This document shows positions 1 to 64,000 of a stretch of DNA of 64,000 bases, one piece after another. Origin of the DNA: Planctomycetota bacterium (GTDB lineage Bacteria; Planctomycetota; Planctomycetia; Pirellulales; Pirellulaceae). Where the stretch lies: the NCBI GenBank assembly GCA_026692845.1, contig JAPLNM010000099.1, positions 1 to 64,000 of the forward strand, given 5' to 3'. Under the pieces are notes generated by a model that was not told the DNA's origin, did no database searches, and worked only from the letters and a program-made list of their open reading frames with translations. A program made the position numbers and the translations under genes. Each line of letters begins with the position of its first letter. Within the stretch, counting starts at the first letter, position 1.

Positions 1-4
1 GATC

Positions 5-1174
5 ATGAAATCAAGCCTTTTCATTTCCCGACTCCTGGTGATTGCATCACCCCTTTTCTTTGCCTTGCATCTCTATGGGCAAGAACCGACGATCCGCAAG
101 CAAACCAACGAGCGAGGAGAAATCGAGTGGTTCGACAATTCCGGGACATTGTCACAGGCCCTAGCGATCAACGATCAAGGATCGGTCATCGGGACCCGCG
201 AGGTTCCGGACAAGGCAGGGGCTATGTGGATTCCTCGTCCGTTCTACAGCGGGACCTACGGCACGAAAGATATCCCAACACCCAATGCTTATACGAATTT
301 TGAGCCCATCGGTATCAGCGATACCGAACTGGTCATTGGGTATGCCACGAGACCCTCGGGGAGTAAGGACGGATCCCTTATCGGAGCCGTATGGGACCCA
401 AAGCAAGACGCGTTTACCTTGTTACCCAAAGCCCAGGGAGACAACGTCAACCATCCCCAAGCCATCTCGGCAGACGGAAAGCGAATAACAGGTTACAGCA
501 CCGGACCGAATCGACTGCGACCTGCATTGTGGGAGTACGATCCGAGCCAGCAGCAATGGTCGATCACCGTGCTGCCGACTCAATACGAGAACAATCCTTA
601 TTTGATGTCAGGTGGTTTGATGATATCTCCGGACGGCAAATCGATTGCCGGCTGCTGTACCGAGGGGACGCTGCCTGATGGCAGTGTCGATAGTGCCTTG
701 TATCGATGGGCACAGAGCGACTCAGGTGCATGGGAGCGATCGCTTTTGTCACGCGAGCAGTTGTACCTGCGAGGCATCAACGACCAAGCTGAAATGGCCG
801 GTTCGGTTCGAGGCCCGACCGGGTTGCGGCAGCCTTGCTTCGTTTCTGCGAAAGGGGAATTCGTACTGCTGCCCTTGTTGCCGAACGACGTATCTGGGGA
901 GGCCAAGGGGATCAACAACGCATCGACGATCGTCGGGTTCTCCGACGATCCAAACGGGGGAACGGGGGGGCCTGAACCGTGCATTTGGGGCAAGGACCGT
1001 AAGGCCACGCGGATTGCCAAGTCGGGGTTCGCTTATGGGGCAGTCCAAGCCATCAATCAGAAAGGTCAAATCGCTGGGATGGCAGAATTCGGGCTTAATG
1101 ACTTAGGATTGAAAGCCGACCCGCTGGTCGAAAGTGTCACTTTGGCTTTCAGAACATTGCATGGTTTCGAGTAG
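5..1174 (+). CDS. Secreted HAF-repeat protein
   Basis: A 389-residue protein that begins with a signal peptide (basic start, hydrophobic stretch to about residue 24, cleavage near LYGQ). The mature part is built of about seven units of the form x-I-N/S-D/N-x-G-x-x-x-G, followed by a tryptophan-containing strand (AINDQGSVIG, GINDQAEMAG, GINNASTIVG, AINQKGQIAG). This is the HAF extracellular repeat, thought to form a beta-propeller-like fold. No catalytic motif is visible, so a role outside the cytoplasm is likely but the function is unknown. The ATG at 5 is the only start that gives the signal peptide. Upstream context is cut off by the window edge. A hairpin follows the stop directly. Confidence 0.8.
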   Translation: MKSSLFISRLLVIASPLFFALHLYGQEPTIRKQTNERGEIEWFDNSGTLSQALAINDQGSVIGTREVPDKAGAMWIPRPFYSGTYGTKDIPTPNAYTNFEPIGISDTELVIGYATRPSGSKDGSLIGAVWDPKQDAFTLLPKAQGDNVNHPQAISADGKRITGYSTGPNRLRPALWEYDPSQQQWSITVLPTQYENNPYLMSGGLMISPDGKSIAGCCTEGTLPDGSVDSALYRWAQSDSGAWERSLLSREQLYLRGINDQAEMAGSVRGPTGLRQPCFVSAKGEFVLLPLLPNDVSGEAKGINNASTIVGFSDDPNGGTGGPEPCIWGKDRKATRIAKSGFAYGAVQAINQKGQIAGMAEFGLNDLGLKADPLVESVTLAFRTLHGFE

Positions 1175-1197
1175 CGTGAGAAGCTTGGGCTCACGCT
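1173..1197 (+). terminator. Hairpin overlapping the stop of the HAF gene, no U-tract
   Basis: AGCGTGAG (1173-1180) pairs perfectly with CTCACGCT (1190-1197) over a 9-nt loop, overlapping the stop codon. No T-run follows, so it is a candidate Rho-type or mRNA-stabilising hairpin and not a classical intrinsic terminator. Confidence 0.4.
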
Positions 1198-1563
1198 CCA
1201 AGTAGGACCTGTCGCCGTAGCCACCTGTCGCCAGACGGTGGAAGCTTTACCAAAGGCGTAATTTCGTTTAACCCGCAGCCAACGGCGAGGAACTTAAATA
1301 AGCCCGCCAGGATGCTGCGTTTGGGGCAAAACCCAGAAGGCGACACCCAAGACTTTGCGATCGTCCTAGCGGCGTGTCCTTGGGTTTTGGACAGTGTTGA
1401 ATGGATTGACGGTGTTGTCAGTATTGACTGTGTTGACGTTATTCATTGCGGACGTTTTTGACCAAGGGGCACGCAGTCGATGTTTTCGCCGTTGTTCATG
1501 TCGACACCATCACCTTCGCCACGCAGGCCAACTTGGCAAAATCATCCTCAGTAACCAGAATGG

Positions 1564-1647
1564 AACCACGGAACACACGCGAACACACGGAAGCATGACA
1601 TAACGGCGGGAGTATTTATTTCCGTGTGTTCGGTGTGTTCTGTGGTT
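1564..1647. repeat. Long inverted repeat (28-bp arms)
   Basis: Left arm 1564-1592 (AACCACGGAACACACGCGAA and on) is almost the exact reverse complement of right arm 1620-1647 (TTCCGTGTGTTCGGTGTGTT and on), with about 27 nt between. As RNA it would form a hairpin of about 28 bp with one or two imperfections. The arms are themselves made of a repeating GTGTTC-type unit. Confidence 0.75.
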
Positions 1648-1769
1648 AAAAAGACAAAAACCCTGGGGACCGTCCCCGCGTTTTCAGCGGAACGGCGCAA
1701 GCCGTCCGGTGGGTAAACATGGTGCAATCGCAAGCATGCAACACCCAGGGCAAAGCGAAGCAGGGACCC

Positions 1770-1793
1770 AAATCGGTGCCAGGCACCCGGTGC
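1770..1793. repeat. GTGCCAGGCACC interspersed repeat, copy 1
   Basis: AAATCGGTGCCAGGCACC followed by CGGTGC. The core GGTGCCAGGCACC is close to palindromic. Further copies lie at 2866, 2943, 2972, 3041, 3109, 4960, 5018 and (degenerate) 6177, always outside supported genes. Confidence 0.75.
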
Positions 1794-1813
1794 TCTTGCC
1801 TTACCGAGCCACA

Positions 1814-2215
1814 TCACCAAATCTGGACATTCAGATTTTCGATCTCGAGAAGATCTGAATCGGTCGTGATCACATAGCAGTCGCCCAAACAAAACGCGAT
1901 CGAGGCTACCATGATATCGATGGTCTGCATTGGCCGTCCTGCCTTTCGGAGCTGAGAGAACAACTCCCCATACTTGAACGCAGCGACTTCATCGAAGGGC
2001 CAAATCGTGATCGTTTTCATTGCCGCGGTGAGGTCCCTCATATTGCGATCGCGGCTTTGGCTGCATTCAATCCCAGCCACGATCTCGGCAAGCACAGGGA
2101 CACACGTTCCTACACGTATTCCTCTCGAAGTATGTTCCCGAAGCTTATCTGGGATGTCTCTCCTTCGATTCACATGGTCGCTCAATACTCCCGAATCGAG
2201 CAGTATTCTCTTCAA
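1814..2215 (-). CDS. PIN-domain toxin, VapC-like
   Basis: A 133-residue PIN-domain ribonuclease, the likely toxin of a type II toxin-antitoxin pair. The family is usually Mg-dependent and cleaves tRNA or rRNA. The expected acidic residues are present: D7 in LLDSGVL, E44 in VLAEI, D100 in QTIDIMVA, and D119/D121 in TTDSDL near the end. Length is normal for the family. The start overlaps the stop of the antitoxin gene by 4 bp (ATGA), as in translationally coupled toxin-antitoxin operons. The pair stands alone among repeat-filled gaps, which fits a mobile or recently acquired module. Confidence 0.85.
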   Translation of the reverse strand: MKRILLDSGVLSDHVNRRRDIPDKLREHTSRGIRVGTCVPVLAEIVAGIECSQSRDRNMRDLTAAMKTITIWPFDEVAAFKYGELFSQLRKAGRPMQTIDIMVASIAFCLGDCYVITTDSDLLEIENLNVQIW

Positions 2216-2502
2216 TCGAACATCCTCTTGAGTTTGTCTGCGGTTTCAGCGAACGCCTTCTTCTCGAGATCGCCTGCAGTTCGCGCTGCTTGGCTAAGAT
2301 CTTCACCAGATTCTTGGACAGGAAAGGCTGCGTTGAACTCATCCATTGCTTTGAGCGTCCGCGCAACCTCTTCGTCCGACATCGCTACTTCGGCTGCAGA
2401 ATGTCCAATGACCAGAACGGAAACCGTTTCACCGTCCCGAATTTCTGAAGGGACCGTGATCTCGATTTTTCCGTTGCTCACTACCGCTTGAATCGTATTC
2501 AT
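2212..2502 (-). CDS. Antitoxin of the PIN-toxin pair (VapB-like)
   Basis: A 96-residue protein directly upstream of the PIN toxin on the same strand, overlapping it by 4 bp. The N-terminal 35 residues (MNTIQAVVSNGKIEI, then a strand-turn-strand pattern) resemble the small beta-rich DNA-binding heads of VapB/AbrB- or DUF104-type antitoxins. The C-terminal half is charged and helical, as expected for the toxin-binding tail. The product would neutralise the toxin and probably repress the operon. Family assignment comes mostly from position and shape, since the sequence has no diagnostic motif. Confidence 0.7.
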   Translation of the reverse strand: MNTIQAVVSNGKIEITVPSEIRDGETVSVLVIGHSAAEVAMSDEEVARTLKAMDEFNAAFPVQESGEDLSQAARTAGDLEKKAFAETADKLKRMFD

Positions 2503-2865
2503 GTGCCGATCTCCAAGTTATTTTTCATTAGTAGTACCAATATACATCGCCCGTGCGGGTGAGGCCAATCCTTGGTCGTCCGAGTGCCGAACGCGGTCAC
2601 TGGAATTCTGGATCCGTCGCTCGTACGCAGCCTGTGCGTTGTCTGTTTTGCGGTGCGCGTCGGATTTTGCGCCGCCTCGTTTCGAAACTTAGATTTTCCC
2701 AGGGATTTCGCTAGTTCGGTTCCTGTCCTCTCCGTTAGCTTTCTGAAGCCCGTGCTGCAAAACCAAAGGTTTTCCCAGGGTTTTTCCCGTTTTTGGCCAA
2801 TTGCTTTGGCCGTCTGTAGCGCCCATGCTGGCTCGGTGCATGGCGTCGTGCGGCGCTTGCAGCTC

Positions 2866-2995
2866 AAATCGGTGCCAGGCACTAGGTACGGCGCCGTTGC
2901 ATCTTGATTCTTCTGGGTCGGTGGAATGAAGTCTTCGTGCCCAAATCGGTGCCAGGCACACGGTGCTGCCCAAATCGGTGCCAGGCACCCGGCGC
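2866..2995. repeat. GTGCCAGGCACC repeats, copies 2-4
   Basis: Three copies of AAATCGGTGCCAGGCAC at 2866-2889, 2943-2966 and 2972-2995, each followed by a variable GGTGC/GGTAC/GGCGC tail. Two are only 29 bp apart. Confidence 0.75.
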
Positions 2996-3000
2996 GGCGG

Positions 3001-3136
3001 CAGGTCGGATGCTAGCAAAACTCAGCCCGGCGGCCCCTCAAACAGGTGCCAGGCACCCGGTGTAGCGCCAGGTCGGATGCCAGCAAAACTCAGCCCGGCG
3101 GCCCCTCAAACAGGTGCCAGGCACCTGGTGCGGAGC
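3001..3136. repeat. Two tandem 68-bp units that include GTGCCAGGCACC
   Basis: 3001-3068 and 3069-3136 are nearly identical. Each starts CAGGTCGGATGC and ends with the GTGCCAGGCACC core and a GGTG tail. A fragment of the same unit (CAGGTCGGATGCTAGCAAA) recurs at 4989-5007. Confidence 0.8.
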
Positions 3137-3216
3137 CAGGTACCGTGGCCCAATCAAACCTGCCAAGCGATCGACGTGAAGTCGCAGATTCGATTCAATT
3201 TGGTTTTTATCAGGTT

Positions 3217-4269
3217 TCATGAATAGGGTGGACCGAGTCGACGGAATCCATGGCGAAGCACAACCGCCAGGAATAGGACGTTACGCATTATTACAGCGAT
3301 CGGGTTCACCCTCGGTGCACTCGAGGAATTTGGCCAGGCCTGTGACAATTGTATTCCAAGTGATTGCATCCATGAAACACTTCGTGGCCATTCCCAGATG
3401 CCTTCTATCCACTCGGCAGAAATTCCCTCCATGCCAACTCTTGCTCCCACGATGCCGCCGACAATCGCAGCGGTTGTATCCGCGTCTCCACCACATTCAA
3501 TGACTGCAATAACCGACTTGCGAAAGTCGTTTGGATATGACAGCCAACTGTGAACAGCAATCGGTACCGTATGGTAGGTGTATCCAGTGACACCACGCTC
3601 CAACCCAAGCGATCGTGCGAAGTCAGAAGTTGATTGTCCCTTCTGGACACTGGTCACAGCCGTTCGGAGCAACTCAAGCAGTTCGGTAGCATCGCCAGGC
3701 ATGGACTCTGAAACAACCTCAAGCCATCGATTGGCATCGACAGCGTCATTGCGTGAAGCTTCGCGAGCGGCAAGTGCTATCGCTGCTGCACCGAATTCGG
3801 CTTTTGGATCCGTATGCGTCAATTGAGAAGACGATCGGACGAACTCCAGCAACTTCGAAACATCTTCAATCGTTGCACCAAAAATTGCGGCTCGCATGGC
3901 CGGCCCATTACCAGCAGAAAAGACACCTGACTTCGATGGGCTGATGCCGAGCCAAAGCTTTACACAACAGCGAGCGGTGGCTTTTCCAACGCCGGCTGGA
4001 AGGGCCAACATCCACCATCGCAACCTCGCTGCAAATCGTCGTGCGAAAACCTCGACGTTGTCACCGGATTCGATTAGCGATTGAGCTACCATGCAGGTGT
4101 GTTCGGTATCGTCGGAGATCATTCCTCGCCGCAGGAAGAATCGATGGCGATCAGGCGGTCCAAGCAGTTTCCGAGCCCTATTGGGCGACAGGCCTTCATA
4201 CGGCAAACCAAGGGCATCGCCGACAGCGGTTCCTAAAATACAGCCCTTGATCGCCTTTTCATTCAACAT
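3217..4269 (-). CDS. ADP-ribosylglycohydrolase family protein
   Basis: A 350-residue protein of the ADP-ribosylglycohydrolase (DraG/ARH) family, which removes ADP-ribose from proteins or small molecules with two Mg ions. Seen in the sequence: the N-terminal GTAVGDALG motif (residues 13-21), the metal-binding SDDTE at 52-56, and the C-terminal metal motif GGDADTTAAIVG (260-271). Length is typical. Cytoplasmic, since no signal peptide is present. It stands as a single gene, 50 bp from a small orphan gene on the same strand. Its substrate cannot be deduced. Confidence 0.88.
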   Translation of the reverse strand: MLNEKAIKGCILGTAVGDALGLPYEGLSPNRARKLLGPPDRHRFFLRRGMISDDTEHTCMVAQSLIESGDNVEVFARRFAARLRWWMLALPAGVGKATARCCVKLWLGISPSKSGVFSAGNGPAMRAAIFGATIEDVSKLLEFVRSSSQLTHTDPKAEFGAAAIALAAREASRNDAVDANRWLEVVSESMPGDATELLELLRTAVTSVQKGQSTSDFARSLGLERGVTGYTYHTVPIAVHSWLSYPNDFRKSVIAVIECGGDADTTAAIVGGIVGARVGMEGISAEWIEGIWEWPRSVSWMQSLGIQLSQAWPNSSSAPRVNPIAVIMRNVLFLAVVLRHGFRRLGPPYS

Positions 4270-4319
4270 TCTGCATACCCTAGAGAATTCGGTTTAGCTG
4301 CAAGTGATGGACAGAAAAT

Positions 4320-4565
4320 CTAGGCTTTGAGTAGCAGACGAACCCGGGCCTGGAAAATAGTCACAAAGTGGAACGCAGCCAAGATTCGATCGTATTCGGA
4401 TTGCTCGTCCTGGGTGAGCTTGCCAGCGTTGGCCGTACTGGCTAGCGAATTGACTCGACATTGCAAATCGTCTTTGGCCTCCATTGCGACAATTTTCTGT
4501 GCCGCTTCTGCCGTTAAACACTCTGCAAGTTGTTCAATAAGCTGATTGAGGACGTTCGTATTCAT
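4320..4565 (-). CDS. Small conserved-looking protein of unknown function
   Basis: An 81-residue helical protein (MNTNVLNQLIEQLAECL...) with a regular leucine/alanine heptad feel and a middle DEQSEYDRI segment. From memory, similar short proteins in Planctomycetes often sit just before HNH endonuclease genes, but no such neighbour is present here, so this may be an orphaned partner. Good codon use and a clear ATG support a real gene. Function unknown. Confidence 0.6.
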   Translation of the reverse strand: MNTNVLNQLIEQLAECLTAEAAQKIVAMEAKDDLQCRVNSLASTANAGKLTQDEQSEYDRILAAFHFVTIFQARVRLLLKA

Positions 4566-5301
4566 GCCTCAATTTTACCAGAAGAAGCACGAAGAAATGT
4601 GAGCGTACAGCGGCCAAGTCAGTTTTTTGGGGTCGTGGGGCTTGCAAATTGAGCTTAGAGGGGTCTCCCGCTATGGCCGTCCGGGGTACCTGATCCCGGA
4701 GGGATCGAAGCAATTAGCCGGTGCTAAGCGCAGCGCCACCACCGGAGAGGTTCGTGGCCCAGCGGGCCATCGCGTTGGTAGCAAGCCATGCCCCACAGAG
4801 GCGCACCGTCCCCATAGGCCGCTCTGACTGTAGGGCTCAAGGAGCCCACGGCTATTGCCCTGCGAACATGACCCTTTCGCTTTGCTATTTGTCTTTGCGT
4901 AGCTCGGCGCGGACGCGCCGTCTTGCAACTTGCATAACGGCCGTGTCAGCCTCGCGGCCAAGTCGGTGCCAGGCACCAGGTACAACGCCAGGTCGGATGC
5001 TAGCAAACAGGCTGCCCAAATCGGTGCCAGGCACATCGCTAAGCCAAGAGCCATTCGGGTCACTGCTGAATTGCCCGACTCAAATTGCTCCGCTGGTGCA
5101 ATCCTCGATGCAGTGATCATGCCAAGTGGACAAGCCATGGTATCGCCACCTGAGAAGAAAGCTTTTCTGCTAGAACAACACCAGTTCGAACTTGTCTAAG
5201 GCGGTTTCGCCAGTGGTCTACGGCATCGAGGTTTGGCGCTCCGTGCTCCCTCGAGTCCTGCGACCACCCGCTGGGCTGGACTTGCCTACCGAACGCTTGG
5301 T
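4566..5301. other. Intergenic region with interspersed repeats
   Basis: About 735 bp with no supportable gene. Overlapping frames on both strands cover the same repeats and have no motif. It contains GTGCCAGGCACC copies at 4960-4983 and 5018-5040 and the CAGGTCGGATGCTAGC fragment between them. The GC-rich palindromic text around 4720-4800 (GCGCAGCGCC, GGCCCAGCGGGCC) is repeat-like. Confidence 0.55.
4960..5040. repeat. GTGCCAGGCAC repeats, two copies
   Basis: Copies at 4960-4983 (ending CAGGTAC) and 5018-5040 (ending CATCG), separated by the 19-bp fragment that is also part of the 68-bp tandem units at 3001-3136. Confidence 0.7.
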
Positions 5302-6045
5302 CTACTCGGGGGTTTCCGGCGAACTCAACGCAATTCGGAAGCCGAAGTTGGGAAATCGGTTCGACGGGAAGATCCCGTACCGGTTCGCCGACCGACAAAC
5401 CGAAGCGTTGTTGATCCAACTGCCGCCACGGTAGACCCGGAACGAGCATTCTTTTGGGCCTGCAGGATCGCTGATAGCACCCTTGAGATATTCACTGTAC
5501 CAGTCGCTGCACCATTCCCATACGTTCCCGTGCATGTCATATAGGCCCCAGGCGTTTGGCTTCTTCTGGCCGACCGGTTGTGTCCGATAGTTGCTGTTTT
5601 CAAAAAACCAAGCGTAGTCACCGAGTGACTGTGAACTTTCACCAAAGCTGTACGCGGTCTTACTGCCAGCGCGACAAGCGTATTCCCACTGGGCCTCGGT
5701 CGGTAAGCGATACACAAGACCGGCCTTCTTCTCCTCCGGCAATTCCGATAGCTTCTTGCAGAATCCCATTGCATCGTTCCACGAAACATTCTCTACGGGT
5801 AGATCTGTATTCTGGTTACCGACTATATTCCCTTGGTAGTAACTCGGGTTATCAGCCATCACCATTTCGTACTGGGACTGTGTGACCACATACACTCCAA
5901 GGTAGTAGTCGCTGCTGATGGTGACTTCGTGTTGGAACTCACCTTCACCTCTTTCATCCTCGCTTTCGGGCGAGCCCATCATAAAGGTCCCTTTGGGTAT
6001 CAGCACCAGTTTCATTCCGATGCTGTTAGTGATCTCATGCTTCAT
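5302..6045 (-). CDS. FGE-sulfatase-fold protein, stand-alone
   Basis: A 247-residue single-domain protein of the formylglycine-generating-enzyme/SUMF1 fold. Seen: TFMMGSPESE, VENVSWNDAMGFC, YRLPTEAQWEYACRAG, GLYDMHGNVWEWCSDWY, RGGSWINN and FGFRIA. The two catalytic cysteines of true FGE should lie just after GGS; only one cysteine is present in that stretch (NNASVCR), so sulfatase activation is unlikely and a binding role is more plausible. No signal peptide. Its C-terminal DNA does not match the variable cassette in the FGE proteins at 51 and 63 kb, so it is a useful non-diversified control. The ATG at 6045 gives the usual N-terminal strand. Confidence 0.85.
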   Translation of the reverse strand: MKHEITNSIGMKLVLIPKGTFMMGSPESEDERGEGEFQHEVTISSDYYLGVYVVTQSQYEMVMADNPSYYQGNIVGNQNTDLPVENVSWNDAMGFCKKLSELPEEKKAGLVYRLPTEAQWEYACRAGSKTAYSFGESSQSLGDYAWFFENSNYRTQPVGQKKPNAWGLYDMHGNVWEWCSDWYSEYLKGAISDPAGPKECSFRVYRGGSWINNASVCRSANRYGIFPSNRFPNFGFRIALSSPETPE

Positions 6046-6176
6046 TTAAAGACTACTCCTTTCTGGCTTCAGCGGGCCATTTAAGTTACGAACGCGTTAG
6101 CGTATTTTAAGTTCGATTAGCCTTGTTGCTGTTTTGATCGAAAGATTCAGGCCATTCGTGCTGAGCTTCGAGAGCC

Positions 6177-6199
6177 AAATCGGTGCTAGGCCGGGTGCT
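6177..6199. repeat. Degenerate GTGCCAGGCACC repeat
   Basis: AAATCGGTGCTAGGCCGGGTGC is a decayed copy of the interspersed element found upstream, in the 258-bp gap between the FGE-fold gene and the YCF48-like gene. Confidence 0.5.
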
Positions 6200-6303
6200 G
6201 CTTGAAGCACTGGCCCGTGCGCGCCGATGGCTGCGACTTCTCAGGCGGGTCAAAGACCCACCCTACGGTTCTGTCCCCGGACTTTGTCCCGGGTATTTTC
6301 TCG

Positions 6304-7413
6304 CTAGGGCGCCTCTTTCCGCATGCCGACTCGACCCTCTGGGCCGCATGCCCAAAGGCTCTTGTCGCTGGCCACCGCGAGACTATGAAATGGTTGTTCG
6401 CTCAATGCATACCAAGTTTTACCATCCTCACTGAAATCACACCCGCTGGGACCCGCACATATCCACCTTATCCATGACGCTCGTGGGTGATCTATGCTCA
6501 GCGCCTCGGGTAGAAAAACCACACTCGAACGGAAACCTCGGGGGACTTGGCCCTCGGCGGCTTGCCAGACCCCTGTGTCGGAATCATAGATCGCAATGTT
6601 TCCCCGATTCGAATCGGGCTCCATGTAGTCTCCCCCGACGGCAACGGCCCGACCTTCTGGACTCATCGCGATCGAAAAAATCCCTGCAGACTTACCGCTT
6701 GGAATCATCGCAATCCCACTTCGGGTCCAACTCGCTCCAGCATCGCTACTGATCAAGATCTGCGCCGGACCACTTGCCCCTCCAAGGCCTATCCATACCG
6801 ATAAACTCCCACGGGTCTTGCTTCGATCTGTCTTCGGTCGGAACACCAGTAGGCTGCTGTTGCTTGCGGCAAAGCCTGCCTCGCCTTCCTTCAAGCGAAA
6901 GTCTTCCGCGGCAGGCCGAGCCCATGTGCGACCTCGGTCGTCACTACGCAGCGCCATGAGCTTCGAGTCGATCGGATCACCAAATGCGAACCCTTGTTCG
7001 TCATCGCCAAAGCGCAACCCATCAATAAACGCTTGCGGATTTTGATTCTCGTAAACTAGGTCCCAGGATTGACCCGCATTGGCCGTCTTATAGATTCGGC
7101 AAGGTGATCCGGCAGTGGCCACCACGAGCTCATCGGCCGACCATGCATGGATGGAGCGCAACTCTGTTCCTTTTAATCCCTCGATGGTATGCCGCGTCCA
7201 TGTCTGGCCACCGTCGATGGTCCTTACCAACGTCGATTGGCTACCGCAGGCCCAAGCCGTCGATCGGTTGACGGGGGACAAACCCCGAAGCGATGCCTCG
7301 GTTCCAGTCGCCACGATTTTCCAAAACTCTTCGGCTCGGCTAACCCCCGCCAGAGACTCCAATAAAAGAACCATCAGTCCTACCCAAACGATCCGATATC
7401 GATTCGATGCCAT
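6304..7413 (-). CDS. Secreted YCF48/BNR-like beta-propeller protein
   Basis: About 369 residues. The ATG at 7413 is chosen because it is preceded by AAAGG at suitable distance and yields a good signal peptide (MASNRYRIVW, hydrophobic core, GVSRAEE); the frame stays open to 7548 but would then overlap the upstream gene. The body carries repeated SxDGGxTW-type blades (TIDGGQTWTRH, TANAGQSWDLV, SDDRGRTWARP, SSDAGASWTRS, SEDGKTWYAL), as in YCF48/photosystem II assembly-factor-like and BNR-repeat proteins. In non-photosynthetic bacteria these are periplasmic proteins of unclear role. Lies directly downstream of the lipid kinase on the same strand. Confidence 0.8.
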   Translation of the reverse strand: MASNRYRIVWVGLMVLLLESLAGVSRAEEFWKIVATGTEASLRGLSPVNRSTAWACGSQSTLVRTIDGGQTWTRHTIEGLKGTELRSIHAWSADELVVATAGSPCRIYKTANAGQSWDLVYENQNPQAFIDGLRFGDDEQGFAFGDPIDSKLMALRSDDRGRTWARPAAEDFRLKEGEAGFAASNSSLLVFRPKTDRSKTRGSLSVWIGLGGASGPAQILISSDAGASWTRSGIAMIPSGKSAGIFSIAMSPEGRAVAVGGDYMEPDSNRGNIAIYDSDTGVWQAAEGQVPRGFRSSVVFLPEALSIDHPRASWIRWICAGPSGCDFSEDGKTWYALSEQPFHSLAVASDKSLWACGPEGRVGMRKEAP

Positions 7414-7529
7414 TGCAATACCTTTCGTGGCCTGTGGACTCTTCGGAGGTTTCATCGGGTTGCCTTTAATCGCATGCCTTTTGCTCCCCTTTTTCTCTCG
7501 CACTGCGGATGGATCGCTGGAATCATCGC

Positions 7530-8429
7530 TCAAGACCGATCTGCACACAACTCCATTGCGATGGCTTTGGGCAACACGCTCAACTCGAATCGGAACTCGG
7601 GGCTAGCGGTCGGGGGCCCTAGAACTCTCCAAGGATCCTCGCCGTCTAAGTGCAACGGGATCGGTGCTGCACTGCGTATTACCAATTTGGACTTTCGGTC
7701 GGTCGTGATCCGTGGATCGCTCGTGGGTATATCGCCGCGGATCATTCGAGGGAAGTACCTGACTATATCCCGCCGTCGCAGCGCGCCGACGAGCAACAAG
7801 TCGAAAAGCCCATCGTCGAGCTTCGCATCGGGTGTCAGCGGATAACTCCCTTCCCGCATCCCGATCGCAGCGCTGATCATCAAGTAAGAACTTGGCTCTT
7901 GGGCATCGATCCGGACCGGATCGGTACGGTACGAAGCTCCCATGCATCGCAAAATCGCCAGCGTGTATCGCAACCTTGCCGGCAGTCGCTTCATCCCCCT
8001 TGCGAGTTCTGCAGCACGGCCTGGAAATCCAACTCCAGCTACGTTGGCAAAGTACCTTTGTTGGCCATTGTAAGTCATCGCGCCGACGTCAACCCGCTGG
8101 GTAAAACGCTCTTGAACCCTTGGTCGCTTTGCGAGCGAATAGGCATAATCGTTGGCTGTCCCCATAGGCAAAATGGCCATCCTTACCCCATGGGATTGGC
8201 TCCTGAGGACACCATTGAGAATTTCATGGATCGTTCCATCTCCACCGGCAGCGATGATGGTGTCGAAACCCTGCTGGCAAGCTTCCTTGGCCAACGATTC
8301 GCCATGGCCTTGGTGCGCCGTCTCTCGATGCACAACCCGGTGAGCATCCGAGGTGATCCAATCGGGCAAGCGCAACCCTTGCTTGAACCGCTTGCCCGCC
8401 ACCGGATTGGAAATCACAAAGACTCTCAT
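7530..8429 (-). CDS. Diacylglycerol kinase-family lipid kinase (YegS/DgkB-like)
   Basis: A 299-residue cytoplasmic lipid kinase. The catalytic DAGK domain shows ISNPVAGKR at residues 7-15, the nucleotide-binding AAGGDGTIHEILNG around 61-74, and MGTANDYA near 100. The C-terminal half is the beta-sandwich of the YegS/LCB5 family. It would phosphorylate diacylglycerol or another lipid alcohol using ATP. Single ATG start, normal length. The YCF48-like gene follows on the same strand, so the two may be cotranscribed. Confidence 0.9.
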   Translation of the reverse strand: MRVFVISNPVAGKRFKQGLRLPDWITSDAHRVVHRETAHQGHGESLAKEACQQGFDTIIAAGGDGTIHEILNGVLRSQSHGVRMAILPMGTANDYAYSLAKRPRVQERFTQRVDVGAMTYNGQQRYFANVAGVGFPGRAAELARGMKRLPARLRYTLAILRCMGASYRTDPVRIDAQEPSSYLMISAAIGMREGSYPLTPDAKLDDGLFDLLLVGALRRRDIVRYFPRMIRGDIPTSDPRITTDRKSKLVIRSAAPIPLHLDGEDPWRVLGPPTASPEFRFELSVLPKAIAMELCADRS

Positions 8430-8514
8430 CGACTCTCATCCGATCAGCGATCCGACCCTAGCTGCCTTTGCGTTAACGCTTGTGCGCGGAAAAAGTTTGG
8501 CATCATGAGTTGAA

Positions 8515-9777
8515 TTAGCCAAGGAGTGTCAGCGGGTGGATCCGCGATTCCAAAGGTAGAGCGATTTCCTGGCCGGCGCGTTGGGACTCGAACGTTGCGA
8601 GGATCATTTCGGTGATTCCAAGAGCGTCTCGAAGCGAGCATTTTGGCTCTCGTTGGTTTTCGATCGCGAGCATGAGGTCACCGATGGCGGCCAAGTGACC
8701 GGCTTCGTAGGTGCCCTCTTTGATAGGTTCTTCCAAGCCGATGCCTGCCGAAGTGACTTTTTCCCATTTTTTGCCAGAGCGACCCGGCGACCAGCTCCCG
8801 TCTTGGAGGATGTAAGCTGGGGCAAGGTACCCGCTTTCGATTTCCAGGACTCCCTTGGATCCGAAGACTTGGAGTGCAAAACGGCTAGGGTTTGCTGCCA
8901 TCGATTTGCGTGAGCCAAAACTTCCACGAATCCCATTGGGAAAAGTATAAAGGGCTTGGACATCGTCCCCGGCGAGTGGTCCGAGGCCTTCGTTCCCATC
9001 AACAACATGCTCTTTTCGGATCGGTTGTCCTTGGTGGCTGATTTTGGCTGAACAACGGATGGGATCTCCTTGGGCGAACGATCGCATCAACGCGAAGATA
9101 TGCGAGCCTAGTACCCATAGGTCTTCGGCCCCACCGCGATGATCTTCTTTGCCTCTTGCACGAAGTTCGAGCACCTCTCCGATCGCACCTTGACGAATCA
9201 ACTTGAGCGAAGTGTCCAGGACAGGGGAGTACAGACCGGTATGGGCGATGGCTAGTTTTAGATTTTTGGCTTCGAAGTCTTTGCGGATCTGGTCGCATTC
9301 GAGCAGGGAACGGCAGAAGGGTTTTTCCATGTAGACATGGCAATTGGCTTGGGCTGCTGCAGCGAGCATCTCGAAGTGCTGATCGATCCATCTTGGGCAA
9401 ATCGCGACCAGATCGAGAGTCTCTTTGCCGAGCATCTCTTTGTAGTCCGCATAGGATTTTTTTGGACCAAGGCGTTCGGTGGCTTTCGCAAGTCCTTGGG
9501 GGTTTGCATCGGCGCAGGCGACGATTTCGACGTTGGGCAATTTGGTAAATGGGACATCGACCGCATGGCCGTAGTCACCACGCCCCGTCGCACCGATAAT
9601 GCCGACACGGTACTTTCGGGTTTGTTCTTTCTGGGCCAGTTCGTTCTGGGCCAGTTCGTTCTGGGCTGGGTTGAACGCCAATTGGCCGAGGGCAGATCGA
9701 GTCGGTTGGAGGCTGGCAAGTAGCCCTGTGGCTACGAGGCTGGATTGAAATCCGCGTCGGTTGAAATGGTTGTTCAT
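8515..9777 (-). CDS. Tat-exported Gfo/Idh/MocA-family oxidoreductase
   Basis: About 420 residues. The ATG at 9777 is chosen because it gives a twin-arginine signal (NNHFNRRGFQSSL, then a hydrophobic stretch); the frame is open upstream but carries no leader. The Rossmann domain starts YRVGIIGATGRG, and the family motif appears as CHVYMEKPFCRS (the EKP lysine region). The C-terminal domain is the alpha/beta dimerisation fold. The family oxidises or reduces sugars with NAD(P); exported members are numerous in Planctomycetes and may act on glycans. A short in-frame duplication, NELAQNELAQKE, lies just after the signal peptide. Confidence 0.88.
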   Translation of the reverse strand: MNNHFNRRGFQSSLVATGLLASLQPTRSALGQLAFNPAQNELAQNELAQKEQTRKYRVGIIGATGRGDYGHAVDVPFTKLPNVEIVACADANPQGLAKATERLGPKKSYADYKEMLGKETLDLVAICPRWIDQHFEMLAAAAQANCHVYMEKPFCRSLLECDQIRKDFEAKNLKLAIAHTGLYSPVLDTSLKLIRQGAIGEVLELRARGKEDHRGGAEDLWVLGSHIFALMRSFAQGDPIRCSAKISHQGQPIRKEHVVDGNEGLGPLAGDDVQALYTFPNGIRGSFGSRKSMAANPSRFALQVFGSKGVLEIESGYLAPAYILQDGSWSPGRSGKKWEKVTSAGIGLEEPIKEGTYEAGHLAAIGDLMLAIENQREPKCSLRDALGITEMILATFESQRAGQEIALPLESRIHPLTLLG

Positions 9778-10109
9778 GGATGGTTCTTCAATTTGTTTTT
9801 TCCGCCGGAGGATCGCTTCGATCGCACCCGCGTTGGCTTGGGTGGTATTCCCCGACGCACCGCTATGCGATTTGCCGACCCAAAAGTCTTGTAGAAGTCT
9901 ACATGATTTCTCGGGTCGCTGTGGAAAATCGAATTCAGGGTAGCAAACCCAAAGGGCCAACCGCCGAGAGTCGAAAAGTCCTGGGTGGGCGGTTGGAGTT
10001 CGTCCTGGTGGATTCGTAGCAACTATGGTAAAAAACTGGATATTCCAAGGGCGGTTGATCGCCAGCAGGATTCGTCCTTATTCATTTCGTTTTGAAAGAA
10101 GCATCATCC
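9778..10109. other. Divergent promoter region, Gfo/Idh/MocA gene and trxB
   Basis: A 332-bp gap between two genes that point away from each other, so it must hold the promoters of both. No convincing -35/-10 pair, operator palindrome or structured leader could be identified by eye. AAAGAAG at 10095-10101 is a plausible ribosome-binding site for trxB. Confidence 0.5.
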
Positions 10110-11177
10110 ATGAGCGACGTTGAAAATTGCATCATCATCGGAAGTGGTCCGGCAGGCTGGTCGGCTGCAATCTATGCGGCGCGAGCGAACCTGCGTCCGC
10201 TGCTTTTCGAGGGGGCCATGACCGAGGAGAACCGGGTCATGGGTCGCTTCCCGATGGGCCAACTTGCTCAGACGACCGAGGTCGAAAACTATGCTGGATT
10301 TCCATCGGGCAGGCTCAAGGAGTTCATCGACTCGGCCATCGAACCGAGCCGTCAGTACATGTACCCACCTGTCGAAGAGCATCCTCATGCGGTTACCGGA
10401 CCGGAGTTGATGGAATTGATGCGTCAGCAGGCCACGAACTTTGGCACTCGCATCATGACCGACGATATCGTCAGCGTCGACTTTTCCAAAAAGCCGCTGG
10501 TTTTGAACTCTAGCGAGAACGGATCCTTTCAAGCTCACACGGTGATCCTCGCGACGGGGGCCAGTGCGAATTATTTAGGGATACCGAGCGAAGAGAAATT
10601 TCGCAATCGTGGGGTAAGTGCTTGTGCGGTATGCGACGGAGCACTTCCTCGATTCCGCAACAAGCCACTGGTGGTCGTCGGCGGTGGGGACTCGGCCGTC
10701 GAAGAGGCCAGTTACCTGAGCAAGTACGCATCGAAGGTTTACTTGCTATTGCGACGGGGCGAAATGCGGGCAAGCAAGATCATGCAGGAGCGAGCGTTTT
10801 CCAATCCGAAGATCGAGTTGGTCAAGTTCTCGGTGGTCGACGAGGTCCTTGGAGATGAAGATCCTCGCATCGGTCTGACGGGTGTTCGGATTCGAAATGT
10901 GCAAACCGATCAGACGACGACGCTCGAAGCGACCGGAATGTTTCTTGCGATTGGCCATACGCCCAACACCAAGTTTCTCGGCGGGCAAGTCGAGATTCAT
11001 GAAAACGGCTACATCGCCTGGAAGCAGCCTTATAGGACCATCACCAGCGCCGAAGGCGTTTTTGCTGCTGGCGATGTCGCCGACGATTACTATCGCCAAG
11101 CGATCACATCGGCAGGCACCGGTTGCATGGCCGCCTTGGACGCCGAGCGATATCTATCGCATGCGGGAGTTCATTGA
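10110..11177 (+). CDS. trxB: Thioredoxin reductase
   Basis: About 355 residues, cytoplasmic FAD- and NADPH-dependent reductase of thioredoxin. Seen: the FAD-binding [14 protein letters not shown] motif near the N-terminus, the redox-active CAVC pair (about residues 172 and 175), the NADPH-binding [13 protein letters not shown] motif, and the C-terminal FAD motif GVFAAGDV. The ATG at 10110 is preferred over the TTG at 10092 because AAAGAAG lies just upstream of it. It is somewhat longer than E. coli TrxB (about 320), owing to an insert near residues 38-60 ([13 protein letters not shown]). Divergent from the Gfo/Idh/MocA gene. No thioredoxin gene is adjacent. Confidence 0.93.
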
Positions 11178-11277
11178 TCGGTTCTTGTGCATCGTTGGCT
11201 TCCGTACAACGATTCGCGAGACTCTATAACAAAGTGATTGACAAGCCGTTTGGTTCGCCGAGGAAGGACTTTAGTCT

Positions 11278-14200
11278 GTGAATCCCAAGGGCACTAGCAA
11301 ATCGAAGGATGAGCAACGTACGGGAGTTCTTCCGATCGTTGTTCGCGGCGCTCGGGAGCACAATCTTCGGAACGTGAATCTCGAGTTACCTCGCAATCAG
11401 TTGGTTTGTTTTACGGGTGTGAGTGGGAGCGGTAAAAGTTCGCTGGCGTTCGATACGCTTTTTGCTGAGGGGCAGCGGCGTTACCTCGAGAGTCTTTCGA
11501 CCTATGCGAGGCAGTTTCTCGGGCAGATGCCCAAGCCCGATGTGGACCTGCTCTCGGGCCTTGCGCCATCGATTTCGATCAGCCAAAAGTCGACGGGTTA
11601 CAATCCCCGTTCTACCGTAGGGACGATCACCGAGTTGAGCGATTTTTTGCGGGTTTTGTTTGCTCGGTGCGGCACAGGATTTTGTCCTGAGTGCGCAATT
11701 CCGATCTCGAATCAGACCCGCGATCAGATGCTTGAGAAGATCCGCGCGTTGATACCTAAGAAGCCATCCAAGAAGGATTCGGTGGCATCGTATGCCATAC
11801 TTGCTCCATTGGTTCGCAATCAGAAGGGAACCCAGAAGGATCTGTTCTCGCAATTGCAACGTCTAGGATTCAATCGGGTCCGGGCCGATGGCAACCTGTA
11901 TGCATTGAGCGATCCGCCAGAGTTGGATCGGCATTACAAGCACGATGTGGACGTCGTAGTCGATCGCATCGGTGTGCGGCCGGAGCTATTTGAGTCTCCG
12001 AACCTTGAGATATTGATCGGAGCGATCGATAAGGCCTTGGACTTGAGCGAAGGTCAGATGATTCTCAGCCGGGCTATACCGTTGGGCGGGAATGCCTCGA
12101 AGTCGGATGTCGACTGGGGATGCGATACGGCCAACGACGTCGTTTACTCGTTGCTGTATGCTTGTTCAAAATGCGGGGCGTCGTATCCGACTCCGACACC
12201 GCAGATGCTGAGCTTCAATTCGCCCCAAGGTGCTTGTCAGACCTGCGAGGGGCTTGGCGTCACGAAGTTCTTCACCGAGGAGAAGTTGGTTCCGCGTCCG
12301 TCGCTATCGATCCGTGACGGAGCGATCGAGCTTTTGGGGAAATGGGGGACGATGGCCAATTGGCTACGTGATGGCTTGGGAGAGTTCTGCGAAGAGGTCC
12401 AGCGGGTATACAAGTTACCCAAGGACCCATCGAAGGTTCCATGGCAGAGCCTCTCTGAGGCAATTCGCAGGGTGCTCTTGGCTGGTGATGGACAAGTTTT
12501 CGCGTATTGCCATCAGCCGACGGCAGGACATCGACGCTACACGGGAATCGCGATGGATCTGATGTTGATCTACCGCGCCGCGACCAGCGAATCGACACGA
12601 TCGCGCTACGAGCGCTATACCCAGCAGGTCGAGTGTCCGAGTTGCCAGGGGCAACGGATCAATCCTCTGGGGCGGTCGATCAAGCTTAAGACGCTTACCA
12701 AGGGGTTTGACAATCTCGATCCGTGGAGGTCGATCGGTCAGTGCTCCTCGATGCCGATCGACGAAGCTGTCGAGTTCTTTTCAAGCTTGGAGTTGACCGC
12801 GACGCAGGAATTGATCGCCACGGAAGTACTTAAAGAGGTTCGTAACCGATTGAGTTTTCTTCAGGACGTTGGGCTCGGGTATCTGTCGCTCGATCGAGGT
12901 GCTCCCACCTTGTCAGGGGGTGAGTCGCAGCGCATTCGGCTCGCAAGTCAGATTGGCGCCGGGTTGACCGGTGTGCTGTATGTTTTGGATGAGCCTTCGA
13001 TCGGTCTGCATGCACGCGATAATGAGAAGCTATTGCGATCGCTCAAGAAACTGCGAGACATCGGCAATAGTCTTATCGTTGTTGAGCACGACGAGGACAC
13101 CATGCGAGCGGCCGATTTGTTGGTCGACTTTGGGCCAGGGCCGGGAGTCAAAGGAGGCGAGTTGATCTCGGTCGGTTCCATCGACGAGATCTCGAGCAAC
13201 GCACAGAGTTTGACCGGACAGTTTCTCAGCCGCACGCGTTGGATCCGACGGCCTGCGACGCGTCGCGTCGGATCGGGAAAAACTTTACGGGTCTTGGGGG
13301 CCAAGCACAACAATCTGCGCAACATCGATGTCGATTTCCCTTTGGGGCGGTTGATCGCAGTAACCGGTGTTAGTGGTTCGGGCAAAAGCTCACTGGTCAC
13401 GGATATCTTATCGCCAGCCTTGCGCAATGCGTTGAATCGCGCCGAGGACTCACCAGGTGCCCACCGCCAGATCCAGGGGATCGAGCTTTTGGATAAGCTC
13501 ATCGAGATCGATCAGAGTCCGATCGGTCGGACTCCTCGGAGCAATCCTGCAACGTATACCAAGCTCTTCGACGAGATTAGGGATTTGTTTGCCGAGCTAC
13601 CCGAGAGCAAGCGTCGAGGCTTTTTGCCTGGCACCTTCAGTTTCAATACCGAGGTCGGGCGATGCTCGTTGTGCGAGGGGCATGGAGCCCTCCGTTTGGA
13701 CATGGAATTCCTGGCTGACATCTGGGTTCCATGTGCGGTGTGCGAAGGCAAGCGTTATTCGCGAGCGACTTTGCAAGTCCTCTTCAAAGGCAAATCGATC
13801 GCCGATTGTCTTGAATTGGATGTCCAGCAGGCCATTGAGCTGTTCGATGCGTTCCCAAAGATCGTCAGCAAGCTCAGGACTTTGGCCGACGTCGGGCTCG
13901 ATTACATCAAGCTCGGTCAGCCATCGCCAAGTCTCTCCGGGGGAGAAGCGCAGCGGATCAAACTCTCACGCGAATTGAGCAAGCGTGGGACGGGACAAAC
14001 GATGTTTGTTTTGGACGAGCCGACGACCGGTTTGCACTTCCATGATATCGACCTGTTGCTCCAAGTCCTACACAGTTTGGTGGACAAAGGAAACACGGTG
14101 GTCGTCGTTGAGCACAACCTCGATTTGATCCAGTCGGCCGATTGGGTCATCGACTTAGGTCCCGAGGGAGGTGCTGGGGGTGGAATTCTGCTATGCCAGG

Positions 14201-17200
14201 GTACCCCTGAGGAGGTCGCTCAGAACCCGGATTCCTATACCGGCGTAGCACTCAAGCAGTATTTTCAGACCCATGGGGTTGGTTCCGCCAAGCCTAAGAA
14301 GTCGGCTAGCCGCAAGAGTATCAAAGCAAAGTTGGATACCAAAGCATCGGCACTGAGTAGTCCGGCGCTGCAAGACATCCGCGTTCGTGGTGCAACGCAG
14401 CACAATCTCAAAAGCGTCGATGTGACGATACCCAAGCAGGCCATGACCGTCTTTTGTGGGCACAGCGGAAGCGGCAAGACCTCCTTGGCCATGGAAACGA
14501 TTTATGCCGAGGGCCAGCGACGGTTCGTCGAGAGCTTGAGCCCTTATGTTCGCCAATTCGTCGGGCAGATGCCCAAGCCTCCGGTCGAGAAGATCGAGGG
14601 ACTCGCCCCGGCGATCGCGATCGAACAAAAGGGGCTTTCGCATACGCCCCGTTCGACCGTTGGAACGGTCACCGAGATCTACGATTATTTTCGAGTGCTC
14701 TATGCGCGGATGGGCAAGCAGCATTGCACGCAGTGCGATGCGCCGGTCGAATCCCAGACGGTCGATCAGATCCTCGATCGCTGGATGCAGAAGAAGGAAG
14801 AAGCCAGCCGCAACAAGAAGTTGCCACAGCGATGTTTGCTACTGGCTCCTGTGACCCCCCATGCGAATCAGAATCTCGAAGGCTTCTTGCAGGACCTGTT
14901 GCGATCGGGTTACACACGGATTCGGGTCAATGGCAAGACGCACGAAATCGACCAAGATTTGAGTCTACCTGCAAAGCAAATCACGCAATTGCAGGTCGTC
15001 GTCGATCGGATTCAGTTCGATCAAATCGATCGCAAGCGGTTGTCCGATAGTGCGGCGACAGCCTTAGCTCTCGGCTCGGGTATTGTGCAATTGGCGATGG
15101 TTGACGATCGGCCGGAAAATCGATGGAATATCGAAACCTATTCGTTGCATTCGGCGTGTCATGCTTGCGGCATTTCCTTTGAACCCCTGACCCCACATTC
15201 CTTTTCGTTCAATTCTGCGATCGGTTGGTGTGAAGCTTGTTCTGGGATCGGGACCGAATCGGGGGCCGATCCGATGCGATTCATCGACGGCGGTTTGAGC
15301 TTGCTCGAGGGTGGGTTGCACTTATGGAATCCCGTTGGCAACCCCATGGCTATGGCGATGGTACGAGCCATGGGAAGGCACCTGGATTTGCCGGTCGAGG
15401 AGCCCTTTAGGGCCTGGAGCAGTAGCCATTTGCACAAGCTGTTCCATGGGGCCGAAGAGGTGTTGATCCCGATATACCCTAGCGAGCTCGAGGGGATCGA
15501 CACGTCGCCTTCGGGAGCAGGTCGATCGGGGGGTAGAAAGCCAGTCGGTGAGCAGCCGAAGTTTGAATTCCGTTATCAGGGGGTCATACCGACGTTGGAG
15601 TTTATGGCCAAGAGCGACGGGTCCATCAAATCGAATCTGCAAGGGCAATTGGCCGATGTGCCTTGTCGGGTTTGCGGAGGATCCAAGATCAATCCGCAAG
15701 CGTCTGCCATGCGTTGGTTTGACAAGCGGATAGGCGACTTGATGCGCCTGCCTTTGGAGGATCTGCTGGTATGGATTCAATCGCTTGATTTCTCGTCGCA
15801 TCAGGCTCAAGTAGGTGCAGAGCTTCGCCGTGAGGTTCTCCATCGACTGCGATTTTTGGTGGATGTGGGATTGGATTATCTGACGCTTGGGCGGACTGCG
15901 AACACGCTTTCGGGTGGCGAGTCGCAACGGATTCGACTTGCAAGCCAACTCGGTACAGGGTTATGCGGGGTGTTGTATGTGTTGGACGAGCCTACGATTG
16001 GGCTTCACCCGAGGGACAATGAAAAGCTGATCCGTGCGATGCATCAGTTAAGGGATTTGGGCAATACGTTGCTGATTGTCGAGCATGATCGCGATGTGAT
16101 ACGTAGTTCCGATGCGATTCGGGATTTTGGACCTGGGGCAGGTCCTTTGGGTGGCAAGATCGTCGCTCAGGGGAGCGTCGATGAAGTTTTGCAAAACCCC
16201 GCTTCGGTCACGGGCCCTTACCTCAATGGGATCAAATCGATTCAGATCGATCAACGCCGCGCCTCGATCATCGATCCGCAGACGCGAGTCGAACGGCCAG
16301 GTTGCAAGTGGTTGACGGTGCGCCGGGCGGCACACAATACGCTCAAGCTGATCGATGTTGCGTTTCCGTTGGAGCGATTGATTGCAGTCACCGGGCCGAG
16401 CGGAAGCGGAAAGAGTTCATTGGTCCAGGGGATTTTGTACCCAGCGTTAGCGCAAAAATTCTATCGGACCAATACCGCTCCTGGTGCGCATGCTGGGATC
16501 GAAGGGGTCGAGCAGCTCGATAAAGTCCTTCAGGTCGATCAGTCTCCGCTGGGCAATAGTCCCTCAAGCACGCCAGTGACTTATACCGGGGTTTTCGATC
16601 CGATACGGCAATTCTACGCCTCGTTGCCCAACGCGGGATTCATTCTGTCGAACCACTTCAGTTTCAACGCGGGCCAGGGGCGATGCACGGCTTGCGATGG
16701 GGTTGGAAAACGACGAATCGAGATGCATTTCTTGCCGGATGTTTGGATCGAGTGCGAAGCTTGTCAGGGCAAGCGCTACCAGGAACGCGTCTTGGCGATC
16801 AAGTACCGTGGTAAAAACATCAACGACGTGCTCGAGTCGACAACCGCCGAAGCCTTGGATCTCTTTAGCGAGCAGCCGCGGATCGCCAAGATGCTGAAGG
16901 TTATGTGCGATGTGGGGCTCGACTATGTGAAGCTAGGGCAGAGCGCACCGACCCTTTCGGGAGGCGAGGCACAGAGGGTTAAGTTGGCCGCCGAACTGGT
17001 CCGTCCAGCGACGGGCAAAACGCTCTTTGTGCTCGATGAACCGACTACCGGCTTGCACTTTGACGACATCAACAAACTCATGAATCTCTTGAATCGACTG
17101 GTCGACCAAGGCAACTCGGTGATAATCATCGAGCACAACCTCGAGGTCATCCGTGTGGTCGACTGGGTGATCGATCTTGGGCCCGAAGCTGGCCAAGCTG

Positions 17201-17427
17201 GAGGTCAGATCGTCTTCGAGGGCAGTCCGCATATGCTCATCGATTATGCGCGAAGCACCATGGCGGAAGGTGTCCCGAAGGGTCGGCATCGGAGTTATAC
17301 TGGCGAGGCGTTGGCCCATTGGGAGAGCGTTCGAACCGGACAGCCCGGGTTGGTCCGAGAGTCGAAACCAACCACTGAGCCAATGCCGAAGCCTCGTGTG
17401 GGCAAGAAGCGTAAGTCACCCGAATAA
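11278..17427 (+). CDS. uvrA: Tandem double-length UvrA (four ATPase domains)
   Basis: A 2049-residue protein made of two complete UvrA units in one chain; normal UvrA is about 940 residues. Four Walker A motifs are visible: GVSGSGKS at about 47-54 and 697, GHSGSGKT near 1061, and GPSGSGKS near 1706. Four ABC signatures (LSGGESQR or LSGGEAQR) and four Walker B segments (VLDEPS/TxGLH) match them. Each half also has UvrA zinc-module cysteines (CSKCG with CQTCEG; CPSCQG; CSLCEG with CAVCEG; and the equivalents in half two). It would recognise bulky DNA lesions with UvrB. Fusing two units would give a covalent equivalent of the UvrA dimer. The linker near 1000-1030 is Lys/Ser/Ala rich. Start is GTG at 11278. 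Confidence 0.95.
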   Translation: MNPKGTSKSKDEQRTGVLPIVVRGAREHNLRNVNLELPRNQLVCFTGVSGSGKSSLAFDTLFAEGQRRYLESLSTYARQFLGQMPKPDVDLLSGLAPSISISQKSTGYNPRSTVGTITELSDFLRVLFARCGTGFCPECAIPISNQTRDQMLEKIRALIPKKPSKKDSVASYAILAPLVRNQKGTQKDLFSQLQRLGFNRVRADGNLYALSDPPELDRHYKHDVDVVVDRIGVRPELFESPNLEILIGAIDKALDLSEGQMILSRAIPLGGNASKSDVDWGCDTANDVVYSLLYACSKCGASYPTPTPQMLSFNSPQGACQTCEGLGVTKFFTEEKLVPRPSLSIRDGAIELLGKWGTMANWLRDGLGEFCEEVQRVYKLPKDPSKVPWQSLSEAIRRVLLAGDGQVFAYCHQPTAGHRRYTGIAMDLMLIYRAATSESTRSRYERYTQQVECPSCQGQRINPLGRSIKLKTLTKGFDNLDPWRSIGQCSSMPIDEAVEFFSSLELTATQELIATEVLKEVRNRLSFLQDVGLGYLSLDRGAPTLSGGESQRIRLASQIGAGLTGVLYVLDEPSIGLHARDNEKLLRSLKKLRDIGNSLIVVEHDEDTMRAADLLVDFGPGPGVKGGELISVGSIDEISSNAQSLTGQFLSRTRWIRRPATRRVGSGKTLRVLGAKHNNLRNIDVDFPLGRLIAVTGVSGSGKSSLVTDILSPALRNALNRAEDSPGAHRQIQGIELLDKLIEIDQSPIGRTPRSNPATYTKLFDEIRDLFAELPESKRRGFLPGTFSFNTEVGRCSLCEGHGALRLDMEFLADIWVPCAVCEGKRYSRATLQVLFKGKSIADCLELDVQQAIELFDAFPKIVSKLRTLADVGLDYIKLGQPSPSLSGGEAQRIKLSRELSKRGTGQTMFVLDEPTTGLHFHDIDLLLQVLHSLVDKGNTVVVVEHNLDLIQSADWVIDLGPEGGAGGGILLCQGTPEEVAQNPDSYTGVALKQYFQTHGVGSAKPKKSASRKSIKAKLDTKASALSSPALQDIRVRGATQHNLKSVDVTIPKQAMTVFCGHSGSGKTSLAMETIYAEGQRRFVESLSPYVRQFVGQMPKPPVEKIEGLAPAIAIEQKGLSHTPRSTVGTVTEIYDYFRVLYARMGKQHCTQCDAPVESQTVDQILDRWMQKKEEASRNKKLPQRCLLLAPVTPHANQNLEGFLQDLLRSGYTRIRVNGKTHEIDQDLSLPAKQITQLQVVVDRIQFDQIDRKRLSDSAATALALGSGIVQLAMVDDRPENRWNIETYSLHSACHACGISFEPLTPHSFSFNSAIGWCEACSGIGTESGADPMRFIDGGLSLLEGGLHLWNPVGNPMAMAMVRAMGRHLDLPVEEPFRAWSSSHLHKLFHGAEEVLIPIYPSELEGIDTSPSGAGRSGGRKPVGEQPKFEFRYQGVIPTLEFMAKSDGSIKSNLQGQLADVPCRVCGGSKINPQASAMRWFDKRIGDLMRLPLEDLLVWIQSLDFSSHQAQVGAELRREVLHRLRFLVDVGLDYLTLGRTANTLSGGESQRIRLASQLGTGLCGVLYVLDEPTIGLHPRDNEKLIRAMHQLRDLGNTLLIVEHDRDVIRSSDAIRDFGPGAGPLGGKIVAQGSVDEVLQNPASVTGPYLNGIKSIQIDQRRASIIDPQTRVERPGCKWLTVRRAAHNTLKLIDVAFPLERLIAVTGPSGSGKSSLVQGILYPALAQKFYRTNTAPGAHAGIEGVEQLDKVLQVDQSPLGNSPSSTPVTYTGVFDPIRQFYASLPNAGFILSNHFSFNAGQGRCTACDGVGKRRIEMHFLPDVWIECEACQGKRYQERVLAIKYRGKNINDVLESTTAEALDLFSEQPRIAKMLKVMCDVGLDYVKLGQSAPTLSGGEAQRVKLAAELVRPATGKTLFVLDEPTTGLHFDDINKLMNLLNRLVDQGNSVIIIEHNLEVIRVVDWVIDLGPEAGQAGGQIVFEGSPHMLIDYARSTMAEGVPKGRHRSYTGEALAHWESVRTGQPGLVRESKPTTEPMPKPRVGKKRKSPE

Positions 17428-17445
17428 TCGTTTATTGTTACCGAC

Positions 17446-17451
17446 AGGAGG
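17446..17451 (+). promoter_or_regulatory. Strong Shine-Dalgarno site AGGAGG
   Basis: AGGAGG sits 5 nt before the ATG at 17457 and fixes that start. Such a canonical site is unusual here, where most genes lack a clear one. Confidence 0.8.
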
Positions 17452-17456
17452 CGTTC

Positions 17457-20363
17457 ATGACCAAGTCCTATGCGTTATTCATTGCTGGTTTTTTTTCGCT
17501 AGCAATCTGCTCGGTCGGAAATTTTGGGGCGAAGGTTTTTGGCCAGACGGCCGAGGGCTCGGTCCGGGTGGATATCGCCAGAGACACATGGGTATCGAAT
17601 TACCCAGCCGAGCAGAGCGGTTCGAATGGTGGGGCGCCGAGGCTCAAGCTCAAGTCGATCATCGAGCTTTCGATCATCGATTTTCAGCCGGGAGTGCTCA
17701 AGGGCAAGCAGATCCAGGGAGCGAAATTGCTGCTGAAGGTCGAGGGGGACCGACCTATTGAGCGAGTGACACTCAGTACGCTCAGCGCCGATTGGATTGA
17801 GGGGAACGGGAGTGGGTATCAGAAAGTTCAGGGGGCATCTAGCTTTACCCACCGTGTGTATCCGACGGAGCGGTGGTACGACTCCGATTTGACTGCGGTG
17901 AGTATTGGCCAAGGCAATACGCTCTATGCCTCGGTCGATGCGAAGCCTTCGTCGATCAAGGGCTGGGTCGAGTTGGAGGTTCCTCCTGAGATTTTGCTCG
18001 CTAGGATCCATGGCTTGAGCTACGGAATTGTCTTGATGGATGACACGGGAAGCACATGGACACGCAAGGGGGAGGAATTCAAGCAGGAGATATTCCCCAA
18101 TCGATTCGTCGCGAGCAAGGACTCGAACCGCTCGAGCGCTCCTTACTTGCTAGTCCAAGTCGGTCCCGAGGCACCCAAGCAGAACAACAGCGCGATCGCT
18201 TCGGTGGACGAATTGACGTTCTTGCCTCCTGACGAACAAGATCCCCGTCCGAGGCTCACCTGGAAGATCGATCCTAGTCGAACCAAGGAGTTGATCGGAT
18301 TTCGTGCGATGCTCGACGGCGAGTTGCTCGCTCCGTTTTGGGTGCCGTCGATTCGAAGCCATGTACAGCATCGCTTCACGATGCCTTTGGATCGGATCCT
18401 CTCGCCGAATTCGAAACTGGTGAACAAGGATTCAACTCCAGCGAAAATTAGCGTTCAGACTATAAATAAGCACGGGCAATTTGGAGGAGAGCTGATTGTC
18501 CAAGTTCCAATTTTGCGTCAAGACGAATCGGAATTGGCGCTCAAGCCGATCGCAAACGTCAGCGACAAAAAGAGCGCGAACTTCACGAACGACACCTACT
18601 GGGTGGGAACAATTGAAGGTGCTAGGACGCAATGGAGTGTGATCGATCCGCTCGATACGTATGTTGCTAAGTCCAAGAGCTTGATCCCCTCGCAGCGCGA
18701 GAGCTATTTGAAGTCCAACCATCTTTTCGATGCGCAGACACGCACCGTGACGCTCGATATGGCGCGAGGTGCTTGGGCTGGTTTTCAGGTCATATCCAAG
18801 CAGCCCGGTGCGCCGAGAATGACATGGACTTGGCAAAACGCCGAAGCGCAAAAGAGTCTTCTCGAATCGTGCCAACTCGAGTTTTACGCGTATCGGGAGG
18901 TACCAAGCGGTGATCAATCGATTCCCGATCCGTTGCTTGCGCTTCTTTGCGAGGGAAGTTATCCTAAGTGGACCACGCGAGACTCGCCGCAGGCAAGAGG
19001 ATCGAATTGGTTGGTCGAGGCCTATGTTCCGCCCGAAGTTCCAGCGGGAGAATACAAGGCGAGTTTGAGAATCGAGCAGCAGGATCAATCGATCGAGTTG
19101 CCGGTGGTCTTGAAGGTTCATGACAAGGTGATTCCCAGGACCTTGAGTTTTCTGCCGGAGATGAACTGTTATGGGCTTCCGAGCAACGACATCGATTACT
19201 ACCGGTTGGCTCAAAGGCATCGAACGGTCGTCAATCGAGTTCCCTACGGCCAGGGGGGTAAGCTCGCCGATGGCTGCGCCCCGGATTGGAAAGACGGGGT
19301 GTTGGATTGGGGCGCGTTTGATCGGCGCTTCGGAAGGCTCTTTACAGGAGAGGCCTTCGAGGATCTGCCCCGGGGCAAGATTCCCATCGAGTGCTTTTAT
19401 CTTGCGATGCATGAAAATTGGCCGTTGCCGATCGATCCGAATTACAACGGGAGTTACTGGGCTGACCAAGCGTTTCCCGAATCGTACCGTCAGGCTTGGG
19501 TTTCATCGGTTTCCCAGAGCGTCGATCATTGCGCCGATAAGCGATGGATGGAGACTCGCTTTCATGTCTATTTGAACAACAAGAATAATTTCAAGGCCAA
19601 GGGTTGGTCGCGGGGTTCCTCGCCATGGTTGCTCGACGAACCGGCAAACTTCCAGGATTTCATTGCCTTGCGTTATTTCGGGTTTGCCTTCCGCGATGGC
19701 CTCGAAGCGTCCGGAGTTTCGAAAGCCGCCGGAATTTCGAAAGCCGCCGGGTCGGACACCAAGGTCGATTTCCCGAGGGTTGTGTTTCGCGCGGACATTT
19801 CGCGACCGCAATGGCAGCGAGACACGCTCGATGAGATGCTCAAGTTCAATGTGGTCGCCAGCGGTGCGTTCAAGGAGTTTAAGTCGCTGGTGCTTGATCG
19901 CAAGTTTCGCTTTGGCCACGAGGTGGTTGTCTATGGTGGGAATAATCCGATCGGCAAGAGCAATGCGACGGCGGTCGCTTGGAGTTGGGATGCCTGGAGT
20001 TCGGGTGCCGATGGGATTTTGCCTTGGCAAACCATTGGTACGGAAAATTCCTGGAAGCAAGCTGACGAGTTGTCGTTGTTTTACCCTTCGGTGGATCCGA
20101 AGTTGGCTGGCCCGATGCCGTCGATACGGTTGAAAGCCTATTGTTACGGGCAGCAGGATGTGGAGCTTTTGAATCAGTTAGCCAAAGCGTCTGGTCAGGA
20201 CCGCTATCGATTTGGCCAGAGGCTTCGCAAGTCGCTGCAATTGAAGTCTGAGGATCGGGCCGAGGGTGATTATGCGGAGCCTGCCACGTGGAGCGACTAT
20301 GGGGCGCTTACTCCGGAGATTCTTCATCGTTGGCGGGTCGAATTGCTCACGCTTGAACAATAA
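17457..20363 (+). CDS. Large secreted protein, DUF4091/glycosidase-like
   Basis: A 968-residue exported protein with a signal peptide (MTKSYALFIAGFFSLAIC, cleavage near VFGQTAEG). Residues about 35-200 look like a DNRLRE-type beta-sandwich (RVDIARDTWVSN, then ...AKLLLKVEG), a module of secreted carbohydrate-active proteins. The central part (about 500-850) has the look of a TIM-barrel glycoside-hydrolase-like domain. The end (AWSWDAWSSGADGILPWQ, PSIRLKAYCYGQQDVELL) resembles the DUF4091 region. Substrate unknown. The repeat GVSKAAGISKAAG near residue 760 is an in-frame 18-bp duplication. It follows uvrA by 29 bp with its own strong ribosome-binding site. Confidence 0.7.
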   Translation: MTKSYALFIAGFFSLAICSVGNFGAKVFGQTAEGSVRVDIARDTWVSNYPAEQSGSNGGAPRLKLKSIIELSIIDFQPGVLKGKQIQGAKLLLKVEGDRPIERVTLSTLSADWIEGNGSGYQKVQGASSFTHRVYPTERWYDSDLTAVSIGQGNTLYASVDAKPSSIKGWVELEVPPEILLARIHGLSYGIVLMDDTGSTWTRKGEEFKQEIFPNRFVASKDSNRSSAPYLLVQVGPEAPKQNNSAIASVDELTFLPPDEQDPRPRLTWKIDPSRTKELIGFRAMLDGELLAPFWVPSIRSHVQHRFTMPLDRILSPNSKLVNKDSTPAKISVQTINKHGQFGGELIVQVPILRQDESELALKPIANVSDKKSANFTNDTYWVGTIEGARTQWSVIDPLDTYVAKSKSLIPSQRESYLKSNHLFDAQTRTVTLDMARGAWAGFQVISKQPGAPRMTWTWQNAEAQKSLLESCQLEFYAYREVPSGDQSIPDPLLALLCEGSYPKWTTRDSPQARGSNWLVEAYVPPEVPAGEYKASLRIEQQDQSIELPVVLKVHDKVIPRTLSFLPEMNCYGLPSNDIDYYRLAQRHRTVVNRVPYGQGGKLADGCAPDWKDGVLDWGAFDRRFGRLFTGEAFEDLPRGKIPIECFYLAMHENWPLPIDPNYNGSYWADQAFPESYRQAWVSSVSQSVDHCADKRWMETRFHVYLNNKNNFKAKGWSRGSSPWLLDEPANFQDFIALRYFGFAFRDGLEASGVSKAAGISKAAGSDTKVDFPRVVFRADISRPQWQRDTLDEMLKFNVVASGAFKEFKSLVLDRKFRFGHEVVVYGGNNPIGKSNATAVAWSWDAWSSGADGILPWQTIGTENSWKQADELSLFYPSVDPKLAGPMPSIRLKAYCYGQQDVELLNQLAKASGQDRYRFGQRLRKSLQLKSEDRAEGDYAEPATWSDYGALTPEILHRWRVELLTLEQ

Positions 20364-20401
20364 GCTTGGACGAAAAGCTTGGACACAAACCGTTGAGTCT
20401 T

Positions 20402-21121
20402 TTACTTTTCGGCCAGTCCGTCTTCCATCATCATATGGAAGACCTGGGAGACACTTTTGTTGAAGGGTTCGGTCGAGGCTTTGTACTTCTCGCAGATGCC
20501 GAGGACTCTTCGGTGGAATTCGCGAACTTGATCATCGGTGACGTCCTCGCGGAGGCTCAATCGGCCGGAGCGTGGTTCTTTGAGTCCAGCGCTTTGGAAT
20601 GCGAATTCCATTTCGGTCATCGACAAACGCCCTTCTGAGGCGCATCGCAACCAGCGGTCGCAGGTCTTTTGGACATCTTCTTTTTCTTCGTCGTTGAAGC
20701 CTTGGGAGGCTCTTACGTAGCGAAGGATATCTTCGACGACGCCCCATTGCAGGATGGTCGAATCGGTCAGTCGGATTCCCAAGCGACTTAATTGCCGGGT
20801 GGTCAGTTCACCTCGTTCCATTTTGGACGAGAGATCATTGAGTTCGTCGATGATGGCGGTTTGGTCGGTTTTGCTCAAGGCGGAGTCATCGACCCAGGGG
20901 ATGAGTTGTTCGCGAAGTGCACGCGCTGCGCGGGGGCCTTGGTTGCCCGTGAGCATGAAGGACATGTAGGCAACAGCGATGCACAGGAACATCAGCGCGA
21001 CGACGGCCACGACCATGCAAGCCGGTCCGAGCGAGACATCTTTTTGGGGTCCGCCACTAAGATTGGCGTTAGGATCGCCGTTAAGCGTGTCGTCCGATGG
21101 AGGGTTGCTAGAGGAGCTCAA
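20402..21121 (-). CDS. Single-pass membrane protein of unknown function
   Basis: A 239-residue protein. The first 28 residues are polar and Ser/Asn/Asp rich. One membrane helix (about 30-57, PACMVVAVVALMFLCIAVAYMS) is followed by a helical, charged domain of about 175 residues with no known motif. Inferred topology places the C-terminal domain outside the cytoplasmic membrane. It lies 15 bp downstream of greA on the same strand, so it may be cotranscribed with it. It converges with the DUF4091-like gene, ending 38 bp away. Not recognised. Confidence 0.7.
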   Translation of the reverse strand: MSSSSNPPSDDTLNGDPNANLSGGPQKDVSLGPACMVVAVVALMFLCIAVAYMSFMLTGNQGPRAARALREQLIPWVDDSALSKTDQTAIIDELNDLSSKMERGELTTRQLSRLGIRLTDSTILQWGVVEDILRYVRASQGFNDEEKEDVQKTCDRWLRCASEGRLSMTEMEFAFQSAGLKEPRSGRLSLREDVTDDQVREFHRRVLGICEKYKASTEPFNKSVSQVFHMMMEDGLAEK

Positions 21122-21136
21122 CTGAGATTTTCCAGG

Positions 21137-21619
21137 TTAGGTTTCGTCGAAGTGAATTTCAAGGACTTCGTAACGCAGAGTCCCTGCGGGGGCTTTGACC
21201 TCGACAGTTTCGCCAACCTTTTTGCCCATCATCGCGGCGGCAAAGGGGCTTGTGGTCAATATCTTACCGGTTTCGTAGTTCTCGTCCCCTGCGCCGACTA
21301 GGGTGTACTCTTCTTCGTCGTTGAATTTCAGGTCCTTGAGTTTGACGGTCGCACCGAAGGCGACTCGGTCCTTGGGCATCGAGGCGACATCGACGATATG
21401 GGCGCTGGAGAGTTTGAATTTCAGCGAGTTGATTTTGGCCTGCATGAGCCCTTGGTTTTCTCGCTGGGCATGGTATTCCGCGTTTTCCTTGAGGTCCCCT
21501 TCGGCTCGGGCCTCGGCGATCTTTTCGGCGATACGGGGCATTTCATCGTTTTCCAGGCGTTCGATTTCAGCCTTGATTCGATTGTACCCTTCTCGGGTCA
21601 TAGGTACGTAATCGCTCAT
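21137..21619 (-). CDS. greA: Transcription elongation factor GreA
   Basis: A 160-residue GreA, which binds the RNA polymerase secondary channel and stimulates cleavage of backtracked transcripts. The N-terminal coiled coil ends in the conserved acidic tip ([18 protein letters not shown], about residues 36-53); the C-terminal FKBP-like domain shows the usual [20 protein letters not shown] pattern. The ATG at 21619 is chosen because AGGAG (21626-21630) lies 6 nt upstream and it gives the family length; the longer frame to 21679 would run through the terminator hairpin. The leader contains an intrinsic terminator. Confidence 0.95.
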
Positions 21620-21640
21620 TGCAAACTCCTGTTTCGACAG

Positions 21641-21690
21641 AAAAAAAGATGCGACCTTCTTCGGCTCAATTCGAGCCAAAAGGTCGCATC
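21641..21690 (-). terminator. Intrinsic terminator in the greA leader
   Basis: On the minus strand, GATGCGACC (21690-21682) pairs with GGTCGCATC (21656-21648), and inside it GGCTC/GAGCC closes a 5-nt AATTC-type loop, with a small asymmetric bulge between the stems. Seven T residues (complement of 21641-21647) follow directly. This is a classical Rho-independent terminator. It lies 21 nt before the greA start, so it ends the upstream squalene-repeat transcription unit and may also attenuate greA. Confidence 0.88.
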
Positions 21691-21769
21691 ATGTCCGACT
21701 GCTTATTTCAACCTCGGTATATCTTTCATCGCTTGTACGAAATGTCAAGTAGCGAAACGGACAGAGAAA

Positions 21770-24301
21770 CTAACGGGAGGTCGCTTCGTAAATCGGAAGA
21801 TGCCTGTAGGTGACTTCCAAGGATAGCAAATTCATGCTCGTCACGTAGAGTCGGCCGGCATATTCCCCCCAGGCGTCGGGGATCGGCCCGTTGGGCTCCC
21901 ACGACCCGGCGTAGGGGCCTTGGGTGACTTGGGACTCGATAAGCAACGGATAGAGGGCTTGGTACCAATTTTTCCAGCGATCTTCCCCCATATGGAACAG
22001 AACCTGGGTGGCGTAGTACCAGTAATACGTATCGCGTTTAGGGGCCTGCTCGGTCCCCATCGCCGGGGGGCGTTGGAGCAGCCAGTCGGCCCCTTGGGCC
22101 ATGGCGATGTTGTCGCGTTTCCAGCCCATGTAGAGCCGCATGAGCAACCCAACGCTGGTCATGACAGGTGTGGGTAGCGCTCCGTGTTTGGTCTCCGGGG
22201 TATTGGCTAGCCAGTTGTAACGGTATAGATACTGCTCTCGCAGGGAGACTTGGGAATGCTCAAGCCATTTTTCGATGCCCTCGAAGGTCTGTTTGGGTAC
22301 ATACAGGCCCGATAGTTCGGCGCTTTTGAGGGCCATCATTCCCCATCCGGTGACGCTCGTATCGCTTCCGACGCGCGGGATGTATCGCCATCCACCTTCC
22401 TGGCGGTCCTGGCTATAAACCAGAAAATCGACGGCCCGTTGGGCAGCGCTTCGAAGGTTCTCGTCTTGGGTCATCCCGTAGGCTTCGCATAGGGCCAAGG
22501 TTGCGATGGCATGGCTGTAGAGCCATCCGTTGCGATCGGAGGCTTCCTCCATCGGACGGTACAGGTCCCCGTTGGACTGCTGGCCAGCGATGAGGAAGGC
22601 GAGTGCCTTGCGACACTCTTGCTGGTACTTGTATTGCACATGGCTATAACCGGCCCCTTGAAACGATAGGAGCGATAGGGCCGTGGCAGCCGTGTCGCTG
22701 CGAATGACGGTCCTTTGGCCGAAGTCCTCGAGTTTCCATGAACCGTCGGCCCGCTGATATTTGGCGAGAAACGCTAAGCCTTTCTCGATGGCCTCTTCGG
22801 TCTTGGGGCCAAGTGGACCCATGGCTTGGGTCTCTAGGTTGCTCGATTCATCCATTCGCCGCATCCGCTGCTCGAAGGCAGCCGCCGGGATTGGTACGAG
22901 TCCCTTGGATGTCCCCTTCATCGCTTGGTTCGCTGGGCGAAACTGGTCCAAGCCCGGTAGAGCACCACCCGGGTCGCTGAGGCTAGGGAGTCGAGCCGTC
23001 GTTGAATCTGCGTTGGCCGTCGGGCTAGGAGCTGCAGATGCGATCCGACCGACGATTGAGTCTTTCCAAGGTTTCACGTCGAGTGAGCCGTTGGCATCGG
23101 CGGTCATCGACTCGCGCAATTGAACGCCTGAGGATGGGCTATCGCGACGCGCTACCTGGGCGCGGTCGCCGATCAAATCGCCGATGCTAGGCAAGGGGCT
23201 CGGTTCGGCGGTGGCCGCAGTCTCGCTGGTCTGCGAGTCGATCGGGATCGGGCTCTTTGCGCCAGGCAGATTATTTAGCCGGTCCGGGCGAACTTGTTCT
23301 GCCCGCACCTTGGATAATGCCAAAGATAACGCTTGCTCGCTCGCAGGTGCTCGGGGCGAGTTCAAAGCCGTATCAAGCTCGCGTTCCAGACGGTTTTGCT
23401 CGGCCAGCTCGCGCGTTTTGGCGATAAGCTGATTGCTCGACGGAGCGGTCAACGGAGCTATCTGCAGACGGGTCGCATCCCCCTGCGGTAGAGCTTCCAG
23501 CGGGAGAGCTACAGGTGCCATGGTCGCACGCTCAAAGCTCGGTCTTTGCACAGCCGTCGGACGCTCGAGCGACATCGCTTTGGATTCTTGCATTTGCGGC
23601 AATTCGGCTTGGGCCAAAGCCGTTGGGATTACGTTTTCGATCTGGATCGCTTGGCGGGGCGATTCGGAGCTTGTGGACAAGGGTCGCTCCATCACCTCGG
23701 CTTGCTCTAAGGTCAACTGCGGTTCGGCGAGTTCTTGCTGGGCCAGTTGTTGATCGAGTATCTGTTTTTTCGAATCGAGGCTCGGCGGTGGTTCGGAGTC
23801 GATCAGTTCGAGGGCTTGTTGGGGTGGGGTTTCAGGCCGCAGTTCGACTTGGCTCGCCGGATCGATGGCGCTCGGCACGGGTCTGAGATAATCGGGCTTT
23901 AGGTAATCGGACGCAGATCGCTCGGGGGACGTTGGTGCGGTCAGGAACGAGGACCCCTGCGACATGTTCTTGAGTTGGACTTGGACCTCTTGGGTGCCAT
24001 CCTTCCAAATCCCGGAAAAAAGGACGGTGTTGATCGCCGCGACGGTCAGTCCTAAATGCATCAGGACGCTCAGGAGGAATCCGGCCTGAATCGATCGCTC
24101 AGCGCTTTGAGGGATCAAGACGTGGGCGAGCATGGTCGATCCGACGATCACCGTTGGGATTGCCAAGCAGTAGGTCCAAGCGTTGTACAGGACACGAGGG
24201 TCATCGAAACGAAAGACGCGCAGGACCATCATCATCACGAGGAATCCAAGCAATCCGATCGCAAGATCTACGAGCCAGACGCTCGACGACGGTCGCTTCA
24301 T
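21770..24301 (-). CDS. Membrane-anchored prenyltransferase/squalene-cyclase-repeat protein
   Basis: About 843 residues. The ATG at 24301 is chosen because it overlaps the stop of the ExbD-like gene by 4 bp (ATGA). N-terminal membrane helices cover about residues 8-115 (LAIGLLGFLVMMMVLRVF and two more). They are followed by about 400 residues of Gln/Pro/Ser-rich, low-complexity linker. The C-terminal 330 residues are an alpha/alpha toroid with QW-type repeats (GLAFLAKYQRADGSWKL, AVDFLVYSQDRQEGGWRY). No squalene cyclase DXDD motif is visible, so catalysis is doubtful. The architecture suggests an envelope protein working with ExbD. Not recognised beyond the fold. Confidence 0.8.
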   Translation of the reverse strand: MKRPSSSVWLVDLAIGLLGFLVMMMVLRVFRFDDPRVLYNAWTYCLAIPTVIVGSTMLAHVLIPQSAERSIQAGFLLSVLMHLGLTVAAINTVLFSGIWKDGTQEVQVQLKNMSQGSSFLTAPTSPERSASDYLKPDYLRPVPSAIDPASQVELRPETPPQQALELIDSEPPPSLDSKKQILDQQLAQQELAEPQLTLEQAEVMERPLSTSSESPRQAIQIENVIPTALAQAELPQMQESKAMSLERPTAVQRPSFERATMAPVALPLEALPQGDATRLQIAPLTAPSSNQLIAKTRELAEQNRLERELDTALNSPRAPASEQALSLALSKVRAEQVRPDRLNNLPGAKSPIPIDSQTSETAATAEPSPLPSIGDLIGDRAQVARRDSPSSGVQLRESMTADANGSLDVKPWKDSIVGRIASAAPSPTANADSTTARLPSLSDPGGALPGLDQFRPANQAMKGTSKGLVPIPAAAFEQRMRRMDESSNLETQAMGPLGPKTEEAIEKGLAFLAKYQRADGSWKLEDFGQRTVIRSDTAATALSLLSFQGAGYSHVQYKYQQECRKALAFLIAGQQSNGDLYRPMEEASDRNGWLYSHAIATLALCEAYGMTQDENLRSAAQRAVDFLVYSQDRQEGGWRYIPRVGSDTSVTGWGMMALKSAELSGLYVPKQTFEGIEKWLEHSQVSLREQYLYRYNWLANTPETKHGALPTPVMTSVGLLMRLYMGWKRDNIAMAQGADWLLQRPPAMGTEQAPKRDTYYWYYATQVLFHMGEDRWKNWYQALYPLLIESQVTQGPYAGSWEPNGPIPDAWGEYAGRLYVTSMNLLSLEVTYRHLPIYEATSR

Positions 24302-24750
24302 GGCGAGCTCCCGGGATCGCGAACCGTGGACTCTTGCGAATCCTCCTGGGTGGTGATGCGATACGAGGGGACCTTCAAACGATTGCAAAGATCGATAAGC
24401 GAAACGACCGATTGGAACTCGACCCGTTTATCGCCACGGAGAATCACCGTTTGCTGGATCGGGTTATCGACGATCGCTTGGCCTAAGATCGATTCGAGTT
24501 GGTCGATGTCTAGGCGTTGGCCGCGGAGCATGTAGGTGCCATCTTGGCCGATGCTCACGACGAGTTCCTCAGGAGCGACGGTCATCGGCACGGCGTTTTT
24601 GGCCGAGGGGAGCTGGATGGGCAATTGCTGGTCGTCTTGGGAGAACTGGGTGGCAACGAGGAAGAAAATCAGCAGCAGGAAGACCACATCGATCAGGGGC
24701 GTGAGGTTCAGGGCCTCGAGCGCTTTGCCTTTTTGGATTCGCACGGACAT
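24298..24750 (-). CDS. ExbD/TolR-family biopolymer transport protein
   Basis: A 150-residue ExbD/TolR-like protein. It has the single N-terminal membrane helix with the essential aspartate (LNLTPLIDVVFLLLIFFLV; D about residue 21), then a periplasmic domain. The family couples proton flow to envelope energy transfer together with ExbB/TolQ. No ExbB/TolQ gene is present beside it, which is unusual; the partner must be elsewhere. It is translationally coupled to the squalene-repeat membrane protein, implying a joint envelope function. Confidence 0.9.
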   Translation of the reverse strand: MSVRIQKGKALEALNLTPLIDVVFLLLIFFLVATQFSQDDQQLPIQLPSAKNAVPMTVAPEELVVSIGQDGTYMLRGQRLDIDQLESILGQAIVDNPIQQTVILRGDKRVEFQSVVSLIDLCNRLKVPSYRITTQEDSQESTVRDPGSSP

Positions 24751-24996
24751 GGTCGGCCTGGGAATGGGTCTCGGGAAAAGTCGACGGTCTCGGGAAAAGT
24801 CGTCTGGGTCGGGCTAATTCTACCGTTTGGCATCGAGCCGATCCACTTTCAGGTCGCCCAGAGGGGTGGGAATTTGCCGGACACTCCGAATAGATTGATT
24901 CAACTTTAGGAATCGGATAAGCCGAAAACTCCTATTAGTCGCTCGGTCGGAGTCGTACCGATGACGTCAAATAAGCCGTGTTCTCGGGGGGGAATT

Positions 24997-25329
24997 ATGA
25001 TTCGTAAGGCGCTGTTGTTTGTCGCCCTGGCCTTGGTTGCCACTATCTCGACTGCCAGTGTTTCTCATGCACAGGAGTCGCAACAAGCGTACGGTAGGAG
25101 TTGGGGTGGAGCGGCGAGCAATCGCGATTACGCTCGATTCAACCACTATCCCTACGTCTACTACCCCCAGAATTTCTATGGGGCCGACTACTACAAGAGC
25201 AGCGACAGCCTGTACCATCGCTATGCTCCTGAGGCTCAGATTCCCGTTTACAACCGTCATTGGTACAATGAGTACCCGACCAACCGCCGGTACCACTGGG
25301 GTCATCATTACATCCTCGACGTGTTCTAG
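24997..25329 (+). CDS. Small secreted Tyr/His-rich protein
   Basis: About 110 residues. The ATG at 24997 is preferred over 24961 because a G-rich ribosome-binding site (GGGGGG) precedes it and it gives a clean signal peptide (MIRKALLFVALALV... VSHAQES). The mature part is strikingly rich in Tyr, His, Asn and Arg (HYPYVYYPQNFYGADYY; RYHWGHHYILDVF). From memory, short homologues with this closing RYHWGHHYILDVF-like pattern recur in Planctomycetes. Function unknown; an envelope or cell-wall role is a guess from export and composition. Divergent from exbD. Confidence 0.75.
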   Translation: MIRKALLFVALALVATISTASVSHAQESQQAYGRSWGGAASNRDYARFNHYPYVYYPQNFYGADYYKSSDSLYHRYAPEAQIPVYNRHWYNEYPTNRRYHWGHHYILDVF

Positions 25330-25459
25330 TTCGCTAGATGCGAATTGAGCGATCGGAAAACGCATTCCATTTCCCGCACACCGTGGGTTGCCGTCGGCAG
25401 CCTGCGGTGTTTTTATTTTCCATTCGCTCGTTGTTCCGTTCATCGTTCCGAGTTTCAAT

Positions 25460-26911
25460 ATGTCGGATACTCCGTCGCAACGCAACGTAACGAAGCGCCA
25501 GATCGCGCGATTGATTGGCTCGTCGGTCTATCCGATGTGGGTTCTATCCGAGGACTCCCAGTTGGTCTTTACCAACGAAGCCTTCGATGAACTCTTTGCG
25601 GACCGGATCCAAGATAGCTTGGGGCTGGTCTGCACGGTCGATGCGCAAGGAACACTTCCGGATCAAACGCTTTTTGCCCGTTGGCTAGCTTTGCCGGCCA
25701 ACGGTTCGCTCGACTCGGTCCGCTGTGTGAATGACTCGATCCCCGACGGGCTAGGATCGGGCCCGAGCCACTGGATCCGCAAGCCGGATGCAACGTCGAA
25801 CCGATCGTTGTTGCGGTGGATCTTGCCCTTGGACGATTCGGCCAGTCCATGCCATCTGTGCGTACTGAAGCTTGATTCTGGGGATACCCAGGCGATGCTC
25901 GATGCGGGCTTTCATCAGCGCATCGAGGTTCCGGCATTGTCCTTGTTGCTCAGCGATGCGAAGCTCGATGGGATCTGGTACTTGCAAGGTGCATCGGTAG
26001 GTACTCAGACGCTGCGCAAGCAGTTGCAATTGGCGATCGCCAGTGAGCATCCGCTTCGATTCGTCGCTCACTGCGGCAATTATCTGTTGGCTTTGGCTAT
26101 CGTTTTGTTCAAGGAGCGCCGGGCTCAACGGGCCGAGCGACCGGCTCGGGTCGCCCCCTTCATCATCGATGGCTCGCTGATGGACAAGGATCTTTTGCAG
26201 AGCACCCTGGATTGGATCGATGACACTCGGCAGAGCCCTAGCCTTCCCGAGGTCATATTGCATCGCATGGAACAACTCCCCTTGGAGCTGCGTGAACCGT
26301 TGGCTAGACGATGCCAAGAGCAAAATTGGAATTACCTCGTGACTGTCGGGCATGCCAGCGAGCCAAGGCTGGTCCAGGGTGGCGATCTATGGGAATCGAT
26401 GATCGCCAGGGCATCGGTACAGATTATCCCGATACCCGCACTCGCGTCGCGTACCGGCGAGATCGAAAGCTTGCTTGTCGCTTGGATGCGCAAAGCCCCG
26501 CAGGCTCGCTGGAGCCCAGCGTTTCTCGATGCCCTGCTGGCTTATTCTTGGCCCGATGACATCGATGAAATGGACCGAGCCCTCGAGCATGCCATTGGCT
26601 TAGGCAACGAGCAGATTCTCGATGAGTCCCATTTGCCGATCTCCTTGCGAACCTATCCATCGCATATCGAACGTGCCGAAGCCAACGAGCCGATCGTTTT
26701 GGATGAAGTCCTCGAGCGGGTCGAGCGAATGCTCATCGAGCAAGCCTTAGCCAGCCATCCTCGAAACAACACGGCAGCGGCCAAGTCGCTTGGGATCTCC
26801 CGCGCAAGACTCCTGCGACGCATGCAGCAGTGGGGACTCGGTTCGGCACCTGCTGCAAGCTCGCCTCAGGATGAGGTGATCTTCGAGGAGCTAGATGCTG
26901 GGGATGACTAG
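25460..26911 (+). CDS. Degenerate NtrC/sigma-54-type regulator with Fis-like HTH
   Basis: About 483 residues from the ATG at 25460, which puts the start just before a PAS-like sensor region (SSVYPMWVLSEDSQLVFTNEAF). The middle follows the order of a sigma-54 AAA+ domain but has lost its key motifs: the Walker A site reads AHCGNYLLAL and no GAFTGA loop is visible. The Walker B/sensor region (VILHRMEQLPLELREPLAR, NYLVTVGH) is recognisable. The last 60 residues are a Fis-type helix-turn-helix (NNTAAAKSLGISRARLLRRMQQWGL). It probably binds DNA but cannot hydrolyse ATP or open sigma-54 promoters in the usual way. Cytoplasmic. Confidence 0.75.
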   Translation: MSDTPSQRNVTKRQIARLIGSSVYPMWVLSEDSQLVFTNEAFDELFADRIQDSLGLVCTVDAQGTLPDQTLFARWLALPANGSLDSVRCVNDSIPDGLGSGPSHWIRKPDATSNRSLLRWILPLDDSASPCHLCVLKLDSGDTQAMLDAGFHQRIEVPALSLLLSDAKLDGIWYLQGASVGTQTLRKQLQLAIASEHPLRFVAHCGNYLLALAIVLFKERRAQRAERPARVAPFIIDGSLMDKDLLQSTLDWIDDTRQSPSLPEVILHRMEQLPLELREPLARRCQEQNWNYLVTVGHASEPRLVQGGDLWESMIARASVQIIPIPALASRTGEIESLLVAWMRKAPQARWSPAFLDALLAYSWPDDIDEMDRALEHAIGLGNEQILDESHLPISLRTYPSHIERAEANEPIVLDEVLERVERMLIEQALASHPRNNTAAAKSLGISRARLLRRMQQWGLGSAPAASSPQDEVIFEELDAGDD

Positions 26912-26934
26912 TGGCGTCCTTGCCTCGTCGGTAT

Positions 26935-26988
26935 CCCGCCGAGTAAAACATCCCTCCGAGTAAAACGTCCCGCCGAGTAAAACGTACG
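26935..26988. repeat. Short tandem repeat, three units
   Basis: Three imperfect 17-18 bp units with the core CCGAGTAAAACRTCC lie just downstream of the NtrC-like gene and upstream of the epimerase gene. No hairpin potential seen. Confidence 0.7.
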
Positions 26989-27070
26989 TTCCCAATCCGT
27001 TTGCAACTCGCATGAATGCACCTCGTTCTAGCCAAGTTCCTTAAACACCAACGCACCGAGCGATCCTATC

Positions 27071-28075
27071 TTGTCCCAACGCATCCTTGTTACCGGCTAC
27101 GGAGGTTTCCTCGGGGCGGCCATTTGCCGGCAATTGATCCAGCAAGGCTACCGAGTCCGGGGACTTGCTCGTGGTACGTATCGGGCACTGGCCGATGCGG
27201 GAGTCGAATGCCTCCAAGGCTCGATCCATGACCCTCAAATCGTTGAGCACTCGATGCAGCATGTCGATGCGGTCATCCATACGGCTGCGATCGCCGGTGT
27301 CTGGGGCAAACGATCCGACTACGAATCGACGAACATCGCCGCGACGGACCTGCTACTGAAGTCCGCTCAGGCGCATCGCGTTGGAGCTTTTGTCTACACC
27401 AGTTCGCCGTCGGTGACCTTCGATGGTTCCCCTCAATCCCAGATCGATGAGCAAGTCCCTTACCCCACCCGTTGGTTGTGCGATTACCCACGCACCAAAG
27501 CCATCGCAGAACAGCGAGTCTTAGGTGCAAACCAGCCTGGGCATTTGGCGACCTGCGCGTTGCGTCCGCATCTGATTTGGGGGGTGGGTGATCCCCACCT
27601 GATTCCTCGGGTGATCGAACGATGTCGCCAAGGTCGATTGAGGCGCGTCGGCACGGGCCAAAATCTCATCGACACGGTCCATGTCGATCATGCGGCCGGA
27701 GCCCACGTCCTGGCGCTCCAAAAGATGCTCGCCGGGGATCCTCGGGCCGCCGGCCGTGCGTACTTCATCACCGACGGGCAACCGATCGCGTGCTGGGAAT
27801 GGATTTCCACGATTCTGCAATGTGCAGGGCTTCGAGCTCCGAGCAGCTCGATCTCGGTTTCGGCAGCCTACAGCATCGGTGGAGTTCTCGAGAAGCTCTA
27901 TCGTTGGACGGGCCGTACCGAGGAACCGCCGATGACTCGGTTCGTCGCTCTGCAACTGGGTGTAGATCACTACTTTGATATCTCGGCGGCCAAGGAACGC
28001 TTGGGATACGTTCCGTGGCTCGATCGCCAAGCAAAGATTGAGGAATTGCGTAGCTGGCTCATGCCACAATCCTAA
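27071..28075 (+). CDS. NAD(P)-dependent epimerase/3-beta-HSD-like dehydrogenase (extended SDR)
   Basis: A 334-residue extended short-chain dehydrogenase. The Rossmann motif VTGYGGFLGAAICR starts at residue 7, and the catalytic YxxxK appears as YPRTK (about 139), with the upstream serine in VYTSSPSV. The C-terminal FVALQLGVDHYFD and AKERLGYVPWL segments fit the 3-beta-hydroxysteroid dehydrogenase/OleD-like branch rather than sugar-nucleotide epimerases. Substrate unknown. The start is TTG at 27071, since no ATG lies before the Rossmann motif and the frame is short upstream. Downstream genes point the same way. Confidence 0.85.
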   Translation: MSQRILVTGYGGFLGAAICRQLIQQGYRVRGLARGTYRALADAGVECLQGSIHDPQIVEHSMQHVDAVIHTAAIAGVWGKRSDYESTNIAATDLLLKSAQAHRVGAFVYTSSPSVTFDGSPQSQIDEQVPYPTRWLCDYPRTKAIAEQRVLGANQPGHLATCALRPHLIWGVGDPHLIPRVIERCRQGRLRRVGTGQNLIDTVHVDHAAGAHVLALQKMLAGDPRAAGRAYFITDGQPIACWEWISTILQCAGLRAPSSSISVSAAYSIGGVLEKLYRWTGRTEEPPMTRFVALQLGVDHYFDISAAKERLGYVPWLDRQAKIEELRSWLMPQS

Positions 28076-28144
28076 CGGTTCGATTATAAATGAAGCTCGA
28101 TTCCCGCCGTCGATTCCTGTGGCTCTCTTGACCTTGAACCTCCC

Positions 28145-30313
28145 ATGCATGCACCGTTCGTTTCTCGCCAATCTCGCCAATCTCGCCAATCTCGCCAGAT
28201 TTGCCAGATTTGCCAACTTGCGCTCGCGTCGATCCTCGCATCGTGCCTGATGCTCCAGGGGATTGCCCAGGAGGCCAAGCTCATTCGTGATACCTGGGGC
28301 GTACCCCACTTGGTCTCCGATGACGAAGCGGCTGCGATGTACGCTTTTGGATATGCCCAGGCTCAAGACCGCCTCGAGGATATCTATTTGGCGATCCGGA
28401 CCGGAGTCGGTCGCATGGCCGAGATCCAAGGTCCATCGGCCCTCGAACAAGACTACATGATGCGGTTGGCTCACAACGATTCGCAGCATGCGGATTATCT
28501 CAAGAAGGCCCCCGAGGATACCCGGAGGAATCTCGAAGCCTTCACCGCAGGCATCCGAGCTTACATCGCCGAGCATCCCCAGGAAGCCGCCGCAGTGTCC
28601 ATCGACATCGAGCCATGGCATCCGTTGGCCGTCGGCCGCGCAATGATCTTGCGCTGGCCACTCGGTACGATGCGCGATGATCTGGGCAAAGCACCGGTTC
28701 GGCCTAAACCTGCCGCAGGATCGAACCAATGGGCCGTTTCGCCGAAACGCTCTGCGGACAAGTCGGCGATCTTGCTCTCCGATCCGCACCTGACATGGGA
28801 AGGACTCGCGGTCCTCTACGAGGCTCGCTTCCACGGCGGTGATCTGCACATGAATGGCTACTACTTGATCGGATCGCCCATGTTGGCGATCGGACACAAC
28901 CAACGCGTCGGCTGGGCGTTGACCACCGGCGGTCCGGATACCTCCGATGTCTACGAGATCAAATTCCGAGCCAATCCGCTGCCTGAGTACCAGTACGATG
29001 GCCAATGGCGCCCGATGCGAATCGAGAAGTTTCGCATCGGAGTCAAGGATAGCGAGCCGATCGAAAAGACCGCGCTGTACACGCACCTCGGACCGGTCAT
29101 CTCCGAACCCGATCTAGCCAACGGGATCGCTTACGTCGGCGCCTCGCCCTACCTCGAGCAAACCGGACTGTACGAACAGTTCGACGCGATGGCCCATGCC
29201 AAGGACGTCTACGAATTCAACGAAGCGCTCGGTCGACATCAATACAACGAGCAGAATGTGATGTCGGCGGACGTTCAAGGCAACATCTCCTACGTTCGAA
29301 ACGGAGCCACCCCGATTCGACCCGACGGCTACGACTGGACCCGACCTGTCGACGGCACGACCAGCAAGACGGCTTGGAAGGGCATCCATCCTCAATCGGA
29401 CTTGGTCTGTTTGATCAATCCCGCCAAGGGCTACATGCAGAATTGCAACATCAGCCCAGCGAACATGATCGTCGATTCGCCACTGACTCCAGACAAGTAT
29501 CCACCCTATGTTTACAACGTGAGCTGGGACCAAAACAATCCTCGCGGACGCCGCACGATCGAGATGCTCGAATCGGACCGTTCCGTCACGATGCAAGACG
29601 CGATGAATGTGGTGCTGGACATCTACGACAACTTGGCTCCGAGATGGCAGGCCGAGCTTCGCGAAGCCTACAACTTGTACGGCAAGAAGTATCAGGACAA
29701 CCAAACCTTTGCCGAGGCTGTCGAAGGCATCCTGGCTTGGGATGGCAACTACACGATCGATGCGACCGCCTCGGCTCTGTTTAAGTTTTGGAGGCTCAAG
29801 TGCGGTGAGAAGCTCGACCTCGGACCCCTGGGTCAGTCCCAACCTCTTTCGGAGCAAGCCCGCCAGCAGATGCTCGAGCTACTGGCACAAACCATCGATG
29901 AGATGACCACCAAATACGGGGGATGGAACGTGCCCTGGGGGCAAATCCACGTCGTAGGTCGCGGAGGAGCCTATTTTCCCGCTCCCGGTGCGGACTACAG
30001 CTCCGGCGACAAAGAAGCGAACTTCTCAGAAACCCTGCTCGATGTGCGCAGCACCGATCTTAAAGAGTTTCCAGGAGTCCAGGTCGCCAACAGCGGTTCG
30101 ATGGCCATGATCTTGATGTTCTTCGACCAAGAGCATGGCGTGAGATCTTTTACATGCACGCCATGGGGGCAATCCGGACACGTCGAGTCTCCCCATTACG
30201 TCGACCAAGCCGCCGCGTTGTATTCGATTCGAACCATGAAGCCGACATGGTGGAATGTCGATGAGCTGCTTGAAAACACCGAGTCGACCAAAACCATGCA
30301 GTATACCAAGTAG
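28145..30313 (+). CDS. Penicillin acylase-family N-terminal nucleophile hydrolase
   Basis: A 722-residue exported enzyme of the penicillin acylase (Ntn-hydrolase) superfamily, which cleaves amides such as beta-lactam side chains or acyl-homoserine lactones. The autoprocessing site and nucleophile is S193 in GSNQWAVS, after which LLSDPHLTW follows as in the family. The A chain (about 45-192) begins IRDTWGVPHL. The real substrate cannot be told from sequence. The N-terminus before the signal hydrophobic core carries a repeat-encoded RQSRQSRQSRQICQICQ stretch. The cytochrome gene follows after 11 bp, so they are probably one operon. Confidence 0.9.
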   Translation: MHAPFVSRQSRQSRQSRQICQICQLALASILASCLMLQGIAQEAKLIRDTWGVPHLVSDDEAAAMYAFGYAQAQDRLEDIYLAIRTGVGRMAEIQGPSALEQDYMMRLAHNDSQHADYLKKAPEDTRRNLEAFTAGIRAYIAEHPQEAAAVSIDIEPWHPLAVGRAMILRWPLGTMRDDLGKAPVRPKPAAGSNQWAVSPKRSADKSAILLSDPHLTWEGLAVLYEARFHGGDLHMNGYYLIGSPMLAIGHNQRVGWALTTGGPDTSDVYEIKFRANPLPEYQYDGQWRPMRIEKFRIGVKDSEPIEKTALYTHLGPVISEPDLANGIAYVGASPYLEQTGLYEQFDAMAHAKDVYEFNEALGRHQYNEQNVMSADVQGNISYVRNGATPIRPDGYDWTRPVDGTTSKTAWKGIHPQSDLVCLINPAKGYMQNCNISPANMIVDSPLTPDKYPPYVYNVSWDQNNPRGRRTIEMLESDRSVTMQDAMNVVLDIYDNLAPRWQAELREAYNLYGKKYQDNQTFAEAVEGILAWDGNYTIDATASALFKFWRLKCGEKLDLGPLGQSQPLSEQARQQMLELLAQTIDEMTTKYGGWNVPWGQIHVVGRGGAYFPAPGADYSSGDKEANFSETLLDVRSTDLKEFPGVQVANSGSMAMILMFFDQEHGVRSFTCTPWGQSGHVESPHYVDQAAALYSIRTMKPTWWNVDELLENTESTKTMQYTK
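28163..28213. repeat. 9-bp minisatellite in the penicillin-acylase leader
   Basis: Unit TCTCGCCAA repeated about four times, then AGATTTGCC twice, coding RQS/RQI/CQI triplets just ahead of the signal-peptide core. In-frame copy changes would alter the charge and length of the leader without breaking the gene. Confidence 0.8.
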
Positions 30314-30324
30314 CCCATCCCACC

Positions 30325-32379
30325 ATGAACAAGTCACTGCTCCTAGGTTTACTGGCGTTTGCGATTCTCACCGGATCGGTCTGGTGGTTGACCCGCAGGC
30401 CCGATGGACTGAGCGTCACGCAAGTCGATCAGCTCATCGCCGAATCGGACTCGGCTAGGCCCAAATCCGCTGCGCAAGTTGCAGACGCGACACCAACGGA
30501 AAACTCGCGAGGTGCAAGCTCCGATCCGCGTTGGACTTATCCAACCAAGTTTCGGAATATCAAGCCCGATGTCGCTTATGTCGGAGATAGCAACTGCGCG
30601 CAGTGCCACCAGGAACTTTGCACCTCGTTCCACCAGCACCCCATGGGTCGCTCGGCAATCGCCGCCGGTACCGACGGATTCGAATCGCTCGAAGTCGATG
30701 CGATGAACCCTTGCCAAGTTGGACCGTATCAGATGAGCGTCCGGATCGAAAACGGCACGATGGTCCATACACTCGGCTCTAAAACCGTCGATGGCCAAGC
30801 GATTGGTACCCTGGATTTTCCTACGACCATCGCGATCGGATCGGGAACCCGGGGTCGCTCCTATTTGGTCTACGACGCCGATTCGGTTTGGCAGTCACCC
30901 GTCAGTTGGTTTTCGACCAAGAAACGTTGGGATGTTTCCCCGGGCTTTGATCTTGGGACAGCAACCCAGCGGCCCACCGTTACCGAATGCCTTTATTGCC
31001 ATATCAACCAGCACGAGAAGATCCCCGATTCGATCAATCGGTACAAGCTTCCTCTGAGCCCCTTGCAGTTGTCCATCGGTTGCGAGCGATGCCACGGACC
31101 CGGCGAATTGCACTCAAAGGAGCGGACCGAAGGCAAGCCGCTCGACGAGTCGCTCGGGGCATCAGCAGGTCGAATCGATACCTCGATCGTCAATCCGAAG
31201 CATTTGAGCGATGACCTGCAGTTGTCCATCTGTGCCCAATGCCATTTGAGCGGTAAGGCCCGAGTGACACGCAAAGACCGCTTGGCAAACGAATTCCGCC
31301 CCGGAATGCCTCTGGAACTGTTCATCAATGCGTTCTTGGCACACCCCGAAGCGAAGTTCAAGAACAAGGCCGTCGGGCATTTTGACCAGATGCTCCAAGC
31401 CAAGTGCCGTACCGCATCGGGTGGCAAATTGCTCTGCACCTCGTGCCACGATCCGCATGCGTCGTTCGAGCCGCAGGAGGCCCAACGCCGATTCATCGAT
31501 GATTGCAAATCCTGCCATCAAACACAGGTTTGCACCGAAGTGCAAGAGGCTCGCGACAAGCAGCAGGACAACTGCATCGCGTGCCACATGCCAACGAATT
31601 CCAACACCAATATCGCTCATACCAGTCTGACCGACCATCGCATCATGCGTCGACCGAGCGAGCCTCCCGCGTCGAACGACGGCCCGAAGGACCAGTCCCT
31701 ACTGGTCCCCTATTTCCAAAGCGAGGTGCTCAGTGCCGACGAGCAACGCCGGGATCTGGGCATCGCTTTGATCGGCTTTACCGAAAAGATGCCAATGAAC
31801 CTGCCGATCAAGCGACCGACGGTCGAACAAGCCCGGGCGATGCTCAAAGAGGCTCTTGAACGCGCCCCCGATGACATCGATGCTTGGATCGCCTTGAGCA
31901 CCGCAGAGATCGCCAGCGGCAAGCCCGATGCGGCCCTTGCAGCCATGCAGTCGGCGATGCGGGCTGCTCCCAAGAGCGAAGAAGTCCTCGCGCAGGTCGC
32001 TTATGTCGCAGAGCTCGCCGGACGGCTCGATCTGTCGATCGCAGCTCTCAATGACTTGGTCGCCATCAACCCCGGATCGATCGACTATCGGATCAAAAGG
32101 ATGGTCATGCAGGTAGCCAACGGAGACTTTTATCAAGCGCAAGCCGAGAGCCAAGAGCTGATTCGAATCAATCCGCTCCAACCGACGGCTCGGTTGATCT
32201 CAGGCATGTGTTTGTACGGCTCTGGCGAGAAATCGGCTGGACGCAAAGAGGTCGATATCGCGATGAACCTCGCCTCGACGCAGCAACAGAAACTGATGAT
32301 CCAAAACTGGTTCAACCGCTTCGTGGCTTTCCAAGCAAAAAACGAACAGGATGGCCCCCAAGGGTTGCCCGAGCGTTAA
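30325..32379 (+). CDS. Heptaheme c-type cytochrome with C-terminal TPRs
   Basis: A 684-residue protein anchored or exported by one N-terminal hydrophobic helix (MNKSLLLGLLAFAILTGSVW). Seven CXXCH heme sites are visible: CAQCHQ, CLYCHI, CERCHG, CAQCHL, CTSCHD, CKSCHQ and CIACHM, between about residues 90 and 420. The last 220 residues are tetratricopeptide-like helical repeats (AWIALSTAEIASGKPDAALAAMQ, and more). It should act in periplasmic electron transfer or as a redox enzyme, related to the cytochrome c-552/554 type, with TPRs for partner binding. It lies 11 bp after the penicillin-acylase-like gene, which suggests a joint operon. Confidence 0.88.
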   Translation: MNKSLLLGLLAFAILTGSVWWLTRRPDGLSVTQVDQLIAESDSARPKSAAQVADATPTENSRGASSDPRWTYPTKFRNIKPDVAYVGDSNCAQCHQELCTSFHQHPMGRSAIAAGTDGFESLEVDAMNPCQVGPYQMSVRIENGTMVHTLGSKTVDGQAIGTLDFPTTIAIGSGTRGRSYLVYDADSVWQSPVSWFSTKKRWDVSPGFDLGTATQRPTVTECLYCHINQHEKIPDSINRYKLPLSPLQLSIGCERCHGPGELHSKERTEGKPLDESLGASAGRIDTSIVNPKHLSDDLQLSICAQCHLSGKARVTRKDRLANEFRPGMPLELFINAFLAHPEAKFKNKAVGHFDQMLQAKCRTASGGKLLCTSCHDPHASFEPQEAQRRFIDDCKSCHQTQVCTEVQEARDKQQDNCIACHMPTNSNTNIAHTSLTDHRIMRRPSEPPASNDGPKDQSLLVPYFQSEVLSADEQRRDLGIALIGFTEKMPMNLPIKRPTVEQARAMLKEALERAPDDIDAWIALSTAEIASGKPDAALAAMQSAMRAAPKSEEVLAQVAYVAELAGRLDLSIAALNDLVAINPGSIDYRIKRMVMQVANGDFYQAQAESQELIRINPLQPTARLISGMCLYGSGEKSAGRKEVDIAMNLASTQQQKLMIQNWFNRFVAFQAKNEQDGPQGLPER

Positions 32380-32401
32380 TCGCAATACTTCAATGTTCTC
32401 A

Positions 32402-32469
32402 CGCACGGCCTCGGAGGGCCATGCTACGGTTGGAAAAACCCGTGGACAGTCCCCGGTTTCTTGTTTAAT
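32402..32469. repeat. 68-bp direct repeat, copy 1
   Basis: CGCACGGCCTCGGAGGGCCA through TTGTTTAAT; two mismatches to the copy at 32621-32688. Contains GGCCTCGGAGGGCC and GGACAGTCC dyads, so both copies can form hairpins. Confidence 0.85.
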
Positions 32470-32620
32470 CCGTGAGCCAACCAGCGCCAGCGGTTGGGCG
32501 ATTTAACCAAGCCCCCCAGGACGCTGCGTTTGGGCTTTGATCAGACCAGGAATGCCTCTCTTCGCGTAAAATAGGTCTGCGACCCGTTTGTGGATGAACT
32601 TGATCGAATCGTCACGTACC

Positions 32621-32688
32621 CGCACGGCCTCGGAGGGCCATGCTACGGTTGGAAAAACTCGGGGACAGTCCCCGGTTTCTTGTTTAAT
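32621..32688. repeat. 68-bp direct repeat, copy 2
   Basis: Second copy of the element at 32402-32469, same orientation, 151 bp later. The gap resembles other repeat-bearing gaps of this window (1660-1680 has a related GGGGACCGTCCCC). Confidence 0.85.
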
Positions 32689-32762
32689 GAGATAGCCCAG
32701 GGTAGAGCGCAGCGCCACCCTGGGTACGCTGATGCACGAACCGCCTATCGGCGAATCGTTCG

Positions 32763-35555
32763 CTACTTGGGTGCCGAATGCGACGCGCGGTAGCGCTGGA
32801 GTTGCCGTCGATGATGCGGGTCGCGCGGGTTGAGTTTGTGGCATTGCAACGAGATTTCGATCGCGCGATCCACCTGGCCTTGGACGAAATGCACCTCGGC
32901 CAAGGTGTCTAGATACGTGTCGCTCGGGTAACGATCCGTGACCATCTTCGAGAGTTCCATGGCTCGGTCGATCTGGAATCCGCACTTGACGGCAAGCCAT
33001 GCGGAATTGTTGGCGATCAAGACATCGTCGGGGTACTTTTTGAGTTGTTCCTGCATCGGTTCGTAGTAGACCTCGAACCACTCTTGGAGGGTCTGGCGGT
33101 CGAATTTTTCGAGCACCCAGGGGACCGCGTCGATCAGCGTGTTGATCTGCTCGGGGTTCATGCGTTGAGCGGCCCTGAGGAACCGATCTGCCTTGGCCCG
33201 ATCCCCCTTGCCGACGGCTTGCCAGAACCCTGCCGCCAGTACGCGCTCGTACCGCCAGCACCACCGGGTCCAATCGATATCCCAACCGATCGCGAGGCGA
33301 CCACGGGCCATTTGCAAGTTCATTCCGGATTGGGAATCGAATTCCGAAAAGATATCGAAAAGGCAACTCGTCAATGTCAGTTCGAACGTCCGATCGATTC
33401 GCTCGGGATGATCCGATACGGACTGATGGTACTGATTGGCCAGGAGCGAAAGATTCCATACCCAATAGATGTCCTCCAACCACAGGTTGCCTAAGCTCGA
33501 TGGAAAGGAATCGAATTGCATCTGCAGGAAGCGTCCGATCGGTTCGGCAAGTTCGAAGCGTTCCGTGCGCCGCATCTCTTGCGAATACAAAGCGAATGCT
33601 TCCATCCCGCTGGTGCGTGTCAAAAACCTTTGGTCGAGCCACTTGAGCGAATTTTCATCGTTCAATTCAGCGAGCAACTCCCAAGCCCATTGGTAAACTT
33701 CAAGGCTCCCAGGAGATCGCTGCATGCAGTCTAGCACCAAGCTCCTGGCTTCGGTGTACTTGCCCAGGCGCCCTAGGAATTTCGATCGCATCAGATCAGC
33801 TTTCAGGGATTCGCGAAGGCTACTGAGCAGATCGATCGCATCGTTGGTGGCTCCCATCGCATCGAGCGCCTCGGCCAAATCGAGCACGGTCCCAGCCGGC
33901 GCGATCCCCTCGCTCATCCGAATCGAAACAGCCGATTCAAACAGCGTTCGAACTTCGCCGAGCGACCAGCCCTCAGGTCGTACGCCTTGATGCAGCTGTT
34001 GCAGCCACTCGAGGAGTTGGAGGTAGGTTTTTTCCGGATGGTCCTTTTTGAGGGCTTGGAATAGAGGGTACGAGGCTTCCTTCATGTAAGGGAAGCTCTC
34101 TCGGAAGAGGTCCTCGTAGGTCATGACCCGTTCGGCCTGGGCCTCAGGGAAACCTGCGACGGGGTTGCCTGCGACGGGACTGTTCTTACGCTTGCTAGGT
34201 TGCGGCTCGGAGTCGATTTTCGACATGGCCCTTGCAAGCACCCCGGCGCGCAGTTCGTCGAGTCCGTAGCGAAACGTCTGCTGTACGTAGTCTTTCCAAA
34301 GCAGGATCTGCTGGTCCGAAGGCTGGCTTTCGATGAACCTGAAGACGCGCTGCTGGGTCGCTTTGGACCAAGGCAACTCACCGATCCTACGGAACAGCGC
34401 CTGGAACCGAACGACCTTGGTAAAGCCTTTGCCCTCGGCGACGTTGCGATCGAGCCAGTCGGAGACGGTTTTCTCGGTTCGCACTTCGAGTTGCTCGGAC
34501 TCGAACAACGCATCGAGCCGGTTATGGAGGAAGTACATGTTCATCAGCTCAACCGGCGCGTTGTTCTTGAGCTGAGCAAAGACCGCCTCGGTATCACCGG
34601 TAAGCAATGCCAATTGGGTCGCAAGCACTTGCGCCGCGATGTCTTTGGACGACGCCTTGCGAATCTCGTAAAACGCTTGTGCCTCCTCGTGCCGATCCAG
34701 GGCCTCGAGGATTAAAGTTCGGGGGATTTCCGACCAAGCCGCCGAAACGAGGGTCAATCGCGATGGGTCCAAGGCCAGCCAGTCGTTCCAGCGAAGATTT
34801 CGCAGGAGCAGTTTTTCAAGAGTCTCTGGCCGACCCGACTGCTTGGCCAACGCAGCGGCTTGCTCGATCTGACCTTCGGTCTCTAAAGCGACCATCTGCA
34901 TATCGGTCGATTCGAGTGGCACGGAGACTTTCCAGGATTCGCCCAGACCGAGCGAGCTCCATCGGCGATTGAGCCCAATTCGCACAGGGTGCGAGGGGAG
35001 CAACGCATCGAGGAATTTTGGAATCAGCTCGGGCCTTCGCAACGCCCAGGCTTGATCAAACACATTCTCCAGACCGTTTTCGCCGCGTTTAAAACTATTC
35101 TGAAGGATCGTATCGAGACTGTTTCTGGGCAGCGATCGCATCAACTCCAAGAGCAGATCGAGTTTGCCCTCCTGAGCATAGCGTTCGACGACACTCAAGG
35201 AGCCTTGGGCCAACGCCGGATAATCGCAAACCGCATCGAGTCTCGCATCGAGCGGACCGGGCAAGGCTCGGATGCGTCGGAGCCAAATCAACGTCGCTTC
35301 CAATTGCGGATCGTCGCTGACCAGATCGACCGCAGGATCGCAAAGATTCAAAAACGCTTGCCTGCGCTCCGATTGGTTCGGTGCATTGAGTTGTTTGATC
35401 CAGCCTTGGACCGTCTTGGAATCCGGGCCGCTTGCGGGCAACGGATCATCGGCCCTGGAATTCGCAAGCATCAGGCAGAGTGCCAACAGCATGCCTGATG
35501 GGATGACGCTCGATTGCCCGAGCAAACCCCTTGGTGTTTCGGACTTGTGTGTCAT
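32763..35555 (-). CDS. Large secreted TPR-like repeat protein
   Basis: About 930 residues from the ATG at 35555, chosen because it overlaps the permease stop by 4 bp (ATGA) and gives a signal peptide (SGMLLALCLMLANSRADD). The rest is almost all helical repeats of TPR/SEL1-like character (LVLDCMQRSPGSLEVYQWAWELLAELND; VDRAIEISLQCHKLNPRDPHHR at the end). No catalytic motif. A small in-frame duplication, SPVAGNPVAGFPEA, sits near the middle. Probably an extracytoplasmic scaffold. It is the last gene of a four-gene leftward operon. Confidence 0.75.
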   Translation of the reverse strand: MTHKSETPRGLLGQSSVIPSGMLLALCLMLANSRADDPLPASGPDSKTVQGWIKQLNAPNQSERRQAFLNLCDPAVDLVSDDPQLEATLIWLRRIRALPGPLDARLDAVCDYPALAQGSLSVVERYAQEGKLDLLLELMRSLPRNSLDTILQNSFKRGENGLENVFDQAWALRRPELIPKFLDALLPSHPVRIGLNRRWSSLGLGESWKVSVPLESTDMQMVALETEGQIEQAAALAKQSGRPETLEKLLLRNLRWNDWLALDPSRLTLVSAAWSEIPRTLILEALDRHEEAQAFYEIRKASSKDIAAQVLATQLALLTGDTEAVFAQLKNNAPVELMNMYFLHNRLDALFESEQLEVRTEKTVSDWLDRNVAEGKGFTKVVRFQALFRRIGELPWSKATQQRVFRFIESQPSDQQILLWKDYVQQTFRYGLDELRAGVLARAMSKIDSEPQPSKRKNSPVAGNPVAGFPEAQAERVMTYEDLFRESFPYMKEASYPLFQALKKDHPEKTYLQLLEWLQQLHQGVRPEGWSLGEVRTLFESAVSIRMSEGIAPAGTVLDLAEALDAMGATNDAIDLLSSLRESLKADLMRSKFLGRLGKYTEARSLVLDCMQRSPGSLEVYQWAWELLAELNDENSLKWLDQRFLTRTSGMEAFALYSQEMRRTERFELAEPIGRFLQMQFDSFPSSLGNLWLEDIYWVWNLSLLANQYHQSVSDHPERIDRTFELTLTSCLFDIFSEFDSQSGMNLQMARGRLAIGWDIDWTRWCWRYERVLAAGFWQAVGKGDRAKADRFLRAAQRMNPEQINTLIDAVPWVLEKFDRQTLQEWFEVYYEPMQEQLKKYPDDVLIANNSAWLAVKCGFQIDRAMELSKMVTDRYPSDTYLDTLAEVHFVQGQVDRAIEISLQCHKLNPRDPHHRRQLQRYRASHSAPK

Positions 35556-36931
35556 TCCTTCGGATCCCGCTGAAAGCCCTTGGCTATACCGTACACCACC
35601 AACCCGCTCAGAAACGTCCCGATGCACATGTAAAACTGCTCTCGCTTGACGATCCACGCCCCTGCAATCAGCAGCAACGCCCCTCCAATATACACTGCCA
35701 AAGCAAGGTGCTCCCACCATGCGATCGGTTCGCGGCGGTGCATTTCAGAATACGCGATCCAAAGAGTCGCCGTGGCAATCGCTCCGCAAAGCGTCAGGGT
35801 CAGCCCCAAATAGCTGATCATCTGCAAAACACTCGCGCTCCAAACAATCATGCAGCTTGCCAATGCCTGCAGGCCGATCGCTAGTCGAGGCGTGCCGGGG
35901 GTAGAGTCGACGGGGTCCAAATGGCCGGCAAGGAGACTCGGCAAGAGCCTGTCTTTGGACATTTGTGCGATCACCCGTGGACCGATCGCGAGCATGGCCA
36001 AGACGCTCGTGGCCGAGGAGAGTGCGATCGTGATTCGCATGACCCACTGCAATCCAACTCCTCCGACATTCATGGCCACCCCCGATACAAAGGTGTCCTT
36101 GCCCGCCACGATCGACTCCTGGGTGTCGCACATCAAAAACAAGGTGTTCAGCACCAGATAAGTCGCAGTCACGAGGATGCACGAAAGGACCATCGACCGA
36201 GGTACAGATCGCGAGGGGACTTCTCCTGCAATGTATATACTCGCATTGAATCCGGTGTACGAAAGCGCGATGAAAAACAATTGAATCAGCAGGACCGTCA
36301 AGAACCCAGGCTCGCGAAACCTTCCCCAGTAATCCGAAGCGATCCAAGGTTGGTTCAAGGCCGGGGTAAAGCCAACAGGTGTAAAGCTATCGGCAGGACC
36401 CAGCCGCACGAGGAAGATCGCGCAAGCGACCGCAAAGATCGTAAAGCCGATGAACTTCATCGCCACGACGGCATTGTTGAGCCAAGCACCCGTGCGCAAA
36501 TTGACGCTGTGGAAAACCGCGCATATCACGATCCACAATGTGGCCAACAAGCGAGCTTGGACCGTCGACTGCGGAGAGCCTAAGATCGTTTCGCCAAAAA
36601 TCAAACCCGCCGCAGCAATCGGGGCGGTAAACCCCGCGATGATCGAAATCCAACCGGCCATGAACCCGACCGATGGATGGACGAACCGACTCAAAAAGAC
36701 ATACTCGCCCCCGTTGAGCGCTGCTCGCTTGGCAAGGGCCGCATAAGCGATCGCGCCGCAGATCGCATGCACTCCACCTATCGCCCAAGCGACGAGCACC
36801 AAGCGGGCATCGCCCAGGGCTCCGAGCGCATAGGATGTCGAAACATAAACCCCCGCGCCGATCATGTTTCCAATCACCATGCAGACCAAGGAGACCATGC
36901 CGATCGAGCGATTCGCTGGGGTGGATTGCAC
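35552..36931 (-). CDS. APC-superfamily amino acid permease
   Basis: A 459-residue integral membrane transporter with about 12 hydrophobic helices. The N-terminal GNMIGAGVYVSTSYAL is the conserved first helix of the amino acid-polyamine-organocation superfamily, and GGEYVFLSRFVHPSVGFMAGW matches its third-helix region. It should import or exchange amino acids; specificity is unknown. The start is GTG at 36931. It lies 14 bp after fmt and overlaps the TPR-like gene by 4 bp, so it belongs to the same operon. Confidence 0.88.
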   Translation of the reverse strand: MQSTPANRSIGMVSLVCMVIGNMIGAGVYVSTSYALGALGDARLVLVAWAIGGVHAICGAIAYAALAKRAALNGGEYVFLSRFVHPSVGFMAGWISIIAGFTAPIAAAGLIFGETILGSPQSTVQARLLATLWIVICAVFHSVNLRTGAWLNNAVVAMKFIGFTIFAVACAIFLVRLGPADSFTPVGFTPALNQPWIASDYWGRFREPGFLTVLLIQLFFIALSYTGFNASIYIAGEVPSRSVPRSMVLSCILVTATYLVLNTLFLMCDTQESIVAGKDTFVSGVAMNVGGVGLQWVMRITIALSSATSVLAMLAIGPRVIAQMSKDRLLPSLLAGHLDPVDSTPGTPRLAIGLQALASCMIVWSASVLQMISYLGLTLTLCGAIATATLWIAYSEMHRREPIAWWEHLALAVYIGGALLLIAGAWIVKREQFYMCIGTFLSGLVVYGIAKGFQRDPKE

Positions 36932-36945
36932 GGTCGAACGGTTCC

Positions 36946-38124
36946 TTATTGCGATGAACTCTGGCCAGTAGACTCACCCGTCGTCTGGCCAGTAGACTCA
37001 CCCGTAAAGGCCGCGCCCAAGGCCATCATCCGATCGAGCAGACCATGCGAATCGCAAGGCGTTTCAAACCGCAGGTCGGTCTGCTTGCCATAACCGCTGA
37101 CGAAACTGGCCGCTTGCATCGGCAACTTGCCGGCCATTTGGACAGTCTCCAAGACCAACAATCCATCCTGGGCAACGACCGCTACCCATTGCTTGGGATG
37201 ATCGATGACCAAAGATGCTTCGAGAGCCGAATCGCTCCAGAGGACTTGGCCAGGGGTCCAACCAAGTTCGGCGATCTTCGCCGGATCGATCGCCATGGGT
37301 TTGGCCCGATGGATCACGGCCCTTACCGATCTAGACGGGACCGATTGCGCCGTTGTCGATTTATCTTTTGCAGGTTTGTCTTGGGGGAAGACCAGATTGC
37401 CAAAGACACCTGGCCAAGGTTGTAGGCCACGGATTTGGCGATCGATCCATGCGATGGGATAGCGGAAGTCGAGCTGGCCGTCGCTCTTCTTCAAGCGAGG
37501 AGCTTTGGTCGTCTGCTCGGGGGCCTGTTCGATCCCCGCTTGCGCATCGCCACGGGCGAGGGTCTCGATCGCCAACAAGGTCGGTTCGACCCCGAGTTGG
37601 CTCAAGCGAGCTTCGAGGCCATCGGCCGATTCGTCGGGTCGGATCGGCGTCTCGCGTTGCACCATAACCGGACCTGCATCGAGCTTGGTGGTCATGTGGA
37701 TGACGCTGATGCCGGCCTTGGAATCACCGGCCAGGATCGACCATTGGACGGGTGCAGCCCCGCGGTGGCGAGGCAGAAGCGATCCGTGCAGATTGATTCC
37801 ACCGAGGCTAGCCGTAGCGAGCGCTTCTTTCGATAGGATCTGGCCGTAGTCGCAGACGATCAGCAGATCGGCTTCGAGTTGGCCGAGCCACTGGATCGCG
37901 CTGGTGTCGTTGATCGAAGCCGGGGTAAAGACGGGCAAGTCGGCTTGGCGTGCCCAGGTCAGGATCGGACTCTCGGGGGGAGCCTTATCGCGAGACGGGT
38001 TTTCCACCGGTGGCTTCGTCACGACGGCCAGGATCGTGTGGTGCGAGCGGGCGATTTGCTGGAAGCTGGGGAAGGCAAACGGGCCTGTCCCCATGAGCAC
38101 AAGTTTCAACGGACGGTCTGTCAT
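36946..38124 (-). CDS. fmt: Methionyl-tRNA formyltransferase
   Basis: A 392-residue Fmt, which formylates initiator Met-tRNA using 10-formyl-tetrahydrofolate. Seen: the N-terminal MGTGPFAFPSF, the folate-binding and catalytic INLHGSLLPRHRGAAPVQW (with the NxH...SLLPxxRG signature), and WIDRQIRGLQPWPG at the start of the C-terminal OB-like domain. It is longer than E. coli Fmt (315): a loop near 250-270 is Lys/Pro/Ser rich, and the C-terminus ends in a repeat-encoded TGESTGQTTGESTGQ tail. No def gene is adjacent. Second gene of the operon, 15 bp after the PVC cytochrome gene. Confidence 0.93.
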   Translation of the reverse strand: MTDRPLKLVLMGTGPFAFPSFQQIARSHHTILAVVTKPPVENPSRDKAPPESPILTWARQADLPVFTPASINDTSAIQWLGQLEADLLIVCDYGQILSKEALATASLGGINLHGSLLPRHRGAAPVQWSILAGDSKAGISVIHMTTKLDAGPVMVQRETPIRPDESADGLEARLSQLGVEPTLLAIETLARGDAQAGIEQAPEQTTKAPRLKKSDGQLDFRYPIAWIDRQIRGLQPWPGVFGNLVFPQDKPAKDKSTTAQSVPSRSVRAVIHRAKPMAIDPAKIAELGWTPGQVLWSDSALEASLVIDHPKQWVAVVAQDGLLVLETVQMAGKLPMQAASFVSGYGKQTDLRFETPCDSHGLLDRMMALGAAFTGESTGQTTGESTGQSSSQ

Positions 38125-38139
38125 GAGCGCCTCGGTGGG

Positions 38140-41100
38140 TTACTGAGGCTTGACATCTTGGTTTTGAGCCGAGAGGTACTCGATCAAATCGATGAACTCC
38201 GACGGGGCCACGGTTGCGGCGGCTCCCTCGGGCATCGAGCTTTGCTGGAGTGTTCTTCGTTGCTCGATTTCGTCCTTGGCAATCTTGCGGGTCTCTTTGC
38301 CATCGAAGATTTCGACCCCTTCGTCGGTATCCGAGACGAGCAAACCGGTCACGACGCTTCCGTCATCGGTAACGATTGCGGTCGATCGGTACTTCTCGGC
38401 GACCTCGGCGTTTGGATCGACGATCGATTCGACGAGTTTGGCGCGGATCATCCGTTTGGCGACCCCGGCCAGATTCGGGCCGAACTCTCGACCGTCTCCG
38501 TTACCGACCTTGTGGCAGGCGGTGCAGTTTCGGACGAAGACTTCGCGGCCTCGGTTCACATCCCCTGGGATTTGTGTCAAGGCGGTCATCGCTTTGTTGC
38601 GTTCTTCGGCTGGCTTGGGTTCCTGGGACATCAGGACCTGCAGGTGGGGAAGCGCAGCGACTCCCGTGGCGTTTGACGCCATGAGCTGTGCGACCATCTG
38701 CTTGCCTCGCTCGGAGGCTTCGGGGATATGACCTGCGACGAAGTCACCGATCCAAGCCCGTTCGTTGGGTCCTAGGGCGTGTTGGATGGTGTAATCGCGC
38801 CAGTAGTCGGCAGGTGCATTGGTCATGGCAAACAACGCCTTCATCGCCGACTTGGTCGGGAAGAAGCTCAAGCCACGAGCGGCCTCGGTTTGGACGCGGG
38901 GGTGGCTATCGGCTGCGGCAGCAATGAGCATCTCCTCGGCTTGGGGGACCTCATCTCGGGTGTCGGCCAGGATCCTCACGGCCGCTGCGCGGGCTTCAGG
39001 AGCTTTGGCCGACGTGAGCACTTTGGCCAACAGATCCAGGTCGACCCGATGGTGCGACTGCTGGATCCATAAAGCTTCGCAGCAGTAGCGGTCGTAGTCG
39101 GCCGAAGTGGGGTCTTTGCTGGCCAACCAAGTTGGGATGGCTGCGATGACCTCGGCCTCGGGTCGATCGCGCAATTCGCGTCGGACTCGGTATCGGGTGC
39201 GCCATTCGTATTGGCTGAGTTGATCGAGCAATTCCGAAACGGACTTGCCATGCTGAATCGCAGGTTCGACCAACGGTCGATCGGCGTAGACCAAGCGATA
39301 GAGTCGACCGCGAACGTGGTCGCGATTGGGGTCTCGCTGGCTGTACTGCATGTGTCCGACCAGAGCATTCGCCCAGTCGCCGAACCAAAGGGCGCCGTCA
39401 GGTCCGATCTGAGGGTCCGCAGGGCGGAAGTGCTTATCGGTCGAACGGATCAAATCGTCGGGTGAGCCGTCGGCGTTCTTGATTCTCCCGCCGCTGTATC
39501 CTCCGCCGTCGTCGTTGAGCGTAAAGCGAGGCATCCCGTTCATGTTGATGACGCATGCGTAAGTAAACTGGCCTTGGACGCTCTCCGGGAAGTTACGGCT
39601 CACGAGGAACTCGCATCCGAGGGCCGGCCGCATCCCTTCGTTATTGAACACAAAGTTCAAGCCTTGACGGCCTCGGAACTGGGTTCCGGATAGGGGAGTA
39701 TCCCAAGCATGATTGGCAGTCGTACCGTCTCCGACGATCCCTTGTCCCCATTGGTTGAAGACGTAGCACCACATGTTGTATTGACCTGGCAACGCGAACT
39801 GACGGATCTTCAGGGTGCGTGGATCCATGACATAAGCCCCACCGTCCCCTTTGCTTCGGTGCGGTCCCCACGGAGTTTCTAGCGTGGTGCTCGTGGCGAT
39901 CCCTTCGAGCATGTGGAGCAATCCGCCGTTGTTCCATTCGAAGGCGCCGCAGGTGTGGTGGGTGTCATCGGTCGCCCAACCGTCCATCAAATGGATGACT
40001 TGATCGGCTTTGTCGTCCCCATCGGTGTCCTTGAGGAACAGCAAGCGAGGTTGATCGACGACCAGCACTCCTCCGTCGAAGAACTCAAAGCCGGTCGGGC
40101 AATGGAGTTTGTCATAGAAGACCTTCGACACGTCGGCTTTGCCGTCGTTGTCGGTATCTTCGAGGATCACGAGCTTGTCACCGGGTCTGGCGTCCCCTGG
40201 TTTCCACTGAGGGTAGGTGGGCATGCAAGCCAACCAAGCGCGGCCTCGGTTGTCAAAATTGAGTTGGACAGGTTTGGCGATGTCCGGGAACTTGGTCTCG
40301 TCGGCAAATAGCTCGATTTTGAAACCCGGGGGGACGTGCGTCTGCGCGATGAATTCGTCGGGGGAAAGATAGCGAAGCTCTTCGGCTTCGGAGTACTTTT
40401 GCCTTGGGTCGCCAAATCGGGTTTGCGGAACGAATAGCTCGCCGGTTTGGTCGTCGATCGGGGTCGTAGGAACCGATTTGCCTTGGGCGATATCCCAGCA
40501 GTATTGGTCGCGGAGCTGGGCCATGCGTCGGATCTTGGCGTACTCGAGGGGAAAGGTTTCTTTATCCCAAGTACGACGACCGCCGTAGACATACCAGCCG
40601 TTGAGCATCCGGTAGTCCTGAAGATGCACCCAGCTTTTATCGTTGACAAGCGATCGGAGTTTTTCGAAGCGATTCTTTTCGAGCTGGGGTTGATCATGGG
40701 AAAGTTTCGAAGGATCGATTTGGAACAACTGTTCGATCGTCAGTTTGGCGATCGCCGCATCGCCCGATTCGTTCAGGTGGCAACCGTTGATCGTGTATTG
40801 CAAGGCAGGCTCTTTGCAAAAGAGCTTGAGCGTCGGAGTAAACAGATCGATGAATGCCAAGTTCCGTTCTTTGGCGACTTGGGCAACCGCAGTGGAGTAG
40901 ACGGCCAAGCGTTGGTTCTCTTGGGTTCCTTCGGGCAGGAATCGCGAATCGGTCGGTTCGAAAGCCGTCGGAGAGACTAGAACCATGCGAGGGGCCGGCG
41001 AGGCTGCGCTTCGGGGGTATTGGCTGGCAAGCTGATCGAGGTACTGATGATACTGCTTCTTGAAGTCCTCGACGGCGTCGGCACCTAAGTAGGATTCGTT

Positions 41101-41514
41101 GAAGCCGAAGAAGCACAAGTACGTATCGGCGGTGAAGACCTTCATCGGATCATCGATAACCGTGTAGTCGGCCGATCGCTGCTGGTTGTTGACCGCTTCG
41201 GCAGGTCGAGCGAAATTTCGCACGACCAGATTGCCTTCGGGCTTGAGCAGGTGCAGGTAGGTTTCCAGGTTCCCGAACAGGTTCATCCGTTCGGCAAGGG
41301 AGTTTCCGACGAGGGCGATTTTCTCACCGCTGACAAACTCAAGCGGCAGGACGCTCGGGGGCAAATCCGTACGGTTTGGCGACGAGACGCTCGTGGTGGC
41401 CCAGAGGGCCGCAAGGCTGCAGCATCCCAAGAACGCGAGCACCAGCGGTATGGAGCGGGTGAGTACAGAGAGACGCACAGGCCAATTGCGTCGGACAGGT
41501 TCAAATCGAGGCAT
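38140..41514 (-). CDS. SGNH-hydrolase/dehydrogenase-like/PVC cytochrome c fusion protein
   Basis: A 1124-residue exported protein with a signal/anchor (RSIPLVLAFLGCCSLAALW). Domains in order: a GDSL/SGNH-like hydrolase (about 60-270; VGNSLAER, FFGFNES, GCHLNESGD), a PVC-type beta-propeller related to sugar dehydrogenases (about 370-740; PPGFKIELFADE, GDKLVILEDTDNDGKADV), HEAT-like helical repeats (about 750-960), and a C-terminal cytochrome c domain with CTACHK near residue 996 and the distal EFGPNLAGVAKR motif. Such fusions are typical of Planctomycetes and Verrucomicrobia and are assumed to oxidise carbohydrates outside the cytoplasm. First gene of a leftward operon with fmt, a permease and a TPR-like protein. 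Confidence 0.88.
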   Translation of the reverse strand: MPRFEPVRRNWPVRLSVLTRSIPLVLAFLGCCSLAALWATTSVSSPNRTDLPPSVLPLEFVSGEKIALVGNSLAERMNLFGNLETYLHLLKPEGNLVVRNFARPAEAVNNQQRSADYTVIDDPMKVFTADTYLCFFGFNESYLGADAVEDFKKQYHQYLDQLASQYPRSAASPAPRMVLVSPTAFEPTDSRFLPEGTQENQRLAVYSTAVAQVAKERNLAFIDLFTPTLKLFCKEPALQYTINGCHLNESGDAAIAKLTIEQLFQIDPSKLSHDQPQLEKNRFEKLRSLVNDKSWVHLQDYRMLNGWYVYGGRRTWDKETFPLEYAKIRRMAQLRDQYCWDIAQGKSVPTTPIDDQTGELFVPQTRFGDPRQKYSEAEELRYLSPDEFIAQTHVPPGFKIELFADETKFPDIAKPVQLNFDNRGRAWLACMPTYPQWKPGDARPGDKLVILEDTDNDGKADVSKVFYDKLHCPTGFEFFDGGVLVVDQPRLLFLKDTDGDDKADQVIHLMDGWATDDTHHTCGAFEWNNGGLLHMLEGIATSTTLETPWGPHRSKGDGGAYVMDPRTLKIRQFALPGQYNMWCYVFNQWGQGIVGDGTTANHAWDTPLSGTQFRGRQGLNFVFNNEGMRPALGCEFLVSRNFPESVQGQFTYACVINMNGMPRFTLNDDGGGYSGGRIKNADGSPDDLIRSTDKHFRPADPQIGPDGALWFGDWANALVGHMQYSQRDPNRDHVRGRLYRLVYADRPLVEPAIQHGKSVSELLDQLSQYEWRTRYRVRRELRDRPEAEVIAAIPTWLASKDPTSADYDRYCCEALWIQQSHHRVDLDLLAKVLTSAKAPEARAAAVRILADTRDEVPQAEEMLIAAAADSHPRVQTEAARGLSFFPTKSAMKALFAMTNAPADYWRDYTIQHALGPNERAWIGDFVAGHIPEASERGKQMVAQLMASNATGVAALPHLQVLMSQEPKPAEERNKAMTALTQIPGDVNRGREVFVRNCTACHKVGNGDGREFGPNLAGVAKRMIRAKLVESIVDPNAEVAEKYRSTAIVTDDGSVVTGLLVSDTDEGVEIFDGKETRKIAKDEIEQRRTLQQSSMPEGAAATVAPSEFIDLIEYLSAQNQDVKPQ

Positions 41515-41760
41515 AGGTTCGATCGGCTCCGAAGAGAGGGTCGGTGGGGGGGATGGGCGTTAAAGAATATCATAATTCGAATCTTGGTTTTTTTCCATTC
41601 GCAATCGGCCGCTTGAAATGCCCTCTGCCAAGAGCCATCAGCCAAGAGCCCTCTGCGAAGAACCCCATGCCGATCGCAGAGCGTTTTGCGTTTGTGATAC
41701 ACTCAGAGCCCACATCTGCGATCGCTGCAAGAAACCGCTGCAAGAAAATAGAGGCCTGAA

Positions 41761-43338
41761 ATGCGAACGATGCTTGCTGGTGTCCTTTTACGGGGCTTTG
41801 CCCTAGCTTGCGCGGCCTATGGGGCTTATACGGCCTATGGGGCTTATACGACCCATGGGTCTTATACGGCCTATGGGGCTTATACGACCTATGGGGCTTA
41901 TACGACCCATGGGACTTATACGACCCATGAGGCTCAAGCTCATGAGACTCAAGCAGCTTATACGGGCCAGGGGGAATCCAAGCCGAATATCACCAAGCCG
42001 AGCATCACCAAGCCGAATTTCATCGTGATTTTTTGCGACGATTTAGGATGGGGGGATTTGGGCTGTTTCGGAAATCCGACGATCCGCACACCGAATTTGG
42101 ACCGGATGGCAGCCGAGGGACAGAAATGGACGCAGTTTTATGTGGCCGCCCCGGTGTGCACTCCGAGTCGCGCGGCGCTGATGACCGGACGCTATCCGAT
42201 TCGAAACGGGATGACCAGTGCCAAACGTGCGGTGCTGTTCCCCGACTCCGGCGGTGGGCTTGGGTCCGAAGAGATCACGCTTGCCGAGATGCTCAAGCAG
42301 GTCGGATACACCACCGGGATCATCGGCAAGTGGCACTTGGGACATCTGCCCAAGTACCTTCCTACCGAACAGGGCTTCGACAGTTATTTCGGAATCCCCT
42401 ACTCGAACGACATGGATAAAATCGCGGGTCCGGGCTATATGGCCGAGGTGCGCAAGGATGCTTCGTATTACCCTCAGGTCGAGCACTACAACGTGCCGTT
42501 GATGCAGGGCACGCAAATCATCGAAAGGCCGGCCGATCAGAACACATTGACCCAACGCTATACCGACCAGGCCGTACGATTTATCGAAGAGAACCAGGAG
42601 CGTCCTTTCTTTTTATATCTCCCGCACTCGATGCCGCACATCCCGTTGTTTGCCTCGGAATCGTACCGGGGCAAGTCGCGCCGTGGGCTCTACGGAGACG
42701 TCGTCGAGGAGCTCGATGGGAGCGTCGGCCGGATCCTCGATACGCTGCGCGGGCTCAAGCTCAATAGCAAGACGTTGGTGGTCTTCTCGTCGGACAACGG
42801 ACCGTGGCTGTCGTTCGAGACCCATGGAGGATCGGCAGGTCCGTTGCGAGCCGGCAAAGGGACGACGTACGAGGGAGGCCAACGTGTGCCGACTCTGTTT
42901 TGGTGGCCGGGGGAAATTCAGCCAGGCACCAAGCATGAGATTGGATCGACTTTGGATCTGATGGCGACATTCGCTGCGATTGCCGGCGGAGAACTGCCAA
43001 AAGATCGCAAGCTCGACAGCTACGATTTGTCCGGAGCGTTGCTCAAGGGTCACAGCAGTCCGCGTCAGGAGATGTTCTTTTGGACCGAGGCGGCATTGCA
43101 CGCGGTCCGACTCGGGCCTTGGAAGTTGCATGTCAAAGCCCGAGAGCCCGTCAACTATGGGAAAGAAGCCGTCTTGCCCAAGCCCGAGCTGTACCATTTG
43201 GAGCGCGACGTATCCGAAAAGTTCAATGTGGCAGACAAGTATCCTGAGGTCGTCGAGCGCCTGATGATCAAGATGCGCGAGCATCAGGCCGACATCGATC
43301 CGCACGAGGACATGCTTGCGATTCCGACCAGCAATTAA
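41761..43338 (+). CDS. Secreted sulfatase (formylglycine type)
   Basis: A 525-residue exported sulfatase of the alkaline-phosphatase superfamily, class S1. Seen: signal peptide (MRTMLAGVLLRGFALACA), the metal-binding FCDDLGWGDLG, the formylglycine site CTPSRAALMTGR (Cys about 132), GKWHLGH, and SSDNGPW. It would hydrolyse sulfate esters, probably on algal or animal glycans, after conversion of the cysteine by a sulfatase-maturating enzyme. No true maturase is evident in the window. Between signal and catalytic domain lies an unusual 18-bp minisatellite coding (A/T)(Y/H)G(A/S/T)YT repeats. Co-directional with a glycosidase and a solute-binding protein. Confidence 0.93.
   Translation: MRTMLAGVLLRGFALACAAYGAYTAYGAYTTHGSYTAYGAYTTYGAYTTHGTYTTHEAQAHETQAAYTGQGESKPNITKPSITKPNFIVIFCDDLGWGDLGCFGNPTIRTPNLDRMAAEGQKWTQFYVAAPVCTPSRAALMTGRYPIRNGMTSAKRAVLFPDSGGGLGSEEITLAEMLKQVGYTTGIIGKWHLGHLPKYLPTEQGFDSYFGIPYSNDMDKIAGPGYMAEVRKDASYYPQVEHYNVPLMQGTQIIERPADQNTLTQRYTDQAVRFIEENQERPFFLYLPHSMPHIPLFASESYRGKSRRGLYGDVVEELDGSVGRILDTLRGLKLNSKTLVVFSSDNGPWLSFETHGGSAGPLRAGKGTTYEGGQRVPTLFWWPGEIQPGTKHEIGSTLDLMATFAAIAGGELPKDRKLDSYDLSGALLKGHSSPRQEMFFWTEAALHAVRLGPWKLHVKAREPVNYGKEAVLPKPELYHLERDVSEKFNVADKYPEVVERLMIKMREHQADIDPHEDMLAIPTSN
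41815..41922. repeat. Six 18-bp tandem units in the sulfatase N-terminus
   Basis: Units of the form RCCYATGGGRCTTATACG (with one TCT variant) run six times in frame, then decay to 41965. The whole array is open in other plus-strand frames too, as expected for an 18-bp period. Variable copy number between strains is likely. Confidence 0.9.
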
Positions 43339-43456
43339 GCCAGTTCAACGCGATGCGCAAGTTCAGCCGGTTCTGATACAATCCAAATATAATCCAAAGG
43401 TGCCGTTCTTTTGAATCGAGCGTCCTTGTTTCAATCCTTATTGCAATCCTTAGGCG

Positions 43457-44641
43457 ATGATGTTTAAACGTTCCTCTTCTTGGCGTTCGCATTCCTGGCA
43501 ATCTTGGCGATCTCAGTGTATCTGTGCATGGATGGTCCTGTGCGTGGCGGTTTTTGGCACGGCCTCGAAGACTTCGGCGCAGGAGCGATGGAGCCTCGAG
43601 CAAGCGAAAGCTTGGCAGGACAAGCAAGGGTGGTTGGTCGGTTCGAACTACATGCCCGCCTATGCGATCAATCAGCTTGAGATGTGGCAGATCGGGACCT
43701 TTGATCTCGATCGCATCGACCTGGAGCTCAGTTGGGCACGCAGCTTGGGGTTCAACTCGATGCGGGTCTTCCTGCACGATCTGCTTTGGACTGGAGAAGG
43801 AAAAGACCTATTGGATCGCATGGAGCAGTTCCTGAGCATTGCCCAGAAGCACAAGATCGGGATTGTCTTTGTGCCGTTTGATTCGGTTTGGGATCCGCAG
43901 CCCGTGGCCGGTCGTCAGCGGGCGCCCAAGCAAGGGGTCCACAACAGCGGATGGGTCCAGAGCCCAGGCGCAGCGATCCTTAGCGATCCGAACAAGCACC
44001 AACTGGTGAAGCCTTATTTGCAAGGCATTCTGAAGCGATTCAAGGACGATCCTCGCATCCAGGCTTGGGATTTGGTCAATGAGCTCGACAACGACAACGC
44101 CAATTCCTATGGCCGCAACGGAACGAAAACCGAGTTGGCCAACAAAGCCCAGATGGGTTTGCTTTTCGCACAACGGTGCTTTGAATGGGCGCGAGAGATC
44201 CATCCCTCGCAGCCGTTGACTTGCGGCGTGTGGATTGGGCTTTGGGAGGACGAGTCGAAGCTCAGTGCGGTCGATAAGCTCTGTTTAGAAAATTCCGACA
44301 TCATCACCTTCCACAACTACGGGGATGGACCCTCATTGCGTCGTGCGATCGAATCGTTGAAGCGCTATGAGCGTCCGATCGTATGCACCGAGTACATGGC
44401 CAGGGGCAACAACAGCCATTTTGATCCGAGCCTCAAGATCCTCAAAGAGCAGAATGTCGGAGCCCACAATTGGGGCTTTGTCGATGGCAAGAGCCAGACG
44501 ATATATCCTTGGGACTCCTGGCAGAAGCCCTATAGCAACGAGCCCGAGTTGTGGTTCCACGATATTTTCCGAAAAGACGGGACCGCGTATCGGGCAAGCG
44601 AAGTCGAGTTCATCCGATCGGTAACAGGCGTTAAGCCTTAG
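43457..44641 (+). CDS. Secreted glycoside hydrolase, GH5-like (cellulase/mannanase clan)
   Basis: A 394-residue protein with a long N-terminal region and signal (WMVLCVAVFGTASKTSAQE). The TIM barrel shows the clan GH-A pattern: the acid/base glutamate in WDLVNELDNDN (about 212) and the nucleophile in IVCTEYMA (about 312), with SMRVFLHDLLW early. From sequence alone it fits GH5 or a close relative. Substrate unknown; context with a sulfatase suggests polysaccharide breakdown. The ATG at 43457 is first of two adjacent ATGs. The lipoprotein gene starts 11 bp after its stop. Confidence 0.82.
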   Translation: MMFKRSSSWRSHSWQSWRSQCICAWMVLCVAVFGTASKTSAQERWSLEQAKAWQDKQGWLVGSNYMPAYAINQLEMWQIGTFDLDRIDLELSWARSLGFNSMRVFLHDLLWTGEGKDLLDRMEQFLSIAQKHKIGIVFVPFDSVWDPQPVAGRQRAPKQGVHNSGWVQSPGAAILSDPNKHQLVKPYLQGILKRFKDDPRIQAWDLVNELDNDNANSYGRNGTKTELANKAQMGLLFAQRCFEWAREIHPSQPLTCGVWIGLWEDESKLSAVDKLCLENSDIITFHNYGDGPSLRRAIESLKRYERPIVCTEYMARGNNSHFDPSLKILKEQNVGAHNWGFVDGKSQTIYPWDSWQKPYSNEPELWFHDIFRKDGTAYRASEVEFIRSVTGVKP

Positions 44642-44652
44642 ATAGGCCTTTG

Positions 44653-45873
44653 ATGAAGCGAACGAAGATGTCGAACGATTTGGGGCGATGGCACGTTGGG
44701 TGTCGCGCGATGTTGCTTTTGTTGTGCGGATTATTTCAATCCGGTTGCATCCAGCGCAGCGAGCAGACGGCGACGATTTACTGCGCGACGGATCGGGAGT
44801 TTGCGGCCCCGATCCTCGATGCGTTTGAGCGTACCCAGAGCGATCCGGCCCACAACGATCCGGCAGCAAAACAGGGGTCGAAACCACCGTCGGCCCGGGC
44901 TGTCCCTGGAGCTGTCCCTGGGCCCATAGCTGGAGCCGTGCCTGGGAAAAACCCGGCATCGTTCGGACCAAGCGATGGCCAGCAGAACGATGGCCAGCAG
45001 ATTGTTCGGGTTTTTGACGTCGAGGCCTCAAAGACGCTTGGGTTGGTCACGCGCATCGAGCAGGAGTCAGCTCAGCCGAAGTGCGATGTGTTTTGGAACA
45101 ATGAGATTTTGCACACGATCCGTTTGCAGAAAGCCGGGTTGTTGGAGCCACGGCGGTGGTCGATTCCGGACAATTGGCCGGAGGGATTTGTCGCATCGGA
45201 TCGATCGTGGGTGGGATTTGCCGCACGAGCGCGGGTGTTGATCGTCAACACGCAGAAATTAGCGCAGCGCGAGCAGTGGCCTATGCGGGTCCAGGAGTTA
45301 GCCGATCCGAGGTGGAAGGGCCAGTGCGGTTATGCCAATGCGATGTATGGAACCACGGCGACACATTTTGCGGTATTGGCATCGCATTCTAGAGCGTTGG
45401 AGGGCATGGAGTGGTCGCAATGGCAGGCGTCGATCAAGACCAATGCGGTGATGCTTGCGGGGAACAAGCAGGTGGCGTTAGCCGTTTCCAGTGGCGAGTT
45501 ATCGTGGGGATTGACCGACACCGACGATGCGTTGATTGAGAAGGAAAAGGGGATGCCTATCGAGATGATCTTCCCAGACCAGTCCGAGGGTGGATTTGGG
45601 GCGGTGTTTATCCCCAATACTGTTGCGGTGATTCGCAGGTCCCCGCATCCGGTGTTGGCTGGACGGTTGGCGGATTACTTGATCAGTGAGAAGACCGAGT
45701 CACGTTTAGCGATGAGTTCCTCGGCGCATTTCCCGATATGGCCTGGAGCCAAGGAGCAGTCACGGATCGAGACGTTGGGGATTCGCCGTGCGAAGATAGA
45801 CTACGAGTTAGCAGCCGAGGTAGCGACTCGAGCCGCCCAGAGCGCAAACAAGCCGCAGGCGCACCTGCCGTGA
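44653..45873 (+). CDS. Orphan solute-binding lipoprotein (Fe(III)/spermidine type)
   Basis: About 406 residues, starting at the ATG at 44653 (a TTG directly precedes it). The signal ends in LFQSGC, a slightly imperfect lipobox. The body resembles periplasmic iron(III)/polyamine-binding proteins (ATIYCATDREFAAPILDAFE, then AKCDVFWNNEILHTIRLQKAGLLE-type and WGLTDTDDA segments). No ABC permease or ATPase gene follows, so it is orphaned. An unusual insert (about residues 75-118; PGAVPGPIAGAVPG, then DGQQNDGQQ) interrupts the first lobe and looks like repeat expansion. Confidence 0.8.
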   Translation: MKRTKMSNDLGRWHVGCRAMLLLLCGLFQSGCIQRSEQTATIYCATDREFAAPILDAFERTQSDPAHNDPAAKQGSKPPSARAVPGAVPGPIAGAVPGKNPASFGPSDGQQNDGQQIVRVFDVEASKTLGLVTRIEQESAQPKCDVFWNNEILHTIRLQKAGLLEPRRWSIPDNWPEGFVASDRSWVGFAARARVLIVNTQKLAQREQWPMRVQELADPRWKGQCGYANAMYGTTATHFAVLASHSRALEGMEWSQWQASIKTNAVMLAGNKQVALAVSSGELSWGLTDTDDALIEKEKGMPIEMIFPDQSEGGFGAVFIPNTVAVIRRSPHPVLAGRLADYLISEKTESRLAMSSSAHFPIWPGAKEQSRIETLGIRRAKIDYELAAEVATRAAQSANKPQAHLP

Positions 45874-46322
45874 GCCGCATGGGCGCAAGCCGCGGGCGTG
45901 GCCAGTACACGGCCACGCCTTTTTCATGGGCAATCAAAAAGGGTCCTAACACCTTTTCTGCTTCCCTGGGAGAGCCCGCCTTCATGCCGAATGGCGTTGA
46001 ATTAGTGTAAGCGGAAGTGCGCAAGCACTCCGGTGAGTGATGGAATGTCCTCGATATCGCAATGTTGTTCACCGGACGGATTGCGCCGTTCTGGTTTTAA
46101 TTCAACGCCATTCGCCTTCATGCCGGCGGGGACATTGGCAGTGCACAGGCAAGAATCGTGGCGATCAAGGATTTTCTTTACCCGAGAAAGACTTCCAGTA
46201 AAATGTCAGACGGACCGTTTTTCACCACGTATGAATTAGGTTGAATCGGCTTGCATTTACAGATATCCTTTACTTACTCCACAATCATCCCCCGGCTAGT
46301 ACCTATCGAACCCGTACCCCCA
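45874..46322. other. Gap before the conflict island
   Basis: 449 bp with no supportable gene. The one clear feature is the 17-bp inverted repeat (45988-46114). The following gene also has an open TTG at 46251, but the ATG at 46323 starts the recognisable domain. No promoter could be identified with confidence. Confidence 0.5.
45988..46114. repeat. Perfect 17-bp inverted repeat, 93 bp apart
   Basis: CGAATGGCGTTGAATTA (45988-46004) and TAATTCAACGCCATTCG (46098-46114) are exact reverse complements. CTTCATGCCG also occurs as a direct repeat at 45980-45989 and 46117-46126. The interior contains a small AGTGC..GCACT hairpin. The structure is MITE-like or operator-like and lies at the left edge of the accessory island. 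Confidence 0.8.
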
Positions 46323-49265
46323 ATGTCTTTGACGCCTGAAGATAAGAACCGACTTATAAAATGCCTCGAACGCTGTGCTAGCCTTAAAGAATCCTCGGCG
46401 AAAGAGAAGTTCTGCATCGAGGTTTTCCAGACCTCAGATTCATCGCGATTGAATGATCTGATTCATGCCGGAAAAAATGAATTTGCAACGCTAATTGTCG
46501 GAGACGTTGAAATCGTCGACCACCCCTTAACCTACGAAGGTTGCTACCGCGCAACGCTCAATGCCGCAAACAACCCTGACGACAAGGCTTGGTTGAAAAC
46601 CAAGCTAGATGGTTTTTCAGACGAAGCTATCGAGCTGTTCCGCGAAAATGACCTGATTCTTAACCCCTACCTGATCGATGAAGGTCTCCTGCTCCGCGAG
46701 GAAGAAAAGATGCTCGGCGATTGGCTCGTGGGAAGTGACGATCCAGACGACCGCTTCCTATGCATCACCGATTTCGGCGGTGCCGGAAAAACCGCTTTGG
46801 TTTGGAAATGGCTCAACTCAAAAGATTCGCTCCATTGGCGATTCGAGAAAAAATGCCAACTGTTCTGGTCCACGTTCTACGCACGTAACTACAACTCGCT
46901 GGACTTTCTCCGGAAGATTGCCCTTAAACTCAAAATCGATGGAGTCGATGCGAGCGGGACTCCCCCTCGTGGACTCGATGTAAACCATCCCACAGATTTC
47001 CGACAGGCTTGGTCGACCCTCATCGACTCGATCCTCTCCAGACTCGCGAGCATAAACCAGCCTTGGCTGATCGTCATTGATGGCCTCGAGCGCGAAATGG
47101 GTATGTACGCCGATCCTGCCAACCAACCCTACGATAGCCAAGCCCAAGACACACGGAAGGAACAGGATCAAGATTCCGCAGATCGCTTCCACCCTGATTA
47201 CGATATCCGAAGCGCTGTCTTCTGTGAGTTCCTAAACAAGGTCGTTAGCAGATCGAATCGATCTCTTCGATTGATCGCCACATCGCGTCTCTTCCCAAAC
47301 AATATCCCCAAAAACAATCCGCTCCAATCCGGTTTCCGAAATATTCCTCTCGGACCCTTCGACACCCACAAGCTATGGTCGTCGGTTACCGATTATGAAG
47401 AACCCGACCAATTAGCAAAACGGTTCCTCGCTCAGGTCGGAAACCACCCTCAAATCGTCTCGATCGTTGCGGCCGCTTTCAACAAGTCTGGACAAGAAAG
47501 CTTCCAGACTTGGTTGCAAAACGTCCAGGATAACTTCCATGCGTTTTTACACGATTTGGACAAGGAGCCATGGGTTACCAATCGCCGTCACGCATGGCTG
47601 GCACTGGCGACCAAAGATCTAGTGGATAAAACGTTGCTCTGGGGGCTCCTGTGCCGAGTCGCCTGCAACCCCGGGGAATCCTCCATCCGCTCCTTGCACG
47701 ATACGGCAAAAAAACTCGCCGGTGACGACTACTCCTGGACGTTCCAGAAAACCCAGGGTATTCTAGAAGAACTCAAGGCGCGAAGGCTCGTGGGGATCGG
47801 TCAACATACCCCAGTGTCTTCGGATGCGATGCAATCTCCGCAGCAATTCGTTGACATCCACCCCGTCGTTCGCTGCCATCTGTATCAATACGCTCTGACA
47901 CTTCATCAGCGGAATCCTATCCGCCACACCGACTCCGAGCGATTGATCCATCAAGTCCTCAAACAAGCTGAATCGGATAGCGGTTTATTTCTGGGGCTTA
48001 TCGATCCGAGAAACTACGAAGAGAGACTGCTTCAGCTCCAAGAACGCTACGGATCCGATGGCCTCCCGTTTGACCAAGCAGCCAATTACGATCAGATTTG
48101 GAATGACCACTTCGCTCGGTTCTATCCTCAGGATCCTGCTGCTGGAGATCCACGGATGCGTATGCCAGCGGTCCGATTGCGCAAAAACCAAGCTTATATT
48201 TCCATGCAGTCTGCTCATCTATTCACTGTCACGGGCAGGTGGGAAGAGTCGATGCAGGCCTACCGTGTTGCCGAAATCGCATACGAACTTACTGGCGACC
48301 TGGAAAGCTCGATTGAAACGAAGCAGGCTCGCACTTGGCAACAACTCTACGGCGGTTCTCTCTTTGATTTCGAAAAGTTCTTCGTTCAACGCTACCGCAA
48401 TGATCGCAATCTCTGGAACCCGCAATCCGATCCTCTATGGCTTGCGATCGGATTGGCTGTCCGCCGCTTTCCAAGAACGACCGAGCTCCTCGAATCGCTT
48501 GAAGTTTTCTACAAGAAAAGCAAAGACGGATGGAGTCGCTGGCAAGCTCAGACTCTTGCCGAGTGCTGGTACTATCTTGCCAAGACGCCCGAAGAATTTC
48601 GCCGACCGATCGAAATCATCGATGGTTTGAATGCGCTAACACACGCTACGCACCCCATCCAACGCGTCTGGGAAATACTCACGCAAGGAATCTGTTACAT
48701 CGAGCAAGGGGACCTCGTTTCGGCCCGCCATTGTTTGGAACAAGGACGAGAGGTGTCGATCAAGAAAAACGATGCGGTCACCTACAGCTTTGCATTGGCT
48801 TATATGGTCGAGCTCGAGGCGGCGGTTGCCCAGCAGGCGACAAAAGAGAACAAAGCGCTTGCCATGATCCACGCGGTCGAACAAGCCAAACAGCATCACG
48901 GCAAATACCACCATCAGCGCGACAAAGAAGGTCGATTCCAGGTCCCGGCGACTATCGCCAATTTGGGTCTTTCGCGGGCAACTTGGATCGCGTCCCGAGG
49001 TACAGACGCGGAGTTGCTGACCGAGGCCCGCAAACATGCCCGTACTGCTTATCGTATCGCCGCAGGTGCGGATCCGGAATTTGGTTTTGGATTAGGAATC
49101 GAAAAAGCACAAGCGATGATCGCCATGATCAATAAGAAACTGAAAGACGGCATTGGGGAAGAAATCCAACAGCTCTCAAAAGGTCTTAGCCCTATTCAAA
49201 AAAATTCCCATACGAATGAACTCGATCTAGTGATCCAGGAATTGCTGAAGGAGCTTGCATCATGA
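46323..49265 (+). CDS. STAND-type NTPase with N-terminal adaptor-like domain and TPR-like tail
   Basis: About 980 residues from the ATG at 46323. Residues 1-95 (SLTPEDKNRLIKCLERCASL...) form a small helical domain like effector-associated adaptors. An NB-ARC/NACHT-like NTPase follows: Walker A GGAGKTAL near 152, Walker B WLIVIDGLERE near 248, and a sensor-like LRLIATSR near 320. After about 430 comes a winged-helix-like part, then helical repeats of TPR character (QSAHLFTVTGRWEESMQAYRVAEIAYELTGD). STAND proteins are signal-triggered switches in immunity and cell death. The next gene overlaps by 4 bp (ATGA), so this NTPase and the FGE-fold protein are made together. Codon use looks slightly AT-richer than the housekeeping genes. 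Confidence 0.85.
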   Translation: MSLTPEDKNRLIKCLERCASLKESSAKEKFCIEVFQTSDSSRLNDLIHAGKNEFATLIVGDVEIVDHPLTYEGCYRATLNAANNPDDKAWLKTKLDGFSDEAIELFRENDLILNPYLIDEGLLLREEEKMLGDWLVGSDDPDDRFLCITDFGGAGKTALVWKWLNSKDSLHWRFEKKCQLFWSTFYARNYNSLDFLRKIALKLKIDGVDASGTPPRGLDVNHPTDFRQAWSTLIDSILSRLASINQPWLIVIDGLEREMGMYADPANQPYDSQAQDTRKEQDQDSADRFHPDYDIRSAVFCEFLNKVVSRSNRSLRLIATSRLFPNNIPKNNPLQSGFRNIPLGPFDTHKLWSSVTDYEEPDQLAKRFLAQVGNHPQIVSIVAAAFNKSGQESFQTWLQNVQDNFHAFLHDLDKEPWVTNRRHAWLALATKDLVDKTLLWGLLCRVACNPGESSIRSLHDTAKKLAGDDYSWTFQKTQGILEELKARRLVGIGQHTPVSSDAMQSPQQFVDIHPVVRCHLYQYALTLHQRNPIRHTDSERLIHQVLKQAESDSGLFLGLIDPRNYEERLLQLQERYGSDGLPFDQAANYDQIWNDHFARFYPQDPAAGDPRMRMPAVRLRKNQAYISMQSAHLFTVTGRWEESMQAYRVAEIAYELTGDLESSIETKQARTWQQLYGGSLFDFEKFFVQRYRNDRNLWNPQSDPLWLAIGLAVRRFPRTTELLESLEVFYKKSKDGWSRWQAQTLAECWYYLAKTPEEFRRPIEIIDGLNALTHATHPIQRVWEILTQGICYIEQGDLVSARHCLEQGREVSIKKNDAVTYSFALAYMVELEAAVAQQATKENKALAMIHAVEQAKQHHGKYHHQRDKEGRFQVPATIANLGLSRATWIASRGTDAELLTEARKHARTAYRIAAGADPEFGFGLGIEKAQAMIAMINKKLKDGIGEEIQQLSKGLSPIQKNSHTNELDLVIQELLKELAS

Positions 49266-51346
49266 GCCACGGCTGGAGTCAGAAGGATTTTGTTGATGCG
49301 TATTGTGAATGGCTTACCGAAAATCCTAAGGATCGCGTTGCAGTTTTGGTGGATCGAGTTATTCAAGAGTCCACGGACATCGTTGCTGAGACCCATGGAT
49401 CCTTTACACACTACGATGCGTTGGTATCGGACGTATGGCGTCGATTGCACGAGATACCTCAGCCGGCCCGGCAGTGGTATTGCGACTTGGTCCATGCACT
49501 CGGGTTCCCTTGGGAGAAAACCACTCCGGTTCCTCAAACCAAAAAGTTCAAAACGGCCCTGAAGGATGTCCTACATTTGCTAGAAACCATGGGCGCACAG
49601 GATCAGACACTCACGGCCATCTACCGAGCGTGGGTAAATTCCCCCGAGAAACTGTTTCGGTTGCCTAAATCCAAATTTACGAACACGCTTGGGTGGACTC
49701 CCGAGCAGATCCAGAATCAGCTCGATCGCGTTCTGCAGGAGATCGGATTTGCAAAACTCAGTGCAGAGGCAAGCAAATGGTGGAACGAATGGAACCAAGC
49801 CGGGGTAACCGCACTGGCAGTGACGCTGAAACGTGCCGAGGAGATCGCAACTCGTGGGGCGTCGATCGACAAGGCGCGTCGTATATGTGTGGGTGAGGCT
49901 CGCCAAGATTGGAGAACAACGCTTCTGATACTGGATGCGGACCGCGAGGAGGACGATTGGGTGCGTCGCAAACAGCGAGGCGAGCAGGAACCGATGGCGA
50001 AATGGGAATCGCTCCTTGCCTTGCCAGTACGAGACGGTCAACTCGATTTTGAATCGATGACGGCCCAGGAGATGGAATCCCATTACAATACTTTATTAAG
50101 ATTGATTGGCTGGCCGATGATTGACGAAGAGAATCGTGTGAGTGTTGCAAAGCCGGGTGAAAGAGCCTCTACAGCGGAGTTGGTGAGTAAGGCATGGCTC
50201 GATCGATGGAGCGAATTGCAAGACCGAGCGGGAGACCCGTCCGATGGTATAGGGCGAATGATTCGATTGACCGAAATTCTTGATTTAAACAAGATACGTT
50301 GGGATACGTTTTTACGAAGCAACGCAGACAAGTCGGATACGACAGTGCTGGGTCAGGTCTATCGGGCGAGTCTGTATACCAAACGGCGTAAGAATCATTT
50401 TCATTTGGATTTTGAATATGGAACGGATGCTGTAGGTCAGTATGCCGACATGATTGTGGCGGTGATGAATGCTGACGACCAAGTGCGCCAGCGCATGCGT
50501 TGGATCCCAGCAGGAGACTTCGTGATGGGTTCTCCAGGGCGTGAGCAAGGGCATAGCTACGATGAAGTGAGTCATTCCGTCGTCATAAGCCAGGGCTATT
50601 GGATGTTTGATATGCCCTGCACGCAAAGGCTCTGGACGGTCGTCATGGGGTCAAACCCAAGTTATTTTATAGATCTCGAACGGCCAATCGAGCAAGTTTC
50701 GTGGACAGCGGTGCAGGAATTTGTGGATGCCCTCAATACACGGTTGTCGCATGGGAATCCAATGCCATTCCGACTACCCACTGAAGCCGAGTGGGAGTAC
50801 GCATGTCGAGCTGGGACAACTACGGCGACCTATGAGGGTGATTTGGAGATCGTCGGAGACGTCAACGCCCCGATTCTTGATGCGATCGCTTGGTACTGCG
50901 GAAATTCAGGGCACGAGTACGACTTGGACAAGTCGTACTCGTTAGACGGGGATACGCTTGCGGAGCGGCTGTACGCGAATAAATCGGGTGGCACTCGTAA
51001 GGTTGGTAAAAAAAAGCCCAATCTTTGGGGTTTGTATGACATGTTGGGTAACGTCTGGGAGTGGTGTCAGGACTGGCATGGAGTGTATCCAGCCGAACTT
51101 GTGGTGGATCCTACTGGTCCGGCGAAGGGCACGGCGCGCGTGATACGCGGTGGGAGTTGGTTCTACCCCGCGCGGTATCTGCGTTCGGCTTGTCGGGGCA
51201 GGCTCGACCCGGGCTATCGGAACGGCTACCTGGGCTTCCGCCTCCTGAGTTCTGCTCGACAAGCGACGGAGTCGGGAGAGGTAGCCTCGCAAAGCGAGGT
51301 CGCGACAGGAGGCCGAGGGACGAGGCCGATAGAGAGCGACGAGTGA
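49262..51346 (+). CDS. FGE/C-type-lectin-fold protein with DGR-like variable C-terminus
   Basis: A 694-residue protein. Residues 1-400 are helical and unrecognised (WYCDLVHALGFPW; KWWNEWNQAG). From about 405 it is an FGE-sulfatase fold: MRWIPAGDFVMGSPG, IEQVSWTAVQEFV, FRLPTEAEWEYACRAG, GLYDMLGNVWEWCQDW, RGGSW. The catalytic cysteine pair of true FGE is missing, so it should be a binding protein. The final RGGSWFYPARY...YLGFRLLSS region is a hypervariable cassette (see 51149-51256) shared with the FGE protein at 63 kb. It overlaps the STAND NTPase by 4 bp, so it is probably the sensor or target-recognition partner of that switch. A 27-residue Gly/Ser/Thr-rich tail follows the cassette. Confidence 0.87.
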   Translation: MSHGWSQKDFVDAYCEWLTENPKDRVAVLVDRVIQESTDIVAETHGSFTHYDALVSDVWRRLHEIPQPARQWYCDLVHALGFPWEKTTPVPQTKKFKTALKDVLHLLETMGAQDQTLTAIYRAWVNSPEKLFRLPKSKFTNTLGWTPEQIQNQLDRVLQEIGFAKLSAEASKWWNEWNQAGVTALAVTLKRAEEIATRGASIDKARRICVGEARQDWRTTLLILDADREEDDWVRRKQRGEQEPMAKWESLLALPVRDGQLDFESMTAQEMESHYNTLLRLIGWPMIDEENRVSVAKPGERASTAELVSKAWLDRWSELQDRAGDPSDGIGRMIRLTEILDLNKIRWDTFLRSNADKSDTTVLGQVYRASLYTKRRKNHFHLDFEYGTDAVGQYADMIVAVMNADDQVRQRMRWIPAGDFVMGSPGREQGHSYDEVSHSVVISQGYWMFDMPCTQRLWTVVMGSNPSYFIDLERPIEQVSWTAVQEFVDALNTRLSHGNPMPFRLPTEAEWEYACRAGTTTATYEGDLEIVGDVNAPILDAIAWYCGNSGHEYDLDKSYSLDGDTLAERLYANKSGGTRKVGKKKPNLWGLYDMLGNVWEWCQDWHGVYPAELVVDPTGPAKGTARVIRGGSWFYPARYLRSACRGRLDPGYRNGYLGFRLLSSARQATESGEVASQSEVATGGRGTRPIESDE
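51149..51256 (+). other. DGR-like variable region A (VR-A)
   Basis: 108 bp from GGTGGGAGTTGG to GAGTTCTGCT. Compared with VR-B (63088-63195) there are 11 differences, all at codon position 1 or 2, none at position 3. The changed codons are 5, 6, 17, 18, 19, 23, 25 and 26. The last 30 bp (TACCTGGGCTTCCGCCTCCT onward) are invariant and would serve as the initiation-of-mutagenic-homing side. Confidence 0.85.
51285..51299 (+). promoter_or_regulatory. Hairpin just downstream of VR-A
   Basis: CCTCGC (51285-51290), AAA loop, GCGAGG (51294-51299): a perfect 6-bp stem 28 bp after the variable region. Many DGRs need a hairpin or cruciform after the homing site; whether this one serves that role is inference. 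Confidence 0.4.
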
Positions 51347-51969
51347 TCGCGAGGCGCGCAAATTTTGGCGTGCGGCCAATGTGGATCGGTTTCCCCTAGG
51401 GTGGGTGGAGCGGGCTTTGCTGCGCAACCCACCATCGAGCATGGGGAACAACCCAAGCACCCGTTACCTCACGACATGGACTTCCCAGACCTTATGAATC
51501 CTTGCCTTCGCAGGATTGACCGAATTCAAGCGCCGTCATTGACTTCGAAGAAATCAACGACGATGATTGGCCGCCGTGTCGCGAACATCACAGGCGGGAC
51601 GTCTGCCGATTACCGCTATACTAAGCCCAATTTCTCCCGGTAGTCACTTGTCTCGGATCGGATCTAAGAAGTAGGTTTTTAAAGAAAACGTCGGCAAACC
51701 AAGCCATGCAAACCCCCAAGACACGCCCCACGGGTGATATCTGAAAAGTCAGTAAACCACTACGATAGAAAGCGGATTGTTGCGTGAACCATTCAAATCC
51801 TGTGGGCAACAATTCCAGGAGGGATCATCAAAAAGTAGAGTGCAAAAGCGGATTTTTTCAGTAAAAACCGTGCCCTATCGGTCAAATCATCCACCCTCGC
51901 CAAAGACTGCCGCTTACGATGCTCCATTCCCAATCTTCGTTCCGCCCCTGCCAAAGATTGTACTGACGT
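51347..51969. other. 623-bp gap inside the conflict island
   Basis: No gene can be supported: short frames here have no motif, start context or composition of coding DNA. A hairpin GGTGGGT (51400-51406)/ACCCACC (51427-51433) may end the first transcription unit. The promoter for the second, long unit (from 51970) is probably in the AT-richer part after 51650. No template repeat or reverse-transcriptase fragment was found here. Confidence 0.5.
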
Positions 51970-52881
51970 ATGCTCCTCCCGAACCAAGTCTGGAATCAAG
52001 TCGAAGACTTCTTCAATAGGATCCCCAGTTTTCAGCCCGAACTCCGCGAAGCGATCTTGTTTCGAATTGCTGGGAGCAATCAGTGGAATGCCCCGTGGGC
52101 AAAGCTACAGCAGGTCGCAGCGAAAGATATCTTCATCACACTTCTTCGAAGCACGGTCCAAACCATCTGTGATACGGAACTAGAACGGCTCACTCTCACA
52201 GCAATAGAAAAAGCGATCCCAAAGGAAAATGAAAAAGATAAACTAGCAATGGGACGGATCATTTCCGCTCACTTCGGCACGTCAGCGACCGACACACATC
52301 AAGTATCCGTGCTATTTCTTGCAGCCGAACCAACCAACGACAGTGCCTTGAGACTAGGAAAAGAGTTCCGCGAGATTCAAGAAATCATCGGTGTTGCCAA
52401 TCGCGACAATGCGGCTCTCGTTCTGGAAATGCCCGAATTTGCCACGCGACCGAAGGATTTACTCAACAAGGTCCTCGGTTTTCGCCCCAGCCTCGTGCAT
52501 TTCAGTGGGCATGGTGACCAGTCTGGAGGACTAAAACTTGAATCCCAAGATGGCCGGAGCCACACCGTTCAACCCGAAGCCTTGGCAGATTTCTTTTCAC
52601 AGTGCAAGCAATACCTTCAGTGCGTCGTACTCAACGCATGTTACTCGTCCGAACAAGCCAAAGAGATCTCAAAACACATTCCCTATGCGATCGGAATGAG
52701 CGACAAGATTGGCAACGCGGATGCCGTGAAATTCTCAGTTGGTTTCTATACCGCCCTGAACAATGCGAACACAGATTTCCAAGCTGCCTTTAACGCTGGA
52801 TGCAGTATGCTTAACCTCGAAAACAGCCCCTACGTGAACGTGCTGGGATTGTATCGAACCGGACAGCGAGTCCAAGTGTAG
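51970..52881 (+). CDS. CHAT-domain (caspase-like) protease with N-terminal adaptor domain
   Basis: A 303-residue protein. Residues 1-84 form a helical adaptor (REAILFRIAGSNQWNAPWAKL, FITLLRSTV) matched by the N-terminus of the protein at 58167. Residues 112-290 are a CHAT peptidase: VSVLFLAAEPTND at the first strand, catalytic His181 in HFSGHGDQSG, catalytic Cys224 in VVLNACYSS. In bacteria such caspase-like proteases act as effectors that cleave partner proteins or cause cell death on a signal. It is the first gene of a rightward run of closely spaced genes; the next starts 46 bp later. Start ATG at 51970; no ribosome-binding site stands out. Confidence 0.9.
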   Translation: MLLPNQVWNQVEDFFNRIPSFQPELREAILFRIAGSNQWNAPWAKLQQVAAKDIFITLLRSTVQTICDTELERLTLTAIEKAIPKENEKDKLAMGRIISAHFGTSATDTHQVSVLFLAAEPTNDSALRLGKEFREIQEIIGVANRDNAALVLEMPEFATRPKDLLNKVLGFRPSLVHFSGHGDQSGGLKLESQDGRSHTVQPEALADFFSQCKQYLQCVVLNACYSSEQAKEISKHIPYAIGMSDKIGNADAVKFSVGFYTALNNANTDFQAAFNAGCSMLNLENSPYVNVLGLYRTGQRVQV

Positions 52882-52927
52882 CCTGATGAACAACCCAAAT
52901 CCAAGCCTCTAGTCCTAGGAGCCCGTC

Positions 52928-54790
52928 ATGCGTGAGATAAGACTCAGCACTGTAACGATCAGAAGTTTGACCCTGATGGCTGTGGAGGACGCCATCGAAT
53001 ATCTAGCCATGGATTATCCAGGTTTAGCGGAACCCATTCGTAAAGGACTGCCGATTCGAATCCGTGAGTTGAACGTCGAAATACTGGCCGAGAAAATTTG
53101 TTCAAGGTGTACTCCGCAAAGGAAGACAAGCGTTCAACTACTTCTTAAATCCTATCGAGAATTGGACTCCACCAAAACCGCTCTAGTCAATCAATGGTTA
53201 GACCAATGGAACGCATTCGTAGTTCGTTTGGATGATATCAACCAACGAAGTCAACCACGCAGCGTAGCTAAAAATCTAGGTATTTGGTTTCAAACGACGG
53301 TTGAGAATGAGGCTATCGTTCTGGTCAACCAACAACTCATACCCCAAGCCGACTTTGCGGATGTCGTCGGTGTTGTATCCGATATGTTGGCAGATTATCG
53401 AGAACATGGAGTCGATCAGCTTGATCCAAGCGATCGGTTGGCTCTGCTCTACGCCTACAGCATCGTCGAGGGGGGTACGGTTCCGAATCAACGGATTCAT
53501 CCGATTCGAACGGATGTCCTCAGGGAATACCCAACTTATCTGGCCCTTGCCGATCCTGGTAAAGGCCATTTGCAAACGACCGTGTACAGCAAGGAGATGC
53601 TTCAAGGAACGATCGTCCACGTTGAAACGATTGACCGTCAGGGCAACGACGACCGCCAAGCCGTTGAACCTTACCGAATCCCATCGATTCGGGATGTTGC
53701 AAGGATTCGAGTACACGTTGGAAGCACGACCCCTTGTTCTGTCTTTGTCGGTCGGCCGGTCTTCGAAGGCTGGAAACGAGGGGAGAAGGATTTTGTCCTG
53801 TTTCGCCAAAGCCTCCTTAAGGCCGCCCACACGGTAGGAGCCGCATGCTCCTCGATGTTCTATCTCGGAGTTGCAGAGTGCAAAATCGGCATGGATGGTT
53901 TGACTTCCAATCAAGCCATCGAGGTCATGCAAGCGATTGCGGGCAATGTTATCCGGGACAGGAGTCGTCAGCGGCTCTCGGCGGCGTTCAATATCAACAC
54001 CCCGATAATGGACGACCGGGGGGTAGACCGCGCTAATGCGGTGGAAGTCACCGGGCACACCGAGATCGCTTGCCTTGCGATCGACCTTACCTCCAGTGGT
54101 GATTTCGATAAGGTGACCCTTGACGGCGCAATTGACGGAAAAAGCGTGCCTTTTTTGAAGCAAATGAAACCCGAGGCTTTAATTGATTTCGTGCATCGCG
54201 CGCACGAGAAAGGACTAGAAACCTATATTTCAGCCGGCATGGATGCATCTAACATCGGAGACGCAGTACGGATAGGTATCGGCGGTGTGGGCATGGGTAT
54301 TCGACTTCATGAGGATAATCAAGTCAAAGAGATAACGCACATCAAGAGAGATGCTCTTGAAGTCCTAAGGAAAAGAGATGAGGCGTGGACTGAAGCGGCA
54401 GGAAAAGCAGCTGCCTTGCTTGCCAAGCTCGATTGGCTACGATCGGGCGAGGCGATCACTCAGGAACAGGATGAAAGGAGAGATGACCTTTTCGTTCAGC
54501 TCAAGGAATACCATCGATCCAGCGGAGCGGATCGAGAGACCAAGGAACGTCTGACCGGAAAACTGAATCGACTTATTGACGAGTTGTCTCTCGTCGTGAA
54601 CCAACGGGCGGAGACGCTAAAACAAGGCGAAATAAGAGGCCCTGGTGATGAATTCGATCCGATTTTTGCGATCGCAGCAGCACAAGTGAAAGCGGACGAA
54701 ATCAAGGGTAAGGAAACCGATCCTGAATTGAAAGCCTATCTGGAACGCAGGGATGCAGAAAGTCTCAAGTGCCTTATGGGATACCAGTGA
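52928..54790 (+). CDS. Unknown conflict-island protein with MfnB-like TIM-barrel segment
   Basis: A 620-residue protein. The N-terminal 250 residues are unrecognised, starting with a short region that may be another adaptor (TIRSLTLMAVEDAIEYL). From about 300 to 480 the sequence follows the methanogen MfnB/DUF556 pattern: FYLGVAECKIG, VTGHTEIACLAIDL, TLDGAIDGKSV, then ALIDFVHRAHEKGLETYISAG and IGIGGVGMGIRL. MfnB makes a furan-phosphate cofactor precursor in a TIM barrel; here the segment is probably reused. The last 140 residues are charged and coiled-coil-like (QEQDERRDDLFVQLKEYHR). No signal peptide. Role in the system is unknown; a nucleotide- or metabolite-linked enzymatic role is a guess. 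Confidence 0.65.
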   Translation: MREIRLSTVTIRSLTLMAVEDAIEYLAMDYPGLAEPIRKGLPIRIRELNVEILAEKICSRCTPQRKTSVQLLLKSYRELDSTKTALVNQWLDQWNAFVVRLDDINQRSQPRSVAKNLGIWFQTTVENEAIVLVNQQLIPQADFADVVGVVSDMLADYREHGVDQLDPSDRLALLYAYSIVEGGTVPNQRIHPIRTDVLREYPTYLALADPGKGHLQTTVYSKEMLQGTIVHVETIDRQGNDDRQAVEPYRIPSIRDVARIRVHVGSTTPCSVFVGRPVFEGWKRGEKDFVLFRQSLLKAAHTVGAACSSMFYLGVAECKIGMDGLTSNQAIEVMQAIAGNVIRDRSRQRLSAAFNINTPIMDDRGVDRANAVEVTGHTEIACLAIDLTSSGDFDKVTLDGAIDGKSVPFLKQMKPEALIDFVHRAHEKGLETYISAGMDASNIGDAVRIGIGGVGMGIRLHEDNQVKEITHIKRDALEVLRKRDEAWTEAAGKAAALLAKLDWLRSGEAITQEQDERRDDLFVQLKEYHRSSGADRETKERLTGKLNRLIDELSLVVNQRAETLKQGEIRGPGDEFDPIFAIAAAQVKADEIKGKETDPELKAYLERRDAESLKCLMGYQ

Positions 54791-54833
54791 TTGGCGAGGC
54801 ATTCAATGGAAAGGGCGAAAAAGAGAAGTACCC

Positions 54834-56633
54834 ATGGATAAAGATGATTTCAAGCTTCATCCTTCGGTCAGCGTTAGCTGCCAAATGAGGACCCTCACGG
54901 CAATCGAAACGCAAATCCGAAACGCCGTGAACGAGGGGATTCGTCCTGTCATTGAAATCGACTTGGATCTATGCGCCTTACGGCCCGTCTACCGCACGAG
55001 GCAAGCTTTGATGCAAGTCGGACATGAGTTTCGTATCGCTGAATTTACGGAGCCAGATTTGCTTGGCATACTTCCAGGTTACTCCGACGAAGCATGGGAC
55101 GCTTTCCTGAGTGGAACTCATCTAGAGCGAACCTATCCCGAACTCAAGTGGCGGGAGAATGGCCGTCTAGCACGCAGCCATGGCACCCCGTTTGGTCGCT
55201 TTCACCAACTCTACTGGACGACAGCCTGGATGTCCGAGGACGAACCCACCCCAGGGCTTGGTTCGTTCGTTCACCACATAGAATCGCTTGGTGCATGCTG
55301 TGTCTTTCTCTCGGGACGGTGGGAGAACGAACATGTAGATCCGTCGCTCGAATCGCTAAAAAGATCCGGGATACCTCACCCAAATCTCGTTATCGGAAAT
55401 CCTTGGCACGAAACCAAAGCCTCGTCACCCCAGAGTGCTCTTTCGGACTCGGCGGTGAAGGCATGGCGGCAGAAGGAAATCCATAAACGTTTTGGAACGC
55501 CGGTAGCAATCATCGACGATCGCATCACCAACAGGAATGCAGTCCTATCGGAAAGTCCAACGCCGATGCTTTCCATCGCCATTGCGATCCCGGGATTTAC
55601 CTGCGATGCCAACAGCATCAACGTAACTCTAAGGATATCGACCTTTGAGCAGTTTTGCCAAACGATAGACTCTCCTCCACAGCGTCCATTGATGAGGACT
55701 AGGTATCCGACGCTTGGGTATGGGCAAGTCTGGAGAGGTGAATACGCCGGGCTCGGGAAAAATGGGCTGGGTTATTGCTTACCGAAGCCCGAGGACCAAT
55801 TGAAAGTTTACGGCGAACCCCCGTTTGGCACGCTGCTGGCAAAAATCGACGGGAAGATAGCCGAGGAGCAGGCACTCGAACACTTTGAAACTACGATTCC
55901 CCAGGAGGAGCTTACCGCGCTTCGTGACGCATATCATACGGCAAGGGAACTGGCCGCCCTCGGATTGGCGGCACCATGGAATGGATCCTCTGCGGAGGAG
56001 AATGGCCGTTTCGAAAAGGATCTATGGAGATCGCTAGTTTGTGCGTGGCTCCATAGTCGCGATATGGAGATCCTGATCAATGCGTTGGGATTTCCAAGAA
56101 CTCTTGCTGGTATCCATGATCTCCGCGAATGCGTCGATCGCGACGAGGTACAATGGTTGCTGTTATCCACCAGTCCGGTCGATTTCGACCGCATTCGTCG
56201 CGCGAACTATAGTCCCTGGTTAGTTGCCTGGGCTAAGCAACTCAGAGAAGATCAAGTGAATGTCAGTTTCCTGAACCCCCATTTGCTCGTGGATTTGTGT
56301 CTGTGGACACCGAAAAGGCAAGGTTCGCAGGATGCCATGGACGTTCACCGACTCTCCGATCATCATGACGGTGACGGAGTTGAACGATACGACCCGATCG
56401 AGGCGGGAGTCAACAACTTACTCCATCAGCGTGAAGGTCGATTTGGGGTCAGAAAAGAGCCGGTCGTTTCGTGGCGAGAACTGCGCGATTCAGTCGCGAC
56501 CGAGACAGGTTCCACCGATTTGTCCAAGAATAGTGCATCCCGCAAGGTACTCAGTCAAGCAATAGATACGACAGAGAAACTGGAAGCATCAGGTTGGATG
56601 ACTCCCTGGTTTGTTTGTGAAAGGATAGGATGA
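54834..56633 (+). CDS. HAD-like hydrolase protein of the conflict island
   Basis: About 599 residues from the ATG at 54834, which avoids the 38-bp overlap given by the open ATG at 54753. The N-terminal 270 residues show HAD-superfamily motifs: motif I IEIDLDLCALRP (D-x-D), motif II CVFLSGRWE (Ser), a lysine-bearing segment, and motif IV VAIIDDRITNRNAV. These fit a phosphatase or nucleotidase acting in the cytoplasm. The C-terminal 300 residues (RTRYPTLGYGQVWRGEYAGLG onward) are unrecognised, with a helical end. Its stop overlaps the next gene by 4 bp (ATGA). Specific substrate unknown; a phosphosignal or nucleotide are possibilities. Confidence 0.7.
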   Translation: MDKDDFKLHPSVSVSCQMRTLTAIETQIRNAVNEGIRPVIEIDLDLCALRPVYRTRQALMQVGHEFRIAEFTEPDLLGILPGYSDEAWDAFLSGTHLERTYPELKWRENGRLARSHGTPFGRFHQLYWTTAWMSEDEPTPGLGSFVHHIESLGACCVFLSGRWENEHVDPSLESLKRSGIPHPNLVIGNPWHETKASSPQSALSDSAVKAWRQKEIHKRFGTPVAIIDDRITNRNAVLSESPTPMLSIAIAIPGFTCDANSINVTLRISTFEQFCQTIDSPPQRPLMRTRYPTLGYGQVWRGEYAGLGKNGLGYCLPKPEDQLKVYGEPPFGTLLAKIDGKIAEEQALEHFETTIPQEELTALRDAYHTARELAALGLAAPWNGSSAEENGRFEKDLWRSLVCAWLHSRDMEILINALGFPRTLAGIHDLRECVDRDEVQWLLLSTSPVDFDRIRRANYSPWLVAWAKQLREDQVNVSFLNPHLLVDLCLWTPKRQGSQDAMDVHRLSDHHDGDGVERYDPIEAGVNNLLHQREGRFGVRKEPVVSWRELRDSVATETGSTDLSKNSASRKVLSQAIDTTEKLEASGWMTPWFVCERIG

Positions 56634-58108
56634 TCAACGCCATGGCAGCTCCCACCAAAAAATCAGTTCTGTTTATCAATGGAATTCTTGAGAAACAAGT
56701 AGCGGAGGAGTTCTCAGATATCCAGGATATCTTACATGACTCGGACTTGTCATTGCTAGCTCCGCTTTTCGATGCGTGTTACGAGCGAATCAGAAAAAAT
56801 GTGAAAGCCGCAAAGGGACTGTCTGTAATCTATTTCGCTGGCCACGCTGACTCTCATGGTGTGCAGATACGGCATCGTAAACCGCAACAAAAAGAACTTG
56901 ACAATAACAGCGCTCGCTTAAATGCTGAATTGATTCGCGAAGCATTGCGGAGAAACAGGAAAAATACGGTGGATTTGGTTCTTTTTAATTGCTGTGAGTC
57001 GCTCGAAATCGCAAGGCGTATCAGTACGCTCGGAGTGGCCAAAGCGACGATCGGATGGGGAACGACCACTAACAACAGGGCATGTAAGCTTTTTGCTACG
57101 GAATTTTTCAGGCATCTCAAAAGCGATATCACCGACGGGGAAATGGCAATCAATAGTGCCTTCAATTCAGCAGAAGCACACATTCCTAAAAGTTACGGAC
57201 TTAAAATATTCTTCCGCTCGCAGAACGAACCGTCTTTTGATGTCACCGTAGAGTTGTGCATAAAAACCTTGGAGAAACAGCGTAACCTGGCGAAAGATTT
57301 AGCAAAATTTCTCAAGCTTCCCTCTGATGCGACAGCGAGGGAAATTGCAACTAAGTTGTTGGACGACAGACGATCTAGGACTTCAGCGATTGCAAAGCTA
57401 GCGGGATTTCTCGCGGACATTTCTAAGCGAAACCCCTTAATTGATCATGACTACATTGAGGCGCTGAGGATAATCAGGGACTTGGCCTATACCAAATCAT
57501 TACCAGATCAGGATCTTGCGACTGTCTCAGAGTCTCTTAGTGATTCCATCGCCACGACGATCCTTGATCGTGGTCGAAAAGTGGTGCTTCCGGCGAAGAT
57601 GAGATTGGACCAAATTAGGAATATACTTCAAAGGGCTCATGCGGAGCTCAAATCACGTGATGAAGCCGTGAGTGATTTTAGTTTTTATTATAACCATTCT
57701 ATCGACGGGGATGATAGCAGCTACCTGTTTGAGGATAAGCTCATTCTCTTGGATTGTACGGAATGTCCAAGCCATTTTAAGGATTTGAGAAAAAGAGAGG
57801 CTTACGTTCTAGGCGTTCTGAAAAACGACTACCCAAATTCAAACCGACACCTGAAACAATTCTTTGAAAAGAAATACGAACTCAATGACTTGTTTGCGGA
57901 ATTAATCCAGCATCGTAAAAACACAGTGGCGATCCTAATTCCTGAGGATCAACGCGAAATCTGGAATAGTTTTTTAGACAAGCATAAAGAAATCATATCC
58001 GTTATTCGACCTGTTCTTGATCAAAAGGTTTACAGTTTATTGCACGAAGCGAATCAGAAAGCCCATAGTCTACTCCAGAAACTTCGCGCCGATGTCAAGT
58101 CTCGTTGA
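56630..58108 (+). CDS. Second CHAT-like (caspase-like) protein
   Basis: A 492-residue protein. The N-terminal 200 residues have the CHAT/caspase pattern: KSVLFINGIL at the first strand, catalytic-type His72 in YFAGHADSHG, Cys122 in VLFNCCESLE, then GWGTTTNN and FFRHL. The remaining 290 residues are helical and not recognised (FSFYYNHSIDGDD near 350, charged helices at the end). The coding sequence is clearly AT-richer than the genes before and after uvrA, suggesting foreign origin. It overlaps the HAD-like gene by 4 bp. The two CHAT proteins differ strongly, so they are not recent duplicates. Confidence 0.78.
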   Translation: MINAMAAPTKKSVLFINGILEKQVAEEFSDIQDILHDSDLSLLAPLFDACYERIRKNVKAAKGLSVIYFAGHADSHGVQIRHRKPQQKELDNNSARLNAELIREALRRNRKNTVDLVLFNCCESLEIARRISTLGVAKATIGWGTTTNNRACKLFATEFFRHLKSDITDGEMAINSAFNSAEAHIPKSYGLKIFFRSQNEPSFDVTVELCIKTLEKQRNLAKDLAKFLKLPSDATAREIATKLLDDRRSRTSAIAKLAGFLADISKRNPLIDHDYIEALRIIRDLAYTKSLPDQDLATVSESLSDSIATTILDRGRKVVLPAKMRLDQIRNILQRAHAELKSRDEAVSDFSFYYNHSIDGDDSSYLFEDKLILLDCTECPSHFKDLRKREAYVLGVLKNDYPNSNRHLKQFFEKKYELNDLFAELIQHRKNTVAILIPEDQREIWNSFLDKHKEIISVIRPVLDQKVYSLLHEANQKAHSLLQKLRADVKSR

Positions 58109-58166
58109 TCTAAGTCCTCTGTTGCATCTTAAGCATTTATCAGCAATTTCTTGGTAGAGGTAATTG

Positions 58167-59513
58167 ATGTCAATTCGCGAATTCGGTTTTGATTGGAATA
58201 CACTTGCTCAATTACAAAAACGTTTGCCGATAACAGAACAGATCGAGCGTACCACTCTTGTTGTCAAGACCGTTGGTTACGAACGAGCCAATGATCCACC
58301 CTGGGCGTCATTGAAAAACATCGAAGCCAGAAGCTCATTCTTCACGACGCTTAATTCCAAGATCGAGGACATCGACGATTTCAATCTATTCATCAGTTAT
58401 ATCCGCGCCCAGACGGAAGCCTGCCATAATCAATCCGATCATGCATGGCTGGTCGATCAGCAAAAGCGGCTGGATGCATTTTTGACCAAGAAGCCGAAAG
58501 CGAGAAAATCAACGGTTCGCGGAACGCGGGAAACAAGGAAGAGCCCCGAGTCACAAAAGTCCACCGCCGCTAAGGAATCAACTAACTCCAAAGCTAAAGG
58601 GACCTCAAAACAGGAAACTCCAACCAAGAATCAAACTTATTCACGACTGCAACCAAAGAACTTTGTTAGGGATTGCCTGAAAAACGCACTGATCGACAAC
58701 AAGGATTTGCTTCAATTGATCTCCCATGCATTATCCGATGGGGGCGATGGTCATGACCTTGAGAGCGTCGTCAGTTATTTCACTGATATCGCCGATCAGG
58801 ATGATCGCGATTTTCCCCTTCGCCGATTTCGTAAGTTGCTCAAACGGATGCGTGATAAAAAAGCGACGTTTTCAGAGTCGCTTCATCGCACGTCTCTAGT
58901 GGTCGTCAAGGATCTTCTCACCGTGGCGTCATTCCCCAAGGAAGACATGCAAAGAATGGAGAATGCCATGATCCAGGTACTAGCCGAAGATTCGGCTTCC
59001 ATGGATTCGGCTGAACTCAACGCCCACAACCAAAGAGACGCCGAAAAACTTCTCATTGCAACACGCATTAAACTCTCGGGCAACACATTCGACGACTGCC
59101 AGATCCCGCAACTCCTCAACCATGATTTTAGTGCGAGCAAGGACTTTAGCATCCTGATGGAGAAAGTTCTCGTCGTTCCTGAACCACCTGCCCCCCCCGA
59201 CAAAGCGAATAAACCGGAATGGTACGCGAAATCCTGTTTGGTCTCCCTTGGGTACGATCCAGACACCCCCGCGTCATCGGTCGACGTATTCCAGGATGTC
59301 CTTATCCAAAATGCCGAAGAGGATACAGTCGTTGCGATGTTCATCACCTACGAAAAGCTGGAAACCATCAAAATCTTGAGGCAATCCTTTCCGCGTCTGC
59401 TTCTCGTCGTACTATCCGAAAAGAACGCTCTTAGGTATTCTCAAATCTACATCGATTTAGTCGATACAGATAACCTTCTAAAACGAATGTTAGGGTCCCC
59501 GACCAACCGATAA
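58167..59513 (+). CDS. Adaptor protein sharing the CHAT protein's N-terminal domain
   Basis: About 449 residues from the ATG at 58167, supported by AGAGG 7-11 nt upstream. Residues 1-85 match the N-terminus of the CHAT protein at 51970 in pattern (ITEQIERTTLVVKTVG, PPWASLKNIEA, FFTTLNSKI versus REAILFRIAG, APWAKLQQVAA, FITLLRSTV). A Lys/Ser/Thr-rich linker (107-160) follows. Next comes a helical domain (about 165-330) and a C-terminal alpha/beta part (YAKSCLVSLGYDPDTP, VVAMFITYEKLETIKIL). No enzyme motif is visible. The shared domain suggests it binds the CHAT protease through like-like contacts and links it to the MoxR/vWA genes downstream (31 bp to MoxR). Confidence 0.7.
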   Translation: MSIREFGFDWNTLAQLQKRLPITEQIERTTLVVKTVGYERANDPPWASLKNIEARSSFFTTLNSKIEDIDDFNLFISYIRAQTEACHNQSDHAWLVDQQKRLDAFLTKKPKARKSTVRGTRETRKSPESQKSTAAKESTNSKAKGTSKQETPTKNQTYSRLQPKNFVRDCLKNALIDNKDLLQLISHALSDGGDGHDLESVVSYFTDIADQDDRDFPLRRFRKLLKRMRDKKATFSESLHRTSLVVVKDLLTVASFPKEDMQRMENAMIQVLAEDSASMDSAELNAHNQRDAEKLLIATRIKLSGNTFDDCQIPQLLNHDFSASKDFSILMEKVLVVPEPPAPPDKANKPEWYAKSCLVSLGYDPDTPASSVDVFQDVLIQNAEEDTVVAMFITYEKLETIKILRQSFPRLLLVVLSEKNALRYSQIYIDLVDTDNLLKRMLGSPTNR

Positions 59514-59544
59514 GATAGCATAGTACTTCCCCCCACGACACACC

Positions 59545-60666
59545 ATGAAACCACTACCGATCCGGCTCCCGAGTGGGTCAGAATTCAAGCACCTGCTCGA
59601 TCCTGTCCACGAACAAGCTATCCGAGGCGCCGCGGCCGCAAACCGTCCTCTGCTCGTGCGCGGTGAACCAGGGCTGGGCAAATCCCAACTGGCCTACGCC
59701 GCCGCCTCCCTCCTGGGCCGAAAACTCATTTCCTACACCATCTCGGCAAGCACCGAGGCCCAAGACCTCCTGTGGTCCTTCGACGCCGTCAAACGTCTGG
59801 CCGAATCCCAAGTCGCCGCGCAGATGCTCAGGATCTATCCCGAAACCGCGAGCGGCAAAGCTGCAAAAGCCGTAAAGGCCGCACCGCAAGACCCCTGGGC
59901 CGATGCCGAAAATCGATTGCGTGAAAAAATCGATGTCAAAAAATTCCTGCTCCCAGGCCCCCTCTGGTGGGCGATCGATTGGGAGTCGGCCAACCTCGCC
60001 AACCACGAACGACTGGCCCCCTCCCCTGCCTCAGTGTCCGAGTCCGCCGAGGACTGGAAACCCGAACAAGGGATCGTCATCCTCATCGATGAAATCGATA
60101 AGGCCGAGTCGAGTGTCCCAAACGGCCTGCTCGAAATCTTCGGTGCCCGGCAATTGCAACCACCCGGATACCCCGATCCGATCGTCTCGAAACCCAACAC
60201 CAAATCTCCACTCGTCATCATCACCACCAACGAAGAACGGATGCTCCCGACGGCCTTCATCCGCCGTTGCTTCGTCCTGGAACTCGAACTCCTGCCGTGC
60301 GTCGACAACCAAGGCAACAAAGTCATCGATGGTAAAAAAGACGCCTTCATCGATTATTTCATCTCGCTGGGCAAAGCCCACTTCGACACCGAACTCCCCG
60401 AAACGCTCTACACGGAAGCGGCCGAAATGCTTTTCGAAGACCGTTGCGAAGCGATACGCAGCCAAGCCATCTGGAGACCTGGGCCCGCCGAGTACGTTGA
60501 CTTGCTCTGCGCCGTGAAGGAATGGGAAGGGGAGATCGATGTGACCAAGGACTCCCCTGCGTCGCGCTCGAAAGCTCGCCGTACCAAACGCTCCGACAAA
60601 GAGTACAAGGAGCTGTGCCAAAACCTTCGACGCTTCGCACTCCAAAAGAACGTCTCAGGTCGCTAG
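59545..60666 (+). CDS. MoxR-family AAA+ ATPase
   Basis: A 373-residue AAA+ ATPase of the MoxR type. Walker A GEPGLGKS at about 37-44, the helix-2 insert region (ASTEAQDLLWSFDAVKRL), Walker B ILIDEIDKAESS, sensor 1 ITTNEER and the arginine-finger region AFIRRC are all visible. MoxR ATPases act with vWA-domain partners as chaperone-like remodelling machines. The next gene begins immediately after its TAG stop and encodes a vWA-like protein, so the two form a classical MoxR-vWA pair. Cytoplasmic. Confidence 0.93.
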   Translation: MKPLPIRLPSGSEFKHLLDPVHEQAIRGAAAANRPLLVRGEPGLGKSQLAYAAASLLGRKLISYTISASTEAQDLLWSFDAVKRLAESQVAAQMLRIYPETASGKAAKAVKAAPQDPWADAENRLREKIDVKKFLLPGPLWWAIDWESANLANHERLAPSPASVSESAEDWKPEQGIVILIDEIDKAESSVPNGLLEIFGARQLQPPGYPDPIVSKPNTKSPLVIITTNEERMLPTAFIRRCFVLELELLPCVDNQGNKVIDGKKDAFIDYFISLGKAHFDTELPETLYTEAAEMLFEDRCEAIRSQAIWRPGPAEYVDLLCAVKEWEGEIDVTKDSPASRSKARRTKRSDKEYKELCQNLRRFALQKNVSGR

Positions 60667-63342
60667 ATGAAGTCCCATCGTCTCTCTTCGAAACGGTCGG
60701 TGGTTTGGCGAGGTGATCTGGTCCGAACCCGCCTCTTTCAGTCCGCTTATTCGGACAACCGCCCGGACGTCCTGCCGCTCATCGATAGCTTGGGCTTTAC
60801 CGCCGAATTGCCCGTCGAGCCACCGGAGACCAGTCGCCTGCGCATGGAGAAATTCCGTCAAGATCTCGTTGAGTTCAATCGGTTAAAAAAAGAACGACCA
60901 AGCAGCGAGTTGGAGCAAACACCGGCCGTTCCCACACACAACTGGACTCCAACGCAGTTTCGATCCCCGCCTTGGAAAGCCCGCAGCCAGGACCCGGAGC
61001 CTGAGGATCTAAGCAAAACGGAGAATCAAAACGGAGTGCCGGTGGAGCGCGTGCCGCTTCGTCCGCTGGCGACTTGGCCGCAGCTTCGCAACCGACTCCA
61101 ACCCATGCTGAGCCGTAGCGTTGTCACCCGCAAGATCGACGAGAAGAAACTCGTGCAGAGCCTTTGCCGCTGCGAATCGATCGCCAAGTTACCGAGGATA
61201 GTGCGCAAGCGATCGCCCGAACAGGTCCATGTCATCGCCGATCGGAGCGATCGGTGCATTCCTTTTTTTGCCGATCAGCAGCTCGTCGCGGAGCAGATCG
61301 GTCGAGAGCTAGCGCGCGATCAGTGCCGATTCTCCGTCGGTCGGCTCCCTCATTTGCTCGACAAGAGCAATACGACGCTGCGAACGCAATTTCGACGTGG
61401 CTGGACCGAGAGCGAGGAAGATCTGAGCAGAGAAGAGCCAGATCCGCAAAGCACGGTTCTCATTCTAGGGGATCTTGCGGTTCTCGAGCGGCACAAACCC
61501 CATGAGCGAGCCTCTTGGGTGCATTGTTGCCGCCGATGGCGACAGCGGGGGGTGAAGATCTATGCGCTTGTTCCTTATGCGACCGATCAGTTGCCGCGAG
61601 AGTTTGCCGAGTTGGTCGAGCCGATCGCTTGGCAAGGCAACGGGGTCGAGTACGCGAGCGACCAGCGGAGGGAGGATCTCGTGCGAGCGATATTCGTGCG
61701 AGCATATCCGGCCATGCAGCTTGAGCCAGCGTTGCTACGCGAGTTGCGAACGATGGTGCCCGATGCGATGGACGCATCGCTTGAGTCCGACATATGGCAG
61801 CACGATTGGTTGGCCAGCAACCATGTCGGTGGGGCCAGGAACGACCGGGTCGATGTCAAGGAGCGTTTGCAGGACGAGTTTGAGCTTTTGGAAGATGAAA
61901 CGAGGCGCTTGGTTTTGAGCACGCAGCGTCGAATCCGCCAAAGCGCTGGTTATCTATCGCTGTGGCAATTGGAGTTTCTCAATCAGACGCTTCGTACGCG
62001 AGAGTTGCTTAAGGAGTACAAGCAGGACACCGAGGCCATGCGCAGGACGCTCAGGGAGTACGAAGCGTACGTGCTCAAGGATGCGATACCTGATGACAAG
62101 CACGATCAGATCGCATGGTACTCCAGGCGGGCGACCGAAGCGGCGCGGGGTGATGACTTGGTTGGGGATTCGGTACGTCGCCTTCAGCGAACCTTTCAAG
62201 AGAGCCCGGGGCTCCATCCGGCGACACGGATCGACGAGATTAGGAGCGATGGCATCCAAAGGTCGGTTGGGCTGATGGGGCTTTTCGACAAGATTGAGGC
62301 GAGGGTGATCCGAGGTGTCAGCGAGGTCGCTTCGGCTGGCTCGGATTGGGTGACGATGCGATCGACATCACCGGTGATTGAGGTCCAAGTACCGCAGTTG
62401 GATGCTGCTGCTCGGCGGGAGCGAGACTTTTGGAAATCGGGTGTTAAACCCGATTGGGTGAGCGATTATGGGACGGATCCGTATGGGGCTTGGTGCGAGT
62501 TCCAGGTCCCCCGGCATGACGGCAAGGGGATGGTCACGCAGCGCATGCGTTGGATCAAACCTGGCGAGTTCATGATGGGCTCGCCAGAGGGTGAGGTTGG
62601 ACCATTTGAGAATGAGTCGCCTGCGCATTTAGTGAAGCTGACCCAAGGTTACTGGATGGCCGATACGCAGGTCACGCAGGAACTATGGATGGCAATCGGC
62701 AGAGGTGAGAATCCGAGCGCCTTCAAGGGTGAAAGCAATCCGGTGGAGCATGTTTCCTGGGAGGATTGCCAAGCTTGGTTTGAAAAGCTTTGCGAGCATC
62801 ACGAGTCTCTCCAACTATCGTTACCGTGGGAGTATGCATGCCGCGCCGGTTCAACGAGTGCGTATTGCTTTGGAAATGATCCAAAGGAACTGCCGAAGTA
62901 CGGCTGCTTCGATAAGAACTCGAAGCTTAGACCGCATCCAGTGAAGCAATTCCAGCCCAATGGCTGGGGTTTGTACGACATGCATGGCAACGTATGGGAA
63001 TGGTGTAGCGATTGTTATGGTAAGTATGCATCGTCCGCTCAATCGGATCCTACCGGTCCTACGGAGGGCCCGGCGCGCGTGTTACGCGGTGGGAGTTGGA
63101 TCGCCCCCGCGCGGTATCTGCGTTCGGCTTGTCGGTCCGGGAGCGACCCGGGCGATCGGGACGCCTACCTGGGCTTCCGCCTCCTGAGTTCTGCTCTAGG
63201 GGCCGAGCCGAGCGAGCGAGCGATGCTGCCCGTCGCGGAGCAGGGCACAGAGCCAGCGAGGCCAGTGCAGGTCCGAGTGAAGGACCAAGAACCGGTTCGA
63301 ACCGACAGGCCTTTGGTGCGAGCTCCAAGTCCGCCGGCGTAA
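60667..63342 (+). CDS. vWA-like/FGE-fold fusion protein with DGR-like variable C-terminus
   Basis: An 891-residue protein that starts directly after the MoxR stop. Residues about 185-330 look like a von Willebrand A domain with a degenerate MIDAS (VHVIADRSDRCIPFFADQQL; TVLILGDLAVLE; GVKIYALVPYA). A helical region with coiled coil follows (380-600). From about 620 comes an FGE fold (MRWIKPGEFMMGSPEG, VEHVSWEDCQAWFEKL, WEYACRAG, GLYDMHGNVWEWCSDCY, RGGSW). Compared with its tandem copy it lacks four residues (TEAQ) before WEYACRAG, an in-frame 12-bp deletion. The C-terminal cassette (63088-63195) is hypervariable. The true FGE cysteine pair is absent, so it should bind ligand. It links a variable recognition domain to the MoxR partner module. 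Confidence 0.88.
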   Translation: MKSHRLSSKRSVVWRGDLVRTRLFQSAYSDNRPDVLPLIDSLGFTAELPVEPPETSRLRMEKFRQDLVEFNRLKKERPSSELEQTPAVPTHNWTPTQFRSPPWKARSQDPEPEDLSKTENQNGVPVERVPLRPLATWPQLRNRLQPMLSRSVVTRKIDEKKLVQSLCRCESIAKLPRIVRKRSPEQVHVIADRSDRCIPFFADQQLVAEQIGRELARDQCRFSVGRLPHLLDKSNTTLRTQFRRGWTESEEDLSREEPDPQSTVLILGDLAVLERHKPHERASWVHCCRRWRQRGVKIYALVPYATDQLPREFAELVEPIAWQGNGVEYASDQRREDLVRAIFVRAYPAMQLEPALLRELRTMVPDAMDASLESDIWQHDWLASNHVGGARNDRVDVKERLQDEFELLEDETRRLVLSTQRRIRQSAGYLSLWQLEFLNQTLRTRELLKEYKQDTEAMRRTLREYEAYVLKDAIPDDKHDQIAWYSRRATEAARGDDLVGDSVRRLQRTFQESPGLHPATRIDEIRSDGIQRSVGLMGLFDKIEARVIRGVSEVASAGSDWVTMRSTSPVIEVQVPQLDAAARRERDFWKSGVKPDWVSDYGTDPYGAWCEFQVPRHDGKGMVTQRMRWIKPGEFMMGSPEGEVGPFENESPAHLVKLTQGYWMADTQVTQELWMAIGRGENPSAFKGESNPVEHVSWEDCQAWFEKLCEHHESLQLSLPWEYACRAGSTSAYCFGNDPKELPKYGCFDKNSKLRPHPVKQFQPNGWGLYDMHGNVWEWCSDCYGKYASSAQSDPTGPTEGPARVLRGGSWIAPARYLRSACRSGSDPGDRDAYLGFRLLSSALGAEPSERAMLPVAEQGTEPARPVQVRVKDQEPVRTDRPLVRAPSPPA
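63088..63195 (+). other. DGR-like variable region B (VR-B)
   Basis: 108 bp aligned without gaps to VR-A (51149-51256): 97 identical, 11 different, all at codon positions 1 or 2. Variable codons here read ATC GCC, TCC GGG AGC, GAT, GAC GCC. Flanking invariant blocks include CCCGCGCGGTATCTGCGTTC and the 3' TACCTGGGCTTCCGCCTCCT. Confidence 0.85.
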
Positions 63343-63629
63343 TGGTGACGGGATGGTCACGCAGCGTATGCGCTGGATCAAGCCTGGGGAGTTCATGATG
63401 GGCTCGCCAGAGAGTGAGGTAGATCGAAATAAAAATGAGACGCTACATCGCGTCACGCTAACCCAAGGGTACTGGATGGCCGATACGCAGGTGACTCAGG
63501 AGCTGTGGATGGCAATCGGCAGAGGTGAGAATCCGAGCGCCTTCAAGGGTGAAAGCAATCCGGTGGAGCATGTTTCCTGGGAGGATTGCCAAGCTTGGTT
63601 TGAAAAGCTTTGCGAGCATCACGAGTCTC

Positions 63630-63661
63630 TCCAACTATCGTTACCGCCAACTATCGTTACC
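63630..63661 (+). repeat. 16-bp tandem duplication causing the frameshift
   Basis: CCAACTATCGTTACCG occurs twice head to tail. The first FGE copy has it once (62811-62826) and there lacks the next 12 bases (ACCGAGGCGCAG) found here. Confidence 0.85.
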
Positions 63662-63935
63662 GACCGAGGCGCAGTGGGAGTATGCATGCCGAGCTGGTTC
63701 AACGGGTTCGTATTGCTTTGGTGATGATCCGAAGGAACTGCCAAAGTACGGTTGGTTCGGTGAGAATTCGGAGGATTCAACGCATCCAGTGAAGCAACTC
63801 CAGCCGAATGGCTGGGGCTTGTACGACATGCATGGCAACGTATGGGAATGGTGCAGCGATCGGTGGGGCGATTACCCTGCGTCCGCTCAAGCGGATCCGA
63901 CCGGTCCTGCGGAGGGCTCGACGCGCGTGATACGC

Positions 63936-64000
63936 GGTGGGAGTTGGATCTACCCCGCGCGGTATCTGCGTTCGGCTTGTCGGAACAGGCGCGCCCCGGG
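63936..64000 (+). other. DGR-like variable region C (VR-C), cut by window end
   Basis: First 65 bp of a third cassette. It differs from VR-A and VR-B only at codons 5, 6, 17, 18, 19 and 20, always at positions 1 or 2 (here ATC TAC; AAC AGG CGC GCC). Out of frame with the ATG at 63353. Confidence 0.75.

Follow-up and report, generated by a model that had tools for sequence, protein, structure and literature searches.

A diversity-generating retroelement in a planctomycete whose target is a probable partner of a MoxR ATPase

The locus described here lies in and just beyond a 64,000-nucleotide stretch of DNA (the window; positions 1 to 64,000 of contig JAPLNM010000099.1, hereafter C99, of the Planctomycetota assembly GCA_026692845.1), and its sequence marks it as a diversity-generating retroelement (DGR) that targets the probable partner protein of a MoxR ATPase. 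The whole resembles an immune sensor that diversifies itself and is connected to that ATPase and to cell-death-type effectors, and we put at about 0.6 the probability that the target, T1, serves, diversified by the DGR, as the sensor in a ternary conflict system built on MoxR and vWA. The general logic of a diversified sensor acting through MoxR is already published: Doré et al. 2024 (PMC10907252), who extended earlier work by Kaur et al. 2020 (PMC7159879), proposed that the diversified target is an antigen sensor relaying via MoxR, and reported in such targets no vWA but an extension in which no domain was predicted. In the literature searched, neither the vWA of this branch nor the unusual third component that goes with it was found to be recognised.

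The MoxR-family AAA+ ATPase (373 aa; 59545..60666, + strand) matched Pfam AAA_5 at E 3e-12 and bpMoxR at E 1e-5, the latter slightly short of the family cut-off, and its P-loop, Walker B and sensor-1 motifs (GEPGLGKS, LIDEIDK and TTNEER) were kept in an alignment of six MoxR orthologues. The gene ends in CGC TAG, with the TAG at 60664-60666, and the ATG of T1 stands at 60667 with 0 nt between them, so that the stop and the next start do touch, as the initial annotation had stated. The adjacency proved to be non-random: searches with the MoxR alignment as query located 37 loci with MoxR/vWA-FGE pairs, spread over several phyla, and in 28 of them the spacing fell between -26 and +15 nt, with a 4-nt overlap in 12. 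The distances of the MoxR and vWA proteins were also correlated (r=0.84).

T1 (891 aa; 60667..63342, +) consists of a helical N-terminus, a degenerate vWA, a C-terminal extension and an FGE/CLec domain. Pfam, NCBIfam and PADLOC gave no named domain for the T1 extension, tblastn of it against plasmids gave no match, and a PDB sequence search with its profile produced no real match, and therefore a comparison of folds was needed. Based on that comparison, residues ~183-327 (61213..61647, +) are predicted to fold as a degenerate vWA domain. The AlphaFold2 model of the region had a pLDDT mostly >90; the best Foldseek match to it in the PDB (E 1.3e-3, probability 0.99) was NorD (9qhe_G), a vWA protein solved in complex with the MoxR ATPase NorQ, and in VIA-align all 14 of the 14 best rows were vWA domains (Z 8.5-9.8 over model residues about 183-325). 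NorD and the CMG2/TEM8 vWA were among the top structural matches. At the level of sequence, 4 of the 47 homologues matched VWA_CoxE (best E 0.01), no other Pfam family being matched by more than a single one, and a profile of the T1 region aligned to genuine VWA_CoxE domains with both Asp positions paired (E 0.0035), while controls and 20 shuffles scored far lower. One further profile comparison (A8 with A7) was left unused, one sequence being common to both sides. The degenerate vWA proposed in the initial annotation was upheld. DRSDR occupies residues 192-196, where the first predicted core strand (187-192) ends, and D192, S194 and, on a later strand, D269 are retained (by alignment column counts, D192 in 46/47 homologues and D269 in 43/47); the MIDAS motif DxSxS...T...D is incomplete in the T1 vWA, its fifth position being R196 in place of the second Ser, and no Thr was found. 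A phosphoribosyltransferase reading of the same Rossmann-like region was rejected, with VIA-align Z mostly 7-8 and at most 8.4 against up to 9.8 for vWA domains, and with no support from sequence. Phosphoribosyltransferases have a similar Rossmann-like topology and score only 1-2 Z below vWA domains, and the Foldseek E-values for vWA are slightly above 1e-3.

vWA domains are the usual partners of MoxR ATPases. In T1 the vWA and the FGE are parts of one protein, and the pair is kept across phyla, which bears out the earlier proposal that the recognition end is physically tied to the MoxR partner module. The NorQ-NorD pair (PMC13036017) is likewise a MoxR ATPase with a vWA partner, and since the nearest structural match of the T1 vWA is this metallochaperone, one might suppose that the locus encodes a housekeeping chaperone of the NorQD or RavA-ViaA type, which matures the variable protein itself or a cofactor enzyme and has no role in conflict. 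We consider this highly improbable: the operon is patchily distributed (6 of 60 relatives), and its targeting by a DGR and its partners with TIR, SIR2 and trypsin domains in relatives fit such a role badly. NorD differs from T1 in having a full MIDAS and no FGE or DGR, and serves metal insertion into NO reductase.

The FGE-sulfatase/C-type lectin domain of T1 (residues 626-840; 62542..63186, +) was matched by Pfam at E 9e-40, and its nearest solved structure is the Treponema denticola DGR variable protein (2y3c), on which account an identity as a sulfatase-activating FGE enzyme was dropped. A short way beyond the end of the window, at C99:65292-66966, lie a reverse transcriptase (RT), an HRDC protein and a template repeat. 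The DGR-type RT ORF (C99:65698-66756) has IGALTSQ at 199 and YMDD at 231, and the ORF of the HRDC-like accessory protein overlaps it. C99 holds this one template and four variable repeats (VRs), including those of T1 (63062..63195, +; it departs from the template at 18 sites, of which 17 are adenines in the template), of a second FGE copy (63910..64000, +, continuing to C99:64043; 14 mismatches, 13 at template adenines) and of a second DGR target, T2 (51123-51256; again 14 and 13). Taken together, the four VRs were changed at 55 of 112 A positions and at 6 of 424 others, i.e., 55 of the 61 mismatches fell at adenines, and the bias was significant for each repeat (Fisher p 2e-7 to 2e-13). Changes so confined to adenines beside a DGR-type RT identify the element as a diversity-generating retroelement, and account for the hypervariability that had been ascribed to the FGE. 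The Treponema denticola TvpA DGR has a comparable make-up, with an FGE/CLec variable protein and an HRDC accessory gene overlapping the RT, and the available part of its description (PMC4891356) mentions no MoxR or vWA partner.

The second FGE copy (63353..64000, +), recognised from repeats, ORFs and alignment, is a tandem duplicate with a frameshift, and its reading frame runs past the window to C99:65261 and holds a third FGE copy. Relatives carry vWA-FGE-FGE within a single ORF, and T1 may be the truncated product of an FGE duplication. The FGE of T1 also lacks four conserved residues (TEAQ in the alignment with the neighbouring copy), and together these features could mean that the locus is decaying, non-functional here and functional in relatives. 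That is distinctly unlikely, given that MoxR, T1, T2, HRDC and RT are all open reading frames and that each VR has no more than 1-3 non-adenine differences from the template, including one that all repeats have in common.

In relatives the gene order is third component-MoxR-vWA, and the same order holds in the window if the protein encoded directly upstream of MoxR (449 aa; 58164..59513, +) is the third component. Its conserved position makes this probable, although it matched the third component of a Pirellula locus (L026) only weakly, with phmmer E 0.0037 and a profile score of 7.8 bits. It is made up of an adaptor-like N-terminus, a linker and a divergent C-terminal domain, and the N-terminus is similar to that of a CHAT peptidase-like protein of the same operon (303 aa; 51970..52881, +; CHAT E 1.1e-6), whose N-terminal adaptor-like domain is common to third components and matched that of L026 at E 2.4e-4 (BLASTP pair E 4e-10). 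A caspase-like protein (492 aa; 56630..58108, +) had a weak match to NCBIfam caspase_w_EACC1 (E 4.6e-4) below every curated cut-off, and showed on reading a FAGHAD...LFNCCES motif; as a second third component it was rejected, since the C-terminal third-component profile did not recognise it (3.3 bits). The N-termini of third components in relatives are effector-like, i.e., TIR, trypsin, SIR2, calcineurin phosphoesterase with nucleoside phosphorylase, or adaptor-like. Among the three proteins, MoxR, the vWA protein and the third component, distances correlated with r 0.68-0.84 (0 of 1000 permutations), partly from shared species history.

The common C-terminal domain of the third components matched neither VMAP-C nor, with only three iSTAND sequences compared, iSTAND. 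For VMAP-C there was no Pfam match in third components of the window or the relatives, hhalign gave a probability of 0.1, and a survey across 79 genomes of the phylum gave 0 matches anywhere; when it was repeated in genomes that carry VMAP-C, PF20028 was matched elsewhere in 6 of 8 genomes. For iSTAND there was likewise no Pfam match, and hhalign gave 0.2 with those three sequences. The VMAP ternary systems (PMC7159879) share with the present system the order third component-MoxR-vWA, a vWA fused to a DGR-diversified FGS, and a third component with a swappable TIR, peptidase or adaptor N-terminus. They differ from it in that here VMAP-C is lacking by HMM and profile-profile comparison, the MIDAS is degraded, and MoxR is without the N-terminal Trp motifs WxhapG and PsWRxa, there being no Trp N-terminal to its P-loop. 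The iSTAND ternary systems (PMC7159879) resemble it in a MoxR without VMAP extensions, an FGS-bearing vWA, and TIR, peptidase or EAD N-termini of the third component. The MoxR P-loop, GEPGLGKS, is not the GXXXTAKS of FtsH and beta-propeller ternary systems, and neither component was found among the operon genes scanned with Pfam. It is quite possible, if a little short of an even chance, that this is a further MoxR-vWA subsystem, apart from the VMAP, iSTAND, FtsH and propeller types, comprising a third component with its own C-terminal domain and interchangeable TIR, SIR2, trypsin or adaptor N-termini, MoxR, and a MIDAS-degraded vWA, the last fused to DGR-diversified FGE sensors in planctomycetes and proteobacteria and, in actinobacteria, encoded by a gene of its own, after which come NB-ARC/TPR, CHAT or TIR proteins. 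The Thiohalocapsa PB-PSB1 clade 5A and DGR 8/9 loci (PMC10907252) are similar in having trypsin, TIR or caspase genes nearby, no canonical VMAP, and a proposed antigen-sensor role through MoxR; here an extension of the kind found in their targets is predicted to be a degenerate vWA plus C-terminal extension, and a third component is conserved.

Kaur et al. 2020 (PMC7159879) viewed the vWA-fused FGS of VMAP systems as effectors deployed by MoxR-vWA, and by that precedent the third component would sense, and MoxR-vWA would release or deploy a variable FGE that binds and blocks invader proteins. This is rather unlikely here, as the TIR, SIR2 and trypsin enzymes found in the third components are of a kind usual in effectors, and random diversification of a binder fits sensing better than blocking. 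Doré et al. 2024 (PMC10907252) offered kin or self recognition as an alternative, in which the varied FGE would tell neighbours apart in aggregates, with MoxR-driven killing on a mismatch. Planctomycetes do form rosettes; no secretion signal was noticed on reading the N-terminus of T1, however, and a cytosolic binder meets no neighbour directly, which makes this role quite improbable.

In the sensor reading that we prefer, the retroelement would rewrite adenine-templated codons in the FGE of T1, T2 and the extra copies and thereby alter ligand specificity, and the degenerate vWA of T1 would dock on the MoxR hexamer. Once the FGE has bound a molecule of an invader, a signal would pass through the vWA, and ATP-driven remodelling by MoxR would rearrange the complex with the third component, so that ligand recognition would control the remodeller, as the initial annotation suggested. 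The adaptor-like N-terminus of the third component might, through homotypic contact, recruit the CHAT peptidase and possibly the caspase-like protein as well. The outcome would be a response of the abortive-infection type.

Of what has been proposed for bacteria, conflict systems with DGR-diversified sensors come nearest to an anticipatory immunity like that of antibodies, a parallel which, as Doré et al. 2024 (PMC10907252) noted, is still to be tested by experiment. A vWA in targets that had been called "without predicted domains" suggests how MoxR could be connected to a variable domain, and offers a concrete contact, and with a common third component bearing TIR, SIR2 or trypsin N-termini the output could be read as NAD loss or proteolysis. 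Locus L026 of Pirellula consists of third-MoxR-vWA-FGE-FGE and a 137-aa ORF flanked by housekeeping genes, and this near-bare three-gene cassette would be a convenient object for reconstitution.

The second target, T2 (694 aa; 49262..51346, +), joins an FGE (E 6e-38) to an N-terminal region unrelated to that of T1, and overlaps by 4 nt a STAND-type NTPase (1004 aa; 46251..49265, +) with weak, below-cut-off matches to NPHP3_N (6e-5) and AAA_16 (9.5e-4). The DGR, the upstream third component, the CHAT and caspase-like genes and the STAND-paired T2 lie mostly outside the window or outside the span (59545-63342) of the initial annotation.

The MoxR-type AAA+ ATPase gene (59545-60666; Pfam AAA_5 3e-12, bpMoxR 1e-5), whose GEPGLGKS, LIDEIDK and TTNEER motifs are kept across six orthologues, ends in TAG, and the ATG of its partner T1 (60667-63342; 891 aa, with an FGE-sulfatase domain at residues 626-840, Pfam 9e-40) lies at the very next base, 60667, just as the initial annotation had it. 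That annotation had also read residues 180-335 of T1, which include DRSDR (192-196), as a degenerate vWA domain, a fold to be checked by structure prediction. Every Pfam, NCBIfam and PADLOC model left this region of the window protein unnamed. The AlphaFold2 models (46-47 aligned sequences), in which residues 130-430 had pLDDT mostly >90, matched vWA domains, and for both models the top Foldseek PDB match (E 3.1e-3 and 1.3e-3, probability 0.99) was NorD in the NorQD complex, a vWA partner bound to its MoxR ATPase. With VIA-align, the best 14 rows were all vWA domains, spanning T1 residues about 183-327 with maximum Z of 9.1 (600-residue model) and 9.8 (domain); NorD chains reached 8.3, and phosphoribosyltransferases reached 8.4, mostly 7-8. 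A line of evidence independent of the fold came from the homologue profile, which over a stretch of 111 columns was collinear with true VWA_CoxE domains (E 0.0035, at a low absolute probability of 9), with unrelated profiles and 20 column-shuffled controls all scoring far lower, and which paired the two MIDAS aspartates of VWA_CoxE with D192 and D269. These aspartates are conserved in 46/47 and 43/47 sequences and S194 in 24/47, and most of the 47 have Arg or His at the fifth MIDAS position. As judged from the models and the alignments, residues 180-335 are thus a vWA domain, and a degenerate one. The NorD finger enters the NorQ pore (PMC13036017), and by analogy the T1 insertion at 226-262, modelled at low confidence and with a small predicted hairpin, could be its counterpart.

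The FGE domain had been called hypervariable, and the source of that variability is a diversity-generating retroelement (DGR) on contig JAPLNM010000099.1 (67,683 bases, of which the window is bases 1-64000). Past T1, a second, frameshifted FGE copy runs beyond the window end and is followed by a third, then by an HRDC-like ORF (65292-65768) overlapping a reverse transcriptase (RT) ORF (65698-66756; motifs IGALTSQ and YMDD) and a template repeat near 66833-66966. Overlap of an HRDC accessory gene with the RT is also known in Treponema denticola (PMC4891356), whose DGR variable protein 2y3c is the closest solved structure to the T1 FGE. Four variable repeats match the template (51123-51256, 63062-63195, 63910-64043 and 65038-65171); they are changed at 55/112 template adenines and 6/424 remaining positions, and a genome-wide search returned no fifth copy. 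All four share 127 A>G and 131 C>T near the 3' end, as a fixed homing site there would predict. The genome holds 22 FGE-family matches, one at 5302-6045, and only four carry a repeat matching the template, all within contig positions 51123-65171. The FGE segment is tandemly duplicated (62470-64200, running past the window end), copy 1 missing 12 nt (residues TEAQ) and copy 2 frameshifted with a 16-nt insertion. In relatives vWA-FGE-FGE is one ORF, of which T1 may be a split version.

One search of public genomes, with a MoxR alignment as query, returned 80 loci and 37 MoxR/target pairs (at least one a likely duplicate, L020/L026) in which the gene after MoxR encodes the vWA extension plus FGE, from Planctomycetota, Magnetococcales, other Proteobacteria, Verrucomicrobia, Acidobacteria and Spirochaetes. 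Spacing was -26 to +15 nt in 28/37 pairs, and HRDC plus RT were recognisable nearby in six loci, a count limited by contig ends and a single-sequence query. In locus L023 (1-3816) a single frame, with an internal stop within MoxR, spans MoxR and vWA-FGE with no stop between them, possibly a gene fusion or a sequencing error. The vWA module stands alone as a gene of about 320-370 aa following MoxR in Streptomyces, Asanoa and others; the short C-terminal extension sits at the start of the next gene, which bears NB-ARC/TPR, TIR or CHAT parts, or NACHT-FGE in a Pirellulaceae locus. Four actinobacterial loci (L069, L077, L081, L074) have MoxR, a separate vWA gene and then an NB-ARC/TPR, TIR-NB-ARC or CHAT protein, the first three with a TIR third component before MoxR; one such downstream protein is an FxSxx-COOH system TPR protein (NF040586).

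The third component, present in most loci, is a 400-650-aa gene directly upstream of MoxR, frequently overlapping it by 4 nt. A profile of its C-terminal domain, built with the window sequence left out, also recovered upstream genes outside its building set (L030, L033, L036, L038, L041, L067 and L068; E 3e-28 to 2.5e-8). The N-termini are TIR, trypsin, SIR2, or calcineurin-phosphoesterase plus phosphorylase. For the C-terminal domain, Pfam returned no VMAP-C and hhalign gave it a probability of 0.1, while genuine VMAP-C occurs elsewhere in several of the same genomes; comparison with three iSTAND sequences gave no match. Distances correlated for MoxR-vWA (r 0.84), vWA-third (0.77) and MoxR-third (0.68), values reached in 0/1000 permutations and to which shared ancestry contributes. 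In Pirellula sp., the complete L026 cassette comprises third-MoxR-vWA-FGE-FGE and a 137-aa ORF, flanked by phosphoglycerate kinase and YacP genes. The same-genus locus L020 has the same appearance, which makes a Pirellula-like planctomycete the probable source organism. The candidate third component of the window, by position upstream of MoxR and a weak family match (phmmer E 0.0037 to L026; 7.8 bits), is 58164-59513. Over its first ~100 residues it is similar to the N-terminal part of the CHAT protein at 51970-52881 (BLASTP pair E 6e-8), and the L026 third component resembles both, a pattern matching that of the adaptor domains (EADs) for which Kaur et al. propose action by homotypic contact.

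Kaur et al. 2020 (PMC7159879) describe ternary systems built on MoxR-vWA, as well as vWA-FGS fusions diversified by DGRs, and Doré et al. 2024 (PMC10907252) describe DGR loci with MoxR abutting the target, an extension without predicted domain 'in place of a vWA' and no canonical VMAP, a description that the window locus fits. Relative to both main texts (the supplements may already have it), what is new is that the extension is a vWA whose MIDAS is degraded, that it is accompanied by a recurrent third component other than VMAP-C, and that it is homologous to the separate MoxR partners of actinobacteria. The proteins are encoded together; beyond that observation we infer that the variable FGE would be the sensor, vWA-MoxR an ATP-driven switch, and the third component, together with its CHAT partner, the effector. 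This FGE-as-sensor scheme, Doré et al.'s alternative to that of Kaur et al., is favoured because the third component carries enzymes.

Elsewhere in the operon, a 626-aa gene (54753-56633) has a weak, below cut-off HAD-phosphatase-like match, and residues 303-449 of a 620-aa product (52928-54790) weakly match (5-formylfuran-3-yl)methyl phosphate synthase. The N-terminal region of the second DGR target, T2, is rare, with 2 other matches among 119 genomes of the family. A STAND-type NTPase overlaps T2 by 4 nt (46251-51346), so that the retroelement has one target paired with a STAND NTPase and another with a different NTPase, MoxR.
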